A stretch of 64,000 nucleotides of DNA from Rhizobiales bacterium PAR1 (GTDB taxonomy: Bacteria; Pseudomonadota; Alphaproteobacteria; Rhizobiales; Beijerinckiaceae), in assembly GCA_002256205.1 (NCBI GenBank), contig NKIW01000004.1:387802-451801 (forward strand), written 5' to 3'. Position 1 is the first letter of the stretch. Each line of letters opens with the position of its first letter. The translations under genes were made by a program, and so were the position numbers. This document shows positions 1 to 64,000 of the stretch, in pieces. Below the pieces are notes generated by a model. That model was not told where the DNA came from and did no database searches. It saw only the letters and a list, made by a program, of their open reading frames with translations.

Positions 1-313
1 AGAGAATGAGGCCCGAGAGCGAGAAGAAATCGACCGCGCCGTTCCGGATCTGACCGAGCGTATCTGTATCCGAACCGAGCTGGCTCGACGGGAACACCTG
101 AAGCTCGAAGCGACCCTTGGTCTCTTCCTTGATCTTGTCCGCAGCTTCCGCAAGGCGCTTGTTCAGCGGATGGGTCAGCGCGAGGTTGTTGGCGAACTTG
201 TAGGTGAATTCTGCGGCCCGCGCACGGCCGATCGAGAACGTCCCGATCGCGGCGGCGCCGGCGCCAACAGAAAGGGCGCTCGTAAAGGTGCGGCGGGTAA
301 GCTTGGTCATCAT
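1..313 (-). CDS. TRAP transporter solute-binding protein, DctP family (N-terminal part, cut by window edge)
   Basis: About 104 N-terminal residues are visible. The chain opens with MMTKLTRRTF, a twin-arginine-like export signal with a small-residue stretch ending in ARA-A. It then continues with YKFANN, HPLNKRL, a Q-V-F-P-S-SQLG segment and DTLGQIRNGAVDFF, the usual opening of DctP-type periplasmic receptors for carboxylates in TRAP uptake systems. Two ATG codons stand in tandem (313 and 310), preceded by a GAGGAAACG ribosome site. The gene is divergent from the IclR regulator, so its promoter lies in the shared gap and may be under that regulator. Its membrane partners would lie outside the window. 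Family is clear; the ligand is unknown. Confidence 0.88.
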   Translation of the reverse strand, partial: MMTKLTRRTFTSALSVGAGAAAIGTFSIGRARAAEFTYKFANNLALTHPLNKRLAEAADKIKEETKGRFELQVFPSSQLGSDTDTLGQIRNGAVDFFSLSGLIL

Positions 314-362
314 CGTTTCCTCATGTTGCGGCCAGAACACCAGCCTCGGCGCCCAGACGAAC

Positions 363-379
363 GGTCCATTGAGTGGACC
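363..379. promoter_or_regulatory. candidate operator, GGTCCA-N5-TGGACC
   Basis: A perfect inverted repeat GGTCCA TTGAG TGGACC lies in the divergent gap between the TRAP receptor gene and the IclR gene. IclR-family regulators commonly bind palindromes of about this size next to their own gene. The link to this IclR protein is inference. Confidence 0.45.
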
Positions 380-385
380 TTAAAT

Positions 386-420
386 GCCTCTCGCATTTTT
401 CATCTTGACTCATGCGAGGC
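386..420. promoter_or_regulatory. inverted repeat upstream of IclR gene
   Basis: GCCTctCGCAT and ATGCGAGGC form an inverted repeat with a 15-base spacer and a two-base bulge. It could be a second regulator site or an mRNA hairpin in the leader of the IclR gene. It ends just before the alternative ATG at 428. Confidence 0.3.
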
Positions 421-478
421 GCTATTGATGGTGTCAACAGGTTTTTGCGGCAAATTCGCATGTGAAAAGTTCCGTATT

Positions 479-1327
479 ATGGACTTTACTAAATCAGATA
501 TCGCGGAAATAGCCGCGGGCGCGCAGAGCATCGGGCGTGCTCTGGCCTTGCTGCGCCTGCTCGGTGGCCGCCCGAAGGATGGTGCGAGCCTCAGCGAGCT
601 TGTCGCGCGATCGGGTCTCGCGAAGCCGACCTGCCGGCGCATCCTGCTTGCGCTGATGGAAGCGGGCCTTGTCGAGCAGGAAGCGCTGAACCGTCGTTAT
701 TTCCTCGGGCCCGAGGTTTATGTGCTCGGCACCATTGCTGCCGATCGTTACGGGATCGACCGGCATGCGCTCGATTGCGTCAGCCGCCTCGCGCAGAAGA
801 CTGGCGACGCCGCGTTTCTTCAGGTTCGGCGAGGCGGGTTTGTCGTGTGTCTGGCGCGAGAGGATGGCACCTATCCCATTCGCTCACATGTTCTTGCCGC
901 CGGTGATCGGCATCCCCTCGGTGCCGGCGCCGGAGCACTTGCGGTGCTGGCCGCGTTGGATGATGCCGACATCGAGGCGACATTCGCAGCCAATGCACGC
1001 CTGCTGGAATCCGAGTATCCCACGCTCTCACTGCCCCTCTTGCGCATCTTGGTGCAGGAGACGCGGAGCAAGGGCTACAGCCTCAATCGCGGGCTTCTGT
1101 TCCCCGGTTCCTGGGGTATGGGTATGGCCATCCGGGGCGCTTCCGGACATGTCGAGGCTTGCCTGTCGCTGGCCTCCATCGAGAGCCGGATGCAGCCCGA
1201 GCGCGAACCCCAACTCGCTGGCTGGCTGACCGAGGAGGTGCGCCTTGTCGAGCAACGCCTCACGGAAGCCGCCGGCCATCGCGACAACCGATACCAGAAC
1301 ACGGCCGCACTGCGGCAAAAAGCCTAG
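479..1327 (+). CDS. IclR-family transcriptional regulator
   Basis: The 282-residue protein has the IclR plan. An N-terminal winged helix-turn-helix runs from about residue 12 to 75 (SIGRALALLRLL, LSELVARSGLAKPTCRRIL, RRYFLGPEVYVLG). It is followed by a ligand-sensing domain with GDRHPLGAGAGALAVLAAL and, near the end, GMAIRGASGHVEACLSLAS. Such proteins bind small acids and repress or activate catabolic operons. The gene ends 12 bases before the thiolase gene and probably belongs to the same transcript, which makes it the likely local regulator of the CoA-ester operon. The ATG at 479 gives the usual family length. An in-frame ATG at 428 has a better-placed GAGG and would add 17 residues, so the start is uncertain. 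Confidence 0.88.
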   Translation: MDFTKSDIAEIAAGAQSIGRALALLRLLGGRPKDGASLSELVARSGLAKPTCRRILLALMEAGLVEQEALNRRYFLGPEVYVLGTIAADRYGIDRHALDCVSRLAQKTGDAAFLQVRRGGFVVCLAREDGTYPIRSHVLAAGDRHPLGAGAGALAVLAALDDADIEATFAANARLLESEYPTLSLPLLRILVQETRSKGYSLNRGLLFPGSWGMGMAIRGASGHVEACLSLASIESRMQPEREPQLAGWLTEEVRLVEQRLTEAAGHRDNRYQNTAALRQKA

Positions 1328-1339
1328 GAAGGAACCCTC

Positions 1340-2524
1340 ATGTCCCAACTCCCCCGCGGCAAGGCCGCCATCGTCGGCTGGGCGCATTCGCCCTTCGGCA
1401 AACTCGAGGATCCGGATGTCGAAAGCCTGATCGGGCGCGTCGCCTCGGGTGCGCTGGACCATGCCGGGATCGGCGCCGCCGATGTCGATTTCATCACTGT
1501 CGGGGTTCTCAACTGCGGCTTCTCCAAGCAGGGTTTTGAGGGCGCGCTGGTCGGCGCGGCCTTGCCAGAGCTCGGCTACACGCCTTCGATGCATGTCGAG
1601 AATGCCTGCGCCACCGGTTCGGCCGCGATCCATACAGCGCTCGATTTCATCGAAAGCGGCCGCGGACGCATCGCGCTGGTCATCGGTGCGGAAAAAATGA
1701 CCGCGACCCCGACGAGCGAGGTCGGCGATATTCTGCTCGCCGGCTGCTATCGCAAGGAAGAAGATCGCGTCGAGGCCGGTTTTGCCGGCATCTTCGGGCA
1801 GATCGCCGCGAACTATTTCCAGCGTTATGGCGACAAGAGCGCCGAACTCGCGATGATTGCTGCGAAGAACCATGTGCATGGTCTTTCGAATCCGTACGCC
1901 CACATGCGTAAGGATTTCGGCTTCGAGTTCTGCAACACCGTGTCGGAGAAGAACCCGCTGGTCGCTGGCCCACTGCGCCGCACCGATTGCAGCCTCGTCT
2001 CGGATGGTGCTGCGGCGCTGGTGCTCGCGGATGCCGAGACCGCCGCGACCATGCGGCGCGCGATTGCCTTCCGCACGCGTCAGCACATCAATGATTTCTT
2101 CCCGCTTTCGCGGCGTGATCCGATTGCCTTCGAGGGCGCCCGCCGCGCCTGGGCGAAGGCCAAGGAGGCGGGCGGTATCAGTCTTGACGATCTCGATCTT
2201 GTCGAGACGCATGACTGCTTCACCATGGCCGAGATGATCCAGTACGAAGCGATGGGCCTCGCCAAGCCCGGCGAAGGCTGGAAGGTCGTGCGTGAAGGCA
2301 CGACGAAGCGCGGCGGCAAGCTGCCCGTCAACCTTTCGGGCGGACTGAAATCACGCGGACATCCGATTGGCGCCACCGGTGTTTCGCAGCACGTCATGGC
2401 CGCGATGCAGCTCACGGGCGATGCCGGCGAGATGCAGCTCGACGGTGCCTCCATGGCTGGTGTTTTCAATATGGGCGGCGCGGCTGTCGCCAATTACGTG
2501 TCTATTCTGGAGCGGATGAAGTGA
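1340..2524 (+). CDS. thiolase-family protein (SCP2/acetyl-CoA acetyltransferase type)
   Basis: The 394-residue protein is a thiolase. The nucleophilic cysteine is Cys90 in ENACATGSAAI, a second active-site region reads HDCF (His291, Cys293), and the GHPIGATG loop carries His341. The C-terminus reads FNMGGAAVANYV, not the CxG motif of biosynthetic thiolases. That is typical of the SCP2-like branch, which cleaves or forms varied beta-ketoacyl-CoAs. A good AGGAAGGA ribosome site precedes the ATG. The stop overlaps the GTG of the ligase gene by four bases (GTGA), so the two are translationally coupled. The role is probably the final thiolytic step of the operon's pathway; the exact substrate is not readable. 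Confidence 0.88.
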   Translation: MSQLPRGKAAIVGWAHSPFGKLEDPDVESLIGRVASGALDHAGIGAADVDFITVGVLNCGFSKQGFEGALVGAALPELGYTPSMHVENACATGSAAIHTALDFIESGRGRIALVIGAEKMTATPTSEVGDILLAGCYRKEEDRVEAGFAGIFGQIAANYFQRYGDKSAELAMIAAKNHVHGLSNPYAHMRKDFGFEFCNTVSEKNPLVAGPLRRTDCSLVSDGAAALVLADAETAATMRRAIAFRTRQHINDFFPLSRRDPIAFEGARRAWAKAKEAGGISLDDLDLVETHDCFTMAEMIQYEAMGLAKPGEGWKVVREGTTKRGGKLPVNLSGGLKSRGHPIGATGVSQHVMAAMQLTGDAGEMQLDGASMAGVFNMGGAAVANYVSILERMK

Positions 2525-4155
2525 GCAAAGCCAACCCGAAAGGCGGTGTTGCCCCCAATTCCAAGCGGGCGATGAATCTGGCGCATCTGATACGCCAGAA
2601 TGCCCGCCGTTTTCCTGAGCTGCCCGGCCTGATCTGGGCCGAGAAAACCTGGAGCTGGATCGAGATCGACCGCGAAGTGAATGCCTTCGCAGCAGCGCTT
2701 GCCGCACGCGGGCTAGTGAAGGGCGATCGGCTGCTGGTGCATTCAAAAAACACCGCGCAGATGTTCTTCTCGATGTATGCCTGCTTCAAGCTCGGCATCG
2801 TCTGGGTGCCGACAAACTTCCGCCTGATGCCGGACGAACTCGTCTATCTCGGCGGTTTTTCCGGCGCCAAGGGCTTCCTCTGCCACGGCGATTTTCCCGA
2901 TCACGCTGCGACGGTTGCGCAGGAAGTTCCGAATGTCGAGTTCATCTGGCGGCTCGACGAGCAGGCCAAACCCACCACGTTCGGTGAAGCCAATGTCAGC
3001 GATCTTCTCGACCGCCATCGCGGCGAACGCATCGCGGATGTCGCCGTCGACCACTATGATCCCTGCTGGTATTTCTTCACTTCTGGCACAACCGGCCGCT
3101 CCAAGGCCTCCGTGCTCTGCCACGGCCAGATGGCGTTCGTGATCACCAATCACCTCTGCGATCTTCTGCCTGGAACGACCGAGAAGGACGCGAGCCTTGT
3201 GGTTGCACCGCTCAGTCACGGCGCCGGCGTGCATCAGATGAACATCGTTGCGCGCGGCGCACCGACGATCCTGCTGCCAACCGAGCGCTTCGATATCGAT
3301 GAGGCATGGCGGCTGATCGCGCATTACCGTGTCACCAACATGTTCACGGTGCCGACAATCCTCAAGATGCTGACCGAGCATCCCGCCGTCGACAAGTTCG
3401 ATCACTCAAGCCTGCGCTACATCATCTACGCTGGCGCACCGATGTACCGTGAAGACCAGAAATTCGCGCTCAAAAAGCTCGGTAAGGTCATCGTGCAGTA
3501 TTTCGGCCTCGGCGAGGTCACCGGCAATATCACGGTGCTGCCGCCCGCGCTGCATGACCCCGAAGACCATCCAGAAACCAAGATCGGCACCTGCGGCTTC
3601 GAGCGCACGGGCATGCAGGTCGCAATCATGGATGACAACGGCAAAGAATTGCAGCCGTTTGAGACGGGTGAAATCTGCGCCATCGGCCCTGCCGTCTTTG
3701 CCGGCTATTATGATAACCCCGAGGCCAACGCCAAGGCCTTCCGCGACGGCTGGTTCCGCACCGGCGATCTCGGTCATATGGACGAACAGGGCTTCGTCTA
3801 TATCACCGGCCGCGCCTCGGACATGTATATCTCTGGCGGCTCAAACATCTATCCGCGCGAGGTCGAGGAGAAGATCCTCACTCATCCCGCGATCGCAGAA
3901 GTCGCGGTGCTCGGCGTACCGGACAAGCTCTGGGGCGAGGTCGGCGTCGCGGTCTGTGTGCTGCGCGAAGGGCACCGCGTGACAGAAGGCGAGGCTGCCG
4001 AATACCTCGCGCCGAAGGTCCCGCGCTACAAAATGCCAAAGCGATTCTTTTTCTGGGATGCGCTGCCGAAGTCCGGCTATGGCAAGGTGCCGAAGCGCAT
4101 GGTGAAGGACGAGCTTGAAGCACGCGGCCTGATCGGCCCGGAAGGGTTGATCTGA
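2521..4155 (+). CDS. AMP-forming acyl-CoA synthetase/ligase
   Basis: The 544-residue protein belongs to the ANL superfamily. Visible motifs are the phosphate-binding loop TSGTTGRSK (residues 187-195), YFGLGEVTG in the adenylate-binding region, GWFRTGDLGHMDEQGF with the hinge-region aspartate, and the C-terminal lysine region LPKSGYGKVPKRMV. It should activate a carboxylic acid with ATP and CoA, feeding the dehydrogenase, hydratase and thiolase of the same operon. GTG at 2521 gives coupling to the thiolase stop; an in-frame ATG at 2572 would lose 17 residues. Substrate specificity (fatty, aryl or dicarboxylic acid) cannot be read from these motifs. Confidence 0.9.
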   Translation: MSKANPKGGVAPNSKRAMNLAHLIRQNARRFPELPGLIWAEKTWSWIEIDREVNAFAAALAARGLVKGDRLLVHSKNTAQMFFSMYACFKLGIVWVPTNFRLMPDELVYLGGFSGAKGFLCHGDFPDHAATVAQEVPNVEFIWRLDEQAKPTTFGEANVSDLLDRHRGERIADVAVDHYDPCWYFFTSGTTGRSKASVLCHGQMAFVITNHLCDLLPGTTEKDASLVVAPLSHGAGVHQMNIVARGAPTILLPTERFDIDEAWRLIAHYRVTNMFTVPTILKMLTEHPAVDKFDHSSLRYIIYAGAPMYREDQKFALKKLGKVIVQYFGLGEVTGNITVLPPALHDPEDHPETKIGTCGFERTGMQVAIMDDNGKELQPFETGEICAIGPAVFAGYYDNPEANAKAFRDGWFRTGDLGHMDEQGFVYITGRASDMYISGGSNIYPREVEEKILTHPAIAEVAVLGVPDKLWGEVGVAVCVLREGHRVTEGEAAEYLAPKVPRYKMPKRFFFWDALPKSGYGKVPKRMVKDELEARGLIGPEGLI

Positions 4156-4156
4156 C

Positions 4157-5044
4157 ATGGCGCGCGCAGAAGGCTTTGACGCCCGCTACATTCAGCAGCC
4201 CGGACCGCCGCAGGAACCGCGCATTCTCGCGGTGCCCGCACGCGGGCTCTCCTTCAACTTTGACCTTGAACCGGGCGTGCAACTGCTTGAGGGCATGCGG
4301 CGCGGGTTTGCCGCCAGAGGCTTCTCCAGCGGTGTCGCGGAGCTTGGCACCGTAGCGCTAGGCCCCTTCACCTATGTGATGCCCGCCCTCTCGGTCGATG
4401 GCAAAAACGCCGCTTTCTATAGCGAGACCTTCCGGCCGGCGGGGATTACGCGGCTCGAAGCCGGCGCGATTACCTTCGGCTCGCGCGATGGCGCGCCGTT
4501 TTTCCATTGCCATGCACTCTGGCAGGAAGCCGATGGCAAGATCACCGGCGGACATATTCTCCCCGAGGAAGCGATCATCGCCGAGCGGATCAGCGTGACG
4601 GCCTTTGGGCTCGATGGCGCGCGCTTTGAGGGTAACCCGGACCCAGAGACGAACTTCAAGCTCTTCGGTCCGGTTGCCATTCCCTCCTCGGCGCCGGATA
4701 CCAATTGTCGGGCTTTTGCGGTGCGCTTGCGGCCAAATCAGGATTTTGCTGGCGCGCTTGAAGCCCTATGCAAGGTTCAGAATATCCGTCGCGCGCGCAT
4801 CCGGGGCGGTGTCGGCTCGACTATCGGTTCGCGGCTTGTGGGTGGCATTGAGGTCAAGAATTTTGCCACCGAAGTTTTTATCCGCAGGGGCATAGTCGAG
4901 ATGGATGCTTCGGGCACGCCGAAAGCACATCTCGATGTTGGTCTCGTCGATTACACCGGCGGCATGGCTTCCGGAACCGTCATCAATGGCGACAACCCGG
5001 TGCTCATGACCTTCGAACTCGCCGTCGAGGAACTTTTGTCCTGA
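4157..5044 (+). CDS. tandem PPC/DUF296-domain protein in a CoA-ester operon
   Basis: I read the 295-residue protein as two PPC (DUF296) folds. The N-terminal half keeps the metal-site signature: His117 and His119 in FFHCHALW and His133 in GGHI, after a strand reading LEAGAITFGSRDG. The C-terminal half (about 165-290) repeats the pattern with DFAGALEALCKVQNIRRARIRGG and AHLDVGLVDYTGGMASG, but keeps only one histidine. PPC domains occur in plant AT-hook DNA-binding proteins and in bacterial proteins of unclear function. The gene starts one base after the ligase stop and sits amid CoA enzymes, so an enzymatic or CoA-ester-handling role is more plausible than DNA binding. The domain assignment is by eye. 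Confidence 0.7.
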   Translation: MARAEGFDARYIQQPGPPQEPRILAVPARGLSFNFDLEPGVQLLEGMRRGFAARGFSSGVAELGTVALGPFTYVMPALSVDGKNAAFYSETFRPAGITRLEAGAITFGSRDGAPFFHCHALWQEADGKITGGHILPEEAIIAERISVTAFGLDGARFEGNPDPETNFKLFGPVAIPSSAPDTNCRAFAVRLRPNQDFAGALEALCKVQNIRRARIRGGVGSTIGSRLVGGIEVKNFATEVFIRRGIVEMDASGTPKAHLDVGLVDYTGGMASGTVINGDNPVLMTFELAVEELLS

Positions 5045-5060
5045 AGCCACGCGCGTGGAA

Positions 5061-5112
5061 AACCCTGATTGCGCAGGGATGACAGCCGGACGAAAGTCCC
5101 GGCATCAGGGTT
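5061..5112. repeat. inverted repeat between PPC and hydratase genes
   Basis: AACCCTGAT (5061-5069) pairs perfectly with ATCAGGGTT (5104-5112) around a 34-base loop that has its own GGGA/TCCC complementarity. The 92-base gap is long for this tight operon, and the element resembles extragenic palindromes common in alphaproteobacteria. It may stabilise or attenuate the mRNA. Confidence 0.45.
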
Positions 5113-5136
5113 GCGCCATTTTGAAGGATCGCCTGC

Positions 5137-5988
5137 ATGCCACAGGATATCGCCCACCTCAGCCAATGGATTGGCCGGAGCGAAGAGCGCCACGAGCGTC
5201 TTGCGCCCTTCCCTGCCAATGCGCTGGCTGCGACGCTTGATCGCGCCGATCCAGCCTATGGCGAGGGCACGTCGCTGCCGCCGCTCTGGCATTGGCTGCA
5301 TTTCCTGCCCATCCACGCGATGTCGGACGTCGGTGCCGATGGTCATGCTGAAAAAGGCGGATTTCTCCCGCCGGTGACGCTGCCCCGCCGGATGTGGGCG
5401 GGGAGCCGGTTTACCTTTCACAAACCGCTGGTGATAGGCGACACGGTCAGCCGTGTCTCGACCATCGCCAAGGTGGAACACAAGGTCGGGCGCACGGGAG
5501 AACTCGTATTCGTCACGGTGAAGCACCTGCTCTCCGGCGCAGGCGGCCTCGCGATCGAGGAAGAACACGACATCGTGTACCGGGAGGCCGCCCAGCCGGG
5601 CGCAGCGGCACCGGCTCCGGTGGCCGCCCCGATCGAGGCGGATTGGCGTCGCCCCATCCATCCGGATGCAGTGTTGTTGTTTCGCTATTCCGCGCTGACT
5701 TTCAACTCGCACCGCATTCACTACGACCTTGAGTATGTCACCAAGGTCGAGGGCTATCCGGGGCTCATCGTCCATGGTCCGCTGATCGCGACGCTGCTCC
5801 TCGACGGGTTGCGTCGGCAGAAGCCGGAGGCGCGGGTCGCCAAATTCAGCTTCCGAGCCGTCGCGCCGATTTTCCATATCGACGCCTTCTCCGTCTGTGG
5901 CCGGTTTATTGGTCCCGGCCAGGCAAAGCTGTGGGCGGAAAAAGTGGGGCGCGCGCTCTGTATGGAGGCTGAAGCCGAATTTTCCTAG
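5137..5988 (+). CDS. FAS1-like dehydratase/MaoC protein, mesaconyl-C4-CoA hydratase-like
   Basis: The 283-residue protein matches the HTD2/mesaconyl-C4-CoA hydratase group. The N-terminal hot-dog region has LPPLWHWLHFLP and GGFLPPVTLPRRMWAGSR. The C-terminal MaoC-like half has FNSHRIHYDLEYV followed by GYPGLIVHGPL, which carries the catalytic Asp/His environment of hydratases. Family members hydrate mesaconyl-C4-CoA in the 3-hydroxypropionate cycle, itaconyl-CoA in itaconate breakdown, or other enoyl-CoAs. The neighbouring CoA-transferase and acyl-CoA dehydrogenase fit such a route. The exact substrate is inferred only from family resemblance. Confidence 0.82.
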   Translation: MPQDIAHLSQWIGRSEERHERLAPFPANALAATLDRADPAYGEGTSLPPLWHWLHFLPIHAMSDVGADGHAEKGGFLPPVTLPRRMWAGSRFTFHKPLVIGDTVSRVSTIAKVEHKVGRTGELVFVTVKHLLSGAGGLAIEEEHDIVYREAAQPGAAAPAPVAAPIEADWRRPIHPDAVLLFRYSALTFNSHRIHYDLEYVTKVEGYPGLIVHGPLIATLLLDGLRRQKPEARVAKFSFRAVAPIFHIDAFSVCGRFIGPGQAKLWAEKVGRALCMEAEAEFS

Positions 5989-6083
5989 CGTGCTCATTTG
6001 CCGCCTTTCCCTTGCTTAAATCATGCCTATGTGACCCGGAATCCCCCTCATACCGCTTCCTCTGAATTGAAAGTTGACGTGCC

Positions 6084-7259
6084 ATGTCGTCCCACGCGAT
6101 GTCCGCTCCTGCCGATCCGCATCAGGAAATCCGCGACGCGGTTCGCGCGCTCTGCGCGAGCTTTCCACCCGAGTATCACCGCAAGGTCGATGAGGCGCGC
6201 GGCTATCCGGAGGAGTTCGTCGATGCCCTGACCAAGGCAGGATGGATGGCGGCCTTAATCCCCGAAGAATATGGCGGCTCAGGCCTTGGCCTCACCGAAG
6301 CCTCGGTGATCATGGAGGAAATCAACCGTTCGGGAGGCAATTCCGGTGCCTGCCACGGCCAGATGTACAACATGGGCACGCTACTGCGACACGGTTCGGC
6401 GGAGCAGAAGAAATTCTACCTGCCGAAGATCGCTTCAGGCGAACTCCGGCTGCAGTCCATGGGCGTGACCGAGCCGACGACCGGCACGGATACGACGAAA
6501 ATCAAGACCACGGCCGTTCGCAAGGGTGATCGCTATGTCATCAACGGCCAAAAGGTATGGATAAGCCGCGTCCAGCATTCGGACCTGATGATCCTGCTGG
6601 CACGCACGACAGCGCTGGAGGACGTGAAGAAGAAGTCCGAGGGGATGTCGATTTTCCTCGTCGACCTGAAAGAAGCCATCGGCAAGGGGATGACGGTTCG
6701 CCCGATCCTCAATATGGTCAACCACGAGACCAACGAGCTGTTTTTTGACAACCTTGAAATCCCGGTAGAGAACCTCATCGGCGAGGAAGGCAAGGGCTTC
6801 AAATACATCCTTGACGGCCTCAACGCCGAGCGTGCGCTGATCGCGGCGGAGTGCATCGGCGATGGCTACTGGTTCATCGACAAGGTGACGGCCTACACCA
6901 AGGAGCGCATCGTGTTCGGGCGCCCGATCGGCCAGAATCAGGGCGTGCAGTTCCCTATCGCCGAGAGCTACATCGAGGTTGAGGCGGCGAACCTGATGCG
7001 CTTTGAGGCGTGCCGGCTGTTCGATGCCAAGCTGCCCTGCGGCGCGCAGGCGAACATGGCGAAATACCTCGCCGCCAAAGCGAGTTGGGAGGCGGCGAAT
7101 GCCTGCATCCAGTTCCACGGCGGCTTCGGCTTTGCACATGAATACGATGTTGAGCGCAAATTCCGCGAGACACGGCTCTATCAGGTCGCGCCGATCTCGA
7201 CGAACCTGATCCTCTCCTATGTGGCCGAGCATATCCTCGGCCTGCCGCGCTCCTTCTGA
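6084..7259 (+). CDS. acyl-CoA dehydrogenase
   Basis: The 391-residue flavoprotein has the acyl-CoA dehydrogenase plan: EEYGGSGLGL, the FAD-contact segment GVTEPTTGTDTT, NGQKVWISRVQHSD, and the C-terminal QFHGGFGFAHEYDVERKFRETRLYQVAP. The usual catalytic Glu of the YEG motif is replaced here (RLYQVAPIST). Glu249 in LNAERALIAAE sits where isovaleryl- and long-chain enzymes carry their base, so it is the probable catalytic residue. It likely oxidises the acyl-CoA made by the ligase or CoA-transferase and passes electrons to ETF. ATG at 6084 was chosen; ATG at 6099 is an alternative. A 95-base gap precedes the gene and eight bases follow it before the CoA-transferase. Confidence 0.9.
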   Translation: MSSHAMSAPADPHQEIRDAVRALCASFPPEYHRKVDEARGYPEEFVDALTKAGWMAALIPEEYGGSGLGLTEASVIMEEINRSGGNSGACHGQMYNMGTLLRHGSAEQKKFYLPKIASGELRLQSMGVTEPTTGTDTTKIKTTAVRKGDRYVINGQKVWISRVQHSDLMILLARTTALEDVKKKSEGMSIFLVDLKEAIGKGMTVRPILNMVNHETNELFFDNLEIPVENLIGEEGKGFKYILDGLNAERALIAAECIGDGYWFIDKVTAYTKERIVFGRPIGQNQGVQFPIAESYIEVEAANLMRFEACRLFDAKLPCGAQANMAKYLAAKASWEAANACIQFHGGFGFAHEYDVERKFRETRLYQVAPISTNLILSYVAEHILGLPRSF

Positions 7260-7267
7260 GGCTCGCC

Positions 7268-8464
7268 ATGCCAACCACCAAGACCCTGCGACCACTGGAT
7301 GGCATCACCGTTGTCACGCTGGAACACGCGATTGCGGCGCCGTTCTGTACGCGTCAGCTGGCCGATCTCGGGGCGCGTGTCATCAAGATCGAGCGTCCCG
7401 GCGTCGGCGATTTCGCCCGCGCCTATGACACGCGGGTAAACGGCCTTGCCTCACATTTCGTCTGGACCAACCGCTCGAAGGAAAGCCTCACGCTCGATGT
7501 GAAGCACACCGAAGCACAGCAGATCCTGGGGCAACTCCTCGAAAAGGCCGATGTGCTGGTGCAGAACCTCGCGCCGGGCGCAGCGGCCCGCCTCGGTCTT
7601 TCGTACGAGGCGCTGAAGGACAAGCACCCGCGCCTCATCGTCTGCAATATTTCGGGGTATGGCCCCAATGGACCGTATCGCGACAAGAAGGCCTATGACC
7701 TCTTAATCCAGTCCGAGAGCGGGTTTCTTTCCACCACCGGGACGCCGGAGGAGATGGCGAAGGCCGGCTGTTCCATCGCCGATATTTCGGCCGGGATGCA
7801 TGCTTATTCCTCGATCCTCGCGGCGCTGATTCAGCGTGGCATCACCGGCAAGGGCCAAAACATCGAAATCTCGATGCTCGAAAGCATGGCCGAGTGGATG
7901 AGCTATCCGCTTTACTACGCCTATGAGGGTGCTGCGCCACCGCCGCGGGCAGGAGCGGCACATGCGACAATCTACCCCTATGGTCCTTTCCCGGCGGGTG
8001 ATGGCAAGACGATCATGCTCGGCCTGCAAAACGAGCGCGAATGGCAGGTATTCTGCGACAAGGTTCTGGAAAATGCGGCCCTTGCGGCCGATCCCCGGTT
8101 CAACTCGAATGCCCAACGCAATACCCACCGCGCGGCGCTGCGCGAGATCATCATAGCGCGCCTTTCCACGATGACGCTGGAAGCCGTGGCGGCAAAGCTG
8201 GAAGCGGCGCAAATCGCCAATGCCGCCGTCAACACGATGGCGGATCTCTGGGCGCATCCGCAGTTGAAAGCGCGCGACCGCTGGCGCGAAGTTAGCACTT
8301 CGGCAGGGACCATTCCGGCTTTGCTCCCGCCGGGTGAGTCGAGCGCGTTCGAACCCCGGATGGATGCGGTGCCGGCGCTGGGCCAGCATACCGATGCCAT
8401 CCTCGCCGAATTTGGATGGGATGAGGAGCGCAGGGTTGCCTTGCGGGAAAAAGGCGCAATCTAG
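7268..8464 (+). CDS. class III (CaiB/BaiF) CoA-transferase
   Basis: The 398-residue protein has the family III fold signature. The N-terminus reads LDGITVVTLEHAIAAPFCTRQLADLGARVIKIERP, split here as LDGITVVTLEHAIAAPFC and LADLGARVIKIERP. ISGYGPNGPYRDKKAYDLL follows, and the catalytic aspartate is Asp172 in ADISAGMH. GITGKGQNIEISMLE is also typical. These enzymes move CoA between carboxylic acids, or within one molecule as in mesaconyl-CoA C1-C4 transferase. Next to a mesaconyl-C4-CoA-hydratase-like protein, an intramolecular or succinyl-CoA-dependent transfer on a C4-C5 diacid is an attractive guess. It follows the dehydrogenase gene closely and ends the enzyme part of the operon. Confidence 0.9.
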   Translation: MPTTKTLRPLDGITVVTLEHAIAAPFCTRQLADLGARVIKIERPGVGDFARAYDTRVNGLASHFVWTNRSKESLTLDVKHTEAQQILGQLLEKADVLVQNLAPGAAARLGLSYEALKDKHPRLIVCNISGYGPNGPYRDKKAYDLLIQSESGFLSTTGTPEEMAKAGCSIADISAGMHAYSSILAALIQRGITGKGQNIEISMLESMAEWMSYPLYYAYEGAAPPPRAGAAHATIYPYGPFPAGDGKTIMLGLQNEREWQVFCDKVLENAALAADPRFNSNAQRNTHRAALREIIIARLSTMTLEAVAAKLEAAQIANAAVNTMADLWAHPQLKARDRWREVSTSAGTIPALLPPGESSAFEPRMDAVPALGQHTDAILAEFGWDEERRVALREKGAI

Positions 8465-8517
8465 GACTTACGGGAGGTACGGATCACGTAGTTTCCGCAA
8501 TAGCCAACCGCACTGTT

Positions 8518-8545
8518 TTGAACGATGATCCGGTGCAAGTATTCT
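8518..8545 (+). promoter_or_regulatory. possible sigma70-type promoter for dctPQM
   Basis: TTGAAC and TATTCT are separated by 16 bases in the 139-base gap before dctP. The gap and the change from enzymes to transporter make a separate promoter plausible, but the match is weak evidence alone. Confidence 0.25.
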
Positions 8546-8603
8546 CGCCAAGGCGGGTCAAAAATCGGGAATCAACCCGTCAACGAGATATGGGAGAGAC
8601 AAC

Positions 8604-9632
8604 ATGACGCTCAATCGCCCTTCGACACGCCGCCGAGTTCTGAAAGCCGCTGCCGTCGGCTCTCTGCTCGCGCTGACCGCCAGTGCAGCCTCAGCGCAAG
8701 CCCCGATTGTCATCAAGTTCAGCCATGTCGTCGCGCCGGATACGCCCAAGGGCAAAGGCTCGCAGAAGTTTCAGGAACTTGCCGAGAAATACACCAACGG
8801 CAAGGTGAAGGTTGAGGTTTACCCGAACTCCCAGCTCTTCAAGGACAAGGAAGAGCTGGAGGCGCTCCAGCTTGGCGCGGTGCAGATGCTGGCGCCGAGC
8901 CTTGCGAAGTTCGGCCCGCTCGGCGCGCGCGAGTTCGAGGTGTTCGACCTGCCCTTCATCTTCCCGGACAAGGCCGCGCTGCGCAAGGTGACGGATGGTC
9001 AGGTCGGCAAGGATCTTTTCGCCAAGCTCGAATCCAAGGGCATCACCGGGCTTGCCTATTGGGACAACGGCTTCAAGATCATGTCCGCCAACCGCGAGAT
9101 CAAGCGGCCCGACGACATGCTCGGCCTCAAGATCCGCATTCAGTCTTCGAAGGTTCTGGAAGCGCAGATCAAGGCACTCGGCGGCATTCCGCAGGTGATG
9201 GCCTTCTCGGAAGTTTACCAGGCACTGCAGACCGGCGTGGTGGACGGTCAGGAGAACACGGCCTCGAACATGTTCACGCAGAAAATGCACGAGGTACAGT
9301 CGCATACCGCCGTCACAGATCACGGTTATATCGGCTATGCGGTGATCGTGAACAAGAAATTCTGGGATGGTTTGCCGGCGGATATCCGCCCGCAACTTGA
9401 AAAGGCGATGGCGGAAGCCACGGCCTATTCGAACACCATTTCCCAGAAGGAAAACGATGATGCGCTTGAAGACATGCGCAAATCCGGCAAAACGAAAATC
9501 TACCAGCTGACCGCCGATGACAAGAAGGCCTGGCTCGCAGCGTTGCGCCCGGTGCACAAGGAAATGGCGAGCCGGGTCGGCAAGGAAACCATCGACGCGG
9601 TTTACAAGGCGATCGGCATTCCGACCAACTGA
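8604..9632 (+). CDS. dctP: TRAP transporter dicarboxylate-binding protein DctP
   Basis: The 342-residue periplasmic receptor starts with a signal peptide (RRRVLKAAAVGSLLALTASA, then SAQA) and reads IKFSHVVAPDTPKGKG, the typical DctP opening. Further family landmarks are LQLGAVQMLAPSLAKFG, FDLPFIF, the ligand-arginine region MLGLKIRIQSSKV, FSEVYQALQTGVVDGQEN and HGYIGYAVIVNKKFW. It captures a C4-dicarboxylate-like acid and hands it to DctQM. GGGAGAGA provides the ribosome site. A hairpin separates it from dctQ. Its position after the CoA operon suggests that its ligand is the substrate of that pathway. Confidence 0.93.
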   Translation: MTLNRPSTRRRVLKAAAVGSLLALTASAASAQAPIVIKFSHVVAPDTPKGKGSQKFQELAEKYTNGKVKVEVYPNSQLFKDKEELEALQLGAVQMLAPSLAKFGPLGAREFEVFDLPFIFPDKAALRKVTDGQVGKDLFAKLESKGITGLAYWDNGFKIMSANREIKRPDDMLGLKIRIQSSKVLEAQIKALGGIPQVMAFSEVYQALQTGVVDGQENTASNMFTQKMHEVQSHTAVTDHGYIGYAVIVNKKFWDGLPADIRPQLEKAMAEATAYSNTISQKENDDALEDMRKSGKTKIYQLTADDKKAWLAALRPVHKEMASRVGKETIDAVYKAIGIPTN

Positions 9633-9702
9633 GCACCGGCAGAACAGGCCTCTGGCGAACATCCCGTTTGCCGGAGGACCATGTGCACAAACAACAAGAA
9701 TA

Positions 9703-9719
9703 GCCCCGATGAACGGGGT
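9703..9719 (+). terminator. intercistronic hairpin between dctP and dctQ
   Basis: GCCCCG-ATGAA-CGGGGT forms a short stem just before the dctQ ribosome site. A second imperfect stem (CCTCTGGC with GCCGGAGG) lies slightly upstream. No T-run follows, so attenuation or 3' protection of dctP mRNA is more likely than full termination. Confidence 0.4.
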
Positions 9720-9736
9720 CTGGGGGAGACTGGCAC

Positions 9737-10381
9737 GTGTTCCTGAAAGTCCTTGACCGGCTGGAGGAGATCGTCATTGCGACGCTGATTGCGGTTGCAA
9801 CGCTGATCATCTTCATCGCCGTGGTTCATCGCTATGGCACCACACTGTCGATCAATCTCGCGCAATGGGGCAAAAGCATCGGCCAGCCATGGCTCTTCGA
9901 TGGCGGGCGGGCGGTGTTTTCCTTCCTGCGCAAGATCAACCTCACCTGGGCGCAGGAACTCTGCATCTACCTCTTTGTCTGGATGGCGAAATTCGGCGCA
10001 GCCTATGGCGTGCGCACCGGCATCCATGTGGGTGTCGACGTGGCGGTGCAGATGGTTTCGCCTGCCTCCAAGCGGATTGTTGTTCTCTTCGCGCTGATGA
10101 GCGGCGCACTGTTCACCTTCATAGTCGGCTCGCTCGGCGCGCGCTTCGTCTGGCATATCGCGCAGACCGATCAGGTCTCGGCGGACCTCGAGATGCCGAT
10201 GTGGATCGTCTATATCGCGGTGCCGCTGGGCTCCTACCTCATGTGTTTCCGGTTCCTGCAGGTTGCGCGGACCTTCCTGCGCACGGGTGAACTCCCACAC
10301 CACGACCATGCCCATGTTGATGGTCTTGAGGACGAGGTGCCCACTCTTCCGGGCGCGCTCGCACAGGGAGACGCCCGATGA
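9737..10381 (+). CDS. dctQ: TRAP transporter small permease DctQ
   Basis: The 214-residue membrane protein has four hydrophobic segments (IVIATLIAVATLIIFIAVVH, then WAQELCIYLFVWMAKFGAAY, IVVLFALMSGALFTFIVGS and WIVYIAVPLGSYLMCFRF). It includes the EL-xx-LFVWM-xx-GAAYG region typical of DctQ. It bridges the binding protein and the large permease. The start is a GTG behind a GGGGGAGA ribosome site. The stop overlaps the dctM ATG by four bases. Confidence 0.9.
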   Translation: MFLKVLDRLEEIVIATLIAVATLIIFIAVVHRYGTTLSINLAQWGKSIGQPWLFDGGRAVFSFLRKINLTWAQELCIYLFVWMAKFGAAYGVRTGIHVGVDVAVQMVSPASKRIVVLFALMSGALFTFIVGSLGARFVWHIAQTDQVSADLEMPMWIVYIAVPLGSYLMCFRFLQVARTFLRTGELPHHDHAHVDGLEDEVPTLPGALAQGDAR

Positions 10382-11838
10382 CACCGACACAGCTTGTTTC
10401 CTCGCAAGAGCAGGGCTCGCCACGCAGCGGCTACATTCTCGTTGGCCTGCCGATCCTGCTGCTCGTCGGCTGTCTTGGCGCCAAGTGGGGCATTCTGCCG
10501 ATGTCCGGTGGCGTGCGCGTCACCATGATCTTCCTGCTGCTCGTCGCGCTGATGCTGACCGGCATGCCGATCTCGATCGCGCTCGGCCTCACGGTGCTGA
10601 CCTTCCTCTTCACGCTCACCGAAGTGCCGATGGATTCGGTAGCTCTGAAGCTCTTCACCGGCATCGAGAAATTCGAGATCATGGCGATCCCGTTCTTCAT
10701 TCTTGCCGGGAATTTTCTGACCTCAGGTGGCGTCGCGCGCCGGATGATCACGTTTGCCTCGGCGATGATCGGGCATTGGCATGGCGGATTGGGCCTTGCT
10801 GGCGTACTGGCTTGCGCGCTGTTCGCGGCAGTCTCCGGCTCATCTCCGGCGACTGTGGTCGCCATCGGCTCGATCATCCTGCCGGCGATGGTCAAGCAGG
10901 GGTTTCCAAACCGCTTCGGAGCGGGCGTGATCACCACATCCGGCGCGCTTGGCATCCTTATTCCGCCATCCATCGTGATGGTGATGTACGCCGTTGCGAC
11001 CTCTGGTATGCAAGTCGAAGGGCCGACGGGTGCGAAGGTCTCCTCCGCCTCCGTGGGACAACTCTTCATGGCCGGCGTGGTGCCGGGCCTGATGCTCGCC
11101 TTCTTCTTGGGTCTGACGACCTGGTATCGCGCGTGGAAGAATGGCTATCCGCGCATGCCGCGCGCGACATGGCCTGAACGGGCCAAAGCCCTCAAGGACA
11201 GCTTCTGGGGTCTGTTGCTGATCGTCATCGTGATCGGCGGCATCTACACTGGCGCCTTTACGCCAACTGAAGCGGCGGCGATGGCTGCTGCCTATGCCTT
11301 CTTTGTCGCTGTCTTCGTCTACAAGGACATGCGGCTTAAAGACGTGCCGCGTGTTCTTCTGCAATCGGCGTCAATGAGCGCGATGCTGCTCTACATCATC
11401 ACCAACGCCGTGCTGTTCTCGTTCCTGATGACGCACGAGAACATACCGCAGGCGATGGCAGCCTGGATCGGCGGCACAGGCCTCAACTGGATCACCTTCC
11501 TTCTCCTGGTGAACCTGCTGCTGCTGCTCGCGGGCAATGTGATGGAGCCCTCCTCCATCGTGCTGATCATGGCGCCGATCCTCTTCCCGATGGCAGTGAA
11601 GCTCGGGATTGATCCGGTGCACTTCGGCATCCTGATCGTCGTGAACATGGAAGTCGGCATGTGTCACCCGCCGGTGGGCCTCAACCTCTATGTCGCCTCG
11701 GGCATCACCAAGATGGGGATCACAGAATTGACCATCGCAGTCTGGCCATGGCTCCTCACAATGCTCGGCTTCCTTGTGCTTGTCACCTACGTGCCGGAAC
11801 TCTCGCTCTGGCTGCCGCGCATGCTTGGGATGCTCTAA
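10378..11838 (+). CDS. dctM: TRAP transporter large permease DctM
   Basis: The 486-residue protein is very hydrophobic and shows DctM landmarks: GMPISIALGL, MAIPFFILAGNFLTSGGVARR, GSSPATVVAIGSIILPAMV, GALGILIPPSIVMVMY, TPTEAAAMAAAYAF, GNVMEPSSIVLIMAPILFP and GICHPPVGLN-like MCHPPVGLNLYVASGI. It is the sodium-driven transport channel of the TRAP system. The 3' end overlaps the convergent fumarase gene by four bases, leaving no room for a separate terminator between them. Confidence 0.93.
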   Translation: MTPTQLVSSQEQGSPRSGYILVGLPILLLVGCLGAKWGILPMSGGVRVTMIFLLLVALMLTGMPISIALGLTVLTFLFTLTEVPMDSVALKLFTGIEKFEIMAIPFFILAGNFLTSGGVARRMITFASAMIGHWHGGLGLAGVLACALFAAVSGSSPATVVAIGSIILPAMVKQGFPNRFGAGVITTSGALGILIPPSIVMVMYAVATSGMQVEGPTGAKVSSASVGQLFMAGVVPGLMLAFFLGLTTWYRAWKNGYPRMPRATWPERAKALKDSFWGLLLIVIVIGGIYTGAFTPTEAAAMAAAYAFFVAVFVYKDMRLKDVPRVLLQSASMSAMLLYIITNAVLFSFLMTHENIPQAMAAWIGGTGLNWITFLLLVNLLLLLAGNVMEPSSIVLIMAPILFPMAVKLGIDPVHFGILIVVNMEVGMCHPPVGLNLYVASGITKMGITELTIAVWPWLLTMLGFLVLVTYVPELSLWLPRMLGML

Positions 11839-13334
11839 GGTAAAGTCCGCCACATCGCGGGCCCGAGGGTGTGGACGGATTTTCCCGTCGCATCCACCGC
11901 GACCGTGACCGGCATATCCTCGACAATGAACTCGTGGATTGCTTCCATGCCAAGATCCTCGAAGGCGAGGACGCGAGCCGACTTGATAGCTTTTGATACG
12001 AGGTAGGCGGCCCCGCCGACGGCGATGAGATAAGCCGCACCCTGCCTGCGGATGGCCTCGATGGCCTCTGGTCCACGTTCGGCCTTGCCGATCATCACGA
12101 GCAGGCCGGAAGCGGCGAGAAGCTCGTCAGTGAACTTGTCCATGCGAGTTGCCGTGGTTGGGCCTGCAGGGCCGACGGCTTCCCCTGCGACGGCATCCAC
12201 CGGACCGACGTAATAGATCGCGCGATCCCTAAGATCGACCGGCAAAGGCTTCCCCTCGCGGATCAGCGCCGACATGCGAGCATGAGCGGCATCGCGCCCC
12301 GTCAGCATGCGCCCGGAAAGCAGGAGTGTTTCGCCGGCTTTCCATGTCGCAACCTCGGTTCGGGTAAGCCTGTCGAGATTGACCTTGCGGGCATTTCCGG
12401 CGGTGGCGATCTGAATTTCCTCGGGCCAGATTGAAAGCGTTGGCGGGGTGAAAACCGCCGGGCCCGAACCATCGAGGATGAAGGCGAGATGCCGATCCGC
12501 TGCGCATTGCGGCACCAGTGCCACCGGCTTCGAGGCGGCATGGGTGGGGAAAGTCGCGATCTTGACGTCGAGCACCGTCGTCAGCCCGCCGAGCCCTTGC
12601 GCGCCGATTCCGAGGGCGTTGATTTTTTCATAGAGGTCAATGCGCATTTCCTCGAGTTTGGAGGAAGGCCCGCGCGCCCGAAGCTCCTGCATATCAATCG
12701 GCTGAAGCAGTGAGGTCTTGGCAAGCAGCATCGCCTTTTCCGGCGAGCCACCGACACCCAGGCCAATGATGCCCGGCGGACACCAACCCGCGCCAAGTTT
12801 CTCGATTGTGCGCAGCACCCAATCGGTCACATCATCGCTTGGCTCAAGGGCTGCGAACTTGACCTTATTCTCGGAACCGCCGCCCTTAGCCGCGACATGC
12901 ACCTCAATCTGATCGCCAGCGACAAGCTCGACATGCAGCATTGCCGGCGTGTTGTCGCCGGTGTTCTTGCGTGCGAACAGCGGATCATCCACCACAGAAG
13001 CGCGCAGCGGATTGGCCTCGCGTGCCCACGCTACCCGCACAGCTTCATCTGCTAGGCTTTGCAGATCACGTCCGCTCGCGATGCGGACACCCATACCAAC
13101 TTTCATGAAAATCTGCGCCGTGCCGGTATCCTGGCAGATCGGGCGGCGGCCCAACGCCGCCATGCGCGAGTTCACGAGAATTTGTGCCATGGCAGCCTTC
13201 GCAGCCGGACTTTTCTCGCGAGCGTAAGCGGCGCTCAAATTACGGATGTAATCCTCGGGATGAAAGCAGGAAATGACCTGCAAGGCCTCGGCAAGGCTCT
13301 CGACGAGGTCACTTTCCGTGATGGTCCTGAGCAT
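11835..13334 (-). CDS. class I [4Fe-4S] fumarase-type hydratase (fumarase or mesaconase)
   Basis: The 499-residue protein is a fused alpha-beta class I fumarase. The three cluster-binding cysteines are visible: Cys67 in GRRPICQDTG, Cys185 in GAGWCPPGIIG and Cys277 in VPQCAADRH. Other landmarks are KNTGDNTPAMLH, AAKGGGSENK, GPVDAVAGEAVGPAGPTTATRMD and GMEAIHEFIVEDMPVTVAVD. Such enzymes hydrate fumarate to malate, and close relatives hydrate mesaconate to citramalate. The position beside a mesaconyl-CoA-type operon and a dicarboxylate TRAP system makes mesaconase activity worth testing. The ATG at 13334 has GGAG eight bases upstream. It is divergent from the molybdenum hydroxylase genes. Confidence 0.9.
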   Translation of the reverse strand: MLRTITESDLVESLAEALQVISCFHPEDYIRNLSAAYAREKSPAAKAAMAQILVNSRMAALGRRPICQDTGTAQIFMKVGMGVRIASGRDLQSLADEAVRVAWAREANPLRASVVDDPLFARKNTGDNTPAMLHVELVAGDQIEVHVAAKGGGSENKVKFAALEPSDDVTDWVLRTIEKLGAGWCPPGIIGLGVGGSPEKAMLLAKTSLLQPIDMQELRARGPSSKLEEMRIDLYEKINALGIGAQGLGGLTTVLDVKIATFPTHAASKPVALVPQCAADRHLAFILDGSGPAVFTPPTLSIWPEEIQIATAGNARKVNLDRLTRTEVATWKAGETLLLSGRMLTGRDAAHARMSALIREGKPLPVDLRDRAIYYVGPVDAVAGEAVGPAGPTTATRMDKFTDELLAASGLLVMIGKAERGPEAIEAIRRQGAAYLIAVGGAAYLVSKAIKSARVLAFEDLGMEAIHEFIVEDMPVTVAVDATGKSVHTLGPAMWRTLP

Positions 13335-13355
13335 GCTGCATTCTCCGTTCCGCGT

Positions 13356-13373
13356 CCTTGCATGTCTGCAAGG
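13356..13373. promoter_or_regulatory. palindrome CCTTGCA-N4-TGCAAGG in divergent promoter region
   Basis: A perfect seven-base inverted repeat with a four-base spacer sits 22 bases upstream of the fumarase-type start and between two divergent operons. The size and place fit a dimeric regulator site, though no cognate regulator lies adjacent. Confidence 0.4.
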
Positions 13374-13459
13374 CGGCGCGACAATCTTCCGCGTGACACC
13401 GTACCAAAACCGAATAGCATCATCCAAAAGGATAAAGCGCGGATGCGCAGGAGGGTTCT

Positions 13460-13909
13460 ATGGCGAAGCTTACCATCAACGGAAAAACCGTCGATATCGA
13501 TGCGGCACCGGATACGCCATTGTTGTGGGCGATCCGGGAGCATATCGGCCTCACCGGCACGAAATACGGTTGCGGCGTTGGTCAGTGCGGCTCCTGCACC
13601 GTGCATATCGATGGCGAGGCGGTGCGCTCCTGCTCACTGACGGTCGGCTCACTCAAGGCCGACCAGAAGATCGTGACCATCGAAGGCCTCTCGCCCGATG
13701 CCTCGCACCCGATCCAGAAGGCGTGGTTGCAACTTGAGGTGCCGCAGTGTGGTTATTGCCAGTCTGGCATGATCATGGCCGCAGCCGCGCTGCTCGCCAA
13801 AAAGCCCAAGCCGACCGATGCCGACATCGACGAAGCCATGACCAATATCTGCCGTTGCGGGACGTATAATCGCGTCCGGGCCGGCATTAAGCTTGCCGCA
13901 AACGCGTGA
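13460..13909 (+). CDS. [2Fe-2S] subunit of molybdenum hydroxylase, IorA-like
   Basis: The 149-residue protein carries two [2Fe-2S] clusters as in xanthine-oxidase-family small subunits. A plant-ferredoxin-type site has Cys38, Cys43, Cys46 and Cys58 ([11 protein letters not shown]). A second helical site has Cys97, Cys100, Cys131 and Cys133 ([21 protein letters not shown]). It relays electrons from the molybdenum subunit encoded just downstream. The closest style is isoquinoline 1-oxidoreductase alpha subunit. There is no separate FAD subunit gene, so electrons must leave by another route, perhaps the cytochromes encoded next. AGGAGGG precedes the ATG. Confidence 0.92.
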
Positions 13910-13923
13910 GAAGGAAGACAGCC

Positions 13924-16095
13924 ATGACGCAAGTTCTCGATGTCTCCCGCCGCTCGTTCCTGAAATCATCGGCTGCCGCTGCCGGCGCCTTCACGCTCGG
14001 GTTTTCGGTTCCCTTCACCGCAGCCGAAGCGCAGAGCGCCACGCCCGAGGTCAATGCCTGGGTTGTCATCAAGCCGGATGATACCGTGGTCGTCCGCATT
14101 GCCCGCTCGGAAATGGGGCAAGGCACGCTAACCGGTCTCGCCCAGCTTGTTGCGGAAGAGCTGGAAGCGGATTGGTCGAAGGTGACCTGGGAATACCCGA
14201 CGCCGGGGCAGAACGTCGCCCGCAACCGGGTATGGAAGAATTTCTCGACCGGCGGTTCGCGCGGCATTCGCGAAAGCCATCAATACGTCCGTGAGGGCGG
14301 CGCTGCAGCGCGGATGATGCTCGTCGAAGCGGCAGCGAAGGAATGGGGCGTGCCCGCCGCCGAGTGCAAGGCGGCAAAAGGCGTGATCACCCATGCCGCT
14401 TCCGGTCGTTCGACAACCTACGGCAAGGTTGCTTCCGCTGCGGCGAAGCTTGAGCCACCCAAGGAGGTCAAACTCAAGGCGGCTTCGGATTGGACGATTG
14501 CCGGCAAGCCGCTGAAGCGTCTCGATACGGTCGACAAACTTTCGGGCAAGCAGATTTACGGCGCGGACTTCAAGCTTCCGGGCATGCTCAATGCAGCCAT
14601 CAAGGACTGCCCAGTGTTCGGCGGCAAGGTTGCGAGCTTCGACGTAGGCAAAATCGAGAAGATGCCGGGCGTCAAAAAGGTCGTGAAGGTCGGCGAAAGC
14701 GCCGTCGCGGTCGTTGCCGACATGTGGTGGCAGGCCAAGACCGCGCTCGACGCGCTGCCGATCACCTGGGATGAAGGCCCAAACGCCAAGGCTTCATCCG
14801 AGACCATCGCGGCGATGCTGAAGGAAGGTCTCACCGCCGAGCAGGCCTTCGTCGGCAATCAGGCGGGTGACGCCAAAGGCGCCATTGCCGGTGCGGTGAA
14901 GAAGGTCGAGGCGACCTATTCCTACCCATTCCAGAACCATGCCTGCATGGAACCGATGAACGCCACGGCGCTCTGGACGGCTGAGAAATGCGAGGTCTGG
15001 TGCCCGACACAGAACGGTGAAGCAGCCTTTGCGGCCACCGTTGAAGCCTCGGGTCATCCGGCGCCGAAGTGCGAGGTTTACAAGATACACCTTGGCGGCG
15101 GGTTTGGCCGCCGAGGCATGACAGATTACGTTCGGCAGGCGGTCGCCATCGCCAAGCAGATGCCCGGTACGCCGGTGAAGCTGCTCTGGAGCCGCGAAGA
15201 GGACATGCTGCACGGGCGCTATCACCCGATCACCATGGCAAAAATGTCCGCCGGCCTCGATAAGGATGGCAATGTTGTCGGCCTGCACATGCGGCTTTCC
15301 GGCCAGTCGATCCTCGCGAGCGTCAACCCGCAGGGTCTGCAAAGCGGCAAGGACCCCGTCGTCTTTCAGGGCCTCAACCCGGATGGGCCGGAAGGGCATT
15401 TCGGCTATGAAATCCCGAATATCCTGATCGACCATGCGATGCGGAACAGTCACGTCCCGGCCGGCTTCTGGCGCGGCGTGAACCTCAACCACAACGCCAT
15501 CTACGTCGAATGCTTCATGGATGAACTCGCGCAGGCGGCGGGCGTCGATCCGCTCGAGTTCCGTCGCCGGATGATGAAGAACCATCCGAAGCACCTCGCG
15601 GTGCTCGAAGCGGCCGCCAAGGGAATCGGCTGGGGTACGAAGGCGCCGGACGGCATTTTCCGAGGCCTTTGCCAGACCATGGGCTTTGGCTCCTATGTCG
15701 CGGCAGGCGCCGAGGTTTCCGTCAAAAAGGATGGCAGTGTCAAAATCCATCGCATTGTCGCGGCAACCAATCCGGGCCATGTAGTCAACCCGGATCAGGT
15801 TGCGGCGCAGGTCGAAGGTTCCTTCGTGTACGGTCTCTCCGCGATGCTCTATCAGGAGTGCACCGTTAAGGGCGGGCGGATCGTCGAGGAAAACTTTGAC
15901 AGCTACCAGCCGCTCCGCATGGACGAGATGCCGAAGGTCGAAAGCATCCTGATGCCGTCCGATGACTTCTGGGGTGGTGTGGGCGAGCCGACCATCGCTG
16001 TCGCCGCTCCCGCCGTCCTCAACGCGATCTTCGCGGCGACCGGCAAGCGCGTGCGCTCGCTGCCGCTCAGGAACGCGGACCTCCGCCGCGCCTGA
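13924..16095 (+). CDS. molybdopterin-binding subunit of xanthine-dehydrogenase-family oxidoreductase, IorB-like
   Basis: The roughly 723-residue protein begins with a twin-arginine signal (SRRSFLKSSAAAAGAF), so the complex acts in the periplasm. Family landmarks are IARSEMGQGTLTGLAQLVAEE, GGGFGRRGMTDYVRQAVA, PAGFWRGVNLNHNAIYVECF, GFGSYVAAGAEVSV, and the C-terminal GVGEPTIAVAAPAVLNAI, which carries the catalytic glutamate. It resembles the isoquinoline-oxidoreductase or nicotinate-hydroxylase large subunit. The substrate (N-heterocycle or aldehyde) is not known. ATG at 13924 was chosen for its GAAGGA site; a GTG at 13906 overlaps the previous stop. The stop shares its A with the soxX start (TGATG). 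Confidence 0.9.
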   Translation: MTQVLDVSRRSFLKSSAAAAGAFTLGFSVPFTAAEAQSATPEVNAWVVIKPDDTVVVRIARSEMGQGTLTGLAQLVAEELEADWSKVTWEYPTPGQNVARNRVWKNFSTGGSRGIRESHQYVREGGAAARMMLVEAAAKEWGVPAAECKAAKGVITHAASGRSTTYGKVASAAAKLEPPKEVKLKAASDWTIAGKPLKRLDTVDKLSGKQIYGADFKLPGMLNAAIKDCPVFGGKVASFDVGKIEKMPGVKKVVKVGESAVAVVADMWWQAKTALDALPITWDEGPNAKASSETIAAMLKEGLTAEQAFVGNQAGDAKGAIAGAVKKVEATYSYPFQNHACMEPMNATALWTAEKCEVWCPTQNGEAAFAATVEASGHPAPKCEVYKIHLGGGFGRRGMTDYVRQAVAIAKQMPGTPVKLLWSREEDMLHGRYHPITMAKMSAGLDKDGNVVGLHMRLSGQSILASVNPQGLQSGKDPVVFQGLNPDGPEGHFGYEIPNILIDHAMRNSHVPAGFWRGVNLNHNAIYVECFMDELAQAAGVDPLEFRRRMMKNHPKHLAVLEAAAKGIGWGTKAPDGIFRGLCQTMGFGSYVAAGAEVSVKKDGSVKIHRIVAATNPGHVVNPDQVAAQVEGSFVYGLSAMLYQECTVKGGRIVEENFDSYQPLRMDEMPKVESILMPSDDFWGGVGEPTIAVAAPAVLNAIFAATGKRVRSLPLRNADLRRA

Positions 16096-16556
16096 TGGGG
16101 GCGAAGACGCGCGCCTTCGGGCTCGCTGCCATACTGCTACTGGCGCTGGCCAGCAGCGGAGTTATGGTGCGGGGGCAAGGCATCACAGAACTTGTGGTTG
16201 CGGGAGAAATTCCGCGACCACTCAACGGATTGACGGGCGATGCTGCGCGTGGACGCACCATCATCACGGATCGGCGGAAGGGACTTTGCCTCCTCTGCCA
16301 TTCCGGACCGTTTCCGGAAGAACGATTTCAGGGCACGCTGGCACCGACGCTGGCGGGCACCGGCAAACGCCTCACGGAGGGCGCGATACGTTTGCGCCTT
16401 GTTGACGGCCGTAAACTCAATCAGCAGACCCTGATGCCGCCGTATCACGCCACGGAAGGGCTTTCGCAGGTAGGACAAAACTGGCGGGATAAAACCATCT
16501 TCTCCGCGCAGGACGTGGAAGATGTCGTGGCGTTTTTGAAAACCTTGCAGGAATAG
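16095..16556 (+). CDS. soxX: sulfur-oxidation cytochrome c SoxX
   Basis: The 153-residue secreted monoheme cytochrome has an N-terminal hydrophobic signal, the haem motif CLLCH (Cys65-His69) and a likely axial methionine in QTLMPPYH (Met114). GDAARGRTIITDRRKGLCLLC, split by the haem, and VGQNWRDKTIFSAQDVEDVVAFL are typical of SoxX. SoxX pairs with SoxA to attach thiosulfate oxidatively to SoxYZ. Translation is coupled to the molybdenum subunit gene by a TGATG junction, which ties the two systems together. No other Sox enzyme genes lie upstream. Confidence 0.88.
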   Translation: MGAKTRAFGLAAILLLALASSGVMVRGQGITELVVAGEIPRPLNGLTGDAARGRTIITDRRKGLCLLCHSGPFPEERFQGTLAPTLAGTGKRLTEGAIRLRLVDGRKLNQQTLMPPYHATEGLSQVGQNWRDKTIFSAQDVEDVVAFLKTLQE

Positions 16557-16560
16557 GTGG

Positions 16561-17019
16561 ATGATCGAGCCTTACCCCCTCTCGCGACGAAGCGTGTTGG
16601 TGCAGGTCGCAGCAAGCTTTGCCTTTCTCGCGACGCGTCCGGCTTTCGCCGAAGCAGATGAGACAGCTCAAGCCATCCGCGAGTTTACGGGCGGTGCGAA
16701 AATCACGCCCGGAAAGGTTTCGATAGAGGTCGCGCCGCTGGTCGAGAATGGAAATTCCGTCGCGCTGGCTGTTGCGGTCGAAAGCCCGATGACCGTGGAC
16801 CATCACGTCAAAACGATTGCGCTTTTCAACGAGAAGAATCCGCAACCGCAAATCGCGCGATTCCACCTGTCGCCTCGCTCAGGGACATCTCGCGTCGAGA
16901 CCCGCATCCGCCTTGCGACCACGCAGCATATCACCGCAATCGCGCAGTTGAGCGATGGCAGCTTCTGGTCGCAGGAGGTCGAGGTCATCGTCACCATCGC
17001 GGCCTGCACGGAGGAGTAA
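16561..17019 (+). CDS. soxY: sulfur-carrier protein SoxY with variant C-terminus
   Basis: The 152-residue protein starts with a twin-arginine signal (LSRRSVLVQVAASFAFLATR). Its body is typical SoxY (ALAVAVESPMTVDHHVKTI, NPQPQIARFHLSPRSG, RIRLATTQHITAIAQLSDGSFW). SoxY normally ends in GGCGG, the swinging arm that carries sulfur on its cysteine. Here the end is TIAACTEE, with Cys149 present but the flanking glycines replaced and two acidic residues added. It may bind sulfur differently or serve another acceptor. It lies four bases after soxX and three bases before soxZ. Confidence 0.88.
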   Translation: MIEPYPLSRRSVLVQVAASFAFLATRPAFAEADETAQAIREFTGGAKITPGKVSIEVAPLVENGNSVALAVAVESPMTVDHHVKTIALFNEKNPQPQIARFHLSPRSGTSRVETRIRLATTQHITAIAQLSDGSFWSQEVEVIVTIAACTEE

Positions 17020-17022
17020 GAC

Positions 17023-17346
17023 ATGGCGAATGCGCTACTCGACTTGCCCAAAACCGCGCGCAAGGGCGAGGTGATCAAGATCACGACGCTCGTCTCGCAC
17101 CTCATGGAAACCGGCTACCGCCGCGAGATTTCCGGCGCCGTCATCCCGCGCCTCATCATTCATACCTTCACCTGCCGTTATGACGGCGAGGAGGTTTTCC
17201 GCGCCGAGCTTTTCCCGGCAATGGCCGCCAATCCGTTGATTGCCTTTTCGACCATCGCGACAAAGAGCGGGCCGATCAGCTTCACCTGGGTCGATGATGC
17301 CGGCATCACCCTCACGGAGAGCGTCGATCTCGTCGTGACGGATTGA
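17023..17346 (+). CDS. soxZ: sulfur-carrier complex protein SoxZ
   Basis: The 107-residue protein matches SoxZ: ARKGEVIKITTLVSHLMETGYRRE (shown here as its first and last parts, ARKGEVIKI and HLMETGYRRE), PRLIIHTFTCRYDGEEVF, LFPAMAANPLIAF and FTWVDDAG. It has no signal peptide and is normally exported bound to SoxY. It forms the scaffold half of the SoxYZ carrier. Position between soxY and soxA with tiny gaps indicates one transcript. Confidence 0.9.
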   Translation: MANALLDLPKTARKGEVIKITTLVSHLMETGYRREISGAVIPRLIIHTFTCRYDGEEVFRAELFPAMAANPLIAFSTIATKSGPISFTWVDDAGITLTESVDLVVTD

Positions 17347-17356
17347 GACGCAGAGC

Positions 17357-18142
17357 ATGCTTCGCCTGCGGATCATCCTGACCTTTCTTCTGGGCGTCGT
17401 TCCAGGTGGGGCCATCACGCGCGCCGACGACATCGCCCCTAAGGATCGACGCTCCGGCTTTGACATGATGAGCGCCGAAACGCAGGCGATGCAAAAGAAT
17501 GATCTCGCCAACCCTGCCATGCTCTGGGTGCGCGAAGGGGAAGCGCTCTGGTCGACGCCGCCCGAGGGCGGTGGGCAGGCCTGTTCTGGATGCCATGGCG
17601 AAGCCCGCATCAGCATGAAGGGCGTTGCCGCGCGATATCCCGTGTTCGATGCTTCCGCCGGAACGGCCATCGATCTTGCCGGTAAAATCCAGCAATGTCA
17701 GGTCGAGCGACAGAAGGCTTCGCCGTGGCCGCGCGAGAGCAAACCGCTTCTTTCAATGTCAAGCTACGTCGGTCTGCAATCACGGGGTACATCTATTGTG
17801 CCGGCTCACTATAAAGGTACAACCGAAGCTGCGTCGCGCGGAAAGGCCCTGTTCAATCGCCGCGTCGGGCAACTCAACCTGTCCTGCGCCAATTGTCATG
17901 ATGACAACTGGGGTCAGAAGCTTGGTAGCGCAGTAATCCCGCAGGGCCATCCCACGGGGTATCCGATCTATCGCCTCGAATGGCAGGGGATGGGCTCGTT
18001 GCAGAGACGGATGCGCAACTGCATGACTGGCGTACGTGCCGAGCCCTATGCCTACGGCGCGCCGGAATGGATCGAACTGGAGCTTTATCTAATGCAGCGC
18101 GCAGCAGGTCTGACGCTTGAAACACCGGCGGTGCGACCCTGA
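17357..18142 (+). CDS. soxA: diheme sulfur-oxidation cytochrome c SoxA
   Basis: The 261-residue secreted protein has two haem motifs, CSGCH (Cys76-His80) and CANCH (Cys177-His181). The axial cysteine of the first haem is probably Cys114 (IQQCQVERQ). The active-site cysteine of the second, which becomes a persulfide in known SoxA proteins, is Cys222 in RNCMTGVRAEPYAYG. SoxXA catalyses oxidative coupling of a sulfur substrate to SoxY. All known functional residues are kept, in contrast to the odd tail of SoxY. The sox block ends here: soxB, soxC and soxD are not present in the window. Confidence 0.9.
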   Translation: MLRLRIILTFLLGVVPGGAITRADDIAPKDRRSGFDMMSAETQAMQKNDLANPAMLWVREGEALWSTPPEGGGQACSGCHGEARISMKGVAARYPVFDASAGTAIDLAGKIQQCQVERQKASPWPRESKPLLSMSSYVGLQSRGTSIVPAHYKGTTEAASRGKALFNRRVGQLNLSCANCHDDNWGQKLGSAVIPQGHPTGYPIYRLEWQGMGSLQRRMRNCMTGVRAEPYAYGAPEWIELELYLMQRAAGLTLETPAVRP

Positions 18143-18164
18143 TGGACTTGGCGGCCCAGACGGA

Positions 18165-18206
18165 ATTGAAAAAGGCGGAGCGGCGCAGGGAGGGTCGCCG
18201 CTCCGC
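18165..18206 (-). terminator. rho-independent terminator after aldehyde dehydrogenase gene
   Basis: An 11-base perfect stem (GCGGAGCGGCG at 18175-18185 with CGCCGCTCCGC at 18196-18206) with a ten-base loop is followed, on the minus strand, by CCTTTTTCAATT. It ends the minus-strand operon and also faces the end of soxA. Confidence 0.85.
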
Positions 18207-18214
18207 AAGCCCGA

Positions 18215-19657
18215 TCAGGCGAGCGTGTAGCTCGTCTTCACCGTCGTGTAGAATTCGCGGGCATAGGCGCCCTGCTCGCGCGGGCCGTAGCTTGATCCCT
18301 TCCGGCCACCGAACGGTACGTGATAATCCACACCCGCCGTCGGCAGGTTGACCATCACCATGCCGGCTTCGGCATTGCGCTTGAAATGGGTCGAATACTT
18401 CAGGCTCGTGGTGCAGATGCCTGCGGAAAGACCGAATTCGGTATCGTTCGCGATCGCCAGCGCCTCGTCATAACCCTTCACGCGGGTCACGCCGGCGACC
18501 GGGCCGAAGATTTCCTCGCGGGCGATGCGCATCGTGTTGGCAACGCCGGTGAACAACGCCGGCTGGAGATAAAAGCCGGGATTCTCGCGATTGAGGCGCT
18601 CGCCGCCCCAATGCAGCTTTGCACCTTCATCGCGACCAATCGCGATATATTTCTCATCCTGATCAAGTTGACCCTGATCGACTACCGGGCCGATATGCGT
18701 GCCAGCCTTCAGCGCGTCATCGACAACGAGACCCTGCAAGCGCTCAGTCAACGCGGCAACAAAAGCATCATGAATGCCGTCCGTCACGATGAAGCGCGAA
18801 GAAGCCGTGCAGCGCTGGCCGGTCGAGAAAAACGCACCATTGACCGCACATTCCACCGCCGTCTTGAGATCGGCATCATCGAGCACGACGAGCGGATTTT
18901 TCCCGCCCATTTCAAGCTGCACCTTCTTCATAGGGGTGGCAGCGACACAGGCTGCGGCGATCCGCCGCCCGGTGTTTACCGAGCCGGTGAAGGAAATCGC
19001 TGTGACATCCGGATTGTCGATAATCGCCTGCCCAACTACCGAGCCCTTGCCCATCACGATGTTGAGCACGCCCTTCGGCAGGCCGGCGCGGTTGAGGATA
19101 TCGACGAGCATCCAGGCCGAATGCGGCACGATTTCTGCCGGCTTGATGACCACGGTATTTCCATAGGCGAGCGCAGGCGCGATCTTCCATGCCGGGATCG
19201 CAATCGGGAAATTCCACGGCGTGATCATGCCAACAACACCGATCGGCTCGCGGGTAATTTCGACGCTTACACCGGGGCGCACTGAGGGAAAGCTCTCGCC
19301 GCCAAACCGCAATGTTTCGCCAGCAAAGAATGCCAGGATCTGCCCAGCGCGGGTCGCCTCACCAATACCTTCCGGCAGGGTCTTGCCTTCTTCGCGGCTG
19401 AGGATACGGCCCAGTTCGTCCTTGCGGGCAAGAACTTCATCCGAGGCCTTTTTTAAAATGTCGTAGCGCTCTTGCGGAGTCGTGCGGGACCAGGCCGGAA
19501 AGGCGGCCTTGGCTGCCGCGACCGCCGCATCGGCATCGGCTTTGGTGCCTGATGCGAACTCGCCGATCACATCGTTGGTGTTCGACGGATTGATGTTGCG
19601 CGAGGCGTTTGCAGCCGAGACCGCTTCACCGCCGATAACATTCTGGAATGCAGACAT
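18215..19657 (-). CDS. NAD(P)-dependent aldehyde dehydrogenase
   Basis: The 480-residue enzyme has the catalytic cysteine Cys283 in GQRCTASSR, the general-base Glu249 in LEMGGKNP, ITPWNFPIAIPAWK and IFGPV. The FFSTGQRCTASSR segment resembles alpha-ketoglutaric semialdehyde dehydrogenases, but semialdehydes from amines are equally possible. It is the last gene of a minus-strand set that begins with a peptide-type ABC receptor and includes a deacetylase. Oxidation of an aldehyde derived from an imported amine or acyl amine is therefore a reasonable guess. A clear terminator follows. Confidence 0.9.
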   Translation of the reverse strand: MSAFQNVIGGEAVSAANASRNINPSNTNDVIGEFASGTKADADAAVAAAKAAFPAWSRTTPQERYDILKKASDEVLARKDELGRILSREEGKTLPEGIGEATRAGQILAFFAGETLRFGGESFPSVRPGVSVEITREPIGVVGMITPWNFPIAIPAWKIAPALAYGNTVVIKPAEIVPHSAWMLVDILNRAGLPKGVLNIVMGKGSVVGQAIIDNPDVTAISFTGSVNTGRRIAAACVAATPMKKVQLEMGGKNPLVVLDDADLKTAVECAVNGAFFSTGQRCTASSRFIVTDGIHDAFVAALTERLQGLVVDDALKAGTHIGPVVDQGQLDQDEKYIAIGRDEGAKLHWGGERLNRENPGFYLQPALFTGVANTMRIAREEIFGPVAGVTRVKGYDEALAIANDTEFGLSAGICTTSLKYSTHFKRNAEAGMVMVNLPTAGVDYHVPFGGRKGSSYGPREQGAYAREFYTTVKTSYTLA

Positions 19658-19777
19658 CCTGCCCTCGTTCTTTTCTGCGGCGCCGGAGACACCGCCGCTG
19701 ATAGCCAGCGATTTGGCGGCAACCCTATTGTTGCCTCCGTTTCAAGTCAAATATCCTGTATGCAGCACACAGCTGAA

Positions 19778-20833
19778 TTAACAGCTGCGCGCTTCCCGGA
19801 ATGCGTTCATGAAGGCGAGCGAGGCTGCACCTACTGCCTCCAGCGAATAGCCACCTTCCTGAATAATCACGGTGGGGAGACCAAGGCGACCATAGAGTTC
19901 GCCGATCCGCGCATAGGCATCCGTCGTCACGGCCAGTTTCGAGAGCGGATCGAGGTGATGTGCATCCCAGCCTGCCGAGAGAACCAGGGCTTCCGCCCCT
20001 TGTTCAAGCGCAGCGGCGATGATCCGGCGGTTGGCTTCGATGAAAGTCGCATCATCCGCACCATAGCTGAGCGGAATATTGAGGTTCGCCCCCTCGCCGA
20101 CACCGGCGCCCCGCTCGTCGGCATAGCCGACGTAATGCGGGTAATAAGCGCTCGGATCGGTATGCACCGAGCCAAAGAACACGTCATTGCGACCGTAAAA
20201 AATCGCCTGTGTCCCGTCGCCGTGATGCGTGTCGAAATCAAGAATCGCGACGCGCTTCCATGTTTTGCGCAACAGTTCGGCGGCAATCGCGGCATTGTTG
20301 AGAAAGCAGAACCCTGAAGCGCGATCGACATAGGCATGGTGACCCGGCGGTCGACAGAGCGCAAAGGATGCCGCTGCCCCACCCGCAACCGTCTTCGCAG
20401 CAGCAATGGCCGCCTCGGCGGACGCGATGGCCGAAGCGTAGGTTCCCTCCGCGATCACAGCGGAGAGATCGCCGACATACCAGCCGGCACGACCGATAAT
20501 CCCGGTCGGACGCGGCTTGCCGCGCGGCGTGTAGCTCCCATCCGCGCCGCGATAGGCATGGATATTCGGCAGCACCTCGGGGCCATGGTTCGGCAATTCC
20601 ATGAAGTCGGCATGCGCGACGCGCAGGAAATCGAGGTAGTGATCAGCGTGAACAGCCAAAATCGGCGCAAGGTCCGAGGCAGGCGGCGTCTCGTGCGCGA
20701 GCCCCGCAGCTTCCAGAGAGGTCATCAGCGTCGTCGCGCGGTTGGCATTCTCGAAGGCATGGATCAGCTTGCCGTGGACCATATATTGAGTCGGCTGATG
20801 ATCGAGCTGGGTCTGCGAAAAATAGAACTTCAT
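19778..20833 (-). CDS. histone-deacetylase-family amidohydrolase (acetylpolyamine amidohydrolase-like)
   Basis: The 351-residue zinc hydrolase has all catalytic landmarks. The general-base histidines are in RPPGHHA (His165, His166). Zinc ligands are in DFDTHHGDG (Asp201, His203) and AGWDAHHLDPL (Asp290). The transition-state tyrosine is in EGGYS (Tyr329). The N-terminus MKFYFSQTQLDHQPTQYMVHG is the acetylpolyamine amidohydrolase style (given here as MKFYFSQTQL and HQPTQYMVHG). It removes acetyl groups from polyamines or other acylated amines in the cytoplasm. It begins 19 bases after the ABC ATPase gene, which suggests that the transporter imports its substrate. Confidence 0.88.
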   Translation of the reverse strand: MKFYFSQTQLDHQPTQYMVHGKLIHAFENANRATTLMTSLEAAGLAHETPPASDLAPILAVHADHYLDFLRVAHADFMELPNHGPEVLPNIHAYRGADGSYTPRGKPRPTGIIGRAGWYVGDLSAVIAEGTYASAIASAEAAIAAAKTVAGGAAASFALCRPPGHHAYVDRASGFCFLNNAAIAAELLRKTWKRVAILDFDTHHGDGTQAIFYGRNDVFFGSVHTDPSAYYPHYVGYADERGAGVGEGANLNIPLSYGADDATFIEANRRIIAAALEQGAEALVLSAGWDAHHLDPLSKLAVTTDAYARIGELYGRLGLPTVIIQEGGYSLEAVGAASLAFMNAFREARSC

Positions 20834-20852
20834 CGGATCAACTTCTTGAGGG

Positions 20853-22484
20853 TTATGCAGAGTGCTGCTGTCTGGAGAGATCAAACGCCCGCCCCGGCAC
20901 GGCAGCGAAGAGCTGACGCGTATAGGCGTGCTGCGGATCGGCAAAGATCTCCGCCGTCGGACCATATTCTACGATCACGCCGCGCTGCATGACCGCGATG
21001 GAATGACAAAGCTGCGCTGCGACCCGCAAGTCATGCGTAATGAATACCATTGCAAGGCGCAGGCGGCGCTGGAGATCGTTGAAAAGCTCAAGAACCTGCG
21101 CCTGCACCGAAACATCGAGCGCCGAAACCGGCTCATCTGCCACAATCACGGCTGGTTCAAGCATCAATGCCCGCGCGATGCCGATGCGTTGGCGCTGACC
21201 GCCGGAAAACTCATGCGGGAAACGCTCCAGTGCCGCCGGTTCCAGCCCGACGAGCCGGATCAACTCCGCCGCGCGGCGCTCCGCCTCGGCGCGGGAGATA
21301 CCATGCGCCAACGGGCCATCCATTAGGATCGTCATCACGCGCTTGCGCGGATTGAGCGAGGATAGCGGATCCTGAAACACCATTTGCAAATGCTGGCGCT
21401 CGCTACGGAATTCACCACGCGGAATTGAGGTCAGATCGCGCCCGGCAAAGAGGATTCGTCCGGCATCGGGCTCGATGAGGCGCAGGATCGAGCGCCCAAG
21501 CGTGGATTTTCCTGAGCCGGATTCGCCGATGATGCCCAGGGTCTCGCCACGCTTTACAGTAAAATTCGCGCCATCAACGGCCTTCACATGGCGCGCCTTG
21601 CGAAACCACCCGCCGCCGGATCGGAAAGTCTTTCCGACCTTTTCTACCGACAGAACGACCTCCTCGGAAGGGGGCGGCAGGGCGGCTGGATCGAGGTGGG
21701 GAACGGCTGCAATGAGCTTTTTCGTATAGGGATGCTGCGGGCGCTGAAGGACATCCTCGACAGTTCCCGCCTCAACCAACCGCCCGCGCTCCATGACCAG
21801 AACGCGATCTGCGATATCCGCCACGACACCGAAATCATGCGTCACGAAGAGGATCGCGGTGCCGCGCTCATCGCGGATACGGCGCAGAAGATCGAGCACC
21901 TGTGCCTGCGTCGTGACGTCGAGCGCGGTTGTCGGCTCATCGGCGAGAATGAGCTTTGGTTCCAGCGCCAGCGCCATGGCGATGACGACGCGCTGACGTT
22001 GCCCACCGGACATCTGAAACGGGTAGGCCTCGATCAGGCGTTCCGGTTCGGGCAGGCCAACATAACCGAAGAGTTCGAGAATGCGCGCGCGCCCCGCCTT
22101 GCCGGGATAGGCGCCATGGGCGTTGAGCAGCTCGGTAATCTGATCGCCGACGCGGATCAGTGGATTGAGCGCCGACAGCGGCTCCTGAAAGATCATCGAG
22201 ACTTCGCGGCCCCGTAAAGCACGCAGCCGAGCTTCGCTGGCATGGGCCAGATCTTCGCCGGCAAATATCACCTTGCCGGAGGCGATCTTGAGGCCATGAG
22301 GAAGCAATCCCATCAGTGTCGAGGCTGCAACCGATTTTCCCGAACCAGATTCCCCCACGACGCAGACGATCTCGCCCGGCATGACTTTAAAGCTGACATC
22401 CTCGACGGCATGCGCACGGTCCCCACCGATAGGCAGGGCGATAGACAGGTTTTCGATCGAAACCACCGGCTCGGCCATGCTCAT
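20853..22484 (-). CDS. peptide-type ABC transporter, two fused ATP-binding domains (DppD-DppF-like)
   Basis: The 543-residue protein contains two complete ABC ATPase domains that are usually separate DppD and DppF chains. Domain 1 has Walker A GESGSGKS (44-51), signature MSGGQRQR (about 158) and Walker B LILADEP (178-184). Domain 2 has Walker A GESGSGKST (320-328), FSGGQRQRIGIARAL and VIVADEPVSALD. Each is followed by the oligopeptide-transporter extension (HPYTKKLIAAVP, HAYTRQLFAAVP). The start overlaps the upstream permease stop by four bases. It powers the importer encoded by the preceding genes. Confidence 0.93.
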   Translation of the reverse strand: MSMAEPVVSIENLSIALPIGGDRAHAVEDVSFKVMPGEIVCVVGESGSGKSVAASTLMGLLPHGLKIASGKVIFAGEDLAHASEARLRALRGREVSMIFQEPLSALNPLIRVGDQITELLNAHGAYPGKAGRARILELFGYVGLPEPERLIEAYPFQMSGGQRQRVVIAMALALEPKLILADEPTTALDVTTQAQVLDLLRRIRDERGTAILFVTHDFGVVADIADRVLVMERGRLVEAGTVEDVLQRPQHPYTKKLIAAVPHLDPAALPPPSEEVVLSVEKVGKTFRSGGGWFRKARHVKAVDGANFTVKRGETLGIIGESGSGKSTLGRSILRLIEPDAGRILFAGRDLTSIPRGEFRSERQHLQMVFQDPLSSLNPRKRVMTILMDGPLAHGISRAEAERRAAELIRLVGLEPAALERFPHEFSGGQRQRIGIARALMLEPAVIVADEPVSALDVSVQAQVLELFNDLQRRLRLAMVFITHDLRVAAQLCHSIAVMQRGVIVEYGPTAEIFADPQHAYTRQLFAAVPGRAFDLSRQQHSA

Positions 22485-23320
22485 TCGCCCCGTTGCCGCA
22501 AACGCGGATTAAGCGCGTCGCTGAGCCCCTCGCCGACGAGGTTGATCGCCAGAACCGTGAGCAGTATCGCCACACCGGGCATCACCGAGAGCCAAGGCGC
22601 TTCGCGCAGCATCGAGCGCGCCGCGCCAATCATGAAACCCCAGGACATGAAATTGCGGTCACCCAGGCCCAGAAAGGACAAAGCCGCCTCTGTGAGAATG
22701 GCGGTGGCTATCATCAGTGTCGCGGTCACAATCACCGGCGGGAGCGTGTTGGGCAGGATTTCGTCGAAGAGAATAAGGTATGTCGGACGCCCCAGAACCG
22801 TCGCCGCCTCAACAAATTCGCGCTCGCGCAAGGAGAGCACTTCCGCGCGCACTAGCCGAGCGACCGGTGGCCAACTCACCAGCGCGATGGCGGTAACGAT
22901 CGAAGCCAGCGAGGGCGTGAAAATCGCCACCAGCACCACAGCCATCGCGAGTTGCGGAATGGTCTGGAAGAACTCGGTGATGCGCATCAGGACATCGTCG
23001 ATCCAGCCGCCGAAATAGCCGGCGACACCCCCCACGCCGACGCCGACCAGCACGGCGCAGAGCGTCGAAACAGTGCCAACAAGCAGCGAGACCCGCGTAC
23101 CATGAACAAGCCCCGCCGCGATATCGCGCCCAAGCATGTCGGTGCCGAGCGGGAAGGCCATATCCTCGAGGGGATCGAGCAGCGGTGCACCGATCATCTG
23201 CCACGGCGAAACCGGGTAAATCAGCGGCGCAAGAAGCGCTACGACGAGCACCAGCACCAGCAGCGCCAGCCCCAGAACCGCGCCGCTATTGCGCGAAAAG
23301 CGCTTCCAGAAGCCGGTCAT
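22481..23320 (-). CDS. ABC transporter permease, DppC-like
   Basis: The 279-residue inner-membrane protein has several transmembrane segments. It carries the DppC/OppC features PLGTDMLGRDIAAGLVHG, ALVSWPPVARLVRAEVLSL and the permease-ATPase coupling loop around EFVEAATVLGRPTYLILFDEILPN (read as EFVEAATVLG and LFDEILPN). It forms half of the peptide-type channel with the DppB-like protein. Its ATG overlaps the upstream stop and its stop overlaps the downstream start, each by four bases. Confidence 0.92.
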   Translation of the reverse strand: MTGFWKRFSRNSGAVLGLALLVLVLVVALLAPLIYPVSPWQMIGAPLLDPLEDMAFPLGTDMLGRDIAAGLVHGTRVSLLVGTVSTLCAVLVGVGVGGVAGYFGGWIDDVLMRITEFFQTIPQLAMAVVLVAIFTPSLASIVTAIALVSWPPVARLVRAEVLSLREREFVEAATVLGRPTYLILFDEILPNTLPPVIVTATLMIATAILTEAALSFLGLGDRNFMSWGFMIGAARSMLREAPWLSVMPGVAILLTVLAINLVGEGLSDALNPRLRQRGE

Positions 23321-24315
23321 CGCGCGCCGCCTTCCATGCGGATACGCGGATCCACGAAGCGATAGGCGATATCGGTCAGGAGATTGAAGGCGATTACTGT
23401 CGCCGAGGTGATGAGGAACACACCGAGCAGCAATTGGTAATCGCGCTGCAACAGTGCGTCAAACATCAGCCGGCCAATGCCGGGCCATGCGAAAACGGTT
23501 TCGATCAACACCGCGCCGCCCGCGACCTGCCCCAATTGCAAGCCGGCAAAGGTGACGATGGGGAGAAGCGCGTTTCGGAACACGTGCCGTCGAAGCACTT
23601 CGCCTCCCGTGAGGCCCTTGGCGAAGCCGGTGCGCACATGGTCCTGCATCATCACTTCCATCATTGCTGCACGGGTGAGACGTACATAGACCGACATGAA
23701 AAAGAGGCTCAGCGCCAGCGTCGGCAGCACGAGATGTTGCGCAATATCGCTGATGCGCGCCCAGCCCTTGAGATTGGCGCCGACGGATTCCATGCCGAAA
23801 GCCGGGAGCCAATCGAGCTGAACCGAAAACACGATCACCATCATCAACGCGAGCCAGAACAGAGGCGTCGCATAGCAGATCAGCGCGAGCGTCATGATCA
23901 GGCTATCGAGCCAGCGCTTGCGATTGAAAAATCGGACGCTCGCCGAAAGCATCCCGAGCCCGACGCCAAGGCCGAGCGAGACAACAAAGCTCGATGCCAT
24001 CAGGAGCAACGTTGCCGGCAGGCGCTCCAGGATCAATTGAATCACCGGCACCTGATTGCGATACGAAAACCCGAGATCGCCCTGCACAATCTGACCAAGG
24101 TAGAGCAAAAGCTGCTTCCAGAGTGGCTGATCAAGCCCAAAGCGGGTGCGCAGGGTTTCAACGAATTTCGGGTCGGTCGCGCCCGATTCACCGGCCATCA
24201 CGGAGGCCGGGTCGCCCGGCGCAAGACGGATCAGCAGGAAATTCAGCGCGGCAATCGCGAGAATAACCAGCAACGCCTTGAAAATGCGTCCCGCCAGAAA
24301 CGACGTAAAAGCCAT
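23317..24315 (-). CDS. ABC transporter permease, DppB-like
   Basis: The 332-residue membrane protein opens with FLAGRIFKALLVILAIAALN and LLIRLAPGDPASVMAG, the typical DppB/OppB start. It continues with GDLGFSYRNQVPVIQLILERLPATL (read as GDLGFSYRNQ and LILERLPATL) and has the coupling loop ARTGFAKGL-like VRTGFAKGLTGGEVLRRHVFRNALLP (read as VRTGFAKGL and HVFRNALLP). It pairs with the DppC-like permease. A hairpin lies between it and the receptor gene upstream. Confidence 0.92.
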   Translation of the reverse strand: MAFTSFLAGRIFKALLVILAIAALNFLLIRLAPGDPASVMAGESGATDPKFVETLRTRFGLDQPLWKQLLLYLGQIVQGDLGFSYRNQVPVIQLILERLPATLLLMASSFVVSLGLGVGLGMLSASVRFFNRKRWLDSLIMTLALICYATPLFWLALMMVIVFSVQLDWLPAFGMESVGANLKGWARISDIAQHLVLPTLALSLFFMSVYVRLTRAAMMEVMMQDHVRTGFAKGLTGGEVLRRHVFRNALLPIVTFAGLQLGQVAGGAVLIETVFAWPGIGRLMFDALLQRDYQLLLGVFLITSATVIAFNLLTDIAYRFVDPRIRMEGGAR

Positions 24316-24346
24316 TCAATGCTCTCCACGGGTTCGACGGGAAAAT

Positions 24347-24368
24347 GCGCGGCGAGAGGCCACCGCGC
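24347..24368 (-). terminator. intercistronic hairpin between receptor and permease genes
   Basis: GCGCGG (24347-24352) pairs with CCGCGC (24363-24368) around a ten-base loop. It lies in the 79-base gap after the receptor gene and has no T-run. Partial termination or protection of the receptor mRNA is likely. Confidence 0.4.
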
Positions 24369-24394
24369 CGTTCCGTGTCACGTCTCGATCCGGA

Positions 24395-25981
24395 TCACTT
24401 CTCGATCCAGGCGTCGTCGAGCGTCTCGTTGAGGCCGATGCCGGTTTTCACGAGATTCTTGACGTTGGAGCGGTAGAGCGTCGCGAACTGGAGTTCGGCG
24501 AGATAGCCGTTGGCCACCTCTTCGAAGGCGATTTTCTGGAACTCGGCATAGAGTTTCGCGCGCTCGTTCTGATCGACCGAGGAAGCCGCCTTGATCAGGA
24601 GTTCATCGGCCTTCGGGTTGGCATAGCCCTGATTGTTCGCGAACGGCGAGCCCTTAACGATATTCGTCGAGAGGTAATGCCGCGCAACGCCCAGCGCCGG
24701 GTCACCGTACTGGTAGGTGAAGTTGAACGAGAGATCGAAATCCCAATCCGAAACGCGCTTGGCCCACGAGCCGGCATCCGCCGGCTCGATGGATACGGTG
24801 AAACCGATCTGTTCAAGCCCCTGCTTCACGTACTCCGCGAGACGCTCCCACTGCGCACCATAGGGGAACGAAAGGATCTTGACCGGCGACTTCGAGAGGT
24901 CGACGCCGCTCTCTTTGATCAGTGCCTTGGCCTTCTCGACATTATAGGGATAGGGCTTGAGGTTGGTATCGTTGAAAAGCGTCGTCGAGGCGAAAGGGCC
25001 GGCGGCAGGCTTCGCAAGGCCGAAGAAAACCGTTGTCGCGATGAAGTTCTTGTCGATGGCGTTCATCACGGCCTGACGGACCTTGACGTTGTCGAAGGGT
25101 GCCTTGCGGTTGTTCATCATCATGAAAGCGAGCGGAGAATACATCTCCCAGCCGGCAGTCGTGGTGGTCACACCCTTAATGGCGCGCAGACGGCGGACAT
25201 CGACGTTATCGACGTCACCGCCCCGCAGCACCTGCACATCACCCTTTTCAAACGCAAGCGCACGGGAGGCCGAATCCGGGATGACACGGAAGTAGAGTTC
25301 GTCGATGTAGGGCTTGCCCGGCTTCCAGTATTCCGCGTTCTTGACGAGGTGGATATGGCTGCCGCGCTTCCATTCCTTGAACTTGAACGGACCTGTGCCG
25401 ATCGGCGTCTGGTTCGCCGGGTTGGTCGCGTAATCCGTACCATCATAGAGATGCTTGGGCACCATCGGCAGGGTCGAGACCTCGAACAGCGAGAGGAACG
25501 GCCCGAAGGGTTCCTTCAGCTTGAACTCCACCTTGGTCGGCGAGAGTGCTGTCACAGAGGCGACATAGCGGTTGAGCACGACATTGGCGCGCGGATGGGT
25601 CTTGCGCAGGAACTTGTCGACCGTGAAAGCGACATCCTCAGCCGTGAAGGGCTTGCCGTCATGCCATTTGACGTTCGGCTCCAGCTCGAAGGTATAGGTC
25701 AGGCCATCGGGCGACATCACCCAGGATTTCGCGAGTTCCGGCTGCGGCTTGAGATCAGGCGTGTAGGTCAGCAGACTCTGGTAGATCTTGCCTGCGACAT
25801 AGATTGTCGGGGCCTGCTGATTCATGCCGAGCATCAGCGTCGGCGGTTCAGGCTGCACAATGCCGTTAAGGGTGCCGCCCTTGACCGGGGTTTGCGCTGG
25901 CGCAACCGCCGTCAGCGTGACGCTCGCCAGTCCGGCCAAGGCCAAACGGGTAAAGCGTTTTCCAAGAAGCCCGTGAATCAT
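24395..25981 (-). CDS. ABC transporter substrate-binding protein, family 5 (peptide/nickel type)
   Basis: The 528-residue receptor has a signal sequence (FTRLALAGLASVTLTAVAPA). It shows family 5 landmarks: LAKSWVMSPDGLTYTFEL, VKWHDGKPFTAEDVAFTVDKF, TPIGTGPFKFKEWKRGS, NAEYWKPGKPYIDEL and VRQAVMNAIDKN. It binds peptides or other oligomeric or polyamine-like ligands for the DppBC-type channel encoded downstream. The ATG at 25981 places the signal at the true N-terminus. The deacetylase and aldehyde dehydrogenase in the same direction suggest an acylated amine rather than a peptide, but this is inference. Confidence 0.92.
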   Translation of the reverse strand: MIHGLLGKRFTRLALAGLASVTLTAVAPAQTPVKGGTLNGIVQPEPPTLMLGMNQQAPTIYVAGKIYQSLLTYTPDLKPQPELAKSWVMSPDGLTYTFELEPNVKWHDGKPFTAEDVAFTVDKFLRKTHPRANVVLNRYVASVTALSPTKVEFKLKEPFGPFLSLFEVSTLPMVPKHLYDGTDYATNPANQTPIGTGPFKFKEWKRGSHIHLVKNAEYWKPGKPYIDELYFRVIPDSASRALAFEKGDVQVLRGGDVDNVDVRRLRAIKGVTTTTAGWEMYSPLAFMMMNNRKAPFDNVKVRQAVMNAIDKNFIATTVFFGLAKPAAGPFASTTLFNDTNLKPYPYNVEKAKALIKESGVDLSKSPVKILSFPYGAQWERLAEYVKQGLEQIGFTVSIEPADAGSWAKRVSDWDFDLSFNFTYQYGDPALGVARHYLSTNIVKGSPFANNQGYANPKADELLIKAASSVDQNERAKLYAEFQKIAFEEVANGYLAELQFATLYRSNVKNLVKTGIGLNETLDDAWIEK

Positions 25982-26180
25982 CGTTGTCGCGCCTTTTCCA
26001 GTTGAAACGGGGAAGCCGGTTTTCCGGCAGCAGCTTTCATGCCAGACGAACACAGGGCGTTGTGCTGTGTCAATCACAGCCGCACCGGACAAGCGTGGAA
26101 CAAAAGCAAAGGTTCTTTCGGCGTCCTGCGGCACGTGCAAGGATGCGGTGATTCCGATCCAACACTCATAGGAGTATCAG

Positions 26181-27422
26181 GTGATCCAGCGTCATAATCT
26201 CAGGATTAACGGAGCCCGCCTGTGGGACAGCCTGATGGAGATGGCGAAGATCGGCGGTACGCCGAAGGGCGGGTGTAACCGGCAAGCGCTGACGGGTGAG
26301 GATGCCATCGGGCGGGCATTGTTCCGCACCTGGTGCGAAAAGGAGGGCTGCACCCTCAAGGTCGACCGGCTCGGCACCATGTTCGCGCGCCGTGAAGGCA
26401 TGGAAGACCTGCCCCCGATTCTAATCGGCTCGCATCTCGACACCCAACCGACGGGCGGGAAGTTCGACGGCGTGCTGGGCGTTCTCGCCGGGCTGGAGCT
26501 GATCCGCTGCCTCAACGAGGCTGGCATCCGCACGCGGCGCCCGATCGAAATCGTCAACTGGACCAACGAAGAAGGCTGCCGGTTCGCACCGGCGATGCTG
26601 GCTTCCGCCGTTTTCGCCGGGCTCCTTGATGAAAAGATCGCGCTGGATACGCGCGACGCCGCCGGTTTCCGGCTTGGCGATGAACTGGACAAGCACGGCC
26701 AGAACGGTGACGAGCCGGTCGGGGGCCGCAAGATCGGGGCCTATCTCGAACTCCATATCGAGCAGGGGCCGATCCTCGAAGCGGGCGGCTACGACATTGG
26801 CTTCGTGACGAGCGGTCAGGGCCTTCGCTGGTACGACGCGATTTTCCGCGGCTTCGAGAGCCATGCCGGCCCAACACCCATGCCGGTACGACGCGATGCG
26901 CTGCTGGGTGCGGCGCATTTCATCCAGAAGATCAACGAGATCGGCCTCGCCTTCCCGCCTTCCGCCGTCTCGACGGTTGGCGAAATGCAGGTGATGCCGA
27001 ATTCGCGCAATGTCATTCCCGGCGAGGTGAAGCTGTCGGTCGATATCCGCCACCCCGAGGCTGAAACCCTCGCGGCGATGGACGCCAAGGTGCGGCAGGC
27101 CTTTGCCGAGACACTGGTGGCCTCGCGCCTTGAGGGCGAACTGATGGATATCTCGCATTCACCGGCAGTGCCCTTTGACAAGGATATTCTCGGGATCATC
27201 CGGGCCGAGACCGCCGCGCTCGGCTTCACAGGGCGTGATATTGTTTCCGGTGCTGGCCACGACGCCGTGCATATCGCCAAGATTGTGCCCTCGGCGATGA
27301 TCTTCACGCCGTGCAAGGACGGGGTCAGCCATAACGAGGCGGAGGATATCCTGCCGGAATGGGCAGAGGCTGGCGCCAATGTCCTTCTCCGGACCGCGCT
27401 GACCCTCGCGAACCGCCCGTGA
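26181..27422 (+). CDS. Zn-dependent amidohydrolase, N-carbamoyl-amino-acid hydrolase/allantoate amidohydrolase family
   Basis: The 413-residue enzyme is of the HyuC/AllC type (M20-like). Metal-site motifs are GSHLDTQPTGGKFDGVLGVL, WTNEEGCRFAPAM and ELHIEQGPILE. The dimerisation-domain region reads GFESHAGPTPMPVRRDAL, and GAGHDAVHIAKIVPSAMIF with SHNEAEDI closes the active site. It cleaves N-carbamoyl or ureido amides. The start is GTG with AGGAG upstream. The divergent gene is the peptide-type receptor, and the sugar-type ABC genes follow in the same direction after 194 bases, so it may belong functionally to either neighbour. Confidence 0.9.
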   Translation: MIQRHNLRINGARLWDSLMEMAKIGGTPKGGCNRQALTGEDAIGRALFRTWCEKEGCTLKVDRLGTMFARREGMEDLPPILIGSHLDTQPTGGKFDGVLGVLAGLELIRCLNEAGIRTRRPIEIVNWTNEEGCRFAPAMLASAVFAGLLDEKIALDTRDAAGFRLGDELDKHGQNGDEPVGGRKIGAYLELHIEQGPILEAGGYDIGFVTSGQGLRWYDAIFRGFESHAGPTPMPVRRDALLGAAHFIQKINEIGLAFPPSAVSTVGEMQVMPNSRNVIPGEVKLSVDIRHPEAETLAAMDAKVRQAFAETLVASRLEGELMDISHSPAVPFDKDILGIIRAETAALGFTGRDIVSGAGHDAVHIAKIVPSAMIFTPCKDGVSHNEAEDILPEWAEAGANVLLRTALTLANRP

Positions 27423-27461
27423 AGCCATACCAGAGGACGGAGGAACGGCCCTTCCCGCTCG

Positions 27462-27471
27462 TAACATGTTA
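27462..27471. promoter_or_regulatory. palindrome TAACATGTTA upstream of sugar-type ABC operon
   Basis: A ten-base perfect palindrome is flanked by CCGCT and AGCGG in the gap between the amidohydrolase and the receptor gene. It is a candidate operator; no regulator gene is adjacent. Confidence 0.35.
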
Positions 27472-27616
27472 GCGGCAACATAATTCTGGACGTGCTGCCG
27501 GTTCTCTGCTGTACTCTCGTCCAAAGGGTCAGAAAGCCATCCAAGAATGGCGTCGGACCCGGGGCATGCCCCTTCCGGGATTTGCCTTCGAGGAAACGGC
27601 CACAAGAGGAAACAGC

Positions 27617-28957
27617 ATGAGCGATCGTATCATCCGCCCGTCACGCCGGCATGTTCTGGGCGGCGCCGGCCTTGTCACCCTTGGCGCACCGGCTCTCGTG
27701 CGCAACGCCTTCGCACAGTCGAGCTTCAATTGGAAACGCTTTGCGGGCGAAACGATCAACGTGCTTGATGTGAAGAGTTCACGGTCGGACCTGACCTTCG
27801 CCAAGCACAAGGAATTCGAGGAACTGACGGGAATCAAGGTCTCCGCCGAGGCCATTCCCGAGCAACAACAGCGGCAGAAGACGCTGATTGAATTCACCTC
27901 CGGCAAGCCGAGTTTCGATATCGTTGTGCTGGCGCTGCATGTCCAGAAGCGCATCGCGGCAAAGGGCAAGTGGCTGACAGACCTGCGTCCGATGATTGCC
28001 GATGGCACACTGACGAGCCCTGACTTCGATTTCAAGGATTTCAACGCGGCCGGCTTGACCTTCTCGACCCAGTCAGACGGTACACTCGATACCCTGCCGA
28101 AATTCGTCGATTACTGGATCCTGTATTACAACAAGGAACTCTTCGCGCAGAAGGGTGTCGAATACCCAAAGACAATGGACGACATTCTGGCGGCGGCACG
28201 GAAGCTCAACGATCCTGCCAAGGGCATCGCCGGCTTTGTTTCGCGCGGGCTGAAGAACGCGAACGTCCCGGTCTGGACCACCTGGATGCTCGGTCAGGGC
28301 ATGGATACCGTGGACAAGAACGGCAACCTGATGACCAACACGCCGGAAGCGGTGTGGGGTGCCGAGTTGTACAAGCGTCTCAACACGGAAGTCGCACCTC
28401 CGGGTACCATCGGCTTCAACTGGAACGAGTGCCAGACCTCGTTCGCGACCGGTCGTGCCGCCATGTGGCTCGACGGCATCGGCTTTGCCGCACCGCTGGA
28501 GGACCCGACGAAATCCCGCGTTGCCGGCAAGGTCGGGTATGGAATCGTGCCAGCGGGACCGAAGGCATATCATTCTCCGACCTTTGCGGATGGTTATGGC
28601 ATCGCGCAGGGCTCCGCGCGCAAGGGCGCTGCCTGGCTCTATTTGCAATGGGCGACCAACAAGGCAAATCAGCTCAACATGCTGAAGAATGGCGCAGGAT
28701 CGCCAGCGCGCAACTCGCCGCTGAGCGACATTGACACCATCAAGACCTCGAAATTTGGCAAGGAATGGTTCGATACCGTGTTGGGCTCGGCCGCCATCGG
28801 GCGCCCCGGGTTGCCCGTAATCATCCCGGTCACCGAATTCCGCGACATCTTTGGCGTCGCCCTCACCAATATGATCGGTGGCGCTGACCCCAAGACCGAG
28901 TTGGCCAAGGCGACCGAAGCCTTCAAACCGGTGCTGGAACAGAGCGAAAAGGGCTAA
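27617..28957 (+). CDS. ABC transporter substrate-binding protein, family 1 (sugar type)
   Basis: The 446-residue receptor begins with a twin-arginine signal (RPSRRHVLGGAGLVTLGAPA). The mature part has features of family 1 receptors: HKEFEELTGIKVSAEAIP, KPSFDIVVLALHVQ, VDYWILYYNKELFAQKGV, YPKTMDDILAAARKLND and FATGRAAMWLDGIGFAAP. It would bind a sugar, polyol or similar ligand and pass it to the two permeases encoded next. AAGAGGA precedes the ATG at 27617. No ATPase gene accompanies the set. Confidence 0.92.
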   Translation: MSDRIIRPSRRHVLGGAGLVTLGAPALVRNAFAQSSFNWKRFAGETINVLDVKSSRSDLTFAKHKEFEELTGIKVSAEAIPEQQQRQKTLIEFTSGKPSFDIVVLALHVQKRIAAKGKWLTDLRPMIADGTLTSPDFDFKDFNAAGLTFSTQSDGTLDTLPKFVDYWILYYNKELFAQKGVEYPKTMDDILAAARKLNDPAKGIAGFVSRGLKNANVPVWTTWMLGQGMDTVDKNGNLMTNTPEAVWGAELYKRLNTEVAPPGTIGFNWNECQTSFATGRAAMWLDGIGFAAPLEDPTKSRVAGKVGYGIVPAGPKAYHSPTFADGYGIAQGSARKGAAWLYLQWATNKANQLNMLKNGAGSPARNSPLSDIDTIKTSKFGKEWFDTVLGSAAIGRPGLPVIIPVTEFRDIFGVALTNMIGGADPKTELAKATEAFKPVLEQSEKG

Positions 28958-28971
28958 GTTCCGCTCGCAAT

Positions 28972-28999
28972 TTGGGAGGCCGGACTACCGACCTCCCAA
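28972..28999 (+). terminator. intercistronic hairpin after sugar-type receptor gene
   Basis: TTGGGAGG (28972-28979) pairs perfectly with CCTCCCAA (28992-28999) around a 12-base loop. It lies in the short gap before the first permease gene, so it probably reduces read-through or protects receptor mRNA. Confidence 0.5.
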
Positions 29000-29035
29000 C
29001 CTCACTTTTCCTGCCCCCATGCCAGAGACACCCGT

Positions 29036-29914
29036 ATGAGCACCGCCGTCGCAGGCATGTCCCGGAATTACTGGCCGTTCATTCTGCCTGCACTGATCGC
29101 CGTACTTGGCGTGATCGTCTTTCCGTGGATTTTCACCCTCTACATGTCGGTGCACGACTGGAATGTCTCCGGAACGGTGACCTTCGTCGGCTTCGAAAAT
29201 TACCAGAAGCTTTTCACGGACCAGCGCTTTTACGAGGCCGTGGGGCATACGCTCTATTTTACCGTGCTCGCGGTCGTTTTTCCGGTTGGCCTCGGCCTTG
29301 CCGCAGCGCTGACTTTCCATCGCGAGTTCAAGGGCCGCGGGTTTCTGCGCGGAATCTTCATCATGCCGATGATGGCGACGCCGGTTGCGGTCGCACTGGT
29401 CTGGACGATGATGTTTCATCCGCAACTTGGCGTCCTGAACTACCTTCTCAGCCTTGTCGGCCTGCCGCCCGCCAGCTGGGTCTACAATGCCTCGACCGTG
29501 ATCCCGACGCTGGTGATCGTCGAGATCTGGCACTGGACGCCGCTTGTCATGCTGATCGTACTCGGCGGACTCGCTAACCTGCCGTCTGAGCCATATGAAG
29601 CCGCCGAAATCGATGGCGCAACCGCCTTCCAGAAGTTCCGTCACATTACATTTCCGCTGATTCTGCCGAACCTGATGATCGCGCTGATCCTGCGCACCAT
29701 CGACGCGCTGAAGGCCTTCGACACGATATACGTGATCTCGCAGGGTGGGCCAGGAACAGCCTCCGAGACCATGAATATCTTCCTCTATTTGCAGGCCTTT
29801 GCCTTCTTCAAGCTGGGTTATGCCTCGGCCGTCGTGGTGATCTTTTTCACGGTGGTGATCCTGCTCTCGCTGCTGCTGCTGCATGTGCGGCAGAAGACGA
29901 AGTGGAACGTCTGA
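29036..29914 (+). CDS. ABC transporter permease, MalF/UgpA-like
   Basis: The 292-residue inner-membrane protein has about six membrane segments. It shows the type I permease pattern: FILPALIAVLGVIVFPWIFT, VGFENYQKLFTDQRF, IFIMPMMATPVAVALVWTMM and the coupling loop EPYEAAEIDGATAFQKFRHITFPLI (read as EPYEAAEIDGA and FRHITFPLI). It forms the channel with the following permease. The stop shares its last base with the next ATG (TGATG). Confidence 0.93.
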   Translation: MSTAVAGMSRNYWPFILPALIAVLGVIVFPWIFTLYMSVHDWNVSGTVTFVGFENYQKLFTDQRFYEAVGHTLYFTVLAVVFPVGLGLAAALTFHREFKGRGFLRGIFIMPMMATPVAVALVWTMMFHPQLGVLNYLLSLVGLPPASWVYNASTVIPTLVIVEIWHWTPLVMLIVLGGLANLPSEPYEAAEIDGATAFQKFRHITFPLILPNLMIALILRTIDALKAFDTIYVISQGGPGTASETMNIFLYLQAFAFFKLGYASAVVVIFFTVVILLSLLLLHVRQKTKWNV

Positions 29915-30753
29915 TGGCCGGCTATCACAAATCAGGCACCAAACGCTGGATTGATCGTCTCGGCCTCTGGCTCGCGGTCACGTTGCTCGTTTCGCCTGCG
30001 ATCCTGTTTTTCCTCTGGATGATTTCGCTCTCGCTCAAGACGGAGATCGACAACATCGAGTGGCCGCCGATCTTCATCCCCACAGCGCCAACGCTTGCCA
30101 ACTATGTGCAGGTTTTCGCCGAGAATAACTTCGGCAAGTACCTCCTGAATTCACTGCTGGTAACCGGCGGTGCGACGCTCATCGGTCTGGCGGTCGGAAT
30201 TCCCGCCGGCTACGGCCTTGCCAAGATGAAAGCCACGAAGCTCGCAGGCGTTATCATGATTGCGCGCATGACGCCGGCGCTCTCGTTCCTCATTCCGTTG
30301 TTCATCGCGTTTCAGTGGCTGGGGCTGATCAACACGATCTGGGCACTTGTGATCACGCATCTCGTTATCACCATTCCGATCATCGTCTGGGTGATGATGG
30401 GAACCTTCGAGGGCCTGCCGCAAGATCTGGAAGATGCCGCGCTGATTGATGGCGCCACACTGTGGCAGAGCTTCCTGCTCGTCGCCATGCCATTATCGAG
30501 GCCTGGAATCGTCGTGGCGACGATCCTGTCGTTCATCTTTTCGTGGAACAACTTCATTTTCGGGGTCGTGCTCGGCGGCAAAGACACCAAGACACTGCCC
30601 GTCGCGGTCTATAGCGTTTTAACCTTCGAGCAGCTCTCATGGGGGCCGTTGGCGGCGGCGGCGCTGCTTGTGACGGCGCCGGTGCTCATTGTTACGATCA
30701 TCGCGCAACGGCAGATCGTCGTTGGCCTGACAGCGGGGGGCCTGAAGGATTAG
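29914..30753 (+). CDS. ABC transporter permease, MalG/UgpE-like
   Basis: The 279-residue membrane protein has the MalG pattern: FFLWMISLSLKTEID, PTLANYVQVFAENNFGKYL, GIPAGYGLAKMKATK and the coupling loop LPQDLEDAALIDGATLWQSF. The ATG at 29914 is coupled to the previous stop. No ATP-binding subunit follows, so the importer must borrow an MsmK/UgpC-type ATPase encoded elsewhere, as is common for sugar importers. Confidence 0.93.
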   Translation: MAGYHKSGTKRWIDRLGLWLAVTLLVSPAILFFLWMISLSLKTEIDNIEWPPIFIPTAPTLANYVQVFAENNFGKYLLNSLLVTGGATLIGLAVGIPAGYGLAKMKATKLAGVIMIARMTPALSFLIPLFIAFQWLGLINTIWALVITHLVITIPIIVWVMMGTFEGLPQDLEDAALIDGATLWQSFLLVAMPLSRPGIVVATILSFIFSWNNFIFGVVLGGKDTKTLPVAVYSVLTFEQLSWGPLAAAALLVTAPVLIVTIIAQRQIVVGLTAGGLKD

Positions 30754-30767
30754 TTCAGGCCGAATTC

Positions 30768-30845
30768 CTTCGCTTGAAAATGAGAATTTTCTAGCTTTGC
30801 CGCATTTTCTTCACGCGAACCGGTATCCACTTCGCTTGAAAATGC
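30768..30845. repeat. degenerate rhizobial-type intergenic palindrome with a 15-bp direct repeat
   Basis: CTTCGCTTGAAAATG occurs at 30768-30782 and again at 30830-30844. The second copy closes an inverted repeat GCATTTTC (30802-30809) / GAAAATGC (30838-30845) that contains GCGAACCGGTATCCACTT, a core familiar from rhizobial intergenic mosaic elements. The first copy starts a small hairpin GAAAAT-GAGA-ATTTTC. It fills the whole gap between two convergent genes and touches the SDR stop, so it may serve as a two-way terminator. Confidence 0.6.
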
Positions 30846-31622
30846 TCAGCTCAACATCCGTGTATCGCCGCAAACTGAAACCTCCTGCCCCGAAATCGTC
30901 CGAGCGAAGGGCGAGGCAAGGAAGACGATCTGCTTGGCGATATCGTTCGGATTCACGAATTCCTTGATCGAGACGCCCGCAAACATGCGCTCGGTCATCT
31001 CCTCGTGGGAAACGTTCATGCTGCGCGCCTTGTTGGCAATCACGCTCTGAATGCGCGGCCCATCAACAAGTCCGGGGCAGATCGCGTTGACGCGGATGCC
31101 GAACTCTCCAAGTTCGGCCGACAGCGCCTTGGTGAAGCCAATGACTCCCCATTTTGCCGCCGCATAAGGTGAGCGCAGCGGGAAGCCATGCTTGCCCGCC
31201 TGACTGGAAAGATTGACCATCGAGGCGTTTTTCGAGGCTTTCAGCATCGGAACGGCGAGGCGGGCGCAGTTGAATTGCCCGGTGAGATCCACAGCAATGC
31301 AGCGATCCCAATCCTCAACGGTAATCTCGTCGACGCGCCCTGTTGGCCCGGCAATCCCGGCGTTATTGACCAGACAATCGAGACCGCCCAGCGTTTTCGT
31401 AACTTCATCGAAGAGGCGCGCCACCGAGTCCCGGTCCGAGACATCACAAACCGATTGCGTCATGCCGGAATCGGATTTTGCCATGGCATCAAGCGCAGCA
31501 AGATCCACATCGCAGATATGGACGCGCGCGCCTTCGGCTGCAAAAGCGCGGGCGGTTGCACGGCCAATTCCATTGGCACCGGCTGTCACCAGAACGCGCA
31601 GCCCATTCATCTGAAGATCCAT
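30846..31622 (-). CDS. short-chain dehydrogenase/reductase (SDR)
   Basis: The 258-residue classical SDR has the nucleotide loop TAGANGIG (13-20), NNAG (about 86) and the catalytic Ser140, Tyr153 and Lys157 (LSSQAG, SPYAAAKWG). It oxidises or reduces a small alcohol or ketone with NAD(P). It lies 20 bases after the GntR regulator gene on the same strand and diverges from a branched-chain-type ABC operon that also encodes a hydroxyacid dehydrogenase. It may act in the same pathway; the substrate is not readable. Confidence 0.9.
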   Translation of the reverse strand: MDLQMNGLRVLVTAGANGIGRATARAFAAEGARVHICDVDLAALDAMAKSDSGMTQSVCDVSDRDSVARLFDEVTKTLGGLDCLVNNAGIAGPTGRVDEITVEDWDRCIAVDLTGQFNCARLAVPMLKASKNASMVNLSSQAGKHGFPLRSPYAAAKWGVIGFTKALSAELGEFGIRVNAICPGLVDGPRIQSVIANKARSMNVSHEEMTERMFAGVSIKEFVNPNDIAKQIVFLASPFARTISGQEVSVCGDTRMLS

Positions 31623-31642
31623 GAAAGTCCTCTTTTCTTGTC

Positions 31643-32392
31643 TCAGTCAGCCCGAAGCCGACCGGTTTCCTCGATATGTTTTGCCGCCGCGGTGATGTCG
31701 TAGCGAAGCGCCTCGCCAGTGGCTTGCGGATTGCGATTGCGCACCCCTTCCAGCATGGTGGCGTGGGCTTGGACAGCACTCCCACCCCGGATGCGGCGCG
31801 GTTCACCCCTGAGATCAAGATTGAGAATAGGGCCCGCCTTGAGCCAGAGCCGCTCGATCATCTCCACAAGGGAAGGCATGCCTGCAGCACAATAAAGCGC
31901 AAAATGGAAATCACGGTTGGCAGCAATGGCAACCCCGCTGTCGAGAACCCCGGCGCTCGCAGCCTCACGGAAAATCGCCTCATGCGCGCCAATCGCTGCA
32001 ACGCTTTCGGGCGTTGCACAGCGCGCGGCCTCTTCTGCGGCAAAGCCTTCCACCACGAGGCGGATACGGGTCAACTCGCGGAATTGTGCCAGCGTCAAGA
32101 CCGGCACACGCACGGCCCTGCCCGGCAAAACTTCGAGCGCACCATCTGCCGCAAGCCGGCTCACCGCCTCGCGGACCGGCATCATCGAAACACCGACCGC
32201 CTCCGCCACTTTACGGAGCGAGAGCTTTTCGCCCGGTGCGAGGCGTCCGGAAACGAGAAGATTGTGAAGCTCCGCCGTCACGCGATCCCCGAGGGTTTCG
32301 CGCGTCATCAACCCCAATTCGGCCAGAACTGACCCTTCCGGAGAAGGGGCAACCAGCGGCAGGGCGGAAAGGGGCTGGACAACAGCTTTCAT
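31643..32392 (-). CDS. GntR-family transcriptional regulator, FadR/FCD subfamily
   Basis: The 249-residue protein has a winged helix-turn-helix (LVSGRLAPGEKLSLRKVAEAVGVSMMPVREAVSRL, read as LAPGEKLSLRKVAEAVGVS and PVREAVSRLAADGALE). A helical FCD ligand domain follows, with metal-type residues in ANRDFHFALYCAAG. Such regulators sense small organic acids. The gene diverges from the ABC/BKACE operon with a palindrome in between and precedes the SDR gene, so it probably controls both directions. ATG at 32392 was preferred because a longer GTG start (32416) would lie inside the palindrome. Confidence 0.9.
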   Translation of the reverse strand: MKAVVQPLSALPLVAPSPEGSVLAELGLMTRETLGDRVTAELHNLLVSGRLAPGEKLSLRKVAEAVGVSMMPVREAVSRLAADGALEVLPGRAVRVPVLTLAQFRELTRIRLVVEGFAAEEAARCATPESVAAIGAHEAIFREAASAGVLDSGVAIAANRDFHFALYCAAGMPSLVEMIERLWLKAGPILNLDLRGEPRRIRGGSAVQAHATMLEGVRNRNPQATGEALRYDITAAAKHIEETGRLRAD

Positions 32393-32406
32393 GTCATGCA
32401 GTCTAA

Positions 32407-32418
32407 CTGTGATCACAG
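32407..32418. promoter_or_regulatory. candidate GntR operator CTGTGATCACAG
   Basis: A perfect 12-base palindrome lies 15 bases upstream of the GntR ATG and 83 bases before the receptor gene start. Its TGTGATCACA core and divergent position fit an FCD-type GntR operator controlling both transcripts. Confidence 0.55.
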
Positions 32419-32500
32419 ATCACGACAAGCGCCATCGCGCCTGGAACAACAAAGACAAGCGCAAAACGCGCAAACACCCGTGCATCCTTGGGAGGAAGCC

Positions 32501-33778
32501 ATGTCTGATTTCAAAATGACTCCGTCTGAATTCAAGCAGCCCCGTTTGTCGCGTCGTCAGGCGCTTGCCGGCATCGGCGCGGCAACGGCAGGCGTTATCG
32601 CCAGCCCGTCGATCCTTCTGGCGCAAACGGCGGATGTCATCCGCTTCGGTCACCTCACCCCGCGTACGGGCTTTCTCGGCCCGCTCGGCGAATACGGTGT
32701 GATGGCGGTCGATCTTGCAGTCGAGGAAATCAACGCTGCTGGCGGCATCATGGGTCGCAAGCTTGAAGCGGTGAAGGAAGATTCGGTCAATCCGCAGACC
32801 GCCTCAACCAAGGCCGAGCGCATGGTCGAGCGCGACAAGGTCGCCTGCCTCATCGGTGAAATTTCATCGGCTTCCTGCCTCACGATCGCGCAGGTCGCGG
32901 CCCGCACCAAGACGCTGTTCGTGAATACAGGCGGCAACTCGGATGCGCTGCGCGGCGAAAGCTGCAACCGCTACATGTTCCATGTCGAGAGCCAGAACTC
33001 GATGTATGTAAAGACCTGCGGTCGCTCGCTGATGGCACAGGGCCTTGTGAAGGGAAAGAAGTGGTTCTCGCTGACCGCTGATTACGCCTTCGGCCACGAT
33101 CTCCTGCGCGTCGCCAAGCGCTTCATGGAAGGCAATGGCGGCCAGTTCGCAGCCGACAAGCTGATCCCGACCGATGCGACCGACTTCTCGGCTGTGCTGC
33201 TCGAAATCCGCGCCGCCAAGCCGGATCTCGTGATCTCGAACCTCGCCGGCAACCAGATCACCAACTTCCTGAAGCAGTATTCCGAATTCGGTCTCACCTT
33301 CCCGATCGCGGGCTTCGGCTTTGATACGGCGCTCGCCTGGGCCGCCGGCAAGGGCAATTTCGGCGGCACCTGGCCGGTGGTCTGGCATCACCTGCTCGAT
33401 ACGCCCGGCACAAAGGCCTTCGTGGCGGCCTTTACCAAGAAGTATGGCAAGCCACCGGAAAATCAGGCTTGGGGCGACTATATCGCCTTCAAGATCATGG
33501 CGCAGGCGATGAATGAGATCAAATCGACCGACACGGCCAAGATCATGGAGCATTGGGAAAAGGGCGCCAAGTTCGACGTCCTCAAGACCCGTCCGGGCTA
33601 TTTCCGCGCCTCTGACCACCAGATGATCCACGAGATGTACACGATCGATGCCCTTCCGGCGGACAAGATCAAGAATCAGTGGGACATCTTCTCCTCCTCG
33701 TCTGCGGTGCCGGGTCCGAACGAGGATCTCGAGGTGATCGCGACCACCAAGGAAGAAGCCACCTGCAAGATGAGCTGA
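32501..33778 (+). CDS. ABC transporter substrate-binding protein, branched-chain amino acid (LivK) type
   Basis: The 425-residue receptor has a twin-arginine-like signal (LSRRQALAGIGAATAGVIAS). The type I periplasmic fold shows as IRFGHLTPRTGFLGPLGEYG, AVEEINAAGGIMGRKLE, TKAERMVERDKVACLIGEIS and TADYAFGHDLLRVAKRF. Such receptors also bind amides, aromatic acids and hydroxy acids, so the class does not fix the ligand. The operon's dehydrogenase and beta-keto-acid cleavage enzyme suggest a beta-hydroxy acid. GGGAGGAA precedes the ATG. Confidence 0.92.
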   Translation: MSDFKMTPSEFKQPRLSRRQALAGIGAATAGVIASPSILLAQTADVIRFGHLTPRTGFLGPLGEYGVMAVDLAVEEINAAGGIMGRKLEAVKEDSVNPQTASTKAERMVERDKVACLIGEISSASCLTIAQVAARTKTLFVNTGGNSDALRGESCNRYMFHVESQNSMYVKTCGRSLMAQGLVKGKKWFSLTADYAFGHDLLRVAKRFMEGNGGQFAADKLIPTDATDFSAVLLEIRAAKPDLVISNLAGNQITNFLKQYSEFGLTFPIAGFGFDTALAWAAGKGNFGGTWPVVWHHLLDTPGTKAFVAAFTKKYGKPPENQAWGDYIAFKIMAQAMNEIKSTDTAKIMEHWEKGAKFDVLKTRPGYFRASDHQMIHEMYTIDALPADKIKNQWDIFSSSSAVPGPNEDLEVIATTKEEATCKMS

Positions 33779-33820
33779 CGGGCGATACCGTTCGCCTTGC
33801 TGGTTCCTGCCCTTCCCTGC

Positions 33821-33843
33821 CATGCCCGGTTCCGCCGGGCATG
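33821..33843 (+). terminator. intercistronic hairpin after LivK-type receptor gene
   Basis: CATGCCCGG pairs perfectly with CCGGGCATG around a five-base loop (TTCCG), followed by GTTCCTTTG. It is the strongest of the four receptor-permease hairpins in the window and may cause partial termination. Confidence 0.6.
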
Positions 33844-33885
33844 GTTCCTTTGTCGGTGATGTCTATTCCTGAGGTTTGATCGCCC

Positions 33886-34761
33886 GTGTCGACGCTTTTC
33901 ATCCAACAGGTCCTCAACGGGCTGCTTGACGGGGTCTACTACCTCCTCATCGCGCTTGGGCTTTCCCTGATCTTCTCGCTCGGCGGCATCGTCAACCTCG
34001 CGCATGGCGCGTTTTATGCTGTTGGTGCGTATCTCACGATCGTGCTTGGCCCGCATATCGGGTTTGGCGGCGCCCTGATTGTCTCGCCATTGCTGGTCGC
34101 GCTGCTCGGCATCGCCTTCGAGCGCGGGCTCTTCCAACGGTTCTATCGAGCCGATCCCATTCTCTCGCTGCTGCTGACCTTTGGTCTCGCGATGGTCGCG
34201 GAGCAGGTCTTGCGCATGATTTTCGGCGCGCCACCGCTCTCCTATGTGATCCCCGCCGAACTCAAGGGGCAGATTTTCATCGGCGATTTCATCTACTCGA
34301 AATACCGCGCGCTGTTGCTGGTTGTCGCCGCTGCTTGCGTGCTCGGGCTGTGGTTCCTGCTACAAAAGACCGCCTTTGGCCGCGTCGTCCGCGCCGGCGT
34401 GCAGAACCCGGATATGGTCGGCGCACTCGGGATTTCGCTCAACCCCTACATGATGACCGTGGCCGGCATCGGCATCGGTCTTGCGGGGCTCGCGGGCGTT
34501 TTGCTCGCGCCGATCTATTCGATTCACCCCGCGATGGGACAGGAGATCATCACGCCCGCCTTCGTGGTCGTGGTGATTGGCGGCCTAGGCTCGTTCTGGG
34601 GTGTTGTCGTGGCCGCGCTGCTGGTCGGTGTGGTCAAAGGCATCACCATCGGCCTTGGCTACACGCAATGGTCCACCGCTGTGATCTATCTGATGATGTT
34701 GCTTGTTCTGCTGTTCCGGCCACGCGGCCTCTTCGGCGAACGAATCCAGCGGTTTGAGTGA
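33886..34761 (+). CDS. ABC transporter permease, LivH-like
   Basis: The 291-residue membrane protein has the LivH pattern: QQVLNGLLDGVYYLLIALGL, GGIVNLAHGAFYAVGAYLT, VVRAGVQNPDMVGALGIS and the coupling region with GVLLAPIYSIHPAMGQEI and VVIGGLGSFWGVVVAALLVG. The start is a GTG with GAGG upstream. It forms the channel together with the LivM part of the fusion protein encoded next. Confidence 0.93.
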   Translation: MSTLFIQQVLNGLLDGVYYLLIALGLSLIFSLGGIVNLAHGAFYAVGAYLTIVLGPHIGFGGALIVSPLLVALLGIAFERGLFQRFYRADPILSLLLTFGLAMVAEQVLRMIFGAPPLSYVIPAELKGQIFIGDFIYSKYRALLLVVAAACVLGLWFLLQKTAFGRVVRAGVQNPDMVGALGISLNPYMMTVAGIGIGLAGLAGVLLAPIYSIHPAMGQEIITPAFVVVVIGGLGSFWGVVVAALLVGVVKGITIGLGYTQWSTAVIYLMMLLVLLFRPRGLFGERIQRFE

Positions 34762-34768
34762 GGCCCCG

Positions 34769-37291
34769 ATGAACCCCGCTCGCAATCGTAACCTTCTCAT
34801 CGCCACGGCCGTCTCGCTGGCCCTGCTGCCGAGCCTGATGAGCATCATTGGTCTTGGCACCACCTCGGCCTCGGAAATCGTGATTTTTGCCATAGCCTGC
34901 ATGGCGCTCAACATCCTTGTCGGCACAACGGGGCTGGTCTCCTTCGGCCATGGCGCCTGGTTCGGTCTTGCGGCCTATGCCGCCGGGCTGATGCAGCGGA
35001 ACTGGTTTCCGGGCCAGTTCGCACTGCCGATCCTGCTTGCGATCATCTTTGTTGCTCTGACCGCCTTCGTTTTTGGTGCGCTGATCCTGCGCCGGCGCGG
35101 CGTCTATTTTTCGCTGCTGACCCTCGCGCTGACAGCGATGCTCTATTCGGTCGCCTTCCGCTGGACCGCCGTGACAGGTGGCGAAGATGGCCTCGGTGGC
35201 ATCAAGCGTCCGCTCTTTGCCGGCATCGATTTCGAGGTCGCGCTGCCGTTTTACAGCCTTGTTGCCATCATCGCCTTCCTCACGGTTTACGGGCTGATGC
35301 GCTTTCATCGCTCGCCCGCCGGGACGGTGCTGGTGGCGATCCGCGAGAACGAGCAGCGCGCGCGCTTCCTCGGCTACAATACCGATCGCTACAAGCTGCT
35401 GGCGTTCACGCTTTCGGCGGCGCTCACGGGCCTTGCGGGCTCGCTGCTCCTTTTCAATAACCGCATGACCTCTGCGGACCCGATATCGGTCGCGTTTTCG
35501 GGCGAACTCCTTGCGATGGTCGTGATCGGTGGAATGCGCTCCTTCCTCGGACCAGCGCTCGGCGCGCTGTTTTTCGTGGTGTTCCGCGATTATCTCTCGA
35601 GCCTCACCGAGAACTGGCTGCTGTGGTTTGGCCTCCTCTTCGTCGGCTTCATCGTCTTTTCGCCAACGGGACTTGTGGGCGTTGCCGAGCGATTGCTGCG
35701 CCCGTTCCGCAAGACCTCCACCGAGGATGCGGCGATGTCCGCCCGGCAGGCCGGCGCCGTGACGCTTCCGGACTTCCTCAAGCCGAAGGATGTGCCGCAA
35801 GGTGCGATCCTCACAGCAACCGGCCTTGCCAAGCGTTTCGGCGGGCTGAAAGCTGTCGAGGGCGTTGATATCGCCATGCAGGACAAAGCGCTTCATGCGC
35901 TGATCGGACCGAACGGTGCCGGCAAAACGACCGCGTTCAACCTGATTTCTGGCCTCTTCCCACCGGATCACGGCTCGGTGACACTCTCGGGACGCGAGAT
36001 CGCTGGCCTGTCGCCGGAAGCCATTACGCAAGCCGGGATTGGCCGTGCTTTCCAGATTACCAACCTCTTCCCGACCCTTTCAGTGGAGGAGAATGTCCGT
36101 CTTGCGGTGCAAGCACGGGCGCCTGAACGGTTCAATGTCTGGACCCCGGCGGATGCGCTAGGCGTCGTCAACACTGAGACCGCATCTGTCATTGACACGA
36201 TGGGCCTGCGCGGCATCGAGCGTGCGGAAGCCGGCTCACTGTCTTATGGCGGGCAACGTCTGCTTGATATGAGTCTCGCGCTAGCGACCAAACCACGGGT
36301 CCTGCTGCTCGACGAACCGCTTGCAGGGCTAGCCGCAGCGGAGCGCGAGCGTGTCGGCAACCTCATCAAGTCGATCTCGACCGATGTCCCCGTGCTGCTT
36401 GTCGAGCACGATATCGACCGCGTCTTCCAGATTGCTGACCACGTCACCGTGATGAACGAAGGTTCGGTTCTGATCGACGGAACGGTGGAGGATGCCCGTT
36501 CCTCGCCACGCGTGCAGGAGGTCTATATCGGGTCAGGCTCGCATGCGCTGGCGGAGAAGCCGCGCACCAGTGCAGCCACCGATCAGGTTCTGCTCCAGCT
36601 TACAAACATCAACACCTTCTATGGCAAGAGCCACATCCTGCGCGATGTGACATTCGACGCGCGGCAGAATGAAATCGTGGCATTGCTCGGCAGAAACGGA
36701 GCCGGCAAATCAACTCTTCTGAAAACCATTATCGGTATCGCACCACCCGCCACAGGTGACGTTCTGCTTGCGGGCGAGAATATCGCGCGACGGACCTCGG
36801 CACATATTGCACGATCGGGTATTGCCTATGTCCCGCAAGGGCGCGGGCTTTTTGCCGGCATGAGCGTCAAGGACAACATGGAACTGGGGCGGCTGAAGCG
36901 CATCACCGGCGCCGGCTCGCATTGGGAAGACGAGAAGATTTTCTCCTTCTTCCCGCGCATCAAGGAACGCTGGACCTCGCCCGCCGATTACCTCTCCGGC
37001 GGCGAACAGCAGATGGTCGCGGTGGCTCGCGCCCTCTCCGGTGATACGCGCGTGCTGCTGCTGGATGAGCCCTTCGAGGGCCTCGCGCCAGCCGTGGTCG
37101 AGGAGCTTTTCGAGGCGTTCGACAAATTGCGGCAGGAAATCTCGATCATCATCGTCGATCACCACCTTGATCTTGCGCTCGCGCTTTCCGATCGCACTGT
37201 CGTACTCGAACGCGGACAGGTAACGCATACCGGCCCCTCGCGCGCGCTCAGTCAGGATCTGGCGCTCAGGCGGCAAGTGCTCTGGCTTTGA
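34769..37291 (+). CDS. three-part ABC transporter fusion: LivM permease, LivG ATPase and LivF ATPase
   Basis: The 840-residue protein joins three normally separate subunits. Residues 1 to about 320 are a LivM-type permease (GTTGLVSFGHGAWFGLAAYA, RRRGVYFSLLTLALTAMLYS, VVIGGMRSFLGPALGALFF). About 345-590 is a LivG-type ATPase with Walker A GPNGAGKTT from residue 380, signature LSYGGQRLLD and Walker B VLLLDEPLAGLA. About 605-840 is a LivF-type ATPase with Walker A GRNGAGKST from residue 641, LSGGEQQMVAVARAL and VLLLDEPFEGLAP. LivM-LivG fusions are familiar; adding LivF gives fixed stoichiometry on one side of the transporter. No frameshift or stop interrupts it. ATG at 34769 follows the livH stop by seven bases. 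Confidence 0.92.
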   Translation: MNPARNRNLLIATAVSLALLPSLMSIIGLGTTSASEIVIFAIACMALNILVGTTGLVSFGHGAWFGLAAYAAGLMQRNWFPGQFALPILLAIIFVALTAFVFGALILRRRGVYFSLLTLALTAMLYSVAFRWTAVTGGEDGLGGIKRPLFAGIDFEVALPFYSLVAIIAFLTVYGLMRFHRSPAGTVLVAIRENEQRARFLGYNTDRYKLLAFTLSAALTGLAGSLLLFNNRMTSADPISVAFSGELLAMVVIGGMRSFLGPALGALFFVVFRDYLSSLTENWLLWFGLLFVGFIVFSPTGLVGVAERLLRPFRKTSTEDAAMSARQAGAVTLPDFLKPKDVPQGAILTATGLAKRFGGLKAVEGVDIAMQDKALHALIGPNGAGKTTAFNLISGLFPPDHGSVTLSGREIAGLSPEAITQAGIGRAFQITNLFPTLSVEENVRLAVQARAPERFNVWTPADALGVVNTETASVIDTMGLRGIERAEAGSLSYGGQRLLDMSLALATKPRVLLLDEPLAGLAAAERERVGNLIKSISTDVPVLLVEHDIDRVFQIADHVTVMNEGSVLIDGTVEDARSSPRVQEVYIGSGSHALAEKPRTSAATDQVLLQLTNINTFYGKSHILRDVTFDARQNEIVALLGRNGAGKSTLLKTIIGIAPPATGDVLLAGENIARRTSAHIARSGIAYVPQGRGLFAGMSVKDNMELGRLKRITGAGSHWEDEKIFSFFPRIKERWTSPADYLSGGEQQMVAVARALSGDTRVLLLDEPFEGLAPAVVEELFEAFDKLRQEISIIIVDHHLDLALALSDRTVVLERGQVTHTGPSRALSQDLALRRQVLWL

Positions 37292-37347
37292 AGTGCTCTG
37301 GCTTGGAGCGGTACACCCAACTTCATTCGATTTCGGAAGGACAGGAT

Positions 37348-38295
37348 ATGACCAAAATCGCCATTGTCGGATCGGGGCTGATCGGACGGGCTTGGGCGAC
37401 GATTTTTGCCAGCCACGGTTTTGAAGTTGCCCTGCATGATGTGGTGCCGGCTGCTGCAAAGGCTGCCCGGGCGCATATCGCGAAGAACCTCAAGGAACTC
37501 GCCGGTTATGGACTGGTGGCTGACCCTAAAGGCTCGCTCGCTCGCATCCGGGTGGCGGAAGACCTCGCTGATGCCCTCAAAGGCGTCGCGTTGGTGCAGG
37601 AGAACGGCCCGGAAACCATTGAGGCCAAGCAGGCACTCTTTGCCGAAATGGATCGGCTTGCGCCCAAGTCTGCGATCCTTGCGTCTTCGACCTCTTTCAT
37701 CATCGCTTCGCGGTTTTCTGAAGGGCTTGCAGGACGTGCACGCTGCCTCGTCGCACACCCGGTGAATCCGCCTCATCTCGTGCCGATTGTCGAACTAGCG
37801 CCTGCGCCTTGGACCGACCCCAAGGTCGTAGAAAAGGCGCGCAAGATTTACGAGAAGGCCGGGCAGGTACCGATCCTGCTCAAGAAAGAAATGCCCGGCT
37901 TTGTACTCAACCGCCTTCAGGCCGTACTGTTGGCCGAGGCCTTCCGCATTGTGGGCGCCGGTGTTGCCAGCCCGCAGGATGTCGACAAAACTATCAAGGA
38001 TGGCCTCGGGCTGCGTTGGTCTTTTATGGGGCCGTTCGAGACAATTGAACTCAACGCACCGGGCGGCATTCCTGATTACTGTGCCCGCTACGGCAAATCG
38101 CTCAATGAGATGTCGCCGTCCGCGAATGGTGGCAATCCATTCGACCAGAAAACCGTCGATGCCATCATGGCCAACTGGGGCGGCGCGAAATCCGCTGAGG
38201 CTGTCGCTGCGCTCTCGAACTGGCGCGACGGGCGTTTGGCTGCTCTCAAGGCACACAAGAAATCCGCAAAACCTAAGCCAAAAATTGCCGGCTAA
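37348..38295 (+). CDS. NAD-dependent 3-hydroxyacid/3-hydroxyacyl-CoA dehydrogenase, CRYL1-like
   Basis: The 315-residue protein has an N-terminal Rossmann motif GSGLIGRAW and the catalytic His137 and Glu149 in AHPVNPPHLVPIVELAP. Asn188 lies in GFVLNRLQ, followed by GLGLRWSFMGPFETIELNAPGG. This layout is closer to lambda-crystallin/L-gulonate 3-dehydrogenase than to beta-oxidation enzymes, and carnitine dehydrogenases are also relatives. It should oxidise a beta-hydroxy acid to a beta-keto acid, which the next gene's product could cleave. GGAAGGACAGGAT precedes the ATG; the gap from the transporter gene is 56 bases. Confidence 0.88.
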   Translation: MTKIAIVGSGLIGRAWATIFASHGFEVALHDVVPAAAKAARAHIAKNLKELAGYGLVADPKGSLARIRVAEDLADALKGVALVQENGPETIEAKQALFAEMDRLAPKSAILASSTSFIIASRFSEGLAGRARCLVAHPVNPPHLVPIVELAPAPWTDPKVVEKARKIYEKAGQVPILLKKEMPGFVLNRLQAVLLAEAFRIVGAGVASPQDVDKTIKDGLGLRWSFMGPFETIELNAPGGIPDYCARYGKSLNEMSPSANGGNPFDQKTVDAIMANWGGAKSAEAVAALSNWRDGRLAALKAHKKSAKPKPKIAG

Positions 38296-38322
38296 TTATC
38301 TGACTTCCTGAGAGGTAACCCC

Positions 38323-39255
38323 ATGGCCAAGAACCGCAAAGTCATCATCACCTGCGCCGTCACCGGTGCGATCCATACTCCCTCAATGTCGCCCCATCTG
38401 CCAATCACAGCCGATGAGATCATCGAGGCGGCCGTTGGCGCGTCGGAGGCCGGCGCCGCGCTCGTGCATGTCCATGCACGCGACCCCAAGACTGGCCGAC
38501 CGGACCAGTCCCCTGAAGCCTTCGAACCCTTCCTCAAGGTGATCAAGCAGCGCGCGAATTGCGTACTCAACATTACCACCGGCGGCGCACCGACCATGGG
38601 CGTCGAGGAGCGCCTTCGCCCTTGCGCCCATTTCAAGCCGGAAGTCGCCTCGCTTAACATGGGTTCGATGAACTTCGGGCTCTACCCGATGCTGAGTCGT
38701 TTCAAGGACTTCAAGCATGATTGGGAAGAGCCCTACCTCGCCGGCTCCAAGGATCGCATCTTCAAGAACACGTTTCAGGATATCGAGAACATCCTCGTCT
38801 CCTGCGCGGAGAACAATACCCGCTTCGAGATCGAGTGCTATGACATCGGCCATCTCTATACGTTGGCACATTTCGTCGACCGCGGGCTCGTCAAGCCGCC
38901 GTTTTTTGTCCAGTCGGTGTTTGGCATTCTCGGCGGCATCGGACCTCATCCAGAAGATGTCATCCATATGAAGCGGACGGCGGACCGATTGTTCGGCAAG
39001 GATTACCAGTGGTCCGTGCTCGGTGCCGGACGGCATCAACTCCCCATTGCCGCAATGGCCGTTTCGATGGGTGGCAATCTGCGCGTTGGCCTTGAGGATT
39101 CACTCTGGCTGGGTCCGGGCCAACTGGCGAAAAGCAACGCCGATCAGGTGCGTGCGGCGCGCCAGATCATCGAAGGGCTCGGGCTTGAGGTGGCAACGCC
39201 GGATGACGCCCGCGAGATGCTCCAGCTCAAGGGGGCCGACAAGGTCAATTTCTGA
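38323..39255 (+). CDS. beta-keto acid cleavage enzyme (BKACE, DUF849)
   Basis: The 310-residue TIM-barrel protein has the family zinc site His49 and His51 in ALVHVHARDP, plus VIITCAVTGAIHTPSMSPHLP (read as CAVTGAIHTP and MSPHLPIT). Other landmarks are NITTGGAPTMGVEERL, MNFGLYPML, FEIECYDIGHLY, QSVFGILGGIG and GNLRVGLEDSLWLGPGQLAKSNA (read as GNLRVGLEDSLWLG). BKACEs transfer the acetyl part of a beta-keto acid to CoA, giving acetoacetate and a new acyl-CoA, or the equivalent. The upstream dehydrogenase would supply the beta-keto acid. The full pathway substrate is unknown. Confidence 0.92.
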   Translation: MAKNRKVIITCAVTGAIHTPSMSPHLPITADEIIEAAVGASEAGAALVHVHARDPKTGRPDQSPEAFEPFLKVIKQRANCVLNITTGGAPTMGVEERLRPCAHFKPEVASLNMGSMNFGLYPMLSRFKDFKHDWEEPYLAGSKDRIFKNTFQDIENILVSCAENNTRFEIECYDIGHLYTLAHFVDRGLVKPPFFVQSVFGILGGIGPHPEDVIHMKRTADRLFGKDYQWSVLGAGRHQLPIAAMAVSMGGNLRVGLEDSLWLGPGQLAKSNADQVRAARQIIEGLGLEVATPDDAREMLQLKGADKVNF

Positions 39256-39300
39256 CCGCAGGCCCTTTCCAACGGCATGGCCTTACCGGCCAAATCAAGG

Positions 39301-39318
39301 GCTCGCCGAAAGGCGGGC
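39301..39318. terminator. hairpin with GAAA loop between convergent genes
   Basis: GCTCGCC-GAAA-GGCGGGC forms a seven-base stem with one G-T pair and a GNRA loop in the 72-base gap between the BKACE gene and the AbrB-type gene. No long T-run follows on either strand, so it is a likely but imperfect two-way terminator. Confidence 0.5.
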
Positions 39319-39327
39319 CTCAATTCA

Positions 39328-40368
39328 TTAGCGGTCTTTCGGAGTAATCGCACGCGCCATTACCGGCACCGCGAGCGAAACCAGCACGAACCGGGCAACG
39401 TGGTGTGAGGTGATGTAGAGCGGATCCAGCCCCATCGCGATCCCGAGCATGACCATCGCCTCAAGTCCACCCGGCGCGTAAGCGACCAGCCCGGCAAGTG
39501 CCGGAATACCAATCAACCATGCCGCAAAAAGCCCGCCGATCGCGGCAATGACCGAGGTCGCGAGAAAGAGGAAGAAGGCCGGCATAAACAGCGACCGGAC
39601 AATCACGAAAGTCAGGCCAGAAAACCGCGAACCAGCCACGGTACCCACCAGCAGCATCGCGAGCGAGGAAACCTCCATCGGCGGGTTTCCGGTGATTTGG
39701 CCGCTCAAATGGAGGGCGGCGGCGGCGGCCATCCCGCCAAAGAGAAACGGCGCCATGACCCGCCAGCGGTGAAAAAGCAACGCTGCGATCGTACTCAGGA
39801 TCATCATGACCGCGAAGCTGCCTGCCGCCAGACTTTGAACCGGTTGCACACTCGAGGCTTGCGCAGAGAGCAATGCCGCGCCCGGCAGCACGGCGATCAG
39901 CACGAAAATGCGAAAGGTCTGGACTGTGATGACGCGCATCATGTCACCGCCGACATCATCCACGGAGGCAATCACGGCGGAGAGCGCGCCGGGCATGGCG
40001 CCAAAGAGCGCGCTATGCGCGTCCCAGCGGAAAAACCGCATCAATACCCATTGACCGATCAAGACGATCAGCGCCGTCGTGACCGCAAGGATAACCAGCG
40101 AAAGCGGATAGCGCGCGACGGCTTGCAGCATTTCCGGCGTGATCGAACTGCCGGTCACCGCGCCTGCCAGCAGAAACCCGAGATCGCGCAGAGCTTTGGG
40201 CATCACCGGATCGATCTGGAACACAACCAGGAGCGCCACACCGACGAGACTGCCGGACATCCAGGCTGCAGGCAGATTGAAGGCCCAGAACAGCGCACCG
40301 CCGAGCGTTCCGGCCAGCAGCGTCAGGCCAATCCGGCCAAAAGGCACGGCTTGGCGTTGTTCGGTCAT
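39328..40368 (-). CDS. AbrB-family membrane protein (putative transporter)
   Basis: The 346-residue protein is a tandem duplication of a membrane domain. Each half has a hydrophobic pair and a conserved glycine motif: LAGTLGGALFWAFNLPAAWM with GAMPGALSAVIA in the first, and LLVGTVAGSRFSGL with AYAPGGLEAMVMLG in the second. Proteins of this family were once labelled ammonia monooxygenase; their transport role is poorly defined. The start overlaps the aminotransferase stop by four bases, so the two genes are co-translated and the exporter may handle a product or substrate of the enzyme. Confidence 0.85.
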   Translation of the reverse strand: MTEQRQAVPFGRIGLTLLAGTLGGALFWAFNLPAAWMSGSLVGVALLVVFQIDPVMPKALRDLGFLLAGAVTGSSITPEMLQAVARYPLSLVILAVTTALIVLIGQWVLMRFFRWDAHSALFGAMPGALSAVIASVDDVGGDMMRVITVQTFRIFVLIAVLPGAALLSAQASSVQPVQSLAAGSFAVMMILSTIAALLFHRWRVMAPFLFGGMAAAAALHLSGQITGNPPMEVSSLAMLLVGTVAGSRFSGLTFVIVRSLFMPAFFLFLATSVIAAIGGLFAAWLIGIPALAGLVAYAPGGLEAMVMLGIAMGLDPLYITSHHVARFVLVSLAVPVMARAITPKDR

Positions 40369-41564
40369 AGCGCGCCGACAGCCCGGACAAGACGACGCGC
40401 GGCCTCTTCAATGTCCTCGGTCTTCCGCAAGTAGCAAAGGCGCAAGTAACCCTCGCCACCGGCCCCGAAGGCTGTCCCGGGCGCGAGCCCGACATTGGCC
40501 TCATCGATCAGGTGGAAAGCGAGCTTGCGCGTATCCGTCACGCCCTCGACGCCAAAGAACAGATAGAAGGCGCCCTGTGGTTCGGCGATCCGGAAGCGTG
40601 GTTCCTTCGCGAAGGCGTCGAGCAGGACATCGCGATTGCGACGCGCGCGCTCAACCTGTTCGACGATAAAGCTTTCACCGCCCGCAATCGCCGCCTCGGC
40701 AGCACGCTGGGTGAACAATGCGGTGCCTGAACTCGAATACTGGATCAGGTTGACGATGGTCTGCCCCAGAGCCTCAGGCGCTTCCAGCCATCCGATGCGC
40801 CAGCCGGTCATGGCCCAGTTCTTGGACATGGTCTGAACAAATATCACCTTGTCATCGGCGTTCATGACATCGCGGAAGGAGGGTGCGCGCGGGCCATCAA
40901 AATAGAAGCGCCCGTAGATTTCGTCCGCGATGATCCAAAGGCCGTGCTTACGGGCGATGTCGAGCATCGCGCGCAACTCGTCATGCGTCGCGGTCCAACC
41001 GGTGGGGTTTGCCGGCGAATTGATGATCAGGGCGCGGGTGCGCGGCGTCACCGCGTGCGCGATATCCTCGACATCCAGGTGCCAGCCACGATTGCCGAAG
41101 CGCATGGCAACTTCTCGCGGGGTCGCACCGGAAACGCTGAGCGCACCAATGAAATTCGGCCAGGCGGGCGACGGGATGAGCACATCATCGCCGGCTCCAG
41201 CAGTCAGTGTCACGGCGATCTGAAGCGCGTGCATGCCGCCGCTGGTAACATAGATCCGGTCGGAGCTGATCGGCTGGGCATACATCCCGGAGAGATAGCC
41301 CGCGATTGCTTCGCGTAGCGGCGGAATACCAGCCTGATAGGTATAGAACGTTTCTCCCGCCGCCAGCGAGCGGCTCGCCGCCTCGGCGATAAAAGCTGGA
41401 GTCGGCAGATCACCCTCGCCGACCCAGAGTGGCATCAGACCGGGCTTGTTACGGCCATAATCAAAGACCTCGACAATCCCGCTCGAGGGCGCGGCAAGCG
41501 CATTCGGACGGATCGAGAGTGACGAAAGCGGGGTGGTAGACGAGGAGGGAGACATCGCGGACAT
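40365..41564 (-). CDS. class I/II pyridoxal-phosphate aminotransferase
   Basis: The 399-residue enzyme has the fold type I pattern: LWVGEGDLPTPAFIAEAASR, YTYQAGIPPLREAIAGYL, INSPANPTGW, IIADEIYGRFYF and the cofactor lysine Lys248 in TMSKNWAMTGWRIGW. The arginine that binds the substrate carboxylate is in YLRLCYLRK. It converts an amino acid and 2-oxo acid pair; the substrate is not evident. ATG codons at 41564 and 41555 are both possible and neither has a strong ribosome site. Confidence 0.9.
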   Translation of the reverse strand: MSAMSPSSSTTPLSSLSIRPNALAAPSSGIVEVFDYGRNKPGLMPLWVGEGDLPTPAFIAEAASRSLAAGETFYTYQAGIPPLREAIAGYLSGMYAQPISSDRIYVTSGGMHALQIAVTLTAGAGDDVLIPSPAWPNFIGALSVSGATPREVAMRFGNRGWHLDVEDIAHAVTPRTRALIINSPANPTGWTATHDELRAMLDIARKHGLWIIADEIYGRFYFDGPRAPSFRDVMNADDKVIFVQTMSKNWAMTGWRIGWLEAPEALGQTIVNLIQYSSSGTALFTQRAAEAAIAGGESFIVEQVERARRNRDVLLDAFAKEPRFRIAEPQGAFYLFFGVEGVTDTRKLAFHLIDEANVGLAPGTAFGAGGEGYLRLCYLRKTEDIEEAARRLVRAVGAL

Positions 41565-41624
41565 GGAGCGGGTTATGCGCGAAATGCCGAGGCGCTTCAA
41601 CCACTCAGCCGCTGTTCCCGCAAC

Positions 41625-41652
41625 AAAAAAGCCGCCGCCTTCCGGCGACGGC
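41625..41652 (-). terminator. rho-independent terminator after mscL
   Basis: On the minus strand GCCGTCGCC-GGAA-GGCGGCGGC, a nine-base stem with one T-G pair and a GNRA loop, is followed by TTTTTT. It lies 24 bases after the mscL stop. Confidence 0.88.
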
Positions 41653-41676
41653 CCGATGTTCTGCCGGCGTATGCGC

Positions 41677-42093
41677 TTACTTCTTGAGAAGATCGCGGAT
41701 TTCGGTCAGCAGCTTTTCCTGAACCGGCGGCTCTGCCGGAGCGGTAGGTGCGGCGGCTTCTGCCTTCTTGAGCGAATTCATGCCGCGAACGACCATGAAC
41801 AGCACCCAAGCGATGATGATGAAGTTGATCGCCATCGTCATGAAGTTGCCCCAACCGAGCACGGTTGCGGTCTTCTTGGCGTCCGCAAGGCCTGCGCCTG
41901 CGGCAGCGGTGCCCTTCAGAACGAGGTAGAGGTTCGAGAAATCGACCGTACCGATGATCGCGGCAATCAATGGCATGAAGATGTCACCGACCATTGAGTC
42001 GACGATCTTGCCGAAGGCGGCACCGATGATCACGCCGATCGCAAGATCGACAACATTGCCTTTGAGAGCAAAATCTTTGAATTCTTTCAACAT
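41677..42093 (-). CDS. mscL: large-conductance mechanosensitive channel MscL
   Basis: The 138-residue protein has the MscL signature [20 protein letters not shown] and [20 protein letters not shown] (first membrane segment and pore), a periplasmic loop with DFSNLYLVL, the second membrane segment [20 protein letters not shown], and a charged C-terminal helix ending [12 protein letters not shown]. It opens as a safety valve on osmotic downshock. The ATG at 42093 gives the usual family length and N-terminus. A strong terminator follows. Confidence 0.96.
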
Positions 42094-42238
42094 ATTATAG
42101 AAGGCCCTTCCCTGCCCGCGCTCGATTGACGCTCTCCACCATGCGGCAGTAGCGCACTGCGATGGGTCGAGATGAGTGGCAACCATGCCAGCCCTTCTGG
42201 CAAGTTAATCGAAAGTCGAAATCCGGGCAATCACATGG

Positions 42239-42254
42239 TTAAGACAGCGTTAAC
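42239..42254 (+). promoter_or_regulatory. CtrA-type box TTAA-N7-TTAAC
   Basis: TTAA GACAGCG TTAAC matches the full consensus of the alphaproteobacterial cell-cycle regulator CtrA. It lies about 145 bases upstream of the hybrid kinase start. Binding is inferred from the motif only. Confidence 0.5.
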
Positions 42255-42280
42255 GCCATGCCTCACTCTCATACCTGTGT

Positions 42281-42335
42281 TGACTTATGCCTCCGCTGAC
42301 TTGGACCTCTGTCGACTTGGACCTCTGTCGACTTG
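42281..42335. repeat. 16-bp tandem repeat, about 3.4 copies
   Basis: The unit (C/T)GACTTGGACCTCTGT occurs twice almost exactly (42297-42312, 42313-42328). A degenerate copy precedes it (42281-42296, TGACTTATGCCTCCGC) and a partial CGACTTG follows. It sits 60-115 bases upstream of the hybrid kinase start, where it could carry repeated regulator sites or simply reflect slippage. Confidence 0.75.
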
Positions 42336-42396
42336 CCCGACCCGTCCTGACATGAAAAGCTGCTTTCCTGTCTCGAACGAGCCTTGAGGACGCCTG

Positions 42397-45300
42397 ATGC
42401 TTGCTGGCTGGACTGCCCTTGTAGCGGCGATGTTCTATCTGCTCGCGCTTTTTGCCATTGCGCAATATGGCGACACGCGTGGCCGCCGCCTCATGCAAGG
42501 TGGCCTGAGGCCGACAATCTATGCCCTTACCCTCGCGGTTTATTGCACCTCCTGGACCTTTCTGGGCTCGGTGGGCCTTGCCTCACAATCGGGATTCGAC
42601 TTCCTGCCGATCTACCTCGGGCCGGTGCTCGGCATCCTGATCGGCCTGCCGCTGATCGCCCGCATCACGCATATCGCCAAGACGCAACGCATCACCTCGA
42701 TCGCGGATTTCATCGGCTCCCGCTATGGGAAGAGCGCAAAGGTCGCAGCGACAGTCGCCATTATCGCCGTGGTCGGCACGATTCCCTATATCGCATTGCA
42801 ACTCAAAGCAATTTCCGCCTCGCTCGAGATTATCGCCTTTCGTGAACTGGGCTATGTTCCCGGCCTCGGCGGCTTTGCTTCCATCGGCGATATCTCCCTG
42901 CTGGTCACCGTCGTTCTCTCGGCGTTTGCGATCGCCTTCGGCACCCGCCATGTCGACGCCACCGAGCACCAGAACGGCTTGATGCTAGCCGTTGCGGCGG
43001 AATCGCTGGTCAAACTTCTGGCTTTCCTCGCTGTCGGCATTTTCGTCCTCTTCCACCTGTTTGACGGCTGGGGCGACCTGCTGAGCAAAGCGCGGGAAGT
43101 TCCCGCAGCGGCAGCGGTTCTCTCCGCTGCGCCCGATCCCTGGGTCTGGACCGTGACGACCTTGCTGTCGGGCTGTGCGATCTTCCTGTTGCCACGCCAG
43201 TTTCACGTCATGGTGGTTGAAAACCGTGAGGCACGTGATCTGCGACAGGTCGCCTGGCATTTTCCAGCCTATCTCGTCGCCATCAATATCTTTGTGCTGC
43301 CGATCGCGCTTGCCGGGCTGGTCATCTTTCAGGGCAACGGCATAGACCGCGATTTCATGGTCCTGTCGCTTCCGCTCCAGGCAAACGCCGGGACCATCGC
43401 GCTGATCGCCTTCATCGGCGCACTTTCTGCCGCCACTGCGATGGTCATCGTGGAATCGGTCGCTTGTGCCATCATGATCTCCAACGATCTGGTGATGCCC
43501 TTCATGCTGCGCCGGACCAATCTGCGCCCCAAGCAGATCCTCGAGGATCAGGAGCCGAGCTCGCGCGCCAGCTCCGATATGGTCGAAACTCTGCTGACGA
43601 TCCGACGCATAGCGGTGGTGGTGATCCTGTTTCTCGGCTTCGCCTATTATCGGGTCTCCGAGAAGGCCGCGCTGGCCTCCATCGGTCTTTTGTCCTTTGC
43701 GGCGGTGGCGCAGCTTGTTCCGGCGTTTTTCCTTGGACTGTTCTGGCAACGCGCCAATGCGCAAGGCGCGCTAAGTGGCCTGATTGTCGGCTTCCTGAGT
43801 TGGCTTTACCTTCTCTTCCTGCCGACGCTGGCGGGTTGGGGCGGATTTCTGGCGGATTTCGTCCGTAACGGTCCCTTTGGCATCACGGCCCTTGCCCCGG
43901 CCAGTTTGATGAGCGCGAACGTGCCTGTGTTGGTGCAGGGCGTTGCGATTTCGCTGGGTCTGAACCTGCTGGCGGTTGTTCTCATCTCGCTGATGCGTGA
44001 GCCGACCCCGATCGAGCGTTTGCAGGCAAGCCTTTTCACCAGCCCTGCCGCGAGCACCGCCGGACCCGGTTTCAAACTCTGGCGCAGCGCGGTCAGCGTC
44101 GATGATCTCCGCAGCACTGTGAGGCGATATCTCGGCGACGAGCGCACTGTGCGCGCCTTTCGCGCCTATGAAACCGAACGCGGTAATACCTTCACGGTGG
44201 GACAGGAAGCGGATGCGCATACCATCCGCTTTGCCGAGCAGCTCCTTGCCTCGGCAATTGGAGCGGCCTCCTCGCGGCTTGTGCTTTCGCTGATGCTTCG
44301 CCGGCGCAATGTTTCCACTGAAGCCGCGCTGAAACTGCTCGACGATGCCTCAGCCGCCATTCAGTATTCGCGTACGCTGCTGCAGCACGGTCTTGACCAT
44401 ACGCGGCAGGGGGTCACGGTTTTTGATCAGGAACTACGCCTGATGTGCTGGAACCGCGCGTTTCAGGACCTCTTCGATCTCCCCGGCGATCTTGTTCGCT
44501 TCGGCACCGGGCTCGACGAGATCATCAGTTACAATGCCCGCCGCGGGCTTTATGGCAAGGCCACGACTGCCGATATCATCGCACAGCGGATCACCTCGCT
44601 GGTACAGGAAATTGAGCCTCAGCGCCTGCGTCTGGTGCCCTCCAACAGGGTGATCGAAATCCGATCGAACCATCTGCCGGATGGTGGTCTGGTGACGACC
44701 TATGCCGATATCACCGATACCGTTGCAGCGGAAAAGGCCCTCGAAGACGCCAACGCAACACTGGAAAAGCGCGTCCGCACGCGGACAGATGAGTTGACCC
44801 AGGCCAACAAGGCGCTGGCAAAAGCCAAGCTTGATGCCGACGATGCCAATGCCTCGAAGACGCGGTTCCTCGCCGCAGCCAGTCACGACATCATCCAGCC
44901 TCTCAACGCCGCGCGCCTTTACGCGACAGCCCTTTCCGAAGCGCTGAAGGATTCTCCCAATGCGGAACTGGCTGATAACGTTGAAAGTTCTCTCAACGCG
45001 GTGGAAGAGATCCTCTCTGCCTTGCTTGAGATCTCACGGCTGGATACCGGCAAACTTCAGACGGACATCACGCATTTCCGCATCAGCGAACTCCTGAACC
45101 AGCTCCAGATCGAATATGGGCCTGTGGCTTCGGCGAAAGGGATCAAGCTGACCTTCGTGCCTTCCTCCGTCACGGTCACCAGCGACCGGCGCCTGCTCAG
45201 GCGCCTGCTGCAGAATCTGATTTCGAACGCGATCAAGTACACCGTGAAGGGCCATGTTCTGGTCGGTGTAAAGTGGCAGGGTGACATGGTTTCGCTGGTT

Positions 45301-45966
45301 GTTGGCGATACCGGGATCGGCATTCCCGCGACCAAGCACAAGACGGTATTCAAGGAGTTCCAGCGCCTCGAACAGGGCGCGCGTATCGAACGCGGATTAG
45401 GGCTCGGCCTTTCGATCGTCGAGCGGATCGTCAAGGTGCTCAATCTCAAGATCGATTTGACCTCACGCCCGGGAATGGGGTCTGTTTTCCGTGTTGCGGT
45501 TCAGCGCGCGCCGGCTTCTGAAGTCTCGCCCCGGAATATTCCAGATGAGCAGGCCAGCGCCATTCCCTTCTCGCCGCTCACCGGCTTGCAGGTTGTCGTC
45601 ATAGATAATGAGCCGACTATTCTTCACGGCATGAATCGATTGCTCTCGGGTTGGGGGTGCAAGGTCATCGTCGGCTTCGATGCCGATTCCGTGCTCAAGC
45701 AGCTCAAAACGCTGAAGGTCCAGCCGAACATTGCGCTGGTCGATTACCAACTCGACGATGGCAATGGCCTCGATGCGATCAAGAAGCTGCGCTGGCGCTT
45801 TTCGCCGACGCTGCCCGCCATCCTCATCACGGCGGACCGCTCACCGGAGGTCAGGGAGCGCGCAACCGGGGATAAGGTGGAGATGCTGAATAAGCCCATT
45901 CGTCCTCCGGCTCTTCGGGCGATGCTGGCGCAACTCAGCCTTCAGACCTCCTCTATAGTGGAATGA
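42397..45966 (+). CDS. hybrid sensor histidine kinase with sodium/solute-symporter N-terminus, PAS domain and receiver
   Basis: The 1189-residue protein has a sodium/solute symporter-like membrane part at about residues 1-520, in the style of the CbrA/CrbS family. A PAS region follows near 665-780 (LDHTRQGVTVFDQELRLMCW). After a coiled linker come a dimerisation domain with the phosphorylated His830 (AASHDIIQPLN), an ATP-binding domain (LISNAIKYT, GDTGIGIP, GLGLGLSIVERIV) and a receiver with phospho-acceptor Asp1116 (LVDYQLDDG). It probably couples nutrient transport or substrate sensing to phosphorelay; relatives sense acetate, amino acids or histidine. No response-regulator gene is adjacent. 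GAGG precedes the ATG. Confidence 0.92.
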   Translation: MLAGWTALVAAMFYLLALFAIAQYGDTRGRRLMQGGLRPTIYALTLAVYCTSWTFLGSVGLASQSGFDFLPIYLGPVLGILIGLPLIARITHIAKTQRITSIADFIGSRYGKSAKVAATVAIIAVVGTIPYIALQLKAISASLEIIAFRELGYVPGLGGFASIGDISLLVTVVLSAFAIAFGTRHVDATEHQNGLMLAVAAESLVKLLAFLAVGIFVLFHLFDGWGDLLSKAREVPAAAAVLSAAPDPWVWTVTTLLSGCAIFLLPRQFHVMVVENREARDLRQVAWHFPAYLVAINIFVLPIALAGLVIFQGNGIDRDFMVLSLPLQANAGTIALIAFIGALSAATAMVIVESVACAIMISNDLVMPFMLRRTNLRPKQILEDQEPSSRASSDMVETLLTIRRIAVVVILFLGFAYYRVSEKAALASIGLLSFAAVAQLVPAFFLGLFWQRANAQGALSGLIVGFLSWLYLLFLPTLAGWGGFLADFVRNGPFGITALAPASLMSANVPVLVQGVAISLGLNLLAVVLISLMREPTPIERLQASLFTSPAASTAGPGFKLWRSAVSVDDLRSTVRRYLGDERTVRAFRAYETERGNTFTVGQEADAHTIRFAEQLLASAIGAASSRLVLSLMLRRRNVSTEAALKLLDDASAAIQYSRTLLQHGLDHTRQGVTVFDQELRLMCWNRAFQDLFDLPGDLVRFGTGLDEIISYNARRGLYGKATTADIIAQRITSLVQEIEPQRLRLVPSNRVIEIRSNHLPDGGLVTTYADITDTVAAEKALEDANATLEKRVRTRTDELTQANKALAKAKLDADDANASKTRFLAAASHDIIQPLNAARLYATALSEALKDSPNAELADNVESSLNAVEEILSALLEISRLDTGKLQTDITHFRISELLNQLQIEYGPVASAKGIKLTFVPSSVTVTSDRRLLRRLLQNLISNAIKYTVKGHVLVGVKWQGDMVSLVVGDTGIGIPATKHKTVFKEFQRLEQGARIERGLGLGLSIVERIVKVLNLKIDLTSRPGMGSVFRVAVQRAPASEVSPRNIPDEQASAIPFSPLTGLQVVVIDNEPTILHGMNRLLSGWGCKVIVGFDADSVLKQLKTLKVQPNIALVDYQLDDGNGLDAIKKLRWRFSPTLPAILITADRSPEVRERATGDKVEMLNKPIRPPALRAMLAQLSLQTSSIVE

Positions 45967-46100
45967 CCAACGAGGGGTGCAGAGACCCATCCGGTTGTCC
46001 CGTCGCGTTGTTCCGGCCAAGTGGAGCCACCTTGAGTCAAACTATCTCGCCCGCACCAAGGTATCTTGCCCAAATGAGGCTTCAGGCCTAAGGCTTTGCC

Positions 46101-46466
46101 ATGCGTCTTTCGAGCCTCAAAGCACCGCTTTTGCGCGATCTGATTGTTCCACTGCTCTGCGCCGTTCTTGCGCTGGGCGGTCTGGCGTCGGTGCGTGCCA
46201 GTGGCAGCAAGACACTTCTTGCGCTGGGCGGTTCCCACTTTGAACTCTGTCTGCCATCCGGCGATAGCGGCAGCGGTGATGACGTAACCCATCACGATTG
46301 TGACGCTTGCTGCCTTCCGATGCCGACCGGCCTCGGTCGCCCGCCTGAGCCCGTGTCGGTTCAGGCAACCCTTGGTGTGCAGATTCATTTTCCATCGCAT
46401 CTGGGTCAGCAAGAACATCCCTCCTTCAACCTTCCATGGTCACGCGGGCCTCCGGCATTCGGCTGA
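46101..46466 (+). CDS. small membrane-anchored Cys/His protein, DUF2946-like
   Basis: The 121-residue protein has one N-terminal hydrophobic segment (LIVPLLCAVLALGGLAS) and a cysteine/histidine cluster HHDCDACCLP near residue 64, which could bind copper. It is followed 41 bases later by the PCuAC chaperone gene and then an SCO gene, the usual setting of DUF2946-type proteins. No ribosome site is obvious before the ATG. Family assignment is tentative; a copper-related periplasmic role is inferred from context. Confidence 0.65.
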   Translation: MRLSSLKAPLLRDLIVPLLCAVLALGGLASVRASGSKTLLALGGSHFELCLPSGDSGSGDDVTHHDCDACCLPMPTGLGRPPEPVSVQATLGVQIHFPSHLGQQEHPSFNLPWSRGPPAFG

Positions 46467-46507
46467 TTTTGCCGAACCCCCTCGTTGATACTGGAAGGAC
46501 CATTCCC

Positions 46508-47026
46508 ATGACGACCTCATCGTTCCTGCGCGCCTCCGCGCTTCTTGCCTTTACGACCCTCGTGCTTCCCGCCTTTGCACATGATTACAAGATCGGCGCT
46601 CTGAAAATCGAACATCCCTGGACGCGCGCCACACCGGGTGGCGCCAAGGTCGGTGGCGGTTTCATGAAAATCACCAATACCGGCGTGGAAACGGACCGCC
46701 TGATCAGCGGTTCTGCTGAAGTCGCCAAGGCCCTCGAAATTCACGAGATGAAGATGGAGGGCTCGACCATGAAGATGCGCGCGCTCGACAAGGGCCTTGA
46801 AATCAAGCCCGGTGAGACCGTGGAACTCAAGCCCGGCGGCTATCATGTGATGTTCCTCGATCTTCAGGCCCCGATCAAGGATGGCGAGCGGCGCAAGGGC
46901 CAACTGGTGTTCGAGAAGGCCGGAAAGGTCGATGTCGAATACAAGGTCGAGGCCCGAGGGGCTGCGGCGTCTTCCGATCACAGCGGCCACGGCGCGCATG
47001 ATGCGCATGGCAAGAAGGCGCCATAA
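46508..47026 (+). CDS. periplasmic copper chaperone PCu(A)C
   Basis: The 172-residue secreted protein has a signal peptide ending PAFA-HDYK and the PCuAC fold: IEHPWTRATPGGAKVGGGFM, ITNTGVETDRLISGSAEVAK and ALEIHEMKMEGSTMKMRAL. Copper ligands are His79, Met90, His113 and Met115 (GGYHVMFLDL), close to the family pattern H-x10-M-x21-H-x-M. The C-terminus ends in a histidine-rich tail (SDHSGHGAHDAHGKK) that may bind extra copper. It delivers Cu(I) to the CuA site of cytochrome oxidase with the SCO protein encoded next. GGAAGG precedes the ATG. Confidence 0.93.
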   Translation: MTTSSFLRASALLAFTTLVLPAFAHDYKIGALKIEHPWTRATPGGAKVGGGFMKITNTGVETDRLISGSAEVAKALEIHEMKMEGSTMKMRALDKGLEIKPGETVELKPGGYHVMFLDLQAPIKDGERRKGQLVFEKAGKVDVEYKVEARGAAASSDHSGHGAHDAHGKKAP

Positions 47027-47058
47027 ACAAGCAGGCATCTGTGAAGGAGCAACGCGCC

Positions 47059-47655
47059 ATGAACGCGCTCAGGATCATTCGACTCACCGTCTGGGCCTGC
47101 ATTGGCGTGCTCACGGTGGCGCTTGGCTATCTTTTGCTCGCGCCTCAACCGGACACCGGATCAGGGGTCGCCAGCATTGGCGGCCCGTTCCGTCTCGCAG
47201 CATCGGACGGCACCGTGGTTGAAAGCGAGAAATTGAAGGGCAGACCCTTCGCGATCTTCTTCGGCTTCACCAATTGTCCGGATGTCTGCCCGACTTCCAT
47301 GTTGGAGGTAACGAACGATCTCGTTGCACTCGGCGACAAGGCGAAAGATTTTCGCGTCTATTTCGTCACGGTTGACCCGGCGCGCGACGATCTCAAACTG
47401 CTGAAGGAATACACGGCTTCGTTTGATCCGCGCATTATCGGGCTTGTACCGAAGGATGAGGCTGAGTTGGCCGCTATAGCCAAGGCCTACCGCGTGATCT
47501 ACCGCAAGGTCGAAACGCCGACCAGTTACACGATGGATCACACGGCAACGATCTACCTGATGGACGCTAAAGGTGCGTTTTCTGGCACCCTTGATACCAA
47601 GGAAACGCCCGCAATACGGCAGGCGAAGCTCAAGCGCCTGATCGACAAGAGCTGA
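47059..47655 (+). CDS. SCO1/SenC-family copper chaperone for cytochrome oxidase
   Basis: The 198-residue protein has one N-terminal membrane anchor (VWACIGVLTVALGYLLLAP) and a thioredoxin-like domain with the copper-binding CPDVC motif (Cys73, Cys77) and His161 in YTMDHTATIYLMD. It assembles the CuA centre of cytochrome c oxidase at the periplasmic face. The ATG at 47059 has AAGGAG upstream; a GTG at 47041 overlaps that site and was not chosen. The gene meets the convergent isomerase gene with no gap. Confidence 0.93.
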   Translation: MNALRIIRLTVWACIGVLTVALGYLLLAPQPDTGSGVASIGGPFRLAASDGTVVESEKLKGRPFAIFFGFTNCPDVCPTSMLEVTNDLVALGDKAKDFRVYFVTVDPARDDLKLLKEYTASFDPRIIGLVPKDEAELAAIAKAYRVIYRKVETPTSYTMDHTATIYLMDAKGAFSGTLDTKETPAIRQAKLKRLIDKS

Positions 47656-48285
47656 TCAGGCGTCGCCATCTGGTCGATACGGCGGACGGCCCGAGGTCAG
47701 CGCGTGATCCAGCAAGTCAAGCCTGTCCTGCCCCCAGTAGATCTCACCGTCGAGCACGTAGCTCGGCGCACCGAAAATACCAGATGCAAGGCAATACTCC
47801 CGGTTGTCGGCAAACGCTGCGGCGCAGGCTTCAGATTTCGCTTCGGCAAGCGCTTTAGCCGCCTCATAGCCTGTGGCGTTAAGCAGGTTCGCAAGTTCAC
47901 CCTCGTCGCCAAGGTTTCGATCCTCCGCCCATACCGCGCGATGCGCCGCACGAAGATAGGCTTCCGGCGAAAGTCCGAGCATCAGCACAGCAATCGCGAG
48001 TTTATCGGCCAGCGCTGCTTCGAACGGAAACCTCTTGGCCTGCAGGACGAGCGGTACGCCCCGTATTGCGCGCCAGCGTTGCAACTCCACGAGGCGATAG
48101 GCTTGCCGGGTTGGCGGGCGTTTGCCGAGCGGGAGGCCGCCAGTTTCGTTGAAGACCTCAAGGATCGGGATCGGGCGATAGCGGATCGTTACATCATGCT
48201 TTTTGGCAATGGCATGAAAGGGCTCGAAACCAAGGTAGGCCCAAGGGCTCATCAACGTGTAGACATAATCGATGGTGCGGGACAT
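47656..48285 (-). CDS. 2-hydroxychromene-2-carboxylate isomerase family (DsbA-fold) protein
   Basis: The 209-residue protein has the DsbA/kappa-GST fold of HCCA isomerases. MSRTIDYVYTLMSPWAYLGF carries the active-site serine region (SPWAYLG). RYRPIPILEVFNETGGLPL, RRPPTRQAY-like KRPPTRQAYRLVELQRW and FGAPSYVLDGEIYWGQDRLDLL (read as FGAPSYVLDGEIYWG) are also typical. Family members isomerise ring-opened aromatic intermediates with glutathione. No other aromatic-degradation genes lie nearby, so the native role is open. Confidence 0.9.
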   Translation of the reverse strand: MSRTIDYVYTLMSPWAYLGFEPFHAIAKKHDVTIRYRPIPILEVFNETGGLPLGKRPPTRQAYRLVELQRWRAIRGVPLVLQAKRFPFEAALADKLAIAVLMLGLSPEAYLRAAHRAVWAEDRNLGDEGELANLLNATGYEAAKALAEAKSEACAAAFADNREYCLASGIFGAPSYVLDGEIYWGQDRLDLLDHALTSGRPPYRPDGDA

Positions 48286-48307
48286 GCGGCCTCCGGGGGT
48301 CTTATCC

Positions 48308-48334
48308 GCGCATCCTCCGGAGGATTGGATGCGC
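48308..48334. repeat. hairpin GCGCATCC-N11-GGATGCGC
   Basis: A perfect eight-base stem with an 11-base loop that itself contains TCCGGA. It sits between the thioesterase stop (48369) and the isomerase start (48285) on the minus strand, so it could terminate the thioesterase transcript, although no T-run follows. Confidence 0.4.
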
Positions 48335-48368
48335 CGTCAACCCGTCTCCGGAACCGTGTATCTTCGAA

Positions 48369-48914
48369 TCAGCGCGTCTTCAGGCCGCTTTCCACCGCGA
48401 GAAACGCCTCGATATCCGGCGCGAAGTCCGGGGATGGGCCGGTATAGCCCGCCATCTCGACAAGGCGGGAAGCCGGGACAAACTGGCGCATTTTGCGCGA
48501 ATAAAGCCCGCCGCGCACGAGTGCGATGGCCGCTGTCATCGGCTCTCCGTCCTTGCCGCGGATGACGAAGCGATGTTCCATCACGAAGGTCGTCGCACGC
48601 CAGCAGACGATGCGGGATTCGAGCGTGAACGCTTGAAACGGCTTCAACTCGCGTTTGTAGCGAATGGCGCTGCCGGAGAGCATCGGCAGCAGCCCTTCCT
48701 TCAGAACCGACTTCCACAAACCAGTTTGGGTGAGAAGGTCCGCGCGCCCGAGGTCGGCAATCGTGAGATACCGCCCGTTGTTGAGATGCAGGTTGGTATC
48801 GAGGTCGAGTGGCCAAACTCGGAAATTCAGCCGCGAAACTCCGAACGGCGGCACGATCCGCGCCCGGAAAGGCGCGGTCAGAAAAAGCCAGAGGACACGA
48901 AACCAGAGGTTCAT
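48369..48914 (-). CDS. hot-dog-fold acyl-CoA thioesterase (4HBT/THEM6-like)
   Basis: The 181-residue protein has the hot-dog thioesterase pattern: FRVWPLDLDTNLHLNNGRYL, with the Asp-x-N-x-H-x-NN-x-RY region characteristic of the family, then ADLGRADLL, IRYKRELKPFQAFTL and MEHRFVIRGKDGEPMTAAIA. A hydrophobic start (FRVLWLFLTAPF) may bring it to the membrane. It likely hydrolyses acyl-CoA or acyl-ACP. It lies 149 bases from the end of the beta-oxidation genes on the same strand and could belong to fatty-acid turnover. Confidence 0.85.
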   Translation of the reverse strand: MNLWFRVLWLFLTAPFRARIVPPFGVSRLNFRVWPLDLDTNLHLNNGRYLTIADLGRADLLTQTGLWKSVLKEGLLPMLSGSAIRYKRELKPFQAFTLESRIVCWRATTFVMEHRFVIRGKDGEPMTAAIALVRGGLYSRKMRQFVPASRLVEMAGYTGPSPDFAPDIEAFLAVESGLKTR

Positions 48915-48985
48915 GAAACAGCTTTCAAATCTTCCGCTTCAGCGAGGATCGACCGACGTGTCATCGCCGGTGCCTCGAAGAGGCG

Positions 48986-49030
48986 AGCGGGAATCCAGAC
49001 CTTATTCTGTAAAAGAACTGGATTCCCGCT
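48986..49030. repeat. extragenic palindrome AGCGGGAATCCAG / CTGGATTCCCGCT
   Basis: A perfect 13-base inverted repeat with a 19-base spacer lies between the beta-oxidation operon end and the thioesterase gene. CTGGATTCCCGCT followed by AGAATGACA is the style of short dispersed palindromes seen in many alphaproteobacteria. It may end the FadB/J-like transcript. Confidence 0.6.
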
Positions 49031-49063
49031 CCTCGCTGTGCTCGGCCAGAATGACACGCAGCG

Positions 49064-51268
49064 TTACGCCGCTGATTTATACGGGTTGAAACGCCCGTAG
49101 AAGGTCTCACTCTTGCGGGCCATGGCACGCAGCAGCTTGTTAGGCTTGAAGCGGTCGCCATGCTTCGCAGCAAGTTTCTCGCACTGCGCGACAAAGGCCT
49201 TGGTGCCCATGCGGTCGATGTAGGAGAGAGGCCCGCCGGTATAGGGCGCAAAGCCGAACCCGAGGATCGCTCCGACATCTGCCTCACGCACGTCGGTGAT
49301 GACTTTTTCCTCTACCGTGCGCGCCGCTTCGAGCGCCTGAACCACGAGGAGGCGATCCACGAGTTCCTGCTTGTCGAGTGTATCGGCATTCAATTTAGTC
49401 GGCTGAAGATCCTTCAGGCCGGGCCAGAGTTTCTTGCCGGTCGGGGCGTAGTCGTAAAAGCCCTTGCCGTTCTTGCGGCCGAAGCGTTCGAGATCAACGA
49501 CCATGGTTTTCAGCAGCGCTTCCTGCTTGGCATCGATCGCTTCCGGCCCGAGATCCTTCTTGGTTGCCTGAAGGATTTTCCAACCGAGGTCGAGCGCGAC
49601 CTCATCGTTGAGCGAGAGCGGTCCGACTGGCATGCCGGCCTTCTTGGCCATGTTCTCGATCATCGCCGCCGGCACGCCTTCTGCGAGCATCAGATGCCCT
49701 TCGCGGATGTAATTGAGCACACAGCGGTTGGCGAAGAACCCGCGGCAATCGTTGACGACAATCGGCGTTTTGCGGATAGCGCGGACGAAATCGAGCGCCG
49801 TCGCCAGCGCACGATCCCCGGTACGCTTGCCCATGATGATCTCGACCAGCATCATCTTCTCGACCGGCGAGAAGAAATGAATGCCGATGAACTGGCTCTG
49901 CCGCTCAAAATTCTCGGCGAGTGAGGAAATCGGCAGGGTCGAGGTGTTCGAGGCGAAGATGGTCCGGCGACCGATTGCCGCCTGAACCTTCTTGATTACC
50001 TCGGCCTTGACTGCGCGATCCTCGAACACAGCCTCGATCACGATATCGCAGCCCTTGAGTGCGTTGTAATCGGGTGTCGCATGGATGCGGGCGAGCAAGG
50101 CGTCGCGGTCCGCAGTCTTGGCGCGGCCTTTCATCACCTGATCGGTCATCAGCTTGTGGGAGTAGGCCTTGCCCTTGTCCGCCGCTTCCTGATCGCGGTC
50201 GACCAGCACGACATTGAGTCCGGCCTGCGCCGAGACATAGGCAATACCTGCGCCCATAAAGCCCGCGCCGACGATGCCAACACGCTTGATCTTGAGCGGC
50301 GGCACCTTGGCCGGGCGGCGCGCGCCCTTTTCCAACTCACCTTTCGACATGAAGAGCGAGCGGATCATCGCCGCCGCTTCCGGTGTTCTGAGAATATGCG
50401 CGAAATAGCGGCTCTCAACACGCAGCGCGAGATCCATGGGGAGCTGGAGGCCTTCGTAGCAGGCCTGAAGGATCGCCTTTGCTGCCGGATAATTATCCTG
50501 CGTCTCGCGACGATAAATCGCGTTCGCAGGGGGCCAGATCATCATGCCGGCGGGCGAATGCACCTTGTTCGAGGGGTTCTTGAAGCCCTCGATATCCCAC
50601 GGGGCCTTGGCGGAACCGCCTGCCCTGATCCATTCCTTAGCCGTCTCAACAATCTTTTCACGCGGTGCAACGGCATGCGCGAGATTCATGGACTTGGCAG
50701 CAGCGGGCTTGATCTGTTCGCCCTTGAATAGCATCTGAAGCGCATCACCCGTCTGCATCAACCGTGCGACGCGCTGCGTCCCACCCGCGCCGGGGAAGAG
50801 CCCGACCTTGATTTCTGGAAGGCCGACACGGGTCTTGTCGTTGTCGGAGAGTACGCGGTAGTGGCAGGAGAGCGCGAGTTCGAACGCACCACCAAGACAC
50901 GTGCCATGCACTGCCGCAGCGAAGGGTTTGCCGCAGGTCTCGAGCTTGCGATAAAGCTTCGAGAGACTTGAGGACGCCTCCAGGAAGAACTGCATCGCCG
51001 GTTCTTCGCCCTTGGATTTGACGAGCTTCATATACTCCATGCCCATGCCCTGAAGCATGGTGAGGTCAGCGCCCCCCGAGAAGGCATCTTTTCCCGAGGT
51101 GATGACACACCCCTTGATAGCCTCCGTTGCGACCACGTGGTCGACCACTGTGCCGAGTTCGGCCATCACTTCCTGCGTGATGACATTCATCGAACGGCCC
51201 GGCATGTCCCAGGTCAGGGTGGCGATGCCGTCAGCGTCGGTTTCAAAACGGAAATGGGTGAGTTTCAT
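49064..51268 (-). CDS. multifunctional enoyl-CoA hydratase/3-hydroxyacyl-CoA dehydrogenase (FadB/FadJ-like)
   Basis: The 734-residue protein joins two enzymes. The N-terminal crotonase domain (about 1-190) has [30 protein letters not shown] and [20 protein letters not shown]. The dehydrogenase domain begins near residue 325 ([20 protein letters not shown]) and contains [27 protein letters not shown] with the catalytic histidine, and [15 protein letters not shown]. It carries out hydration and oxidation in fatty-acid beta-oxidation. The thiolase gene lies 28 bases upstream and the acyl-CoA dehydrogenase gene before that, forming a full cycle. Confidence 0.93.
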
Positions 51269-51296
51269 GGGATTTATCCTCTTGCCTTTTCCGGGT

Positions 51297-52505
51297 TCAA
51301 ACGCGTTCGACGATCATGGCGGTGCCCATGCCATGGGCGACGCAGAGCGTGACAAGACCGGTCGAGAGATCGCGGCGTTCAAGCTCGTCGATTACCGTGC
51401 CGAGGATCATCGCGCCGGTTGCACCAAGCGGATGGCCCATCGCAATCGCACCGCCGTTGACGTTGACCTTGTTGGGGTCGAGGTCAAAGGCCTGAAGATA
51501 GCGCAGCACAACGGCCGAGAAGGCCTCATTGATCTCGATGAGATCAATATCCTTGATGGTCATGCCGGTACGCTTCAGGAGCTTTTCCGTCACGTCAACC
51601 GGTCCGGTCAGCACCAACGCGAGATCGGAGCCGAGGCTCGCGAACCCGCGGATGCGGGCACGCGGCTTGAGCCCGGCCTTGCGGCCCGCGATCTTGTTGC
51701 CGACGAGCACGGCAGAAGCGCCATCGACGATGCCGGAAGAATTACCGGCGTGATGGACATGGGTGATCGTTTCGACTTCCGGGTGGCCCTGAATGGCAAC
51801 CGCGTTGAAGCCGCCCTGCTCGCCCATCATCGCGAAGGAGGCCTTGAGGCCACCAAGCGACTGCATATCGGTGTTCGGGCGGATGGTTTCGTCCTTGCCG
51901 AGAATGGTCAGCCCGTTGATGTCCTTTACCGGCACTACGGATTTGCCAAAGCGGCCCTCATTCCATGCCATTGCCGCGCGCTTGTGGCTCTCGACCGCAT
52001 AGGCATCGACGTCATCGCGGGAGAATCCGTACTTCGTTGCAATCAGGTCCGCCGCGACGCCCTGCGGCGAGAAATAGGAAGGGATCGCCACGGAAGGATC
52101 GACCGCCGGCATCATGCCCGAGGCCCCCATGCCAATACGGCTCATTGCTTCCACGCCGCCGCCGATCACCATGTCTTTCTGGCCCGCCATCACCTGCGCG
52201 GCGCCGAAAGCGACCGCATCGAGGCCCGAGGCGCAGAAGCGATTGATCTGGATGCCCGGTACGCTCTCGCCATAGCCCGCAGCAATTGCCGCCGAACGCG
52301 CGATATCACCCGAGGCTTCACCCACCGGATCGACGCAGCCCAGCACCACGTCATCGACGGAGGTGACATCGAGGTTGTTGCGCTTCTGGATGGCGCGAAG
52401 GGTCGTCTCCGCGAGGCGCACGGCGGTCACTTCATGGAGCGACCCATCGGCCTTGCCCTTGCCGCGCGGCGTGCGCACGTGGTCGTAGATGAAGGCGTCT
52501 GTCAT
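51297..52505 (-). CDS. acetyl-CoA acyltransferase (beta-oxidation thiolase)
   Basis: The 402-residue thiolase has the nucleophile Cys91 in [11 protein letters not shown], the catalytic histidine in [15 protein letters not shown] and the second cysteine Cys388 in [10 protein letters not shown]. The C-terminal triad is complete, unlike that of the SCP2-type thiolase near the left end of the window. It performs the last step of beta-oxidation with the FadB/J-like protein encoded next. ATG at 52505 was chosen, with GGAGAATTCCG-type spacing upstream. Confidence 0.94.
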
Positions 52506-52602
52506 CGGAATTCTCCTGTTCTGACGGATCGAGCCAGAGATATGAAAGGGAAAAGGACGAGATGCCGCGCCGAACACTCAGGATCTGCCGCGGCACGAAA
52601 TC

Positions 52603-54399
52603 TCAGAAACGGTCAGCGGCCAGCGCCATGATCGTGTCCGCACCGGTGGTGATCCGGGCGAGCTGGGCGGCGGTTTCCGGCAGCGTACGCTCCATGAAGA
52701 ACTTCGCAAGCGTGAGCTTGGTGTCGAGGCGGCCGGCATCGCCGCCGGCGCCAGAAGCCAGCTTCGCCGTGGCAGCCTTGACCTGCAACGCCCACATGTA
52801 GCCGAGGGCGACGAGCCCGAAGAGGTGCATGTAATCTGTCGAGCCGGCGCCGGCGTTATCGGGCTTCGCCATGGCATTCTGCATGAACCACATGGTTGCC
52901 TGCTGGAGATGACCAAGGCTCTTGCCGAGCGGAGCCAGATATGGCTTGAGCGCTTCATCGGCCTCGTTTGCCTTGATGAAGCCCTGCACTTCACCAAAGA
53001 AGCTCATCACGGCGCGGCCACCATCACGCGGAAGCTTGCGGCCCACGAGATCGAGCGCCTGAATGCCGTTCGCGCCTTCATATATCATGGCGATACGGGC
53101 ATCGCGCACGAACTGGCTCATGCCCCATTCCTCGACATAGCCATGCCCGCCGAACATCTGCTGTGCCGAGACGGCGTTGGCAAAGCCGGTATCGGTCAAA
53201 ACGCCCTTGAGCACCGGCGTCATCAGGCCAAGGTGGTCATCAGCTTCCTGTCGTGCCTTGGCATCCTCCGAGCGATGGGCAACATCACTCTTGAGCGCGG
53301 TCCAGAGCACGAGCGCACGCGCCGCCTCATTGAAGGCGCGGATCGAAAGCAGCGTGCGGCGCACATCCGGGTGAACGATGATCGGGTCCGCCGCCTTGGT
53401 CGGCTCCTTGGTGCCGGTCAGCGCGCGCCCCTGAAGGCGATCCTTCGCATAGGCCACCGCGTTCTGATAGGCGACTTCCGACTGCGCCAGCCCCTGAATC
53501 GCGACGCCAAGGCGGGCCTCGTTCATCATCACGAACATGGCGTTGAGGCCCTTGTTCTCCTGCCCGACGAGCCAACCGATGGCGCCGTCATGGTTGAGAA
53601 CACAGGTCGAGTTGGCGTGAATGCCCATCTTGTGTTCGATAGCGCCGCAAGTCACCGGGTTGCGTGCGCCGAGGCTGCCGTCCGCATTGACGAGGAATTT
53701 CGGCACCACGAAGAGCGAGATGCCCTTCACCCCTTCCGGCGCGCCCTCGATACGGGCGAGAACAAGGTGGATGATGTTCTCCGCGAGGTCATGCTCACCG
53801 GCGGAGATGAAAATCTTGGTGCCATAGATCTTGTAGCTGCCATCCCCCACCGGCACGGCCTTGGTCTTGATCAAACCAAGATCGGTGCCGCAATGCGGCT
53901 CGGTGAGGTTCATGGTACCGGACCACGGCCCTTCGATCATCTTCGGCAGGTACTTCTGCTTGATCTCATCCGAGGCATGGGTGTTGAGCGCGGCAATCGC
54001 GCCCATCGTCAGGCCCGGGTACATCGAGAAGGCCATATTGGCCGAGGAGGAAAACTCGTTGATGATCGCCCCGAGCGTATAAGGCAAACCCTGCCCGCCG
54101 TATTCTGGCTCGGCCGACAGACCGACCCAGCCGCCGCCAGTGTAGGCGTCATACGCCCCCTTGAAGCCCTTCGGCGTAGTCACCGAGCCATCCGCGTGGC
54201 GCGTGCAACCTTCGTTGTCGCCGCTCTTGTTCAGCGGGGCCAGCACTTCCTCGCAGAGCTTCGCGCCTTCCGAGAGGATTGCTTCGAGCATATCGGCGGA
54301 TAGATCGGAAAAGCCGGGCAGGTTACCGTGCTTCTCGATGCCAAAGACATCGTTGAGCAGGAAGCTGACATCCTCGACTGGGGCACGGTAGCTCGGCAT
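52603..54399 (-). CDS. acyl-CoA dehydrogenase, long form (about 600 residues)
   Basis: The 598-residue flavoprotein has GGWVGLSAEPEYGGQGLPY, the FAD segment MNLTEPHCGTDLGLIKTKA, GTKIFISAGEHDL and the catalytic Glu441 in MIYEGANGIQALDL. A C-terminal extension (about 450-598) is typical of the long subgroup that includes fatty-acyl and 3-methylmercaptopropionyl-CoA dehydrogenases. It makes the first oxidation of the cycle encoded with the two downstream genes. Substrate cannot be chosen from motifs; general fatty acids are the default. Confidence 0.93.
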   Translation of the reverse strand: MPSYRAPVEDVSFLLNDVFGIEKHGNLPGFSDLSADMLEAILSEGAKLCEEVLAPLNKSGDNEGCTRHADGSVTTPKGFKGAYDAYTGGGWVGLSAEPEYGGQGLPYTLGAIINEFSSSANMAFSMYPGLTMGAIAALNTHASDEIKQKYLPKMIEGPWSGTMNLTEPHCGTDLGLIKTKAVPVGDGSYKIYGTKIFISAGEHDLAENIIHLVLARIEGAPEGVKGISLFVVPKFLVNADGSLGARNPVTCGAIEHKMGIHANSTCVLNHDGAIGWLVGQENKGLNAMFVMMNEARLGVAIQGLAQSEVAYQNAVAYAKDRLQGRALTGTKEPTKAADPIIVHPDVRRTLLSIRAFNEAARALVLWTALKSDVAHRSEDAKARQEADDHLGLMTPVLKGVLTDTGFANAVSAQQMFGGHGYVEEWGMSQFVRDARIAMIYEGANGIQALDLVGRKLPRDGGRAVMSFFGEVQGFIKANEADEALKPYLAPLGKSLGHLQQATMWFMQNAMAKPDNAGAGSTDYMHLFGLVALGYMWALQVKAATAKLASGAGGDAGRLDTKLTLAKFFMERTLPETAAQLARITTGADTIMALAADRF

Positions 54400-54463
54400 G
54401 GCGTTTCTCCTCCCGCGGTTCGGTTGAACTCCCGCCGCGATTTATTGTTCACATATAAACTAT

Positions 54464-54479
54464 CTTGCCGCTTGGCAAG
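54464..54479. promoter_or_regulatory. palindrome CTTGCC-GCTT-GGCAAG upstream of acyl-CoA dehydrogenase gene
   Basis: A perfect six-base inverted repeat lies 65-80 bases upstream of the beta-oxidation operon. An imperfect palindrome GTTTATATGTGAAC (minus strand, about 54447-54460) is next to it. Both are candidate sites for a fatty-acid-responsive regulator. Confidence 0.35.
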
Positions 54480-54541
54480 TCCCTTTCTGCGCAGACCGAT
54501 CACATTCTGGTCAAAGCTAGCTGATTCTTGCGGCTATCCCA

Positions 54542-54573
54542 TAAAAAAGAAGGGCGACACTGCGCGCCGCCCT
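54542..54573 (-). terminator. rho-independent terminator after flagellin gene
   Basis: On the minus strand AGGGCG and CGCCCT form a six-base stem around an 11-base loop, followed by TCTTTTTTAT. It lies about 30 bases after the flagellin stop. Confidence 0.75.
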
Positions 54574-54601
54574 CCATTTTCGTCTGATTTTGCAGGAAGG
54601 A

Positions 54602-55765
54602 TCAGAACAGGCGAAGCACACCCTGCTGCGACTGGTTGGCGAGGCTCAGCGCGGTGTTCGCGAGCTGCTGACGCGTATTGAGCGTTACGAGCTTGGCCGC
54701 TTCCTCGTTCTGATCGGCCAGGACGAGGCTGTCTGCACCGGTGTTGAGGGTATCGACCATCGCGTTGGTGAAGTCCTGCCGAGTCTGCACCACCGAGAGG
54801 TTCGCACCGAAGGTCGAAGCCTGGCTGCGCAGCTTGGTGAGGCCCGAGGTCAGGTTGGTCAGCGCGTCGTTGATATCCTTGTCCGACTGGAAGTTGTTCG
54901 TCGACGCCGTGACACCCAGGCCAGCCGCGTTGAACTTCACACCCGAGATCGTCACCGAGGAAGTGTTCTTCTCATTGAACTGAACCTTGAGCGAAGACGA
55001 GTCGAGCAGGTTGGTGCCATTATAGCCCGAATCCGCCGCGAGCTGATCCATCTGGGTGCGGAGCGCATCAAACTGCGCCGCGAGATCCTTTCGGGTCGTG
55101 TTGGTCGTTGCGGCGCCATACGAAAGCGTGGTCGAGGAACCGAACACCGTCGAAAGGGTCGAGGCGGCGTCGTCGGTCGTGATGGCGAGAGCCGAGCCGT
55201 CGAGCGCTTCGACGTTCAGGTTGCCGTTCGAGTCGAGCGAGGCCTGAATCTTCTGTGCACTGCCGGTCGGGTTAAGGGTCGTGTTGGTGTTGATGCCGTC
55301 AACGAGGTTCTGCATCGTCGAACCGGCTGCCACCGTCAGAACCGCCGTACCATTGACCTTGATGATCTTGCCGGCGGTGAACGAGCCACCCGCAGCCGAG
55401 GTCAGCGTGGTCGCAGCCGTAAGACCACCCGGCGTACCGATGATCTTGTTGGTGGTCGAGGTCGACTGAAGCGCCTGACGGGCCGAACCCTGCGCGCTCT
55501 GGACCAGTTTGGTCAGCGCTTCGATGCCCTTGGCGGCAGCATCCAGCACCTTGGTGGCCTGGCCGATCGAGTCGAGCAGGCTCGAAAGATCGCTGGCGCG
55601 GTTGGAAAGTCCCGAGGCCGTGAAATAGCTGACCGGGTTGTCGATGGCGGAATTGACCTTCTTGCCGGTGGCAAGGCGAAGCTGCTGGGTCTGCTGCTGA
55701 TCCGTGATGGTCTGGAGAGCGGAGAGCGACTGACGCATGCCGGCAGAGAGAGCGATGGAGGCCAT
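54602..55765 (-). CDS. flagellin
   Basis: The 387-residue protein has conserved flagellin ends and a variable middle. The N-terminal D0-D1 region reads SIALSAGMRQSLSALQTITD and LATGKKVNSAIDNPVSYFTA. The C-terminal region reads LRSQASTFGANLSVVQTRQD, FTNAMVDTLNTGADSLVLAD and TALSLANQSQQGVLRLF. It polymerises into the flagellar filament after type III export. It stands alone here, without chaperone, hook or motor genes. ATG at 55765 has AAAGGTG upstream; an in-frame ATG at 55774 is less likely. Confidence 0.95.
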   Translation of the reverse strand: MASIALSAGMRQSLSALQTITDQQQTQQLRLATGKKVNSAIDNPVSYFTASGLSNRASDLSSLLDSIGQATKVLDAAAKGIEALTKLVQSAQGSARQALQSTSTTNKIIGTPGGLTAATTLTSAAGGSFTAGKIIKVNGTAVLTVAAGSTMQNLVDGINTNTTLNPTGSAQKIQASLDSNGNLNVEALDGSALAITTDDAASTLSTVFGSSTTLSYGAATTNTTRKDLAAQFDALRTQMDQLAADSGYNGTNLLDSSSLKVQFNEKNTSSVTISGVKFNAAGLGVTASTNNFQSDKDINDALTNLTSGLTKLRSQASTFGANLSVVQTRQDFTNAMVDTLNTGADSLVLADQNEEAAKLVTLNTRQQLANTALSLANQSQQGVLRLF

Positions 55766-55856
55766 GTGAGGCACCTTTCTGGCTTAGATCCAAGGCGGAA
55801 TGCACTTGGTATTACCACTCTAGGTTGCAATTTCCTAATTAAACGTTTCGATTGCG

Positions 55857-55876
55857 TACGTGTTTTTTTGCACGTA
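55857..55876. promoter_or_regulatory. hairpin TACGTG-N8-CACGTA in flagellin promoter region
   Basis: A perfect six-base inverted repeat with a T-rich loop lies about 90 bases upstream of the flagellin start, in an AT-rich gap of 222 bases. It could be an operator or a terminator-like element; no sigma28 consensus was recognised. Confidence 0.3.
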
Positions 55877-55987
55877 TTGATTGTGCATCTGATTGATTCT
55901 GTTTTGGACCCAACCCTTGTATTCAATTTCGTATTTCTCCACCCCTCGCTCCCCATGAGCATACCTGAACCTATCAGGAGCTATTCC

Positions 55988-56182
55988 ATGAATGACCGCG
56001 CTGCTGTCAAAAGCATTTTAGACACTCTCTTTCTCATAAAAGCACAATTGCACGATGACGAAACAGCGTTGCTTCGCTCGATCTTGTCTATCGCCATCAT
56101 GGAATCAGAAGATTTGCTTGAGGATTATTCGAAAAATATCGACGCTTCCGTTGAACGGCCGCGCCGCGCGGGCAAGCGTTAG
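55988..56182 (+). CDS. small hypothetical protein, 64 residues
   Basis: The reading frame starts at an ATG with CAGGAG eight bases upstream and encodes an acidic, helical protein (SILDTLFLIKAQLHDDETAL, LEDYSKNIDASVERPRRAGK). I do not recognise the family. The sequence is more AT-rich than its neighbours. It is divergent from flagellin, so a motility-linked regulator or chaperone is possible but unproven. The same frame stays open far upstream across the flagellin gene on the opposite strand; that part is an artefact of codon bias. Confidence 0.5.
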   Translation: MNDRAAVKSILDTLFLIKAQLHDDETALLRSILSIAIMESEDLLEDYSKNIDASVERPRRAGKR

Positions 56183-56306
56183 ATCTTTCGATCCCGCTGG
56201 ACATCGCCTTGCGATGCGAGCCTTCCTTGCCAAAAAACTAAACCTTGGCGTGCATTCGGCAAATTTTGCCGCCCATCGGCAAACAAGGACAGAATTAACC
56301 GGGTCA

Positions 56307-56322
56307 TTAACGCCATATTTAC
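56307..56322 (+). promoter_or_regulatory. near-consensus CtrA-type box TTAA-N7-TTTAC
   Basis: TTAA CGCCATA TTTAC differs from TTAA-N7-TTAAC at one position and lies 121 bases upstream of the PodJ-like gene. An overlapping TTAA-N8-TTAA precedes it. The assignment is weak. Confidence 0.3.
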
Positions 56323-56442
56323 CATAACGCGGAAAAGCTCTCCCGAGCGACAAAGCACTGATTCCGCCCCGGCTGATTCAGTGCCGACTCGCCAAATCAA
56401 GAGGTGGCCGCGACATCGCGGCAACGGGAAGCGGGTCCGGAA

Positions 56443-59400
56443 ATGGCGAATGCATTGCCGTGGAGTGTGCGGGGAATCGATCCTGATATCCGGGAACAAG
56501 CGGTGGAAGCTGCTCATCGTTCCGGGATGTCGGTCGGCCAATGGCTGAATCAGGTTCTCGCCGGAAATCTCGACGAAGACGAATTCGACGAGCCCCCGCC
56601 CAGCGCCCGCACCCGTCGGCAACCTGCCCGCAAGGTGCGCCGGATTGACGAGTTGAACGAGCGCCTTGAGCGCCTCGGCCAGCAGCGCACCATGACGGCT
56701 GCACACCGCTTCGCTGATCAGGATAATGACAACGCGCCGGTTCTCGATCTCCTGGAAAACGCCGTTCAGGCCATTGAACGGATCGAAAAGCGGACCGTTC
56801 AGCCCAAGATAGCCGCATCCCAGCCTGTCGAAGCGCCTCTCGATCCGGTCGCGGAGTCGATCCGCGTGCTGGAACGCAAACTCACCGCGCTGGTGGGCGG
56901 ACGTGCTGAACAGCCGAATGCCCAAAGCGCCATCGAGCAGCGCCTGAACGGGCTTGTCTCGGCGCTTGACCACTTGCAAACTCAGGGCGTGCCTGCGCGC
57001 TCAAGCATGAGCGCCGCTCCGACGCGCGCCCTTGTGGATGAAGATCCGGCGTTCTCGCGGGCGCTGGCCGAGATCGAGGCACGGCGTCGCAATCTGGACG
57101 GCGAATCAGCAGATGGCTTCGCCTCTGCGAATATGCGTCATAATGCTGCATCTACGGCGAATTCGCCTGCCGGGAATGCGCATATCGAGTCGATGCGGGA
57201 CCAGCTCTCCCAGCTCGTTTCCCGTATTGATGAGTTGCGTGCCGAGCCCAAGCCCGACAACAGCCACCTGCAGACCAGCCTCGAAGACCTTGCCTCGCGC
57301 ATTGACCAGTGGCGCACCGAGCCGCGCCCGGAAGCGCGCAAGCTTCAGTCGCGCCTCGATGAACTGGCGACCCGGATCGACGAATGGCGCGGTCGCCCGC
57401 AGGACGATATCGCGGCAATCCGCAATGAACTCGCAACCCTCGCCGCCTCGATCGAGCGCCTGTCGCCGCAGCGTCTTGTCGGCATGGTTGAAGATGCGAT
57501 GTCCGGCGTCGCGGACAAAGCCTTCCGCGCCTATCGCGACGGCCTGCCAGACCGGCTCATGGAACCGCTGGAGCGTGTGCATGAGGATGTTCGCGCCGTG
57601 CTGCGCGAGGTTGTTTCGACGCGCGGCAGTGACCGGCTGACGCAGGAAGTCGGCAACATTGCGCGCAGGCTCGATCTTCTGTCCTCGCAGGGGCCTGACC
57701 CTGCCCGTCTTGACGATATCGCCCGCGAGACCGAGGCGATCAAGGCGCTGGTCGGTCAGGCGCTGCGCGCACAACCGCTCGAAGGTCTGGCACACCAGAT
57801 CGAAGCGCTGGGCAAGCAACTCGAGAAATTCCAGCGCGGCGCCAAAGGCAGCGATGACCGCAGCGTTCTCGATGCGATCCGCGATGTCAGCGACCGCGTC
57901 GAGCGCATCGATCCGGCCGTGACGCTGGCCGCGATCGAGAGCAAACTTTCCGCCATCGGCAATGTTGAGGTGAAGCTCGCCGCCATCGGTTCGATGGAAG
58001 ACAAGCTGACTGAAATCGCGCGCGGCATGAAGAAGCTCGCGAAAGATTCGCAGCCGTTGCCGCAACTCGACACCATTGCCGAGCGTCTTGAGCGCATCGA
58101 CCGCGTGCTCGACAACACCCGCGAAACCCCGCTCGCCGGCCTTGATACGCTGGCCGACCGGCTCGACAAGATCGGATCTTCGCTGGACCGCGTGGCGAGC
58201 CACAAGCCGCAGGACAACCACAACGCCCTGATCGGCATGATCGAGCGCCTCTCTGAACGGATGGAGCAGGTCCAGACCGCGCCGCCGGTCGCACACGATC
58301 AGCAGGATGCGCTGGTCACCATGCTCGAACGCCTCTCTGACCGGATGGACTCCGTTCAGAACACCACGGGGGATTCGGCGGCGTTTGATGCTCTTCAGGA
58401 TGAAATCGCCCGCCTTGCCAAGCGCATGGAGCAGGTCGGCGGTGCGCCTTCCGGACTCGACAACATCGAGCGGAACGTCTCCGATCTTTTCCACCAGTTC
58501 GATCAGGCCCGTCGCGACATGCGGGAAATGGCTGAAATGGCGGCGACAAAGGCCGCGCAGGAAGCCGTCCGCCACGCCGCGAAGGACGAAAGCAGCGACA
58601 CGCTGGCCGCTGAGGGCCTCCTGCTGATCAAGCGGGATCTCAACGAGTTCAAAACCAACCAGAGTGAGGCAGAGCGTCGCACACGCGGCACGCTGGAAGC
58701 GCTTCATTCCACGCTGGAGACTCTGGTCTCCCGCCTTGGCGAAATCGAGACGCGCGAACGTGTCGCACCGGCTTTGCCGCCGCGCGCGGACATTCGCGCC
58801 GAGACGTCCATGACGGCACAGCGCCCTGCATCGCAGTCGCAGCAGCCGGCACGTCCCGCACCCACCTTTGAGCCGGCGACGCGCCCTGCCGCCCAACCCG
58901 CGGTGATCGATGATTCAATGGCGGATCTGCCGCTTGAGCCAGGCATGCGGCCGGGTCAGGCCGACAATGATGGCGCGCTTTCAACCGATCCGCGTTCGAA
59001 CTTCATCGCTGCAGCCCGGCGCGCGGCCCAGGCGGCGGCGGACCGTAGCCAGGCAGCGCTCGAGGATGAAAAGCCTGCCGGCAAACCCGGTAAGCCCGTA
59101 CGCGGTGCCAAGACACCCGCTGTGAAGGATGTCGGAGCTGGCACCACCAGCTTCATCCTCCGTGCGCGTCGTCCGATCCTGCTCGGCCTTGCGGCCGTTG
59201 TCTTCTCACTCGGCGCCCTCAAGGTTGTCTCCAACCGGAACGCTGCGGGGATCGATTCGCTCCCTGCCAAGACCGACCGGCCCGGCGTCACTAGCCCGAA
59301 CGGCTCGGGCGAAGCGGAAGGGCCGCAAACCACCGGCTCTATCGTAAAGCCACCACAGGCTGCGGAAAAGTCACCGCAAGCTGGCGAAGCGCAGACGATT

Positions 59401-60246
59401 CCGAACAACGGAATCGCCATTCCGTCGATCGGTCAGGCCGGTGTCGGAACAACATTCGACACCTCCGGCAAACGCGGGCAGCGCCTCTCGGATACCAGCG
59501 CGATCTCGCAGACCGATCCTCTGACCGTTGGCAGCATCGGCGCCGATGGCTCTGCCCGTCCGATCGAGACCGGTCGCGCCGCCATCACCGAACTTATGGG
59601 CATGACGTCGCTCAAGCCGCAGGATCGTCTGCGCGAGGCCGCCCTCGACGGCAATGTCGCGGCCCTGTTCGAGATCGGTTCGCGCTATGCCGACGGCAAG
59701 GGGATGCCGCGCGATGCCAAGCTCGCTGCGCGCTGGTTCGAGCAGGCCGCGGCTGCCGGGCATGGCCCGTCGCAGTATCGCCTCGCGAGCCTCTATCGCG
59801 AGGGCAAGGGCGTTCCGAAGGACTCGACCCTCGCCTTCCAGTGGTTCGACCGCGCCGCAGCACAGGGCCATGTGCTGGCGATGCACAACGCCGCTGTTCT
59901 CCTCGCGGAAGGCGTGCATGGTGCGCCCGATTACGCCGGTGCGGCGCTCTGGTTCAAGCGCTCGGCGGAATACGGCATCAAGGACAGCCAGTTCAACGTG
60001 GCGATCCTTTTTGCCCGCGGTCTCGGCGTCAATCAGGATCTCGGCGAATCCTATCGCTGGTTCGCGATTGCCGCTCTCCAGGGCGATCAGGATGCGACCA
60101 AGAAGCGCGACGATATCGCCGCGCGGCTGACCAAGGAACAGCTTGCCAAGGAAATGGAGCGGGTCAAGGCCTTCAAGCCGAACAAGGCCAACCCTGCCGC
60201 CAACGATGCGGGCTCCTGGGAAAAATTCGCGGCAAAGACCAACTGA
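56443..60246 (+). CDS. podJ: PodJ-like polarity protein: coiled coil, membrane segment and Sel1 repeats
   Basis: The 1267-residue protein begins MANALPWSVRGIDPDIREQA, a short domain common to this group. It continues through a very long cytoplasmic region rich in heptad-like repeats (LASRIDQWRTEP, ERLSERMEQVQ and many related segments). One membrane segment lies near residue 907-930 (RPILLGLAAVVFSLGALKVV). The periplasmic tail carries four Sel1 repeats at about 1066-1212 (ADGKGMPRDAKLAARWFEQA, REGKGVPKDSTLAFQWFDRA and two more) and lacks a peptidoglycan-binding domain. PodJ organises a cell pole and flagellum or pilus placement. The gene symbol rests on architecture, not on sequence comparison. 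Confidence 0.75.
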   Translation: MANALPWSVRGIDPDIREQAVEAAHRSGMSVGQWLNQVLAGNLDEDEFDEPPPSARTRRQPARKVRRIDELNERLERLGQQRTMTAAHRFADQDNDNAPVLDLLENAVQAIERIEKRTVQPKIAASQPVEAPLDPVAESIRVLERKLTALVGGRAEQPNAQSAIEQRLNGLVSALDHLQTQGVPARSSMSAAPTRALVDEDPAFSRALAEIEARRRNLDGESADGFASANMRHNAASTANSPAGNAHIESMRDQLSQLVSRIDELRAEPKPDNSHLQTSLEDLASRIDQWRTEPRPEARKLQSRLDELATRIDEWRGRPQDDIAAIRNELATLAASIERLSPQRLVGMVEDAMSGVADKAFRAYRDGLPDRLMEPLERVHEDVRAVLREVVSTRGSDRLTQEVGNIARRLDLLSSQGPDPARLDDIARETEAIKALVGQALRAQPLEGLAHQIEALGKQLEKFQRGAKGSDDRSVLDAIRDVSDRVERIDPAVTLAAIESKLSAIGNVEVKLAAIGSMEDKLTEIARGMKKLAKDSQPLPQLDTIAERLERIDRVLDNTRETPLAGLDTLADRLDKIGSSLDRVASHKPQDNHNALIGMIERLSERMEQVQTAPPVAHDQQDALVTMLERLSDRMDSVQNTTGDSAAFDALQDEIARLAKRMEQVGGAPSGLDNIERNVSDLFHQFDQARRDMREMAEMAATKAAQEAVRHAAKDESSDTLAAEGLLLIKRDLNEFKTNQSEAERRTRGTLEALHSTLETLVSRLGEIETRERVAPALPPRADIRAETSMTAQRPASQSQQPARPAPTFEPATRPAAQPAVIDDSMADLPLEPGMRPGQADNDGALSTDPRSNFIAAARRAAQAAADRSQAALEDEKPAGKPGKPVRGAKTPAVKDVGAGTTSFILRARRPILLGLAAVVFSLGALKVVSNRNAAGIDSLPAKTDRPGVTSPNGSGEAEGPQTTGSIVKPPQAAEKSPQAGEAQTIPNNGIAIPSIGQAGVGTTFDTSGKRGQRLSDTSAISQTDPLTVGSIGADGSARPIETGRAAITELMGMTSLKPQDRLREAALDGNVAALFEIGSRYADGKGMPRDAKLAARWFEQAAAAGHGPSQYRLASLYREGKGVPKDSTLAFQWFDRAAAQGHVLAMHNAAVLLAEGVHGAPDYAGAALWFKRSAEYGIKDSQFNVAILFARGLGVNQDLGESYRWFAIAALQGDQDATKKRDDIAARLTKEQLAKEMERVKAFKPNKANPAANDAGSWEKFAAKTN

Positions 60247-60252
60247 TCTAAA

Positions 60253-60282
60253 CCTCGCGTGTTGACCTTGTCGCACGCGAGG
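60253..60282 (+). terminator. hairpin after PodJ-like gene
   Basis: CCTCGCGTG (60253-60261) pairs perfectly with CACGCGAGG (60274-60282) around a 12-base loop, seven bases after the stop. No T-run follows. A second small stem (CCTCC-AGAGC-GGAGG) lies near 60330. Confidence 0.55.
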
Positions 60283-60372
60283 GCCACAAGGCAGACACTA
60301 CCGGGCACGCTCGGGACCAAGAGCCCGGCCTCCAGAGCGGAGGTTTGAGCGAGACCTTGGGGGCACTGTCCA

Positions 60373-61299
60373 ATGCAGCTCTACCTCCCGATTGCCGAAC
60401 TGCCCCTCAACCTGTTCCTGCTTCTCGGAATGGGCGGTGCTATCGGGTTCATTTCCGGCATGTTCGGGGTGGGCGGTGGGTTCCTGCTGACCCCACTGCT
60501 GATTTTCGTCGGTGTGCCGGCGCCGGTCGCCGTTGCGACCTCCTCGGTCCATATCGCCGCCTCTTCGGTCACTGGTGCGCTGAACTACTGGCGACGCAAT
60601 GCGCTTGATGTGAAGCTCGGCTCGGTTCTGGTCTCCGGCGGTCTGGTCGGCACAGTGCTCGGCGTGATCTTCTTCAACCAGATGCGCCGGCTCGGCCATC
60701 TCGATCTCGTCATCACGCTCTCCTATGTCACCTTACTGATGTCGGTCGGCTGCCTGATGTTTGTCGAATCGATCGGCGCGATGATCGATACCCGGCGCGG
60801 GCGGAGTGTGGCGCTCCGCAGCCCCGGCGAGCATCGCTGGTATGAACGGCTGCCATTTCCGATGCGGTTTCATCGCTCGAAAATGTCGACCAGCGTCATT
60901 CCCCTGATCGCGCTCGGGGTCGTCATCGGCTTCATCGGCACGGTGCTTGGCATTGGTGGCGGCTTTCTGGTCGTTCCGGCGCTGATCTACCTCTTCCGGG
61001 TACCCACCTCGGTCGTCGTCGGCACCTCGCTGTTCCAGATTCTTGTAACGATGCTGGTCGCGACTTTCCTGCATGCCACCGTCTCGCAGGCGGTTGATGT
61101 GCTTCTGGCCTTGACGCTTGTCGTCGGCGGGGTGATCGGTGCTCAATTCGGTGCGCGGGCGGGGCAGGGCCTCAGGGGCGAGCATTTCCGCCTACTGCTG
61201 GCACTGTTGATTCTGCTGGTCGGTATCCGGTTCGCCTTCGACATCATCGCCGATCCGAATGATCGCTATTCGATCAATGCCACGGAGCTGGAACGATGA
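60373..61299 (+). CDS. TauE/SafE-family sulfite/sulfonate exporter
   Basis: The 308-residue membrane protein is an internal duplication. The first half has GFISGMFGVGGGFLLTPLLI and the second GFIGTVLGIGGGFLVVPALI, each followed by a conserved proline/serine helix (VATSSVHIAASSVTGAL, VVGTSLFQILVTMLVAT). TauE/SafE proteins export sulfite, sulfoacetate or related anions. The stop overlaps the next gene by four bases. The window also encodes a Sox set, but about 42 kb away, so a functional link is only possible. Confidence 0.9.
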   Translation: MQLYLPIAELPLNLFLLLGMGGAIGFISGMFGVGGGFLLTPLLIFVGVPAPVAVATSSVHIAASSVTGALNYWRRNALDVKLGSVLVSGGLVGTVLGVIFFNQMRRLGHLDLVITLSYVTLLMSVGCLMFVESIGAMIDTRRGRSVALRSPGEHRWYERLPFPMRFHRSKMSTSVIPLIALGVVIGFIGTVLGIGGGFLVVPALIYLFRVPTSVVVGTSLFQILVTMLVATFLHATVSQAVDVLLALTLVVGGVIGAQFGARAGQGLRGEHFRLLLALLILLVGIRFAFDIIADPNDRYSINATELER

Positions 61300-62072
61300 G
61301 TGCGCGGGTCTTGCGCCTGCTTCTCGTTGCGATAGCCGCGCTGATCACGCCTCCGGCTGTGGCAGAGGAACTGGTGCTGGCCCTGTCGACCCGTGAGGTC
61401 GCCATCACCTCAACTTATACCGGTGCGGAAATCACCGTTTTCGGCGCCATCGAGCGCGATGCCAGCACTCTGACCCGCACGGGAACTTACGATATCGTCG
61501 CCAATGTTCAGGGGCCAGCGGGTGAAATCGTCATCCAGCGCAAGGGGAAATTCGGGCCGATCTGGCTCACCGACAACCGCCGGCGCTATGCGAAAATCCC
61601 GCTGTTCTTCTCCACCCTGACCGCGCGCCCGCTCGCCAATGTGGTGGATGAAAACACCCGCGAGCGCCTCAAGCTCGGGCTGGAATATTACCTGCCGGGC
61701 AATGCCAACCCGCAAGGCGAGAAAGACATCGAGGAATTCGCCTTCCGCAATGCACTGCTGCGCCTTAGGCGCGAGGAAGGCGGACTGATCGAGGACGACA
61801 AGGCGGTGACGATGATCCGCCCCAATCTGTTCACGGCCAAGATTTCCCTCCCCGCCAAGGCACCAACCGGCCTTTATCTGATCAATCTCTCGATCCTCTC
61901 GGAGGGCGTTCCGCTGAAGACGGCGCAGGCAGGCTTCGTGGTGCGCAAGGTCGGGTTCGACGCCTTCGTTGCCAATGCGGCGCGCTTTGACGCCTGGATC
62001 TACGCGCTCTTCACGGTGATCATGGCCGTCTTGCTGGGTTGGGTTGCGAACGTTGTCTTCCGCAAGGATTGA
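61296..62072 (+). CDS. TIGR02186-family membrane-anchored protein
   Basis: The 258-residue protein has a signal peptide (VLRLLLVAIAALITPPAVAE), a beta-rich periplasmic domain (LALSTREVAITSTYTGAEIT, GAIERD, RKGKFGPIWLTDNRRRYAKI) and a C-terminal membrane segment (WIYALFTVIMAVLLGWVANV). This is the layout of the TIGR02186 family, which typically accompanies TauE/SafE exporters in alphaproteobacteria. Function is unknown. Its ATG overlaps the exporter stop (ATGA), and its own stop abuts the convergent pdeM stop with no gap. Confidence 0.82.
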   Translation: MSARVLRLLLVAIAALITPPAVAEELVLALSTREVAITSTYTGAEITVFGAIERDASTLTRTGTYDIVANVQGPAGEIVIQRKGKFGPIWLTDNRRRYAKIPLFFSTLTARPLANVVDENTRERLKLGLEYYLPGNANPQGEKDIEEFAFRNALLRLRREEGGLIEDDKAVTMIRPNLFTAKISLPAKAPTGLYLINLSILSEGVPLKTAQAGFVVRKVGFDAFVANAARFDAWIYALFTVIMAVLLGWVANVVFRKD

Positions 62073-62783
62073 TCACGTCAAGGCAGCAAGGGGAACGGTC
62101 TGAAGCCTGTCGCGGCACAGCAGGAATGCGCGAGCGTCAGGCTCCTCGAACCAGCGCGCAATCAGCGGATCGGTCACCCCGATACCCCCTGTGAGCGCGC
62201 CGAAGGCCGGCATCAGCAGCCGCTGCCCCGAGAGCACAAAGCATTTGCGACGTTGCCGCCCGGCACGGGTCGCAAGGCTTGCAACGGGATGGAGGTGGCC
62301 GACCATTTCCGTCGCGCCATCCGCCACCGGAGCATGACGCAAAGTAATGCCCTCCAGCATCATCTCCGGCGCGCAGCGCCCCGGCAGATCAAGCGGCAAC
62401 TCGGGATCGTGATTACCCGCGATCCAGTTCAGTTCCGCTGCTCTGGCGAGGCCTTCGATCAGGCCTATTGCCGCACTATTTTCCGCCAGCACATGATGGC
62501 GCGAATGGAAACTGTCGCCCAACAGAACGAGGCGTCGCGGCAAGAATTCCTGTGTGACACGCGTGAGGCGTCGCAGGGATTCCAGTGTCTCGTAAGGCGG
62601 GAGCATCTGCCCCCGTGCGGCAAAGGCGGTCGCCTTTTCGAGGTGGAGATCGGCCACGACAAGCGTTCCGGTTCCGCCATGAAAGGCCACACCCGCCGGA
62701 TGAAGCAGGAGATCGGCGCCAGCAAGGGTGCAGGGCGTGCAGGTGGGTGCCGCAGAACGACGCGCGAGGGCCTGTCCGATCAT
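62073..62783 (-). CDS. pdeM: ligase-associated DNA damage response endonuclease PdeM
   Basis: The 236-residue metallophosphoesterase has VVADLHLEKATAFAARGQML, LLGDSFHSRHH, WIAGNHDPELP, GITLRHAP and EMVGHLHPVASL, giving the metal-binding Asp, His and Asn set. PdeM is a nuclease that belongs to a conserved bacterial repair set with an Lhr-like helicase, an ATP-dependent ligase and an exonuclease. The ATG at 62783 overlaps the helicase stop by four bases (ATGA); an upstream in-frame ATG at 62804 sits too close to its own AGGAGG. Confidence 0.92.
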   Translation of the reverse strand: MIGQALARRSAAPTCTPCTLAGADLLLHPAGVAFHGGTGTLVVADLHLEKATAFAARGQMLPPYETLESLRRLTRVTQEFLPRRLVLLGDSFHSRHHVLAENSAAIGLIEGLARAAELNWIAGNHDPELPLDLPGRCAPEMMLEGITLRHAPVADGATEMVGHLHPVASLATRAGRQRRKCFVLSGQRLLMPAFGALTGGIGVTDPLIARWFEEPDARAFLLCRDRLQTVPLAALT

Positions 62784-64000
62784 AGACTTCCCATCGGTTC
62801 GCATGCCTCCTGCATCAGCCGTTCCGCTTCCTCCGCAATCATTGCATCCCCCGCTTCGCCATAAACAGGTTCGCGGCCGATTTCGAGCAGGATCGGCACG
62901 GCAAGTGGAGAAACCCGCTCCAAGCTGTGATGCACGATCCGCCCCCGAATACGCATCAGGAGATCGGACAGGCGACGCAGGTCCATCAGACCGGTCGCCG
63001 CGTCGGCGCGTGCGGCCTTCAGCAGGATATGATCAGGCTCGTGGCGACGCAGCACGTCGTAGATGAGATCGGTCGAGATCGTCACGGCGCGCGCCTTCTT
63101 CTCCATGCCGGGAAAGCGGCGTTCGATCAGTCCCGCGATCACTGCACAATGGCGAAAAGAGCGCTTCATCAAAGCGCTTTCCGCGAGCCAGTCTTCAAGA
63201 TCATCACCGAGCATATCGGCATCGAAGAGGTCGATCAGGAACCTCGGCTCGCGGGTGAGTTTCAATTGCGGATCGCCGAGCATCCAGACGGCGATGGCAT
63301 AATCATTGGCGACGAAGCCGAGTGGTTTGAGCCCAGCGCGTTCGAGACGCCGGGTCAGCAGCATCCCCAGCGTCTGATGCGCGAGCCGCCCCTCGAAGGG
63401 ATACGCCACGAGATAATGCCGCCCCGAGCGGGGAAAGGTCTCAATCAGGAGATCATCTCTCTCGGGCAGGCCGGACTTATCCCGCTGGAGGCCGAGCCAT
63501 TCAGCAACCTGTTCCGGCAAATGTTTCCAGTCGGAAGGGGTGGCCAGCATTGAGCGGACGCGCCGCGCCAGATGCGTCGAAAGCGGGAATTTTCCGCCCG
63601 CATAGGAGGGGATCATCGGGTCGCGCCCTGTCGCACGCGAAGCGACAACGCGGTCTTCCAGCAACCCCTCGAACTTCAGGACTTCGCCCGCGAAGACAAA
63701 GGTATCGCCCGGCGTCAGGCCCTCAGCGAAATATTCCTCGATTTCACCGAGCAGGCGCCCGTAGCGCAAGGCGCCGCTTTTCGCGCCACCGAGATGCACC
63801 TTGAGCATGGTCGCTTCGACAATCGTGCCGATGTTCATGCGATAGGCCTGCGCGATCCGCGCATTGGCAATCCTGAGGCGCCCGTCCTTGTCCGCCTTGA
63901 TCTTCGCGAAGCGGTCATAGGCTTTGAGCGCATAGCCGCCGTCGGTCGCAAAGGCGAGAACGCGGTCGAAGTCCTCACGCCCAAGGCTGGCGAAGGGGGC
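62780..64000 (-). CDS. ligase-associated DNA damage response DEXH-box helicase (Lhr-like), C-terminal part, cut by window edge
   Basis: The frame is open from the right window edge to the stop at 62780, about 406 residues, so this is the C-terminal part of a larger gene. The visible part begins FASLGREDFDRVLAFATDGG and reads through RMNIGTIVEATMLKVHLG, GEIEEYFAEGLTPGDTFVFA, GGKFPLSTHLARRVRSML and GRHYLVAYPFEGRLAHQTLG. This is the Lhr-core winged-helix and beta-barrel region of repair-associated helicases. The helicase motor motifs lie outside the window. It is translationally coupled to pdeM. Confidence 0.92.
   Translation of the reverse strand, partial: APFASLGREDFDRVLAFATDGGYALKAYDRFAKIKADKDGRLRIANARIAQAYRMNIGTIVEATMLKVHLGGAKSGALRYGRLLGEIEEYFAEGLTPGDTFVFAGEVLKFEGLLEDRVVASRATGRDPMIPSYAGGKFPLSTHLARRVRSMLATPSDWKHLPEQVAEWLGLQRDKSGLPERDDLLIETFPRSGRHYLVAYPFEGRLAHQTLGMLLTRRLERAGLKPLGFVANDYAIAVWMLGDPQLKLTREPRFLIDLFDADMLGDDLEDWLAESALMKRSFRHCAVIAGLIERRFPGMEKKARAVTISTDLIYDVLRRHEPDHILLKAARADAATGLMDLRRLSDLLMRIRGRIVHHSLERVSPLAVPILLEIGREPVYGEAGDAMIAEEAERLMQEACEPMGSL

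Follow-up and report, generated by a model that had tools for sequence, protein, structure and literature searches.

A probable methylsuccinate/itaconate/mesaconate utilisation cluster with a linked class I fumarase, and a separate CoA-ligase unit upstream, in an alphaproteobacterium

Introduction

Do eleven neighbouring genes of Rhizobiales bacterium PAR1, encoding CoA-ester enzymes, a TRAP importer and a class I fumarase, serve a single degradation pathway? The genes lie in a stretch of 64,000 nucleotides of contig NKIW01000004.1, referred to here as the window. The original prediction, made from the sequence alone, treated them as one collinear set that imports and degrades a branched diacid by an undescribed route ending in thiolytic cleavage.

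Gene layout and the two modules

Gene calls came from a codon-model caller that had been trained on the window. All named genes prove to be open frames, arranged as predicted and including the convergent fumarase, and a Pfam scan of ten of the eleven proteins, with DctQ outside the scan, confirmed their families.

479-1327, plus strand: IclR-family regulator, first gene of module B (Pfam IclR_C and HTH_IclR)
1340-2524, plus strand: SCP2-type thiolase, module B (NCBIfam PRK07516 thiolase family, 653 bits)
2521-4155, plus strand: AMP-forming acyl-CoA ligase, module B (NCBIfam PRK07470 equivalog, 925 bits, cut-off 774)
4157-5044, plus strand: tandem PPC (DUF296) protein, module B (Pfam PCC at residues 185-293)
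5137-5988, plus strand: FAS1_DH-type hydratase, itaconyl-CoA/mesaconyl-C4-CoA hydratase-like (ich), module A (PDB 8huc, 8khg)
6084-7259 (alternative start 6099), plus strand: (RS)-methylsuccinyl-C4-CoA dehydrogenase-like acyl-CoA dehydrogenase (mcd), module A (sequence identity)
7268-8464, plus strand: class III CoA-transferase, itaconate/(R)-methylsuccinate CoA-transferase-like (ict), module A (tree clade)
8604-9632, plus strand: TRAP solute-binding protein, IctP/DctP type (dctP; ligand-contact residues)
9737-10381, plus strand: TRAP small membrane subunit, dctQ type (gene call, flanked by dctP and dctM)
10378-11838, plus strand: TRAP large membrane subunit, dctM type (Pfam DctM; TIGR00786, 524 bits)
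11835-13334, minus strand: class I (Fe-S) fumarase, probable mesaconase, module A (Pfam Fumerase and Fumerase_C)

The genes form two modules, A (5137-13334) and B (479-5044), the latter a separate CoA-ligase unit upstream of the former. A ligase gene lies within 8 kb of the PPC gene in 65 of 66 named PPC loci, directly upstream in nearly all, whereas the hydratase, dehydrogenase, CoA-transferase and fumarase genes accompany it within that distance in one of the 66; module B is therefore independent of module A. In an order-level draw of 297 genomes, 39 contain matches to both the PPC protein and the hydratase; these are adjacent only in the window's own genome, and the next nearest pair is 128 kb apart. 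In a genome of the same genus, G082, the modules lie on different contigs (loci L128 and L147), and an ich-mcd-hydrolase-ict series converges on the fumarase gene away from the ligase-PPC pair. The predicted gene order is thus correct, but conservation of gene neighbourhood divides what had been taken for one unit, and a single eleven-gene operon was rejected on the separate conservation of the modules and their different contigs in G082. A scan for promoters and terminators found two promoter-like sites where 2.9 were expected and 16 terminator-like sites where the expectation was 10.8 (sd 3.4), and we draw no conclusion from it.

Module A and the known itaconate/methylsuccinate cluster

Clusters of the ich-mcd-msi-ict-ccl type, with measured activities, are described from Cupriavidus necator (E6A55_22580-22600) and Pseudomonas aeruginosa (PA0878-PA0883) (PMC12290011). 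Judged by its sequences, module A is an alphaproteobacterial variant of the pseudomonad cluster, with which it has in common an Ich-like hydratase, a putatively Mcd-like dehydrogenase and an Ict-clade transferase (PMC12290011). Very likely it is a methylsuccinate/itaconate/mesaconate utilisation cluster with its lyase encoded in trans, module B being a separate ligase unit upstream. The identity, kinship and linkage of the genes are observed; the reactions, and the lyase in trans, we infer from characterised relatives. The predicted import and breakdown of a C5 branched diacid (methylsuccinate, itaconate, mesaconate or citramalate) thus holds up, as the hydratase, dehydrogenase, CoA-transferase, TRAP system and class I hydratase all fit it. 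The supposed novelty of the route does not, since PMC12290011 already characterises the enzymes, from C. necator and P. aeruginosa, and PMC12599236 the importer. What is new is a variant of a described pathway that lacks msi and ccl and includes a class I fumarase.

In the proposed route, the TRAP system would import a C5 diacid, and the class III transferase would pass CoA from succinyl-CoA to (R)-methylsuccinate, itaconate or (S)-citramalate to give the C4-ester. The dehydrogenase would convert methylsuccinyl-C4-CoA to mesaconyl-C4-CoA, and the hydratase would convert itaconyl-CoA or mesaconyl-C4-CoA to (S)-citramalyl-CoA, which a CitE-type lyase from another part of the genome may split into acetyl-CoA and pyruvate. 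Mesaconate would be fed in by the class I hydratase as (S)-citramalate.

The best PDB matches of the hydratase, 8huc (E 8e-82) and 8khg (E 9e-82), are itaconyl-CoA hydratase. It is 48.5% identical over 272 amino acids to the P. aeruginosa Ich chain, to which the hydratase of a canonical cluster, L167, is 49% identical; its motif region is conserved across 27 aligned sequences, and it corresponds to the Ich of the characterised cluster (PMC12290011). Homologues of the hydratase are found in other gene settings too. C. necator has a second one, judged to serve another pathway (PMC12290011), and, L033 and L128 aside, the clade closest to the window's hydratase stems from loci without any partner gene.

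Dehydrogenases at least 74% identical to that of the window occur at 32 places, including the window itself and G082 (L128), and 20 of these loci were fetched. In some genomes of differing composition the codon-model caller overlooks genes, and partner counts rest on a tblastn check, which contributed a hydratase in L168 and CoA-transferases (67-69%) in L178 and L179; the CitE-type gene of L229 has another source, as the query CITE2 was outside that check. Nine of the 20 loci encode a hydratase, a CoA-transferase (68-71%) and an Msi relative at least 60% identical to that of L182, itself one of the nine. A CitE-type lyase is present in eight of these canonical loci, and the ninth, L169, ends at a contig edge. 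Within the fetched stretches, tblastn found no partner gene in two of the 20 loci (L176 and L177), and eight (L164, L165, L166, L171 and L176-L179) have no hydratase. The window's order, ich-mcd-ict, is that of L167 and L170. No LysR-type gene lies beside the window's cluster, in contrast with eight of the 20 dehydrogenase loci in which one was noted by eye.

The dehydrogenase is 90-92% identical to the enzymes of L128 and L033 and 77-87% identical to those of the nine canonical clusters (77-79% to L180, L182 and L183; 78-87% to L167, L169, L170, L174, L175 and L181). Its tree is only moderately resolved: the window's enzyme sits in a 20-row clade (support 87) that excludes the pseudomonad-type dehydrogenases of L180, L182 and L183, and the fork with these is not resolved. 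The enzyme has a glutamate at residue 249, which we take to be the base position of IVD and LCAD, and none at the presumed MCAD position.

The class I fumarase as a probable mesaconase

The cysteines of the ICQDTGT, WCPPG and PQCAADR segments are all present in the window's class I enzyme, which has the Fumerase and Fumerase_C domains and three Fe-S cysteines of class I fumarases and mesaconases. It shares this Fe-S hydratase family and the three cysteine segments with Bxe_A3136, PP_0897 and FumD (PMC9875883 and PMC4682846), and differs from them in that its gene is linked to ich-mcd-ict and its genome has a separate FumC. The same papers report that class I fumarases hydrate mesaconate. By analogy with this promiscuity, and from the linkage, the window's enzyme is probably a mesaconase converting mesaconate to (S)-citramalate.

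That it is instead a second fumarase of the TCA cycle, in this place by chance, is unlikely: class I fumarases are promiscuous, and P. putida PP_0897 fills both roles according to PMC9875883, but FumC scores above its curated cut-off in all ten genomes of the window's order that carry a class I fumarase (in a draw of 398 genomes). A CoA-transferase gene (at least 40% identity) lies within 7.5 kb of the class I fumarase in all ten, against none of the 15 alphaproteobacteria outside the order, although the ten are not independent, four being of one genus with weaker transferases (41-45%) up to 7.3 kb away. These settings cover all 25 alphaproteobacterial matches. Genomes G000 and G082 have both the cluster and the class I fumarase, while G287, of the same genus, has FumC and no match to the class I fumarase, the hydratase (E 0.001) or the dehydrogenase (E 1e-120). 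In G649 the dehydrogenase, class I fumarase, Ccl, hydratase and CoA-transferase occur together, and G265 has a fumarase-CitE-CoA-transferase arrangement.

The CoA-transferase and the importer

The CoA-transferase, in a tree drawn without L178 and L179, belongs to a 12-row clade (SH-aLRT 98) with the Icts of the nine canonical clusters, to which it is 67-71% identical; the remaining 14 transferases are 44-60% identical to it. Its clade membership places it with the Ict of the characterised cluster (PMC12290011).

Like IctPQM of P. aeruginosa (PA0884-PA0886; PMC12599236), the window's predicted importer is of the DctP family and linked to ich and ict genes. IctP binds itaconate and is part of the characterised importer of the known route (PMC12599236). 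The window's binding protein is identical to it at 11 of 12 ligand-contact residues (sites from PMC12599236), the exception being position 234, where IctP has valine and DctP has leucine (PMC12599236). The window's protein has isoleucine there, as in all six dehydrogenase-linked binding proteins compared; isoleucine also aligns at this position in the PDB TRAP protein 4o94. The dctQ product is 84% identical in L033.

An assignment of the hydratase, dehydrogenase and CoA-transferase to a different diacid of C4-C6, for instance glutarate or an alkyl- or arylsuccinate, draws on the best sub-threshold NCBIfam match of the transferase (succinate-glutarate CoA-transferase, 259 bits, cut-off 750) and on the second match of the dehydrogenase (glutaryl-CoA dehydrogenase, 221, cut-off 470). 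A CoA-transferase, dehydrogenase, hydratase and SCP2-like thiolase together presumably also resemble the benzylsuccinate (Bbs) route. This reading is improbable, however, given that the transferase groups with canonical Icts apart from the other class III enzymes of the tree and that the Ict of C. necator works about 1000 times less efficiently on glutarate than on (R)-methylsuccinate (PMC12290011).

The missing lyase and isomerase

In contrast to the pseudomonad cluster (PMC12290011), the window's locus has neither ccl nor msi, a class I fumarase is added, and no Ccl-clade lyase was found among the eight HpcH/HpaI matches of the genome. Four of the eight are CitE-type proteins, all outside the 13-row Ccl clade (SH-aLRT 97); of the others, three have no blastp match to the cluster lyases and one is in pieces. 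A Ccl profile search of four genomes gave a best score of 180 bits, and a Ccl orthologue elsewhere in the genome was rejected on the basis of this search and the clade tree. Two proteins are candidates for a stand-in lyase: C8:595033, whose best PDB match is 5vxc, and C5:81276, which matches malyl-CoA lyase best. No MmgE/PrpD protein of this genome exceeds about 35% identity to the cluster Msis, which are at least 60% identical to the Msi of L182.

The known step from (S)-citramalyl-CoA is a lyase reaction giving acetyl-CoA and pyruvate. The hydroxyl of this ester lies on a fully substituted carbon, so that no 3-oxoacyl-CoA can arise from the tertiary alcohol and a lyase is needed; the citramalyl-CoA chemistry thereby rules out the thiolytic end that had been proposed. 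The ligase and thiolase likewise drop out of the diacid route, as both belong to the separately conserved module B.

It is very unlikely that all eleven genes form one new pathway running from activation of a branched diacid through oxidation and hydration to a final thiolysis, despite the shared strand from 479 to 11838, the gap of only 92 bp between the PPC and hydratase genes and the recurrence of the ligase-PPC-hydratase-dehydrogenase-CoA-transferase-TRAP-fumarase order in L033, because L033, the only other case found, has no IclR or thiolase gene beside its ligase, the modules lie apart in 38 other genomes matching both, the hydration product of mesaconyl-C4-CoA, a tertiary alcohol, cannot undergo the oxidation that thiolysis requires, and no 3-hydroxyacyl-CoA dehydrogenase gene was called from 479 to 13334.

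Module B and its tandem PPC protein

Within 8 kb of the PPC gene, an IclR gene lies in 21 and an SCP2-type thiolase gene in six of the 66 named loci. The window's thiolase has the motifs NACATGS, HDCF and GHPIGATG, which we take to be the catalytic motifs, intact here.

In the AlphaFold2 model of the PPC protein (pLDDT 93.6), both halves adopt a PPC fold. An HxH...H motif (H117, H119 and H133), invariant in 43 of 43 sequences, marks the N-terminal domain and is absent from the C-terminal one; this invariance suggests that the PPC protein is a metal protein. In several genomes, the two halves match separate places. The top eight Foldseek matches in the PDB are proteins of 131-144 residues, including 2dt4 (titled PPC) and AF0104 (2h6l; titled metal-containing). 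The window's protein shares the PPC fold of these PPC/DUF296 proteins in both halves and differs in having two PPC domains per chain and, in 65 of 66 loci of its type, an acyl-CoA ligase nearby. Acetolactate decarboxylase (ALDC), AF0104 and PTD012 belong to one SCOP superfamily; the likeness of the model to an acetolactate decarboxylase (5xne) is weak (rank 25, E 0.07, probability 0.38, TM 0.23) and was rejected. A literature search on bacterial PPC/DUF296 function yielded nothing of use on the role of prokaryotic PPC proteins.

A more distant prospect is that the joined modules cooperate in this lineage, the ligase and thiolase turning a methyl-branched 3-oxo-diacid into acetyl-CoA and methylsuccinyl-CoA, which module A would finish; we consider this a long shot. 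The substrate would be, for example, methyl-3-oxoadipate from methylaromatic breakdown, the transferase would, if required, place CoA on the C4 carboxyl, the tandem PPC protein would work as a metal enzyme on the acid used by the ligase, and thiolysis would start the route instead of ending it.

Implications

As a C5-diacid cluster distinct from module B, module A would add to the recently defined methylsuccinate/itaconate route an alphaproteobacterial form that includes a candidate for a dedicated mesaconase, and the lack of the usual lyase in this form points to an alternative citramalyl-CoA lyase. The recurrent ligase-PPC pair offers a way into the function of prokaryotic PPC proteins. Finally, the linkage of class I fumarase and CoA-transferase genes suggests that the annotation 'second fumarase' in this order may often hide a mesaconase.

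Gene Content and Modularity

The genes between 479 and 13334 belong to two modules, not one. Features of the window are as follows.

479-5044: module B, with an IclR regulator, SCP2-type thiolase, AMP-forming ligase and tandem PPC (DUF296) protein
5060-5115: inverted repeat in the PPC-hydratase gap
5137-13334: module A, with a hydratase (ich), acyl-CoA dehydrogenase (ACAD, mcd), CoA-transferase (ict), TRAP genes and a convergent class I fumarase
13460-18142: Mo-hydroxylase-type pair (2Fe-2S and large subunits) and small cytochrome-type proteins, assigned by eye
18215-19657: aldehyde dehydrogenase
32501-39255: branched-chain-type ABC importer, then a 3-hydroxyacyl-CoA (carnitine-type) dehydrogenase and a BKACE-like protein, assigned by eye; this looks like a carnitine-type catabolic operon

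All genes named in the original prediction were recovered by gene calling, with Pfam/NCBIfam assignments for all but DctQ. Its treatment of them as one set fails on gene-neighbourhood comparison. With the PPC gene as bait, 66 named loci were collected and neighbours were counted within 8 kb of PPC. The ligase is a neighbour in 65 of the 66, TRAP genes in 28, short-chain dehydrogenases of two recurrent types in 22, IclR in 21 and the thiolase in six. The hydratase, ACAD, CoA-transferase and fumarase are neighbours in a single locus, L033, from a Beijerinckiaceae MAG that is the nearest named relative by PPC identity; its order is ligase-PPC-hydratase-ACAD-CoA-transferase-TRAP-fumarase, with no IclR or thiolase beside the ligase. 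An order-level draw of 297 genomes contained PPC matches in 57, hydratase matches in 90 and both in 39, of which only the window's own genome (4.2 Mb, 25 contigs) has the two adjoining; the next closest pair is 128 kb apart. In the same-genus genome G082, a hydratase-ACAD-(alpha/beta hydrolase)-CoA-transferase cluster with convergent fumarase (L128) and the ligase-PPC pair (L147) occupy different contigs. The modules join in the window's genome and in L033; therefore, the 5044/5137 junction is common to two genomes here and is no general feature.

The inverted repeat at 5060-5115 (AACCCTGAT...ATCAGGGTT) is not followed by a T run and could be an operator. The alpha/beta hydrolase gene between ACAD and CoA-transferase in the same-genus cluster (L128:11273-11995) may encode a lactonase or a thioesterase that acts on a C5 acid. 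The oxidase-type genes at 13460-18142 stand between the fumarase and the aldehyde dehydrogenase. In L128, an aldehyde dehydrogenase comes straight after the fumarase; a similar oxidase pair follows IclR-ligase-PPC-SDR in the PPC locus L036.

Module A and the Itaconate/Methylsuccinate Cluster

By homology, module A is a predicted itaconate/methylsuccinate set. The ich-mcd-msi-ict-ccl cluster was characterised by Gonner et al. (PMC12290011). In that work, the acids that Ict activates are itaconate, (R)-methylsuccinate and, to a lesser degree, (S)-citramalate; Mcd yields mesaconyl-C4-CoA; Ich performs the hydration step and the lyase Ccl the cleavage; Msi interconverts the methylsuccinate enantiomers; and class I fumarase hydrates mesaconate. 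The match of module A to this cluster agrees with the C5 diacid substrate originally proposed, and the route is already known.

The sole PDB matches of the hydratase at E 0.001 are 8huc and 8khg; 8khg carries the name itaconyl-CoA hydratase (48.5% identity). Searching the phylum with the ACAD gave matches in 64 of 398 genomes (E 1e-120 or better), which fall into one group of high identity, at 74-90%, and another at 57-68%. Twenty of the 32 places of the high-identity group were fetched and scored for partner genes by tblastn, a Msi relative being a MmgE/PrpD protein at least 60% identical to that of L182, the source of the query. Nine of the 20 (L167, L169, L170, L174, L175, L180, L181, L182 and L183) carry a hydratase, a CoA-transferase at 68-71% and a MmgE/PrpD protein, and eight of these nine a CitE-type lyase, L169 stopping at a contig edge. 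Nine more (L164, L165, L166, L168, L171, L172, L173, L178 and L179) have one or more partners, and L176 and L177 have none in the fetched stretch. By the same search, within the fetched stretches, the hydratase is absent from eight of the 20 and the fumarase from all 20. TRAP binding proteins are linked to ACAD in L168, L170, L182 and L183.

The CoA-transferase tree has 26 sequences. The enzyme of module A falls in a 12-row clade (SH-aLRT 98) together with the nine canonical Icts and those of L033 and L128, and the other 14 are 44-60% identical to it. The window hydratase groups with L033 and L128 (95) within an eight-row clade (98) whose five remaining rows come from loci without a partner gene in the fetched stretch. 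The ACAD tree gives a less clear picture: the pseudomonad-type L180, L182 and L183 branch at a poorly supported fork and lie outside the 20-row group that contains the window enzyme (87).

Other arrangements are also present. Another alphaproteobacterial locus, L168 (G449:C12), has in a row a TRAP binding protein (71%), CoA-transferase (48%), ACAD (85%) and hydratase (60%); its CoA-transferase falls outside the Ict clade, and the dehydrogenase can thus be linked to a different CoA-transferase as well. A parallel cluster, L207 (G082:C1), comprises a CoA-transferase, ACAD (57%), MmgE/PrpD protein and its own TRAP genes, with enoyl-CoA hydratase-like and HMG-CoA-lyase-like genes (both by eye), and appears to serve a different branched diacid.

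TRAP Importer

Eleven of the twelve IctP ligand contacts taken from PMC12599236 are identical in the window DctP. The remaining one, position 234, is Val in IctP and Leu in DctP and PA4616 (PMC12599236). It is Ile in the window's binding protein and in five others at least 40% identical in the compared loci (6/6). PDB 4o94 also aligns Ile there, so this residue is compatible with a C5 substrate and is no proof of one.

Class I Fumarase as a Candidate Mesaconase

The genome has FumC as well as the module A enzyme, and no other class I fumarase was found in it. The same-genus genome G287 has FumC and no class I fumarase, hydratase match (E 0.001) or ACAD match (E 1e-120). A phylum search matched the class I enzyme in 132 of 398 genomes, ten of them in the window's order (G000, the window's own, G082, G218, G043, G136, G034, G209, G265, G537 and G649). 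All ten have FumC above the curated cut-off and a class III CoA-transferase gene (at least 40% identity) within 7.5 kb of the fumarase, by homology search in nine and from gene calls in the window; because four come from a single genus, whose transferases are weaker (41-45%), these are not ten independent cases. In G649 (L198), the fullest, a MmgE/PrpD protein (33% to Msi) accompanies ACAD, fumarase, Ccl, hydratase and CoA-transferase; G265 (L214) has fumarase-CitE-CoA-transferase. Among the 15 matched alphaproteobacterial genomes outside the order, FumC is above the cut-off in ten, no such CoA-transferase lies within 7.5 kb of the class I fumarase, and one (L229) has a CitE-type gene 8.2 kb from it. 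Among the papers listed by literature searches, none concerned class I fumarase-CoA-transferase linkage.

Module B and the Thiolase

The AlphaFold2 model of the PPC protein (pLDDT 93.6) shows two PPC domains in tandem, and the eight best Foldseek matches, including 2dt4 (titled PPC) and AF0104 (titled metal-containing protein), each span about half of it (139-150 columns of 295 residues). In the first domain, all 43 sequences compared keep H117, H119 and H133 unchanged. These features suggest a metal enzyme or a metal-dependent partner of the ligase.

The original prediction ended the route in thiolysis. Hydration of mesaconyl-C4-CoA would give (S)-citramalyl-CoA. The hydroxyl carbon of this compound also carries methyl and carboxyl groups, because of which its oxidation to a 3-oxoacyl-CoA is impossible; this established chemistry rules out a thiolytic end. 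The thiolase has intact motifs and, in relatives, is accompanied by the ligase, PPC, short-chain dehydrogenases and other TRAP genes.

Missing Lyase and Isomerase

Neither a MmgE/PrpD isomerase nor an (S)-citramalyl-CoA lyase is present in the locus. With a Ccl profile, no match exceeds 180 bits in the window's genome, G082, G287 or the L033 genome. Eight HpcH/HpaI matches occur in the window's genome: four CitE-type proteins (L184, L188, L189 and L190) are not part of the 13-row Ccl clade (97), and three proteins have no blastp match to the cluster lyases. The eighth, the CitE-type gene L186 (G000:C16:103085-103689), was matched in two separate pieces and looks broken; by eye, the adjoining partial frames resemble MaoC and BKACE genes.

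Two proteins are candidate stand-ins. L188 has as its best PDB match 5vxc, human CLYBL; L188-like proteins also occur, by score, in G287, which has no cluster, so L188 is not specific to the cluster. The best match of L190 is malyl-CoA/beta-methylmalyl-CoA lyase. At L190 (G000:C5:81276-83400), a LysR-type regulator (by eye), a class III CoA-transferase (53% to the window's) and the malyl-CoA-lyase-like protein adjoin; this set is a candidate for a second diacid route and for the source of the lyase.

Ich and Ccl are treated as pathway-specific enzymes in PMC12290011, and for this reason the locus is not counted as a complete cluster member. We infer that it nevertheless functions as such, a lyase being supplied in trans. 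The new points of the locus are the missing lyase, the ligase-PPC pair and the linkage of a putative mesaconase to the cluster.
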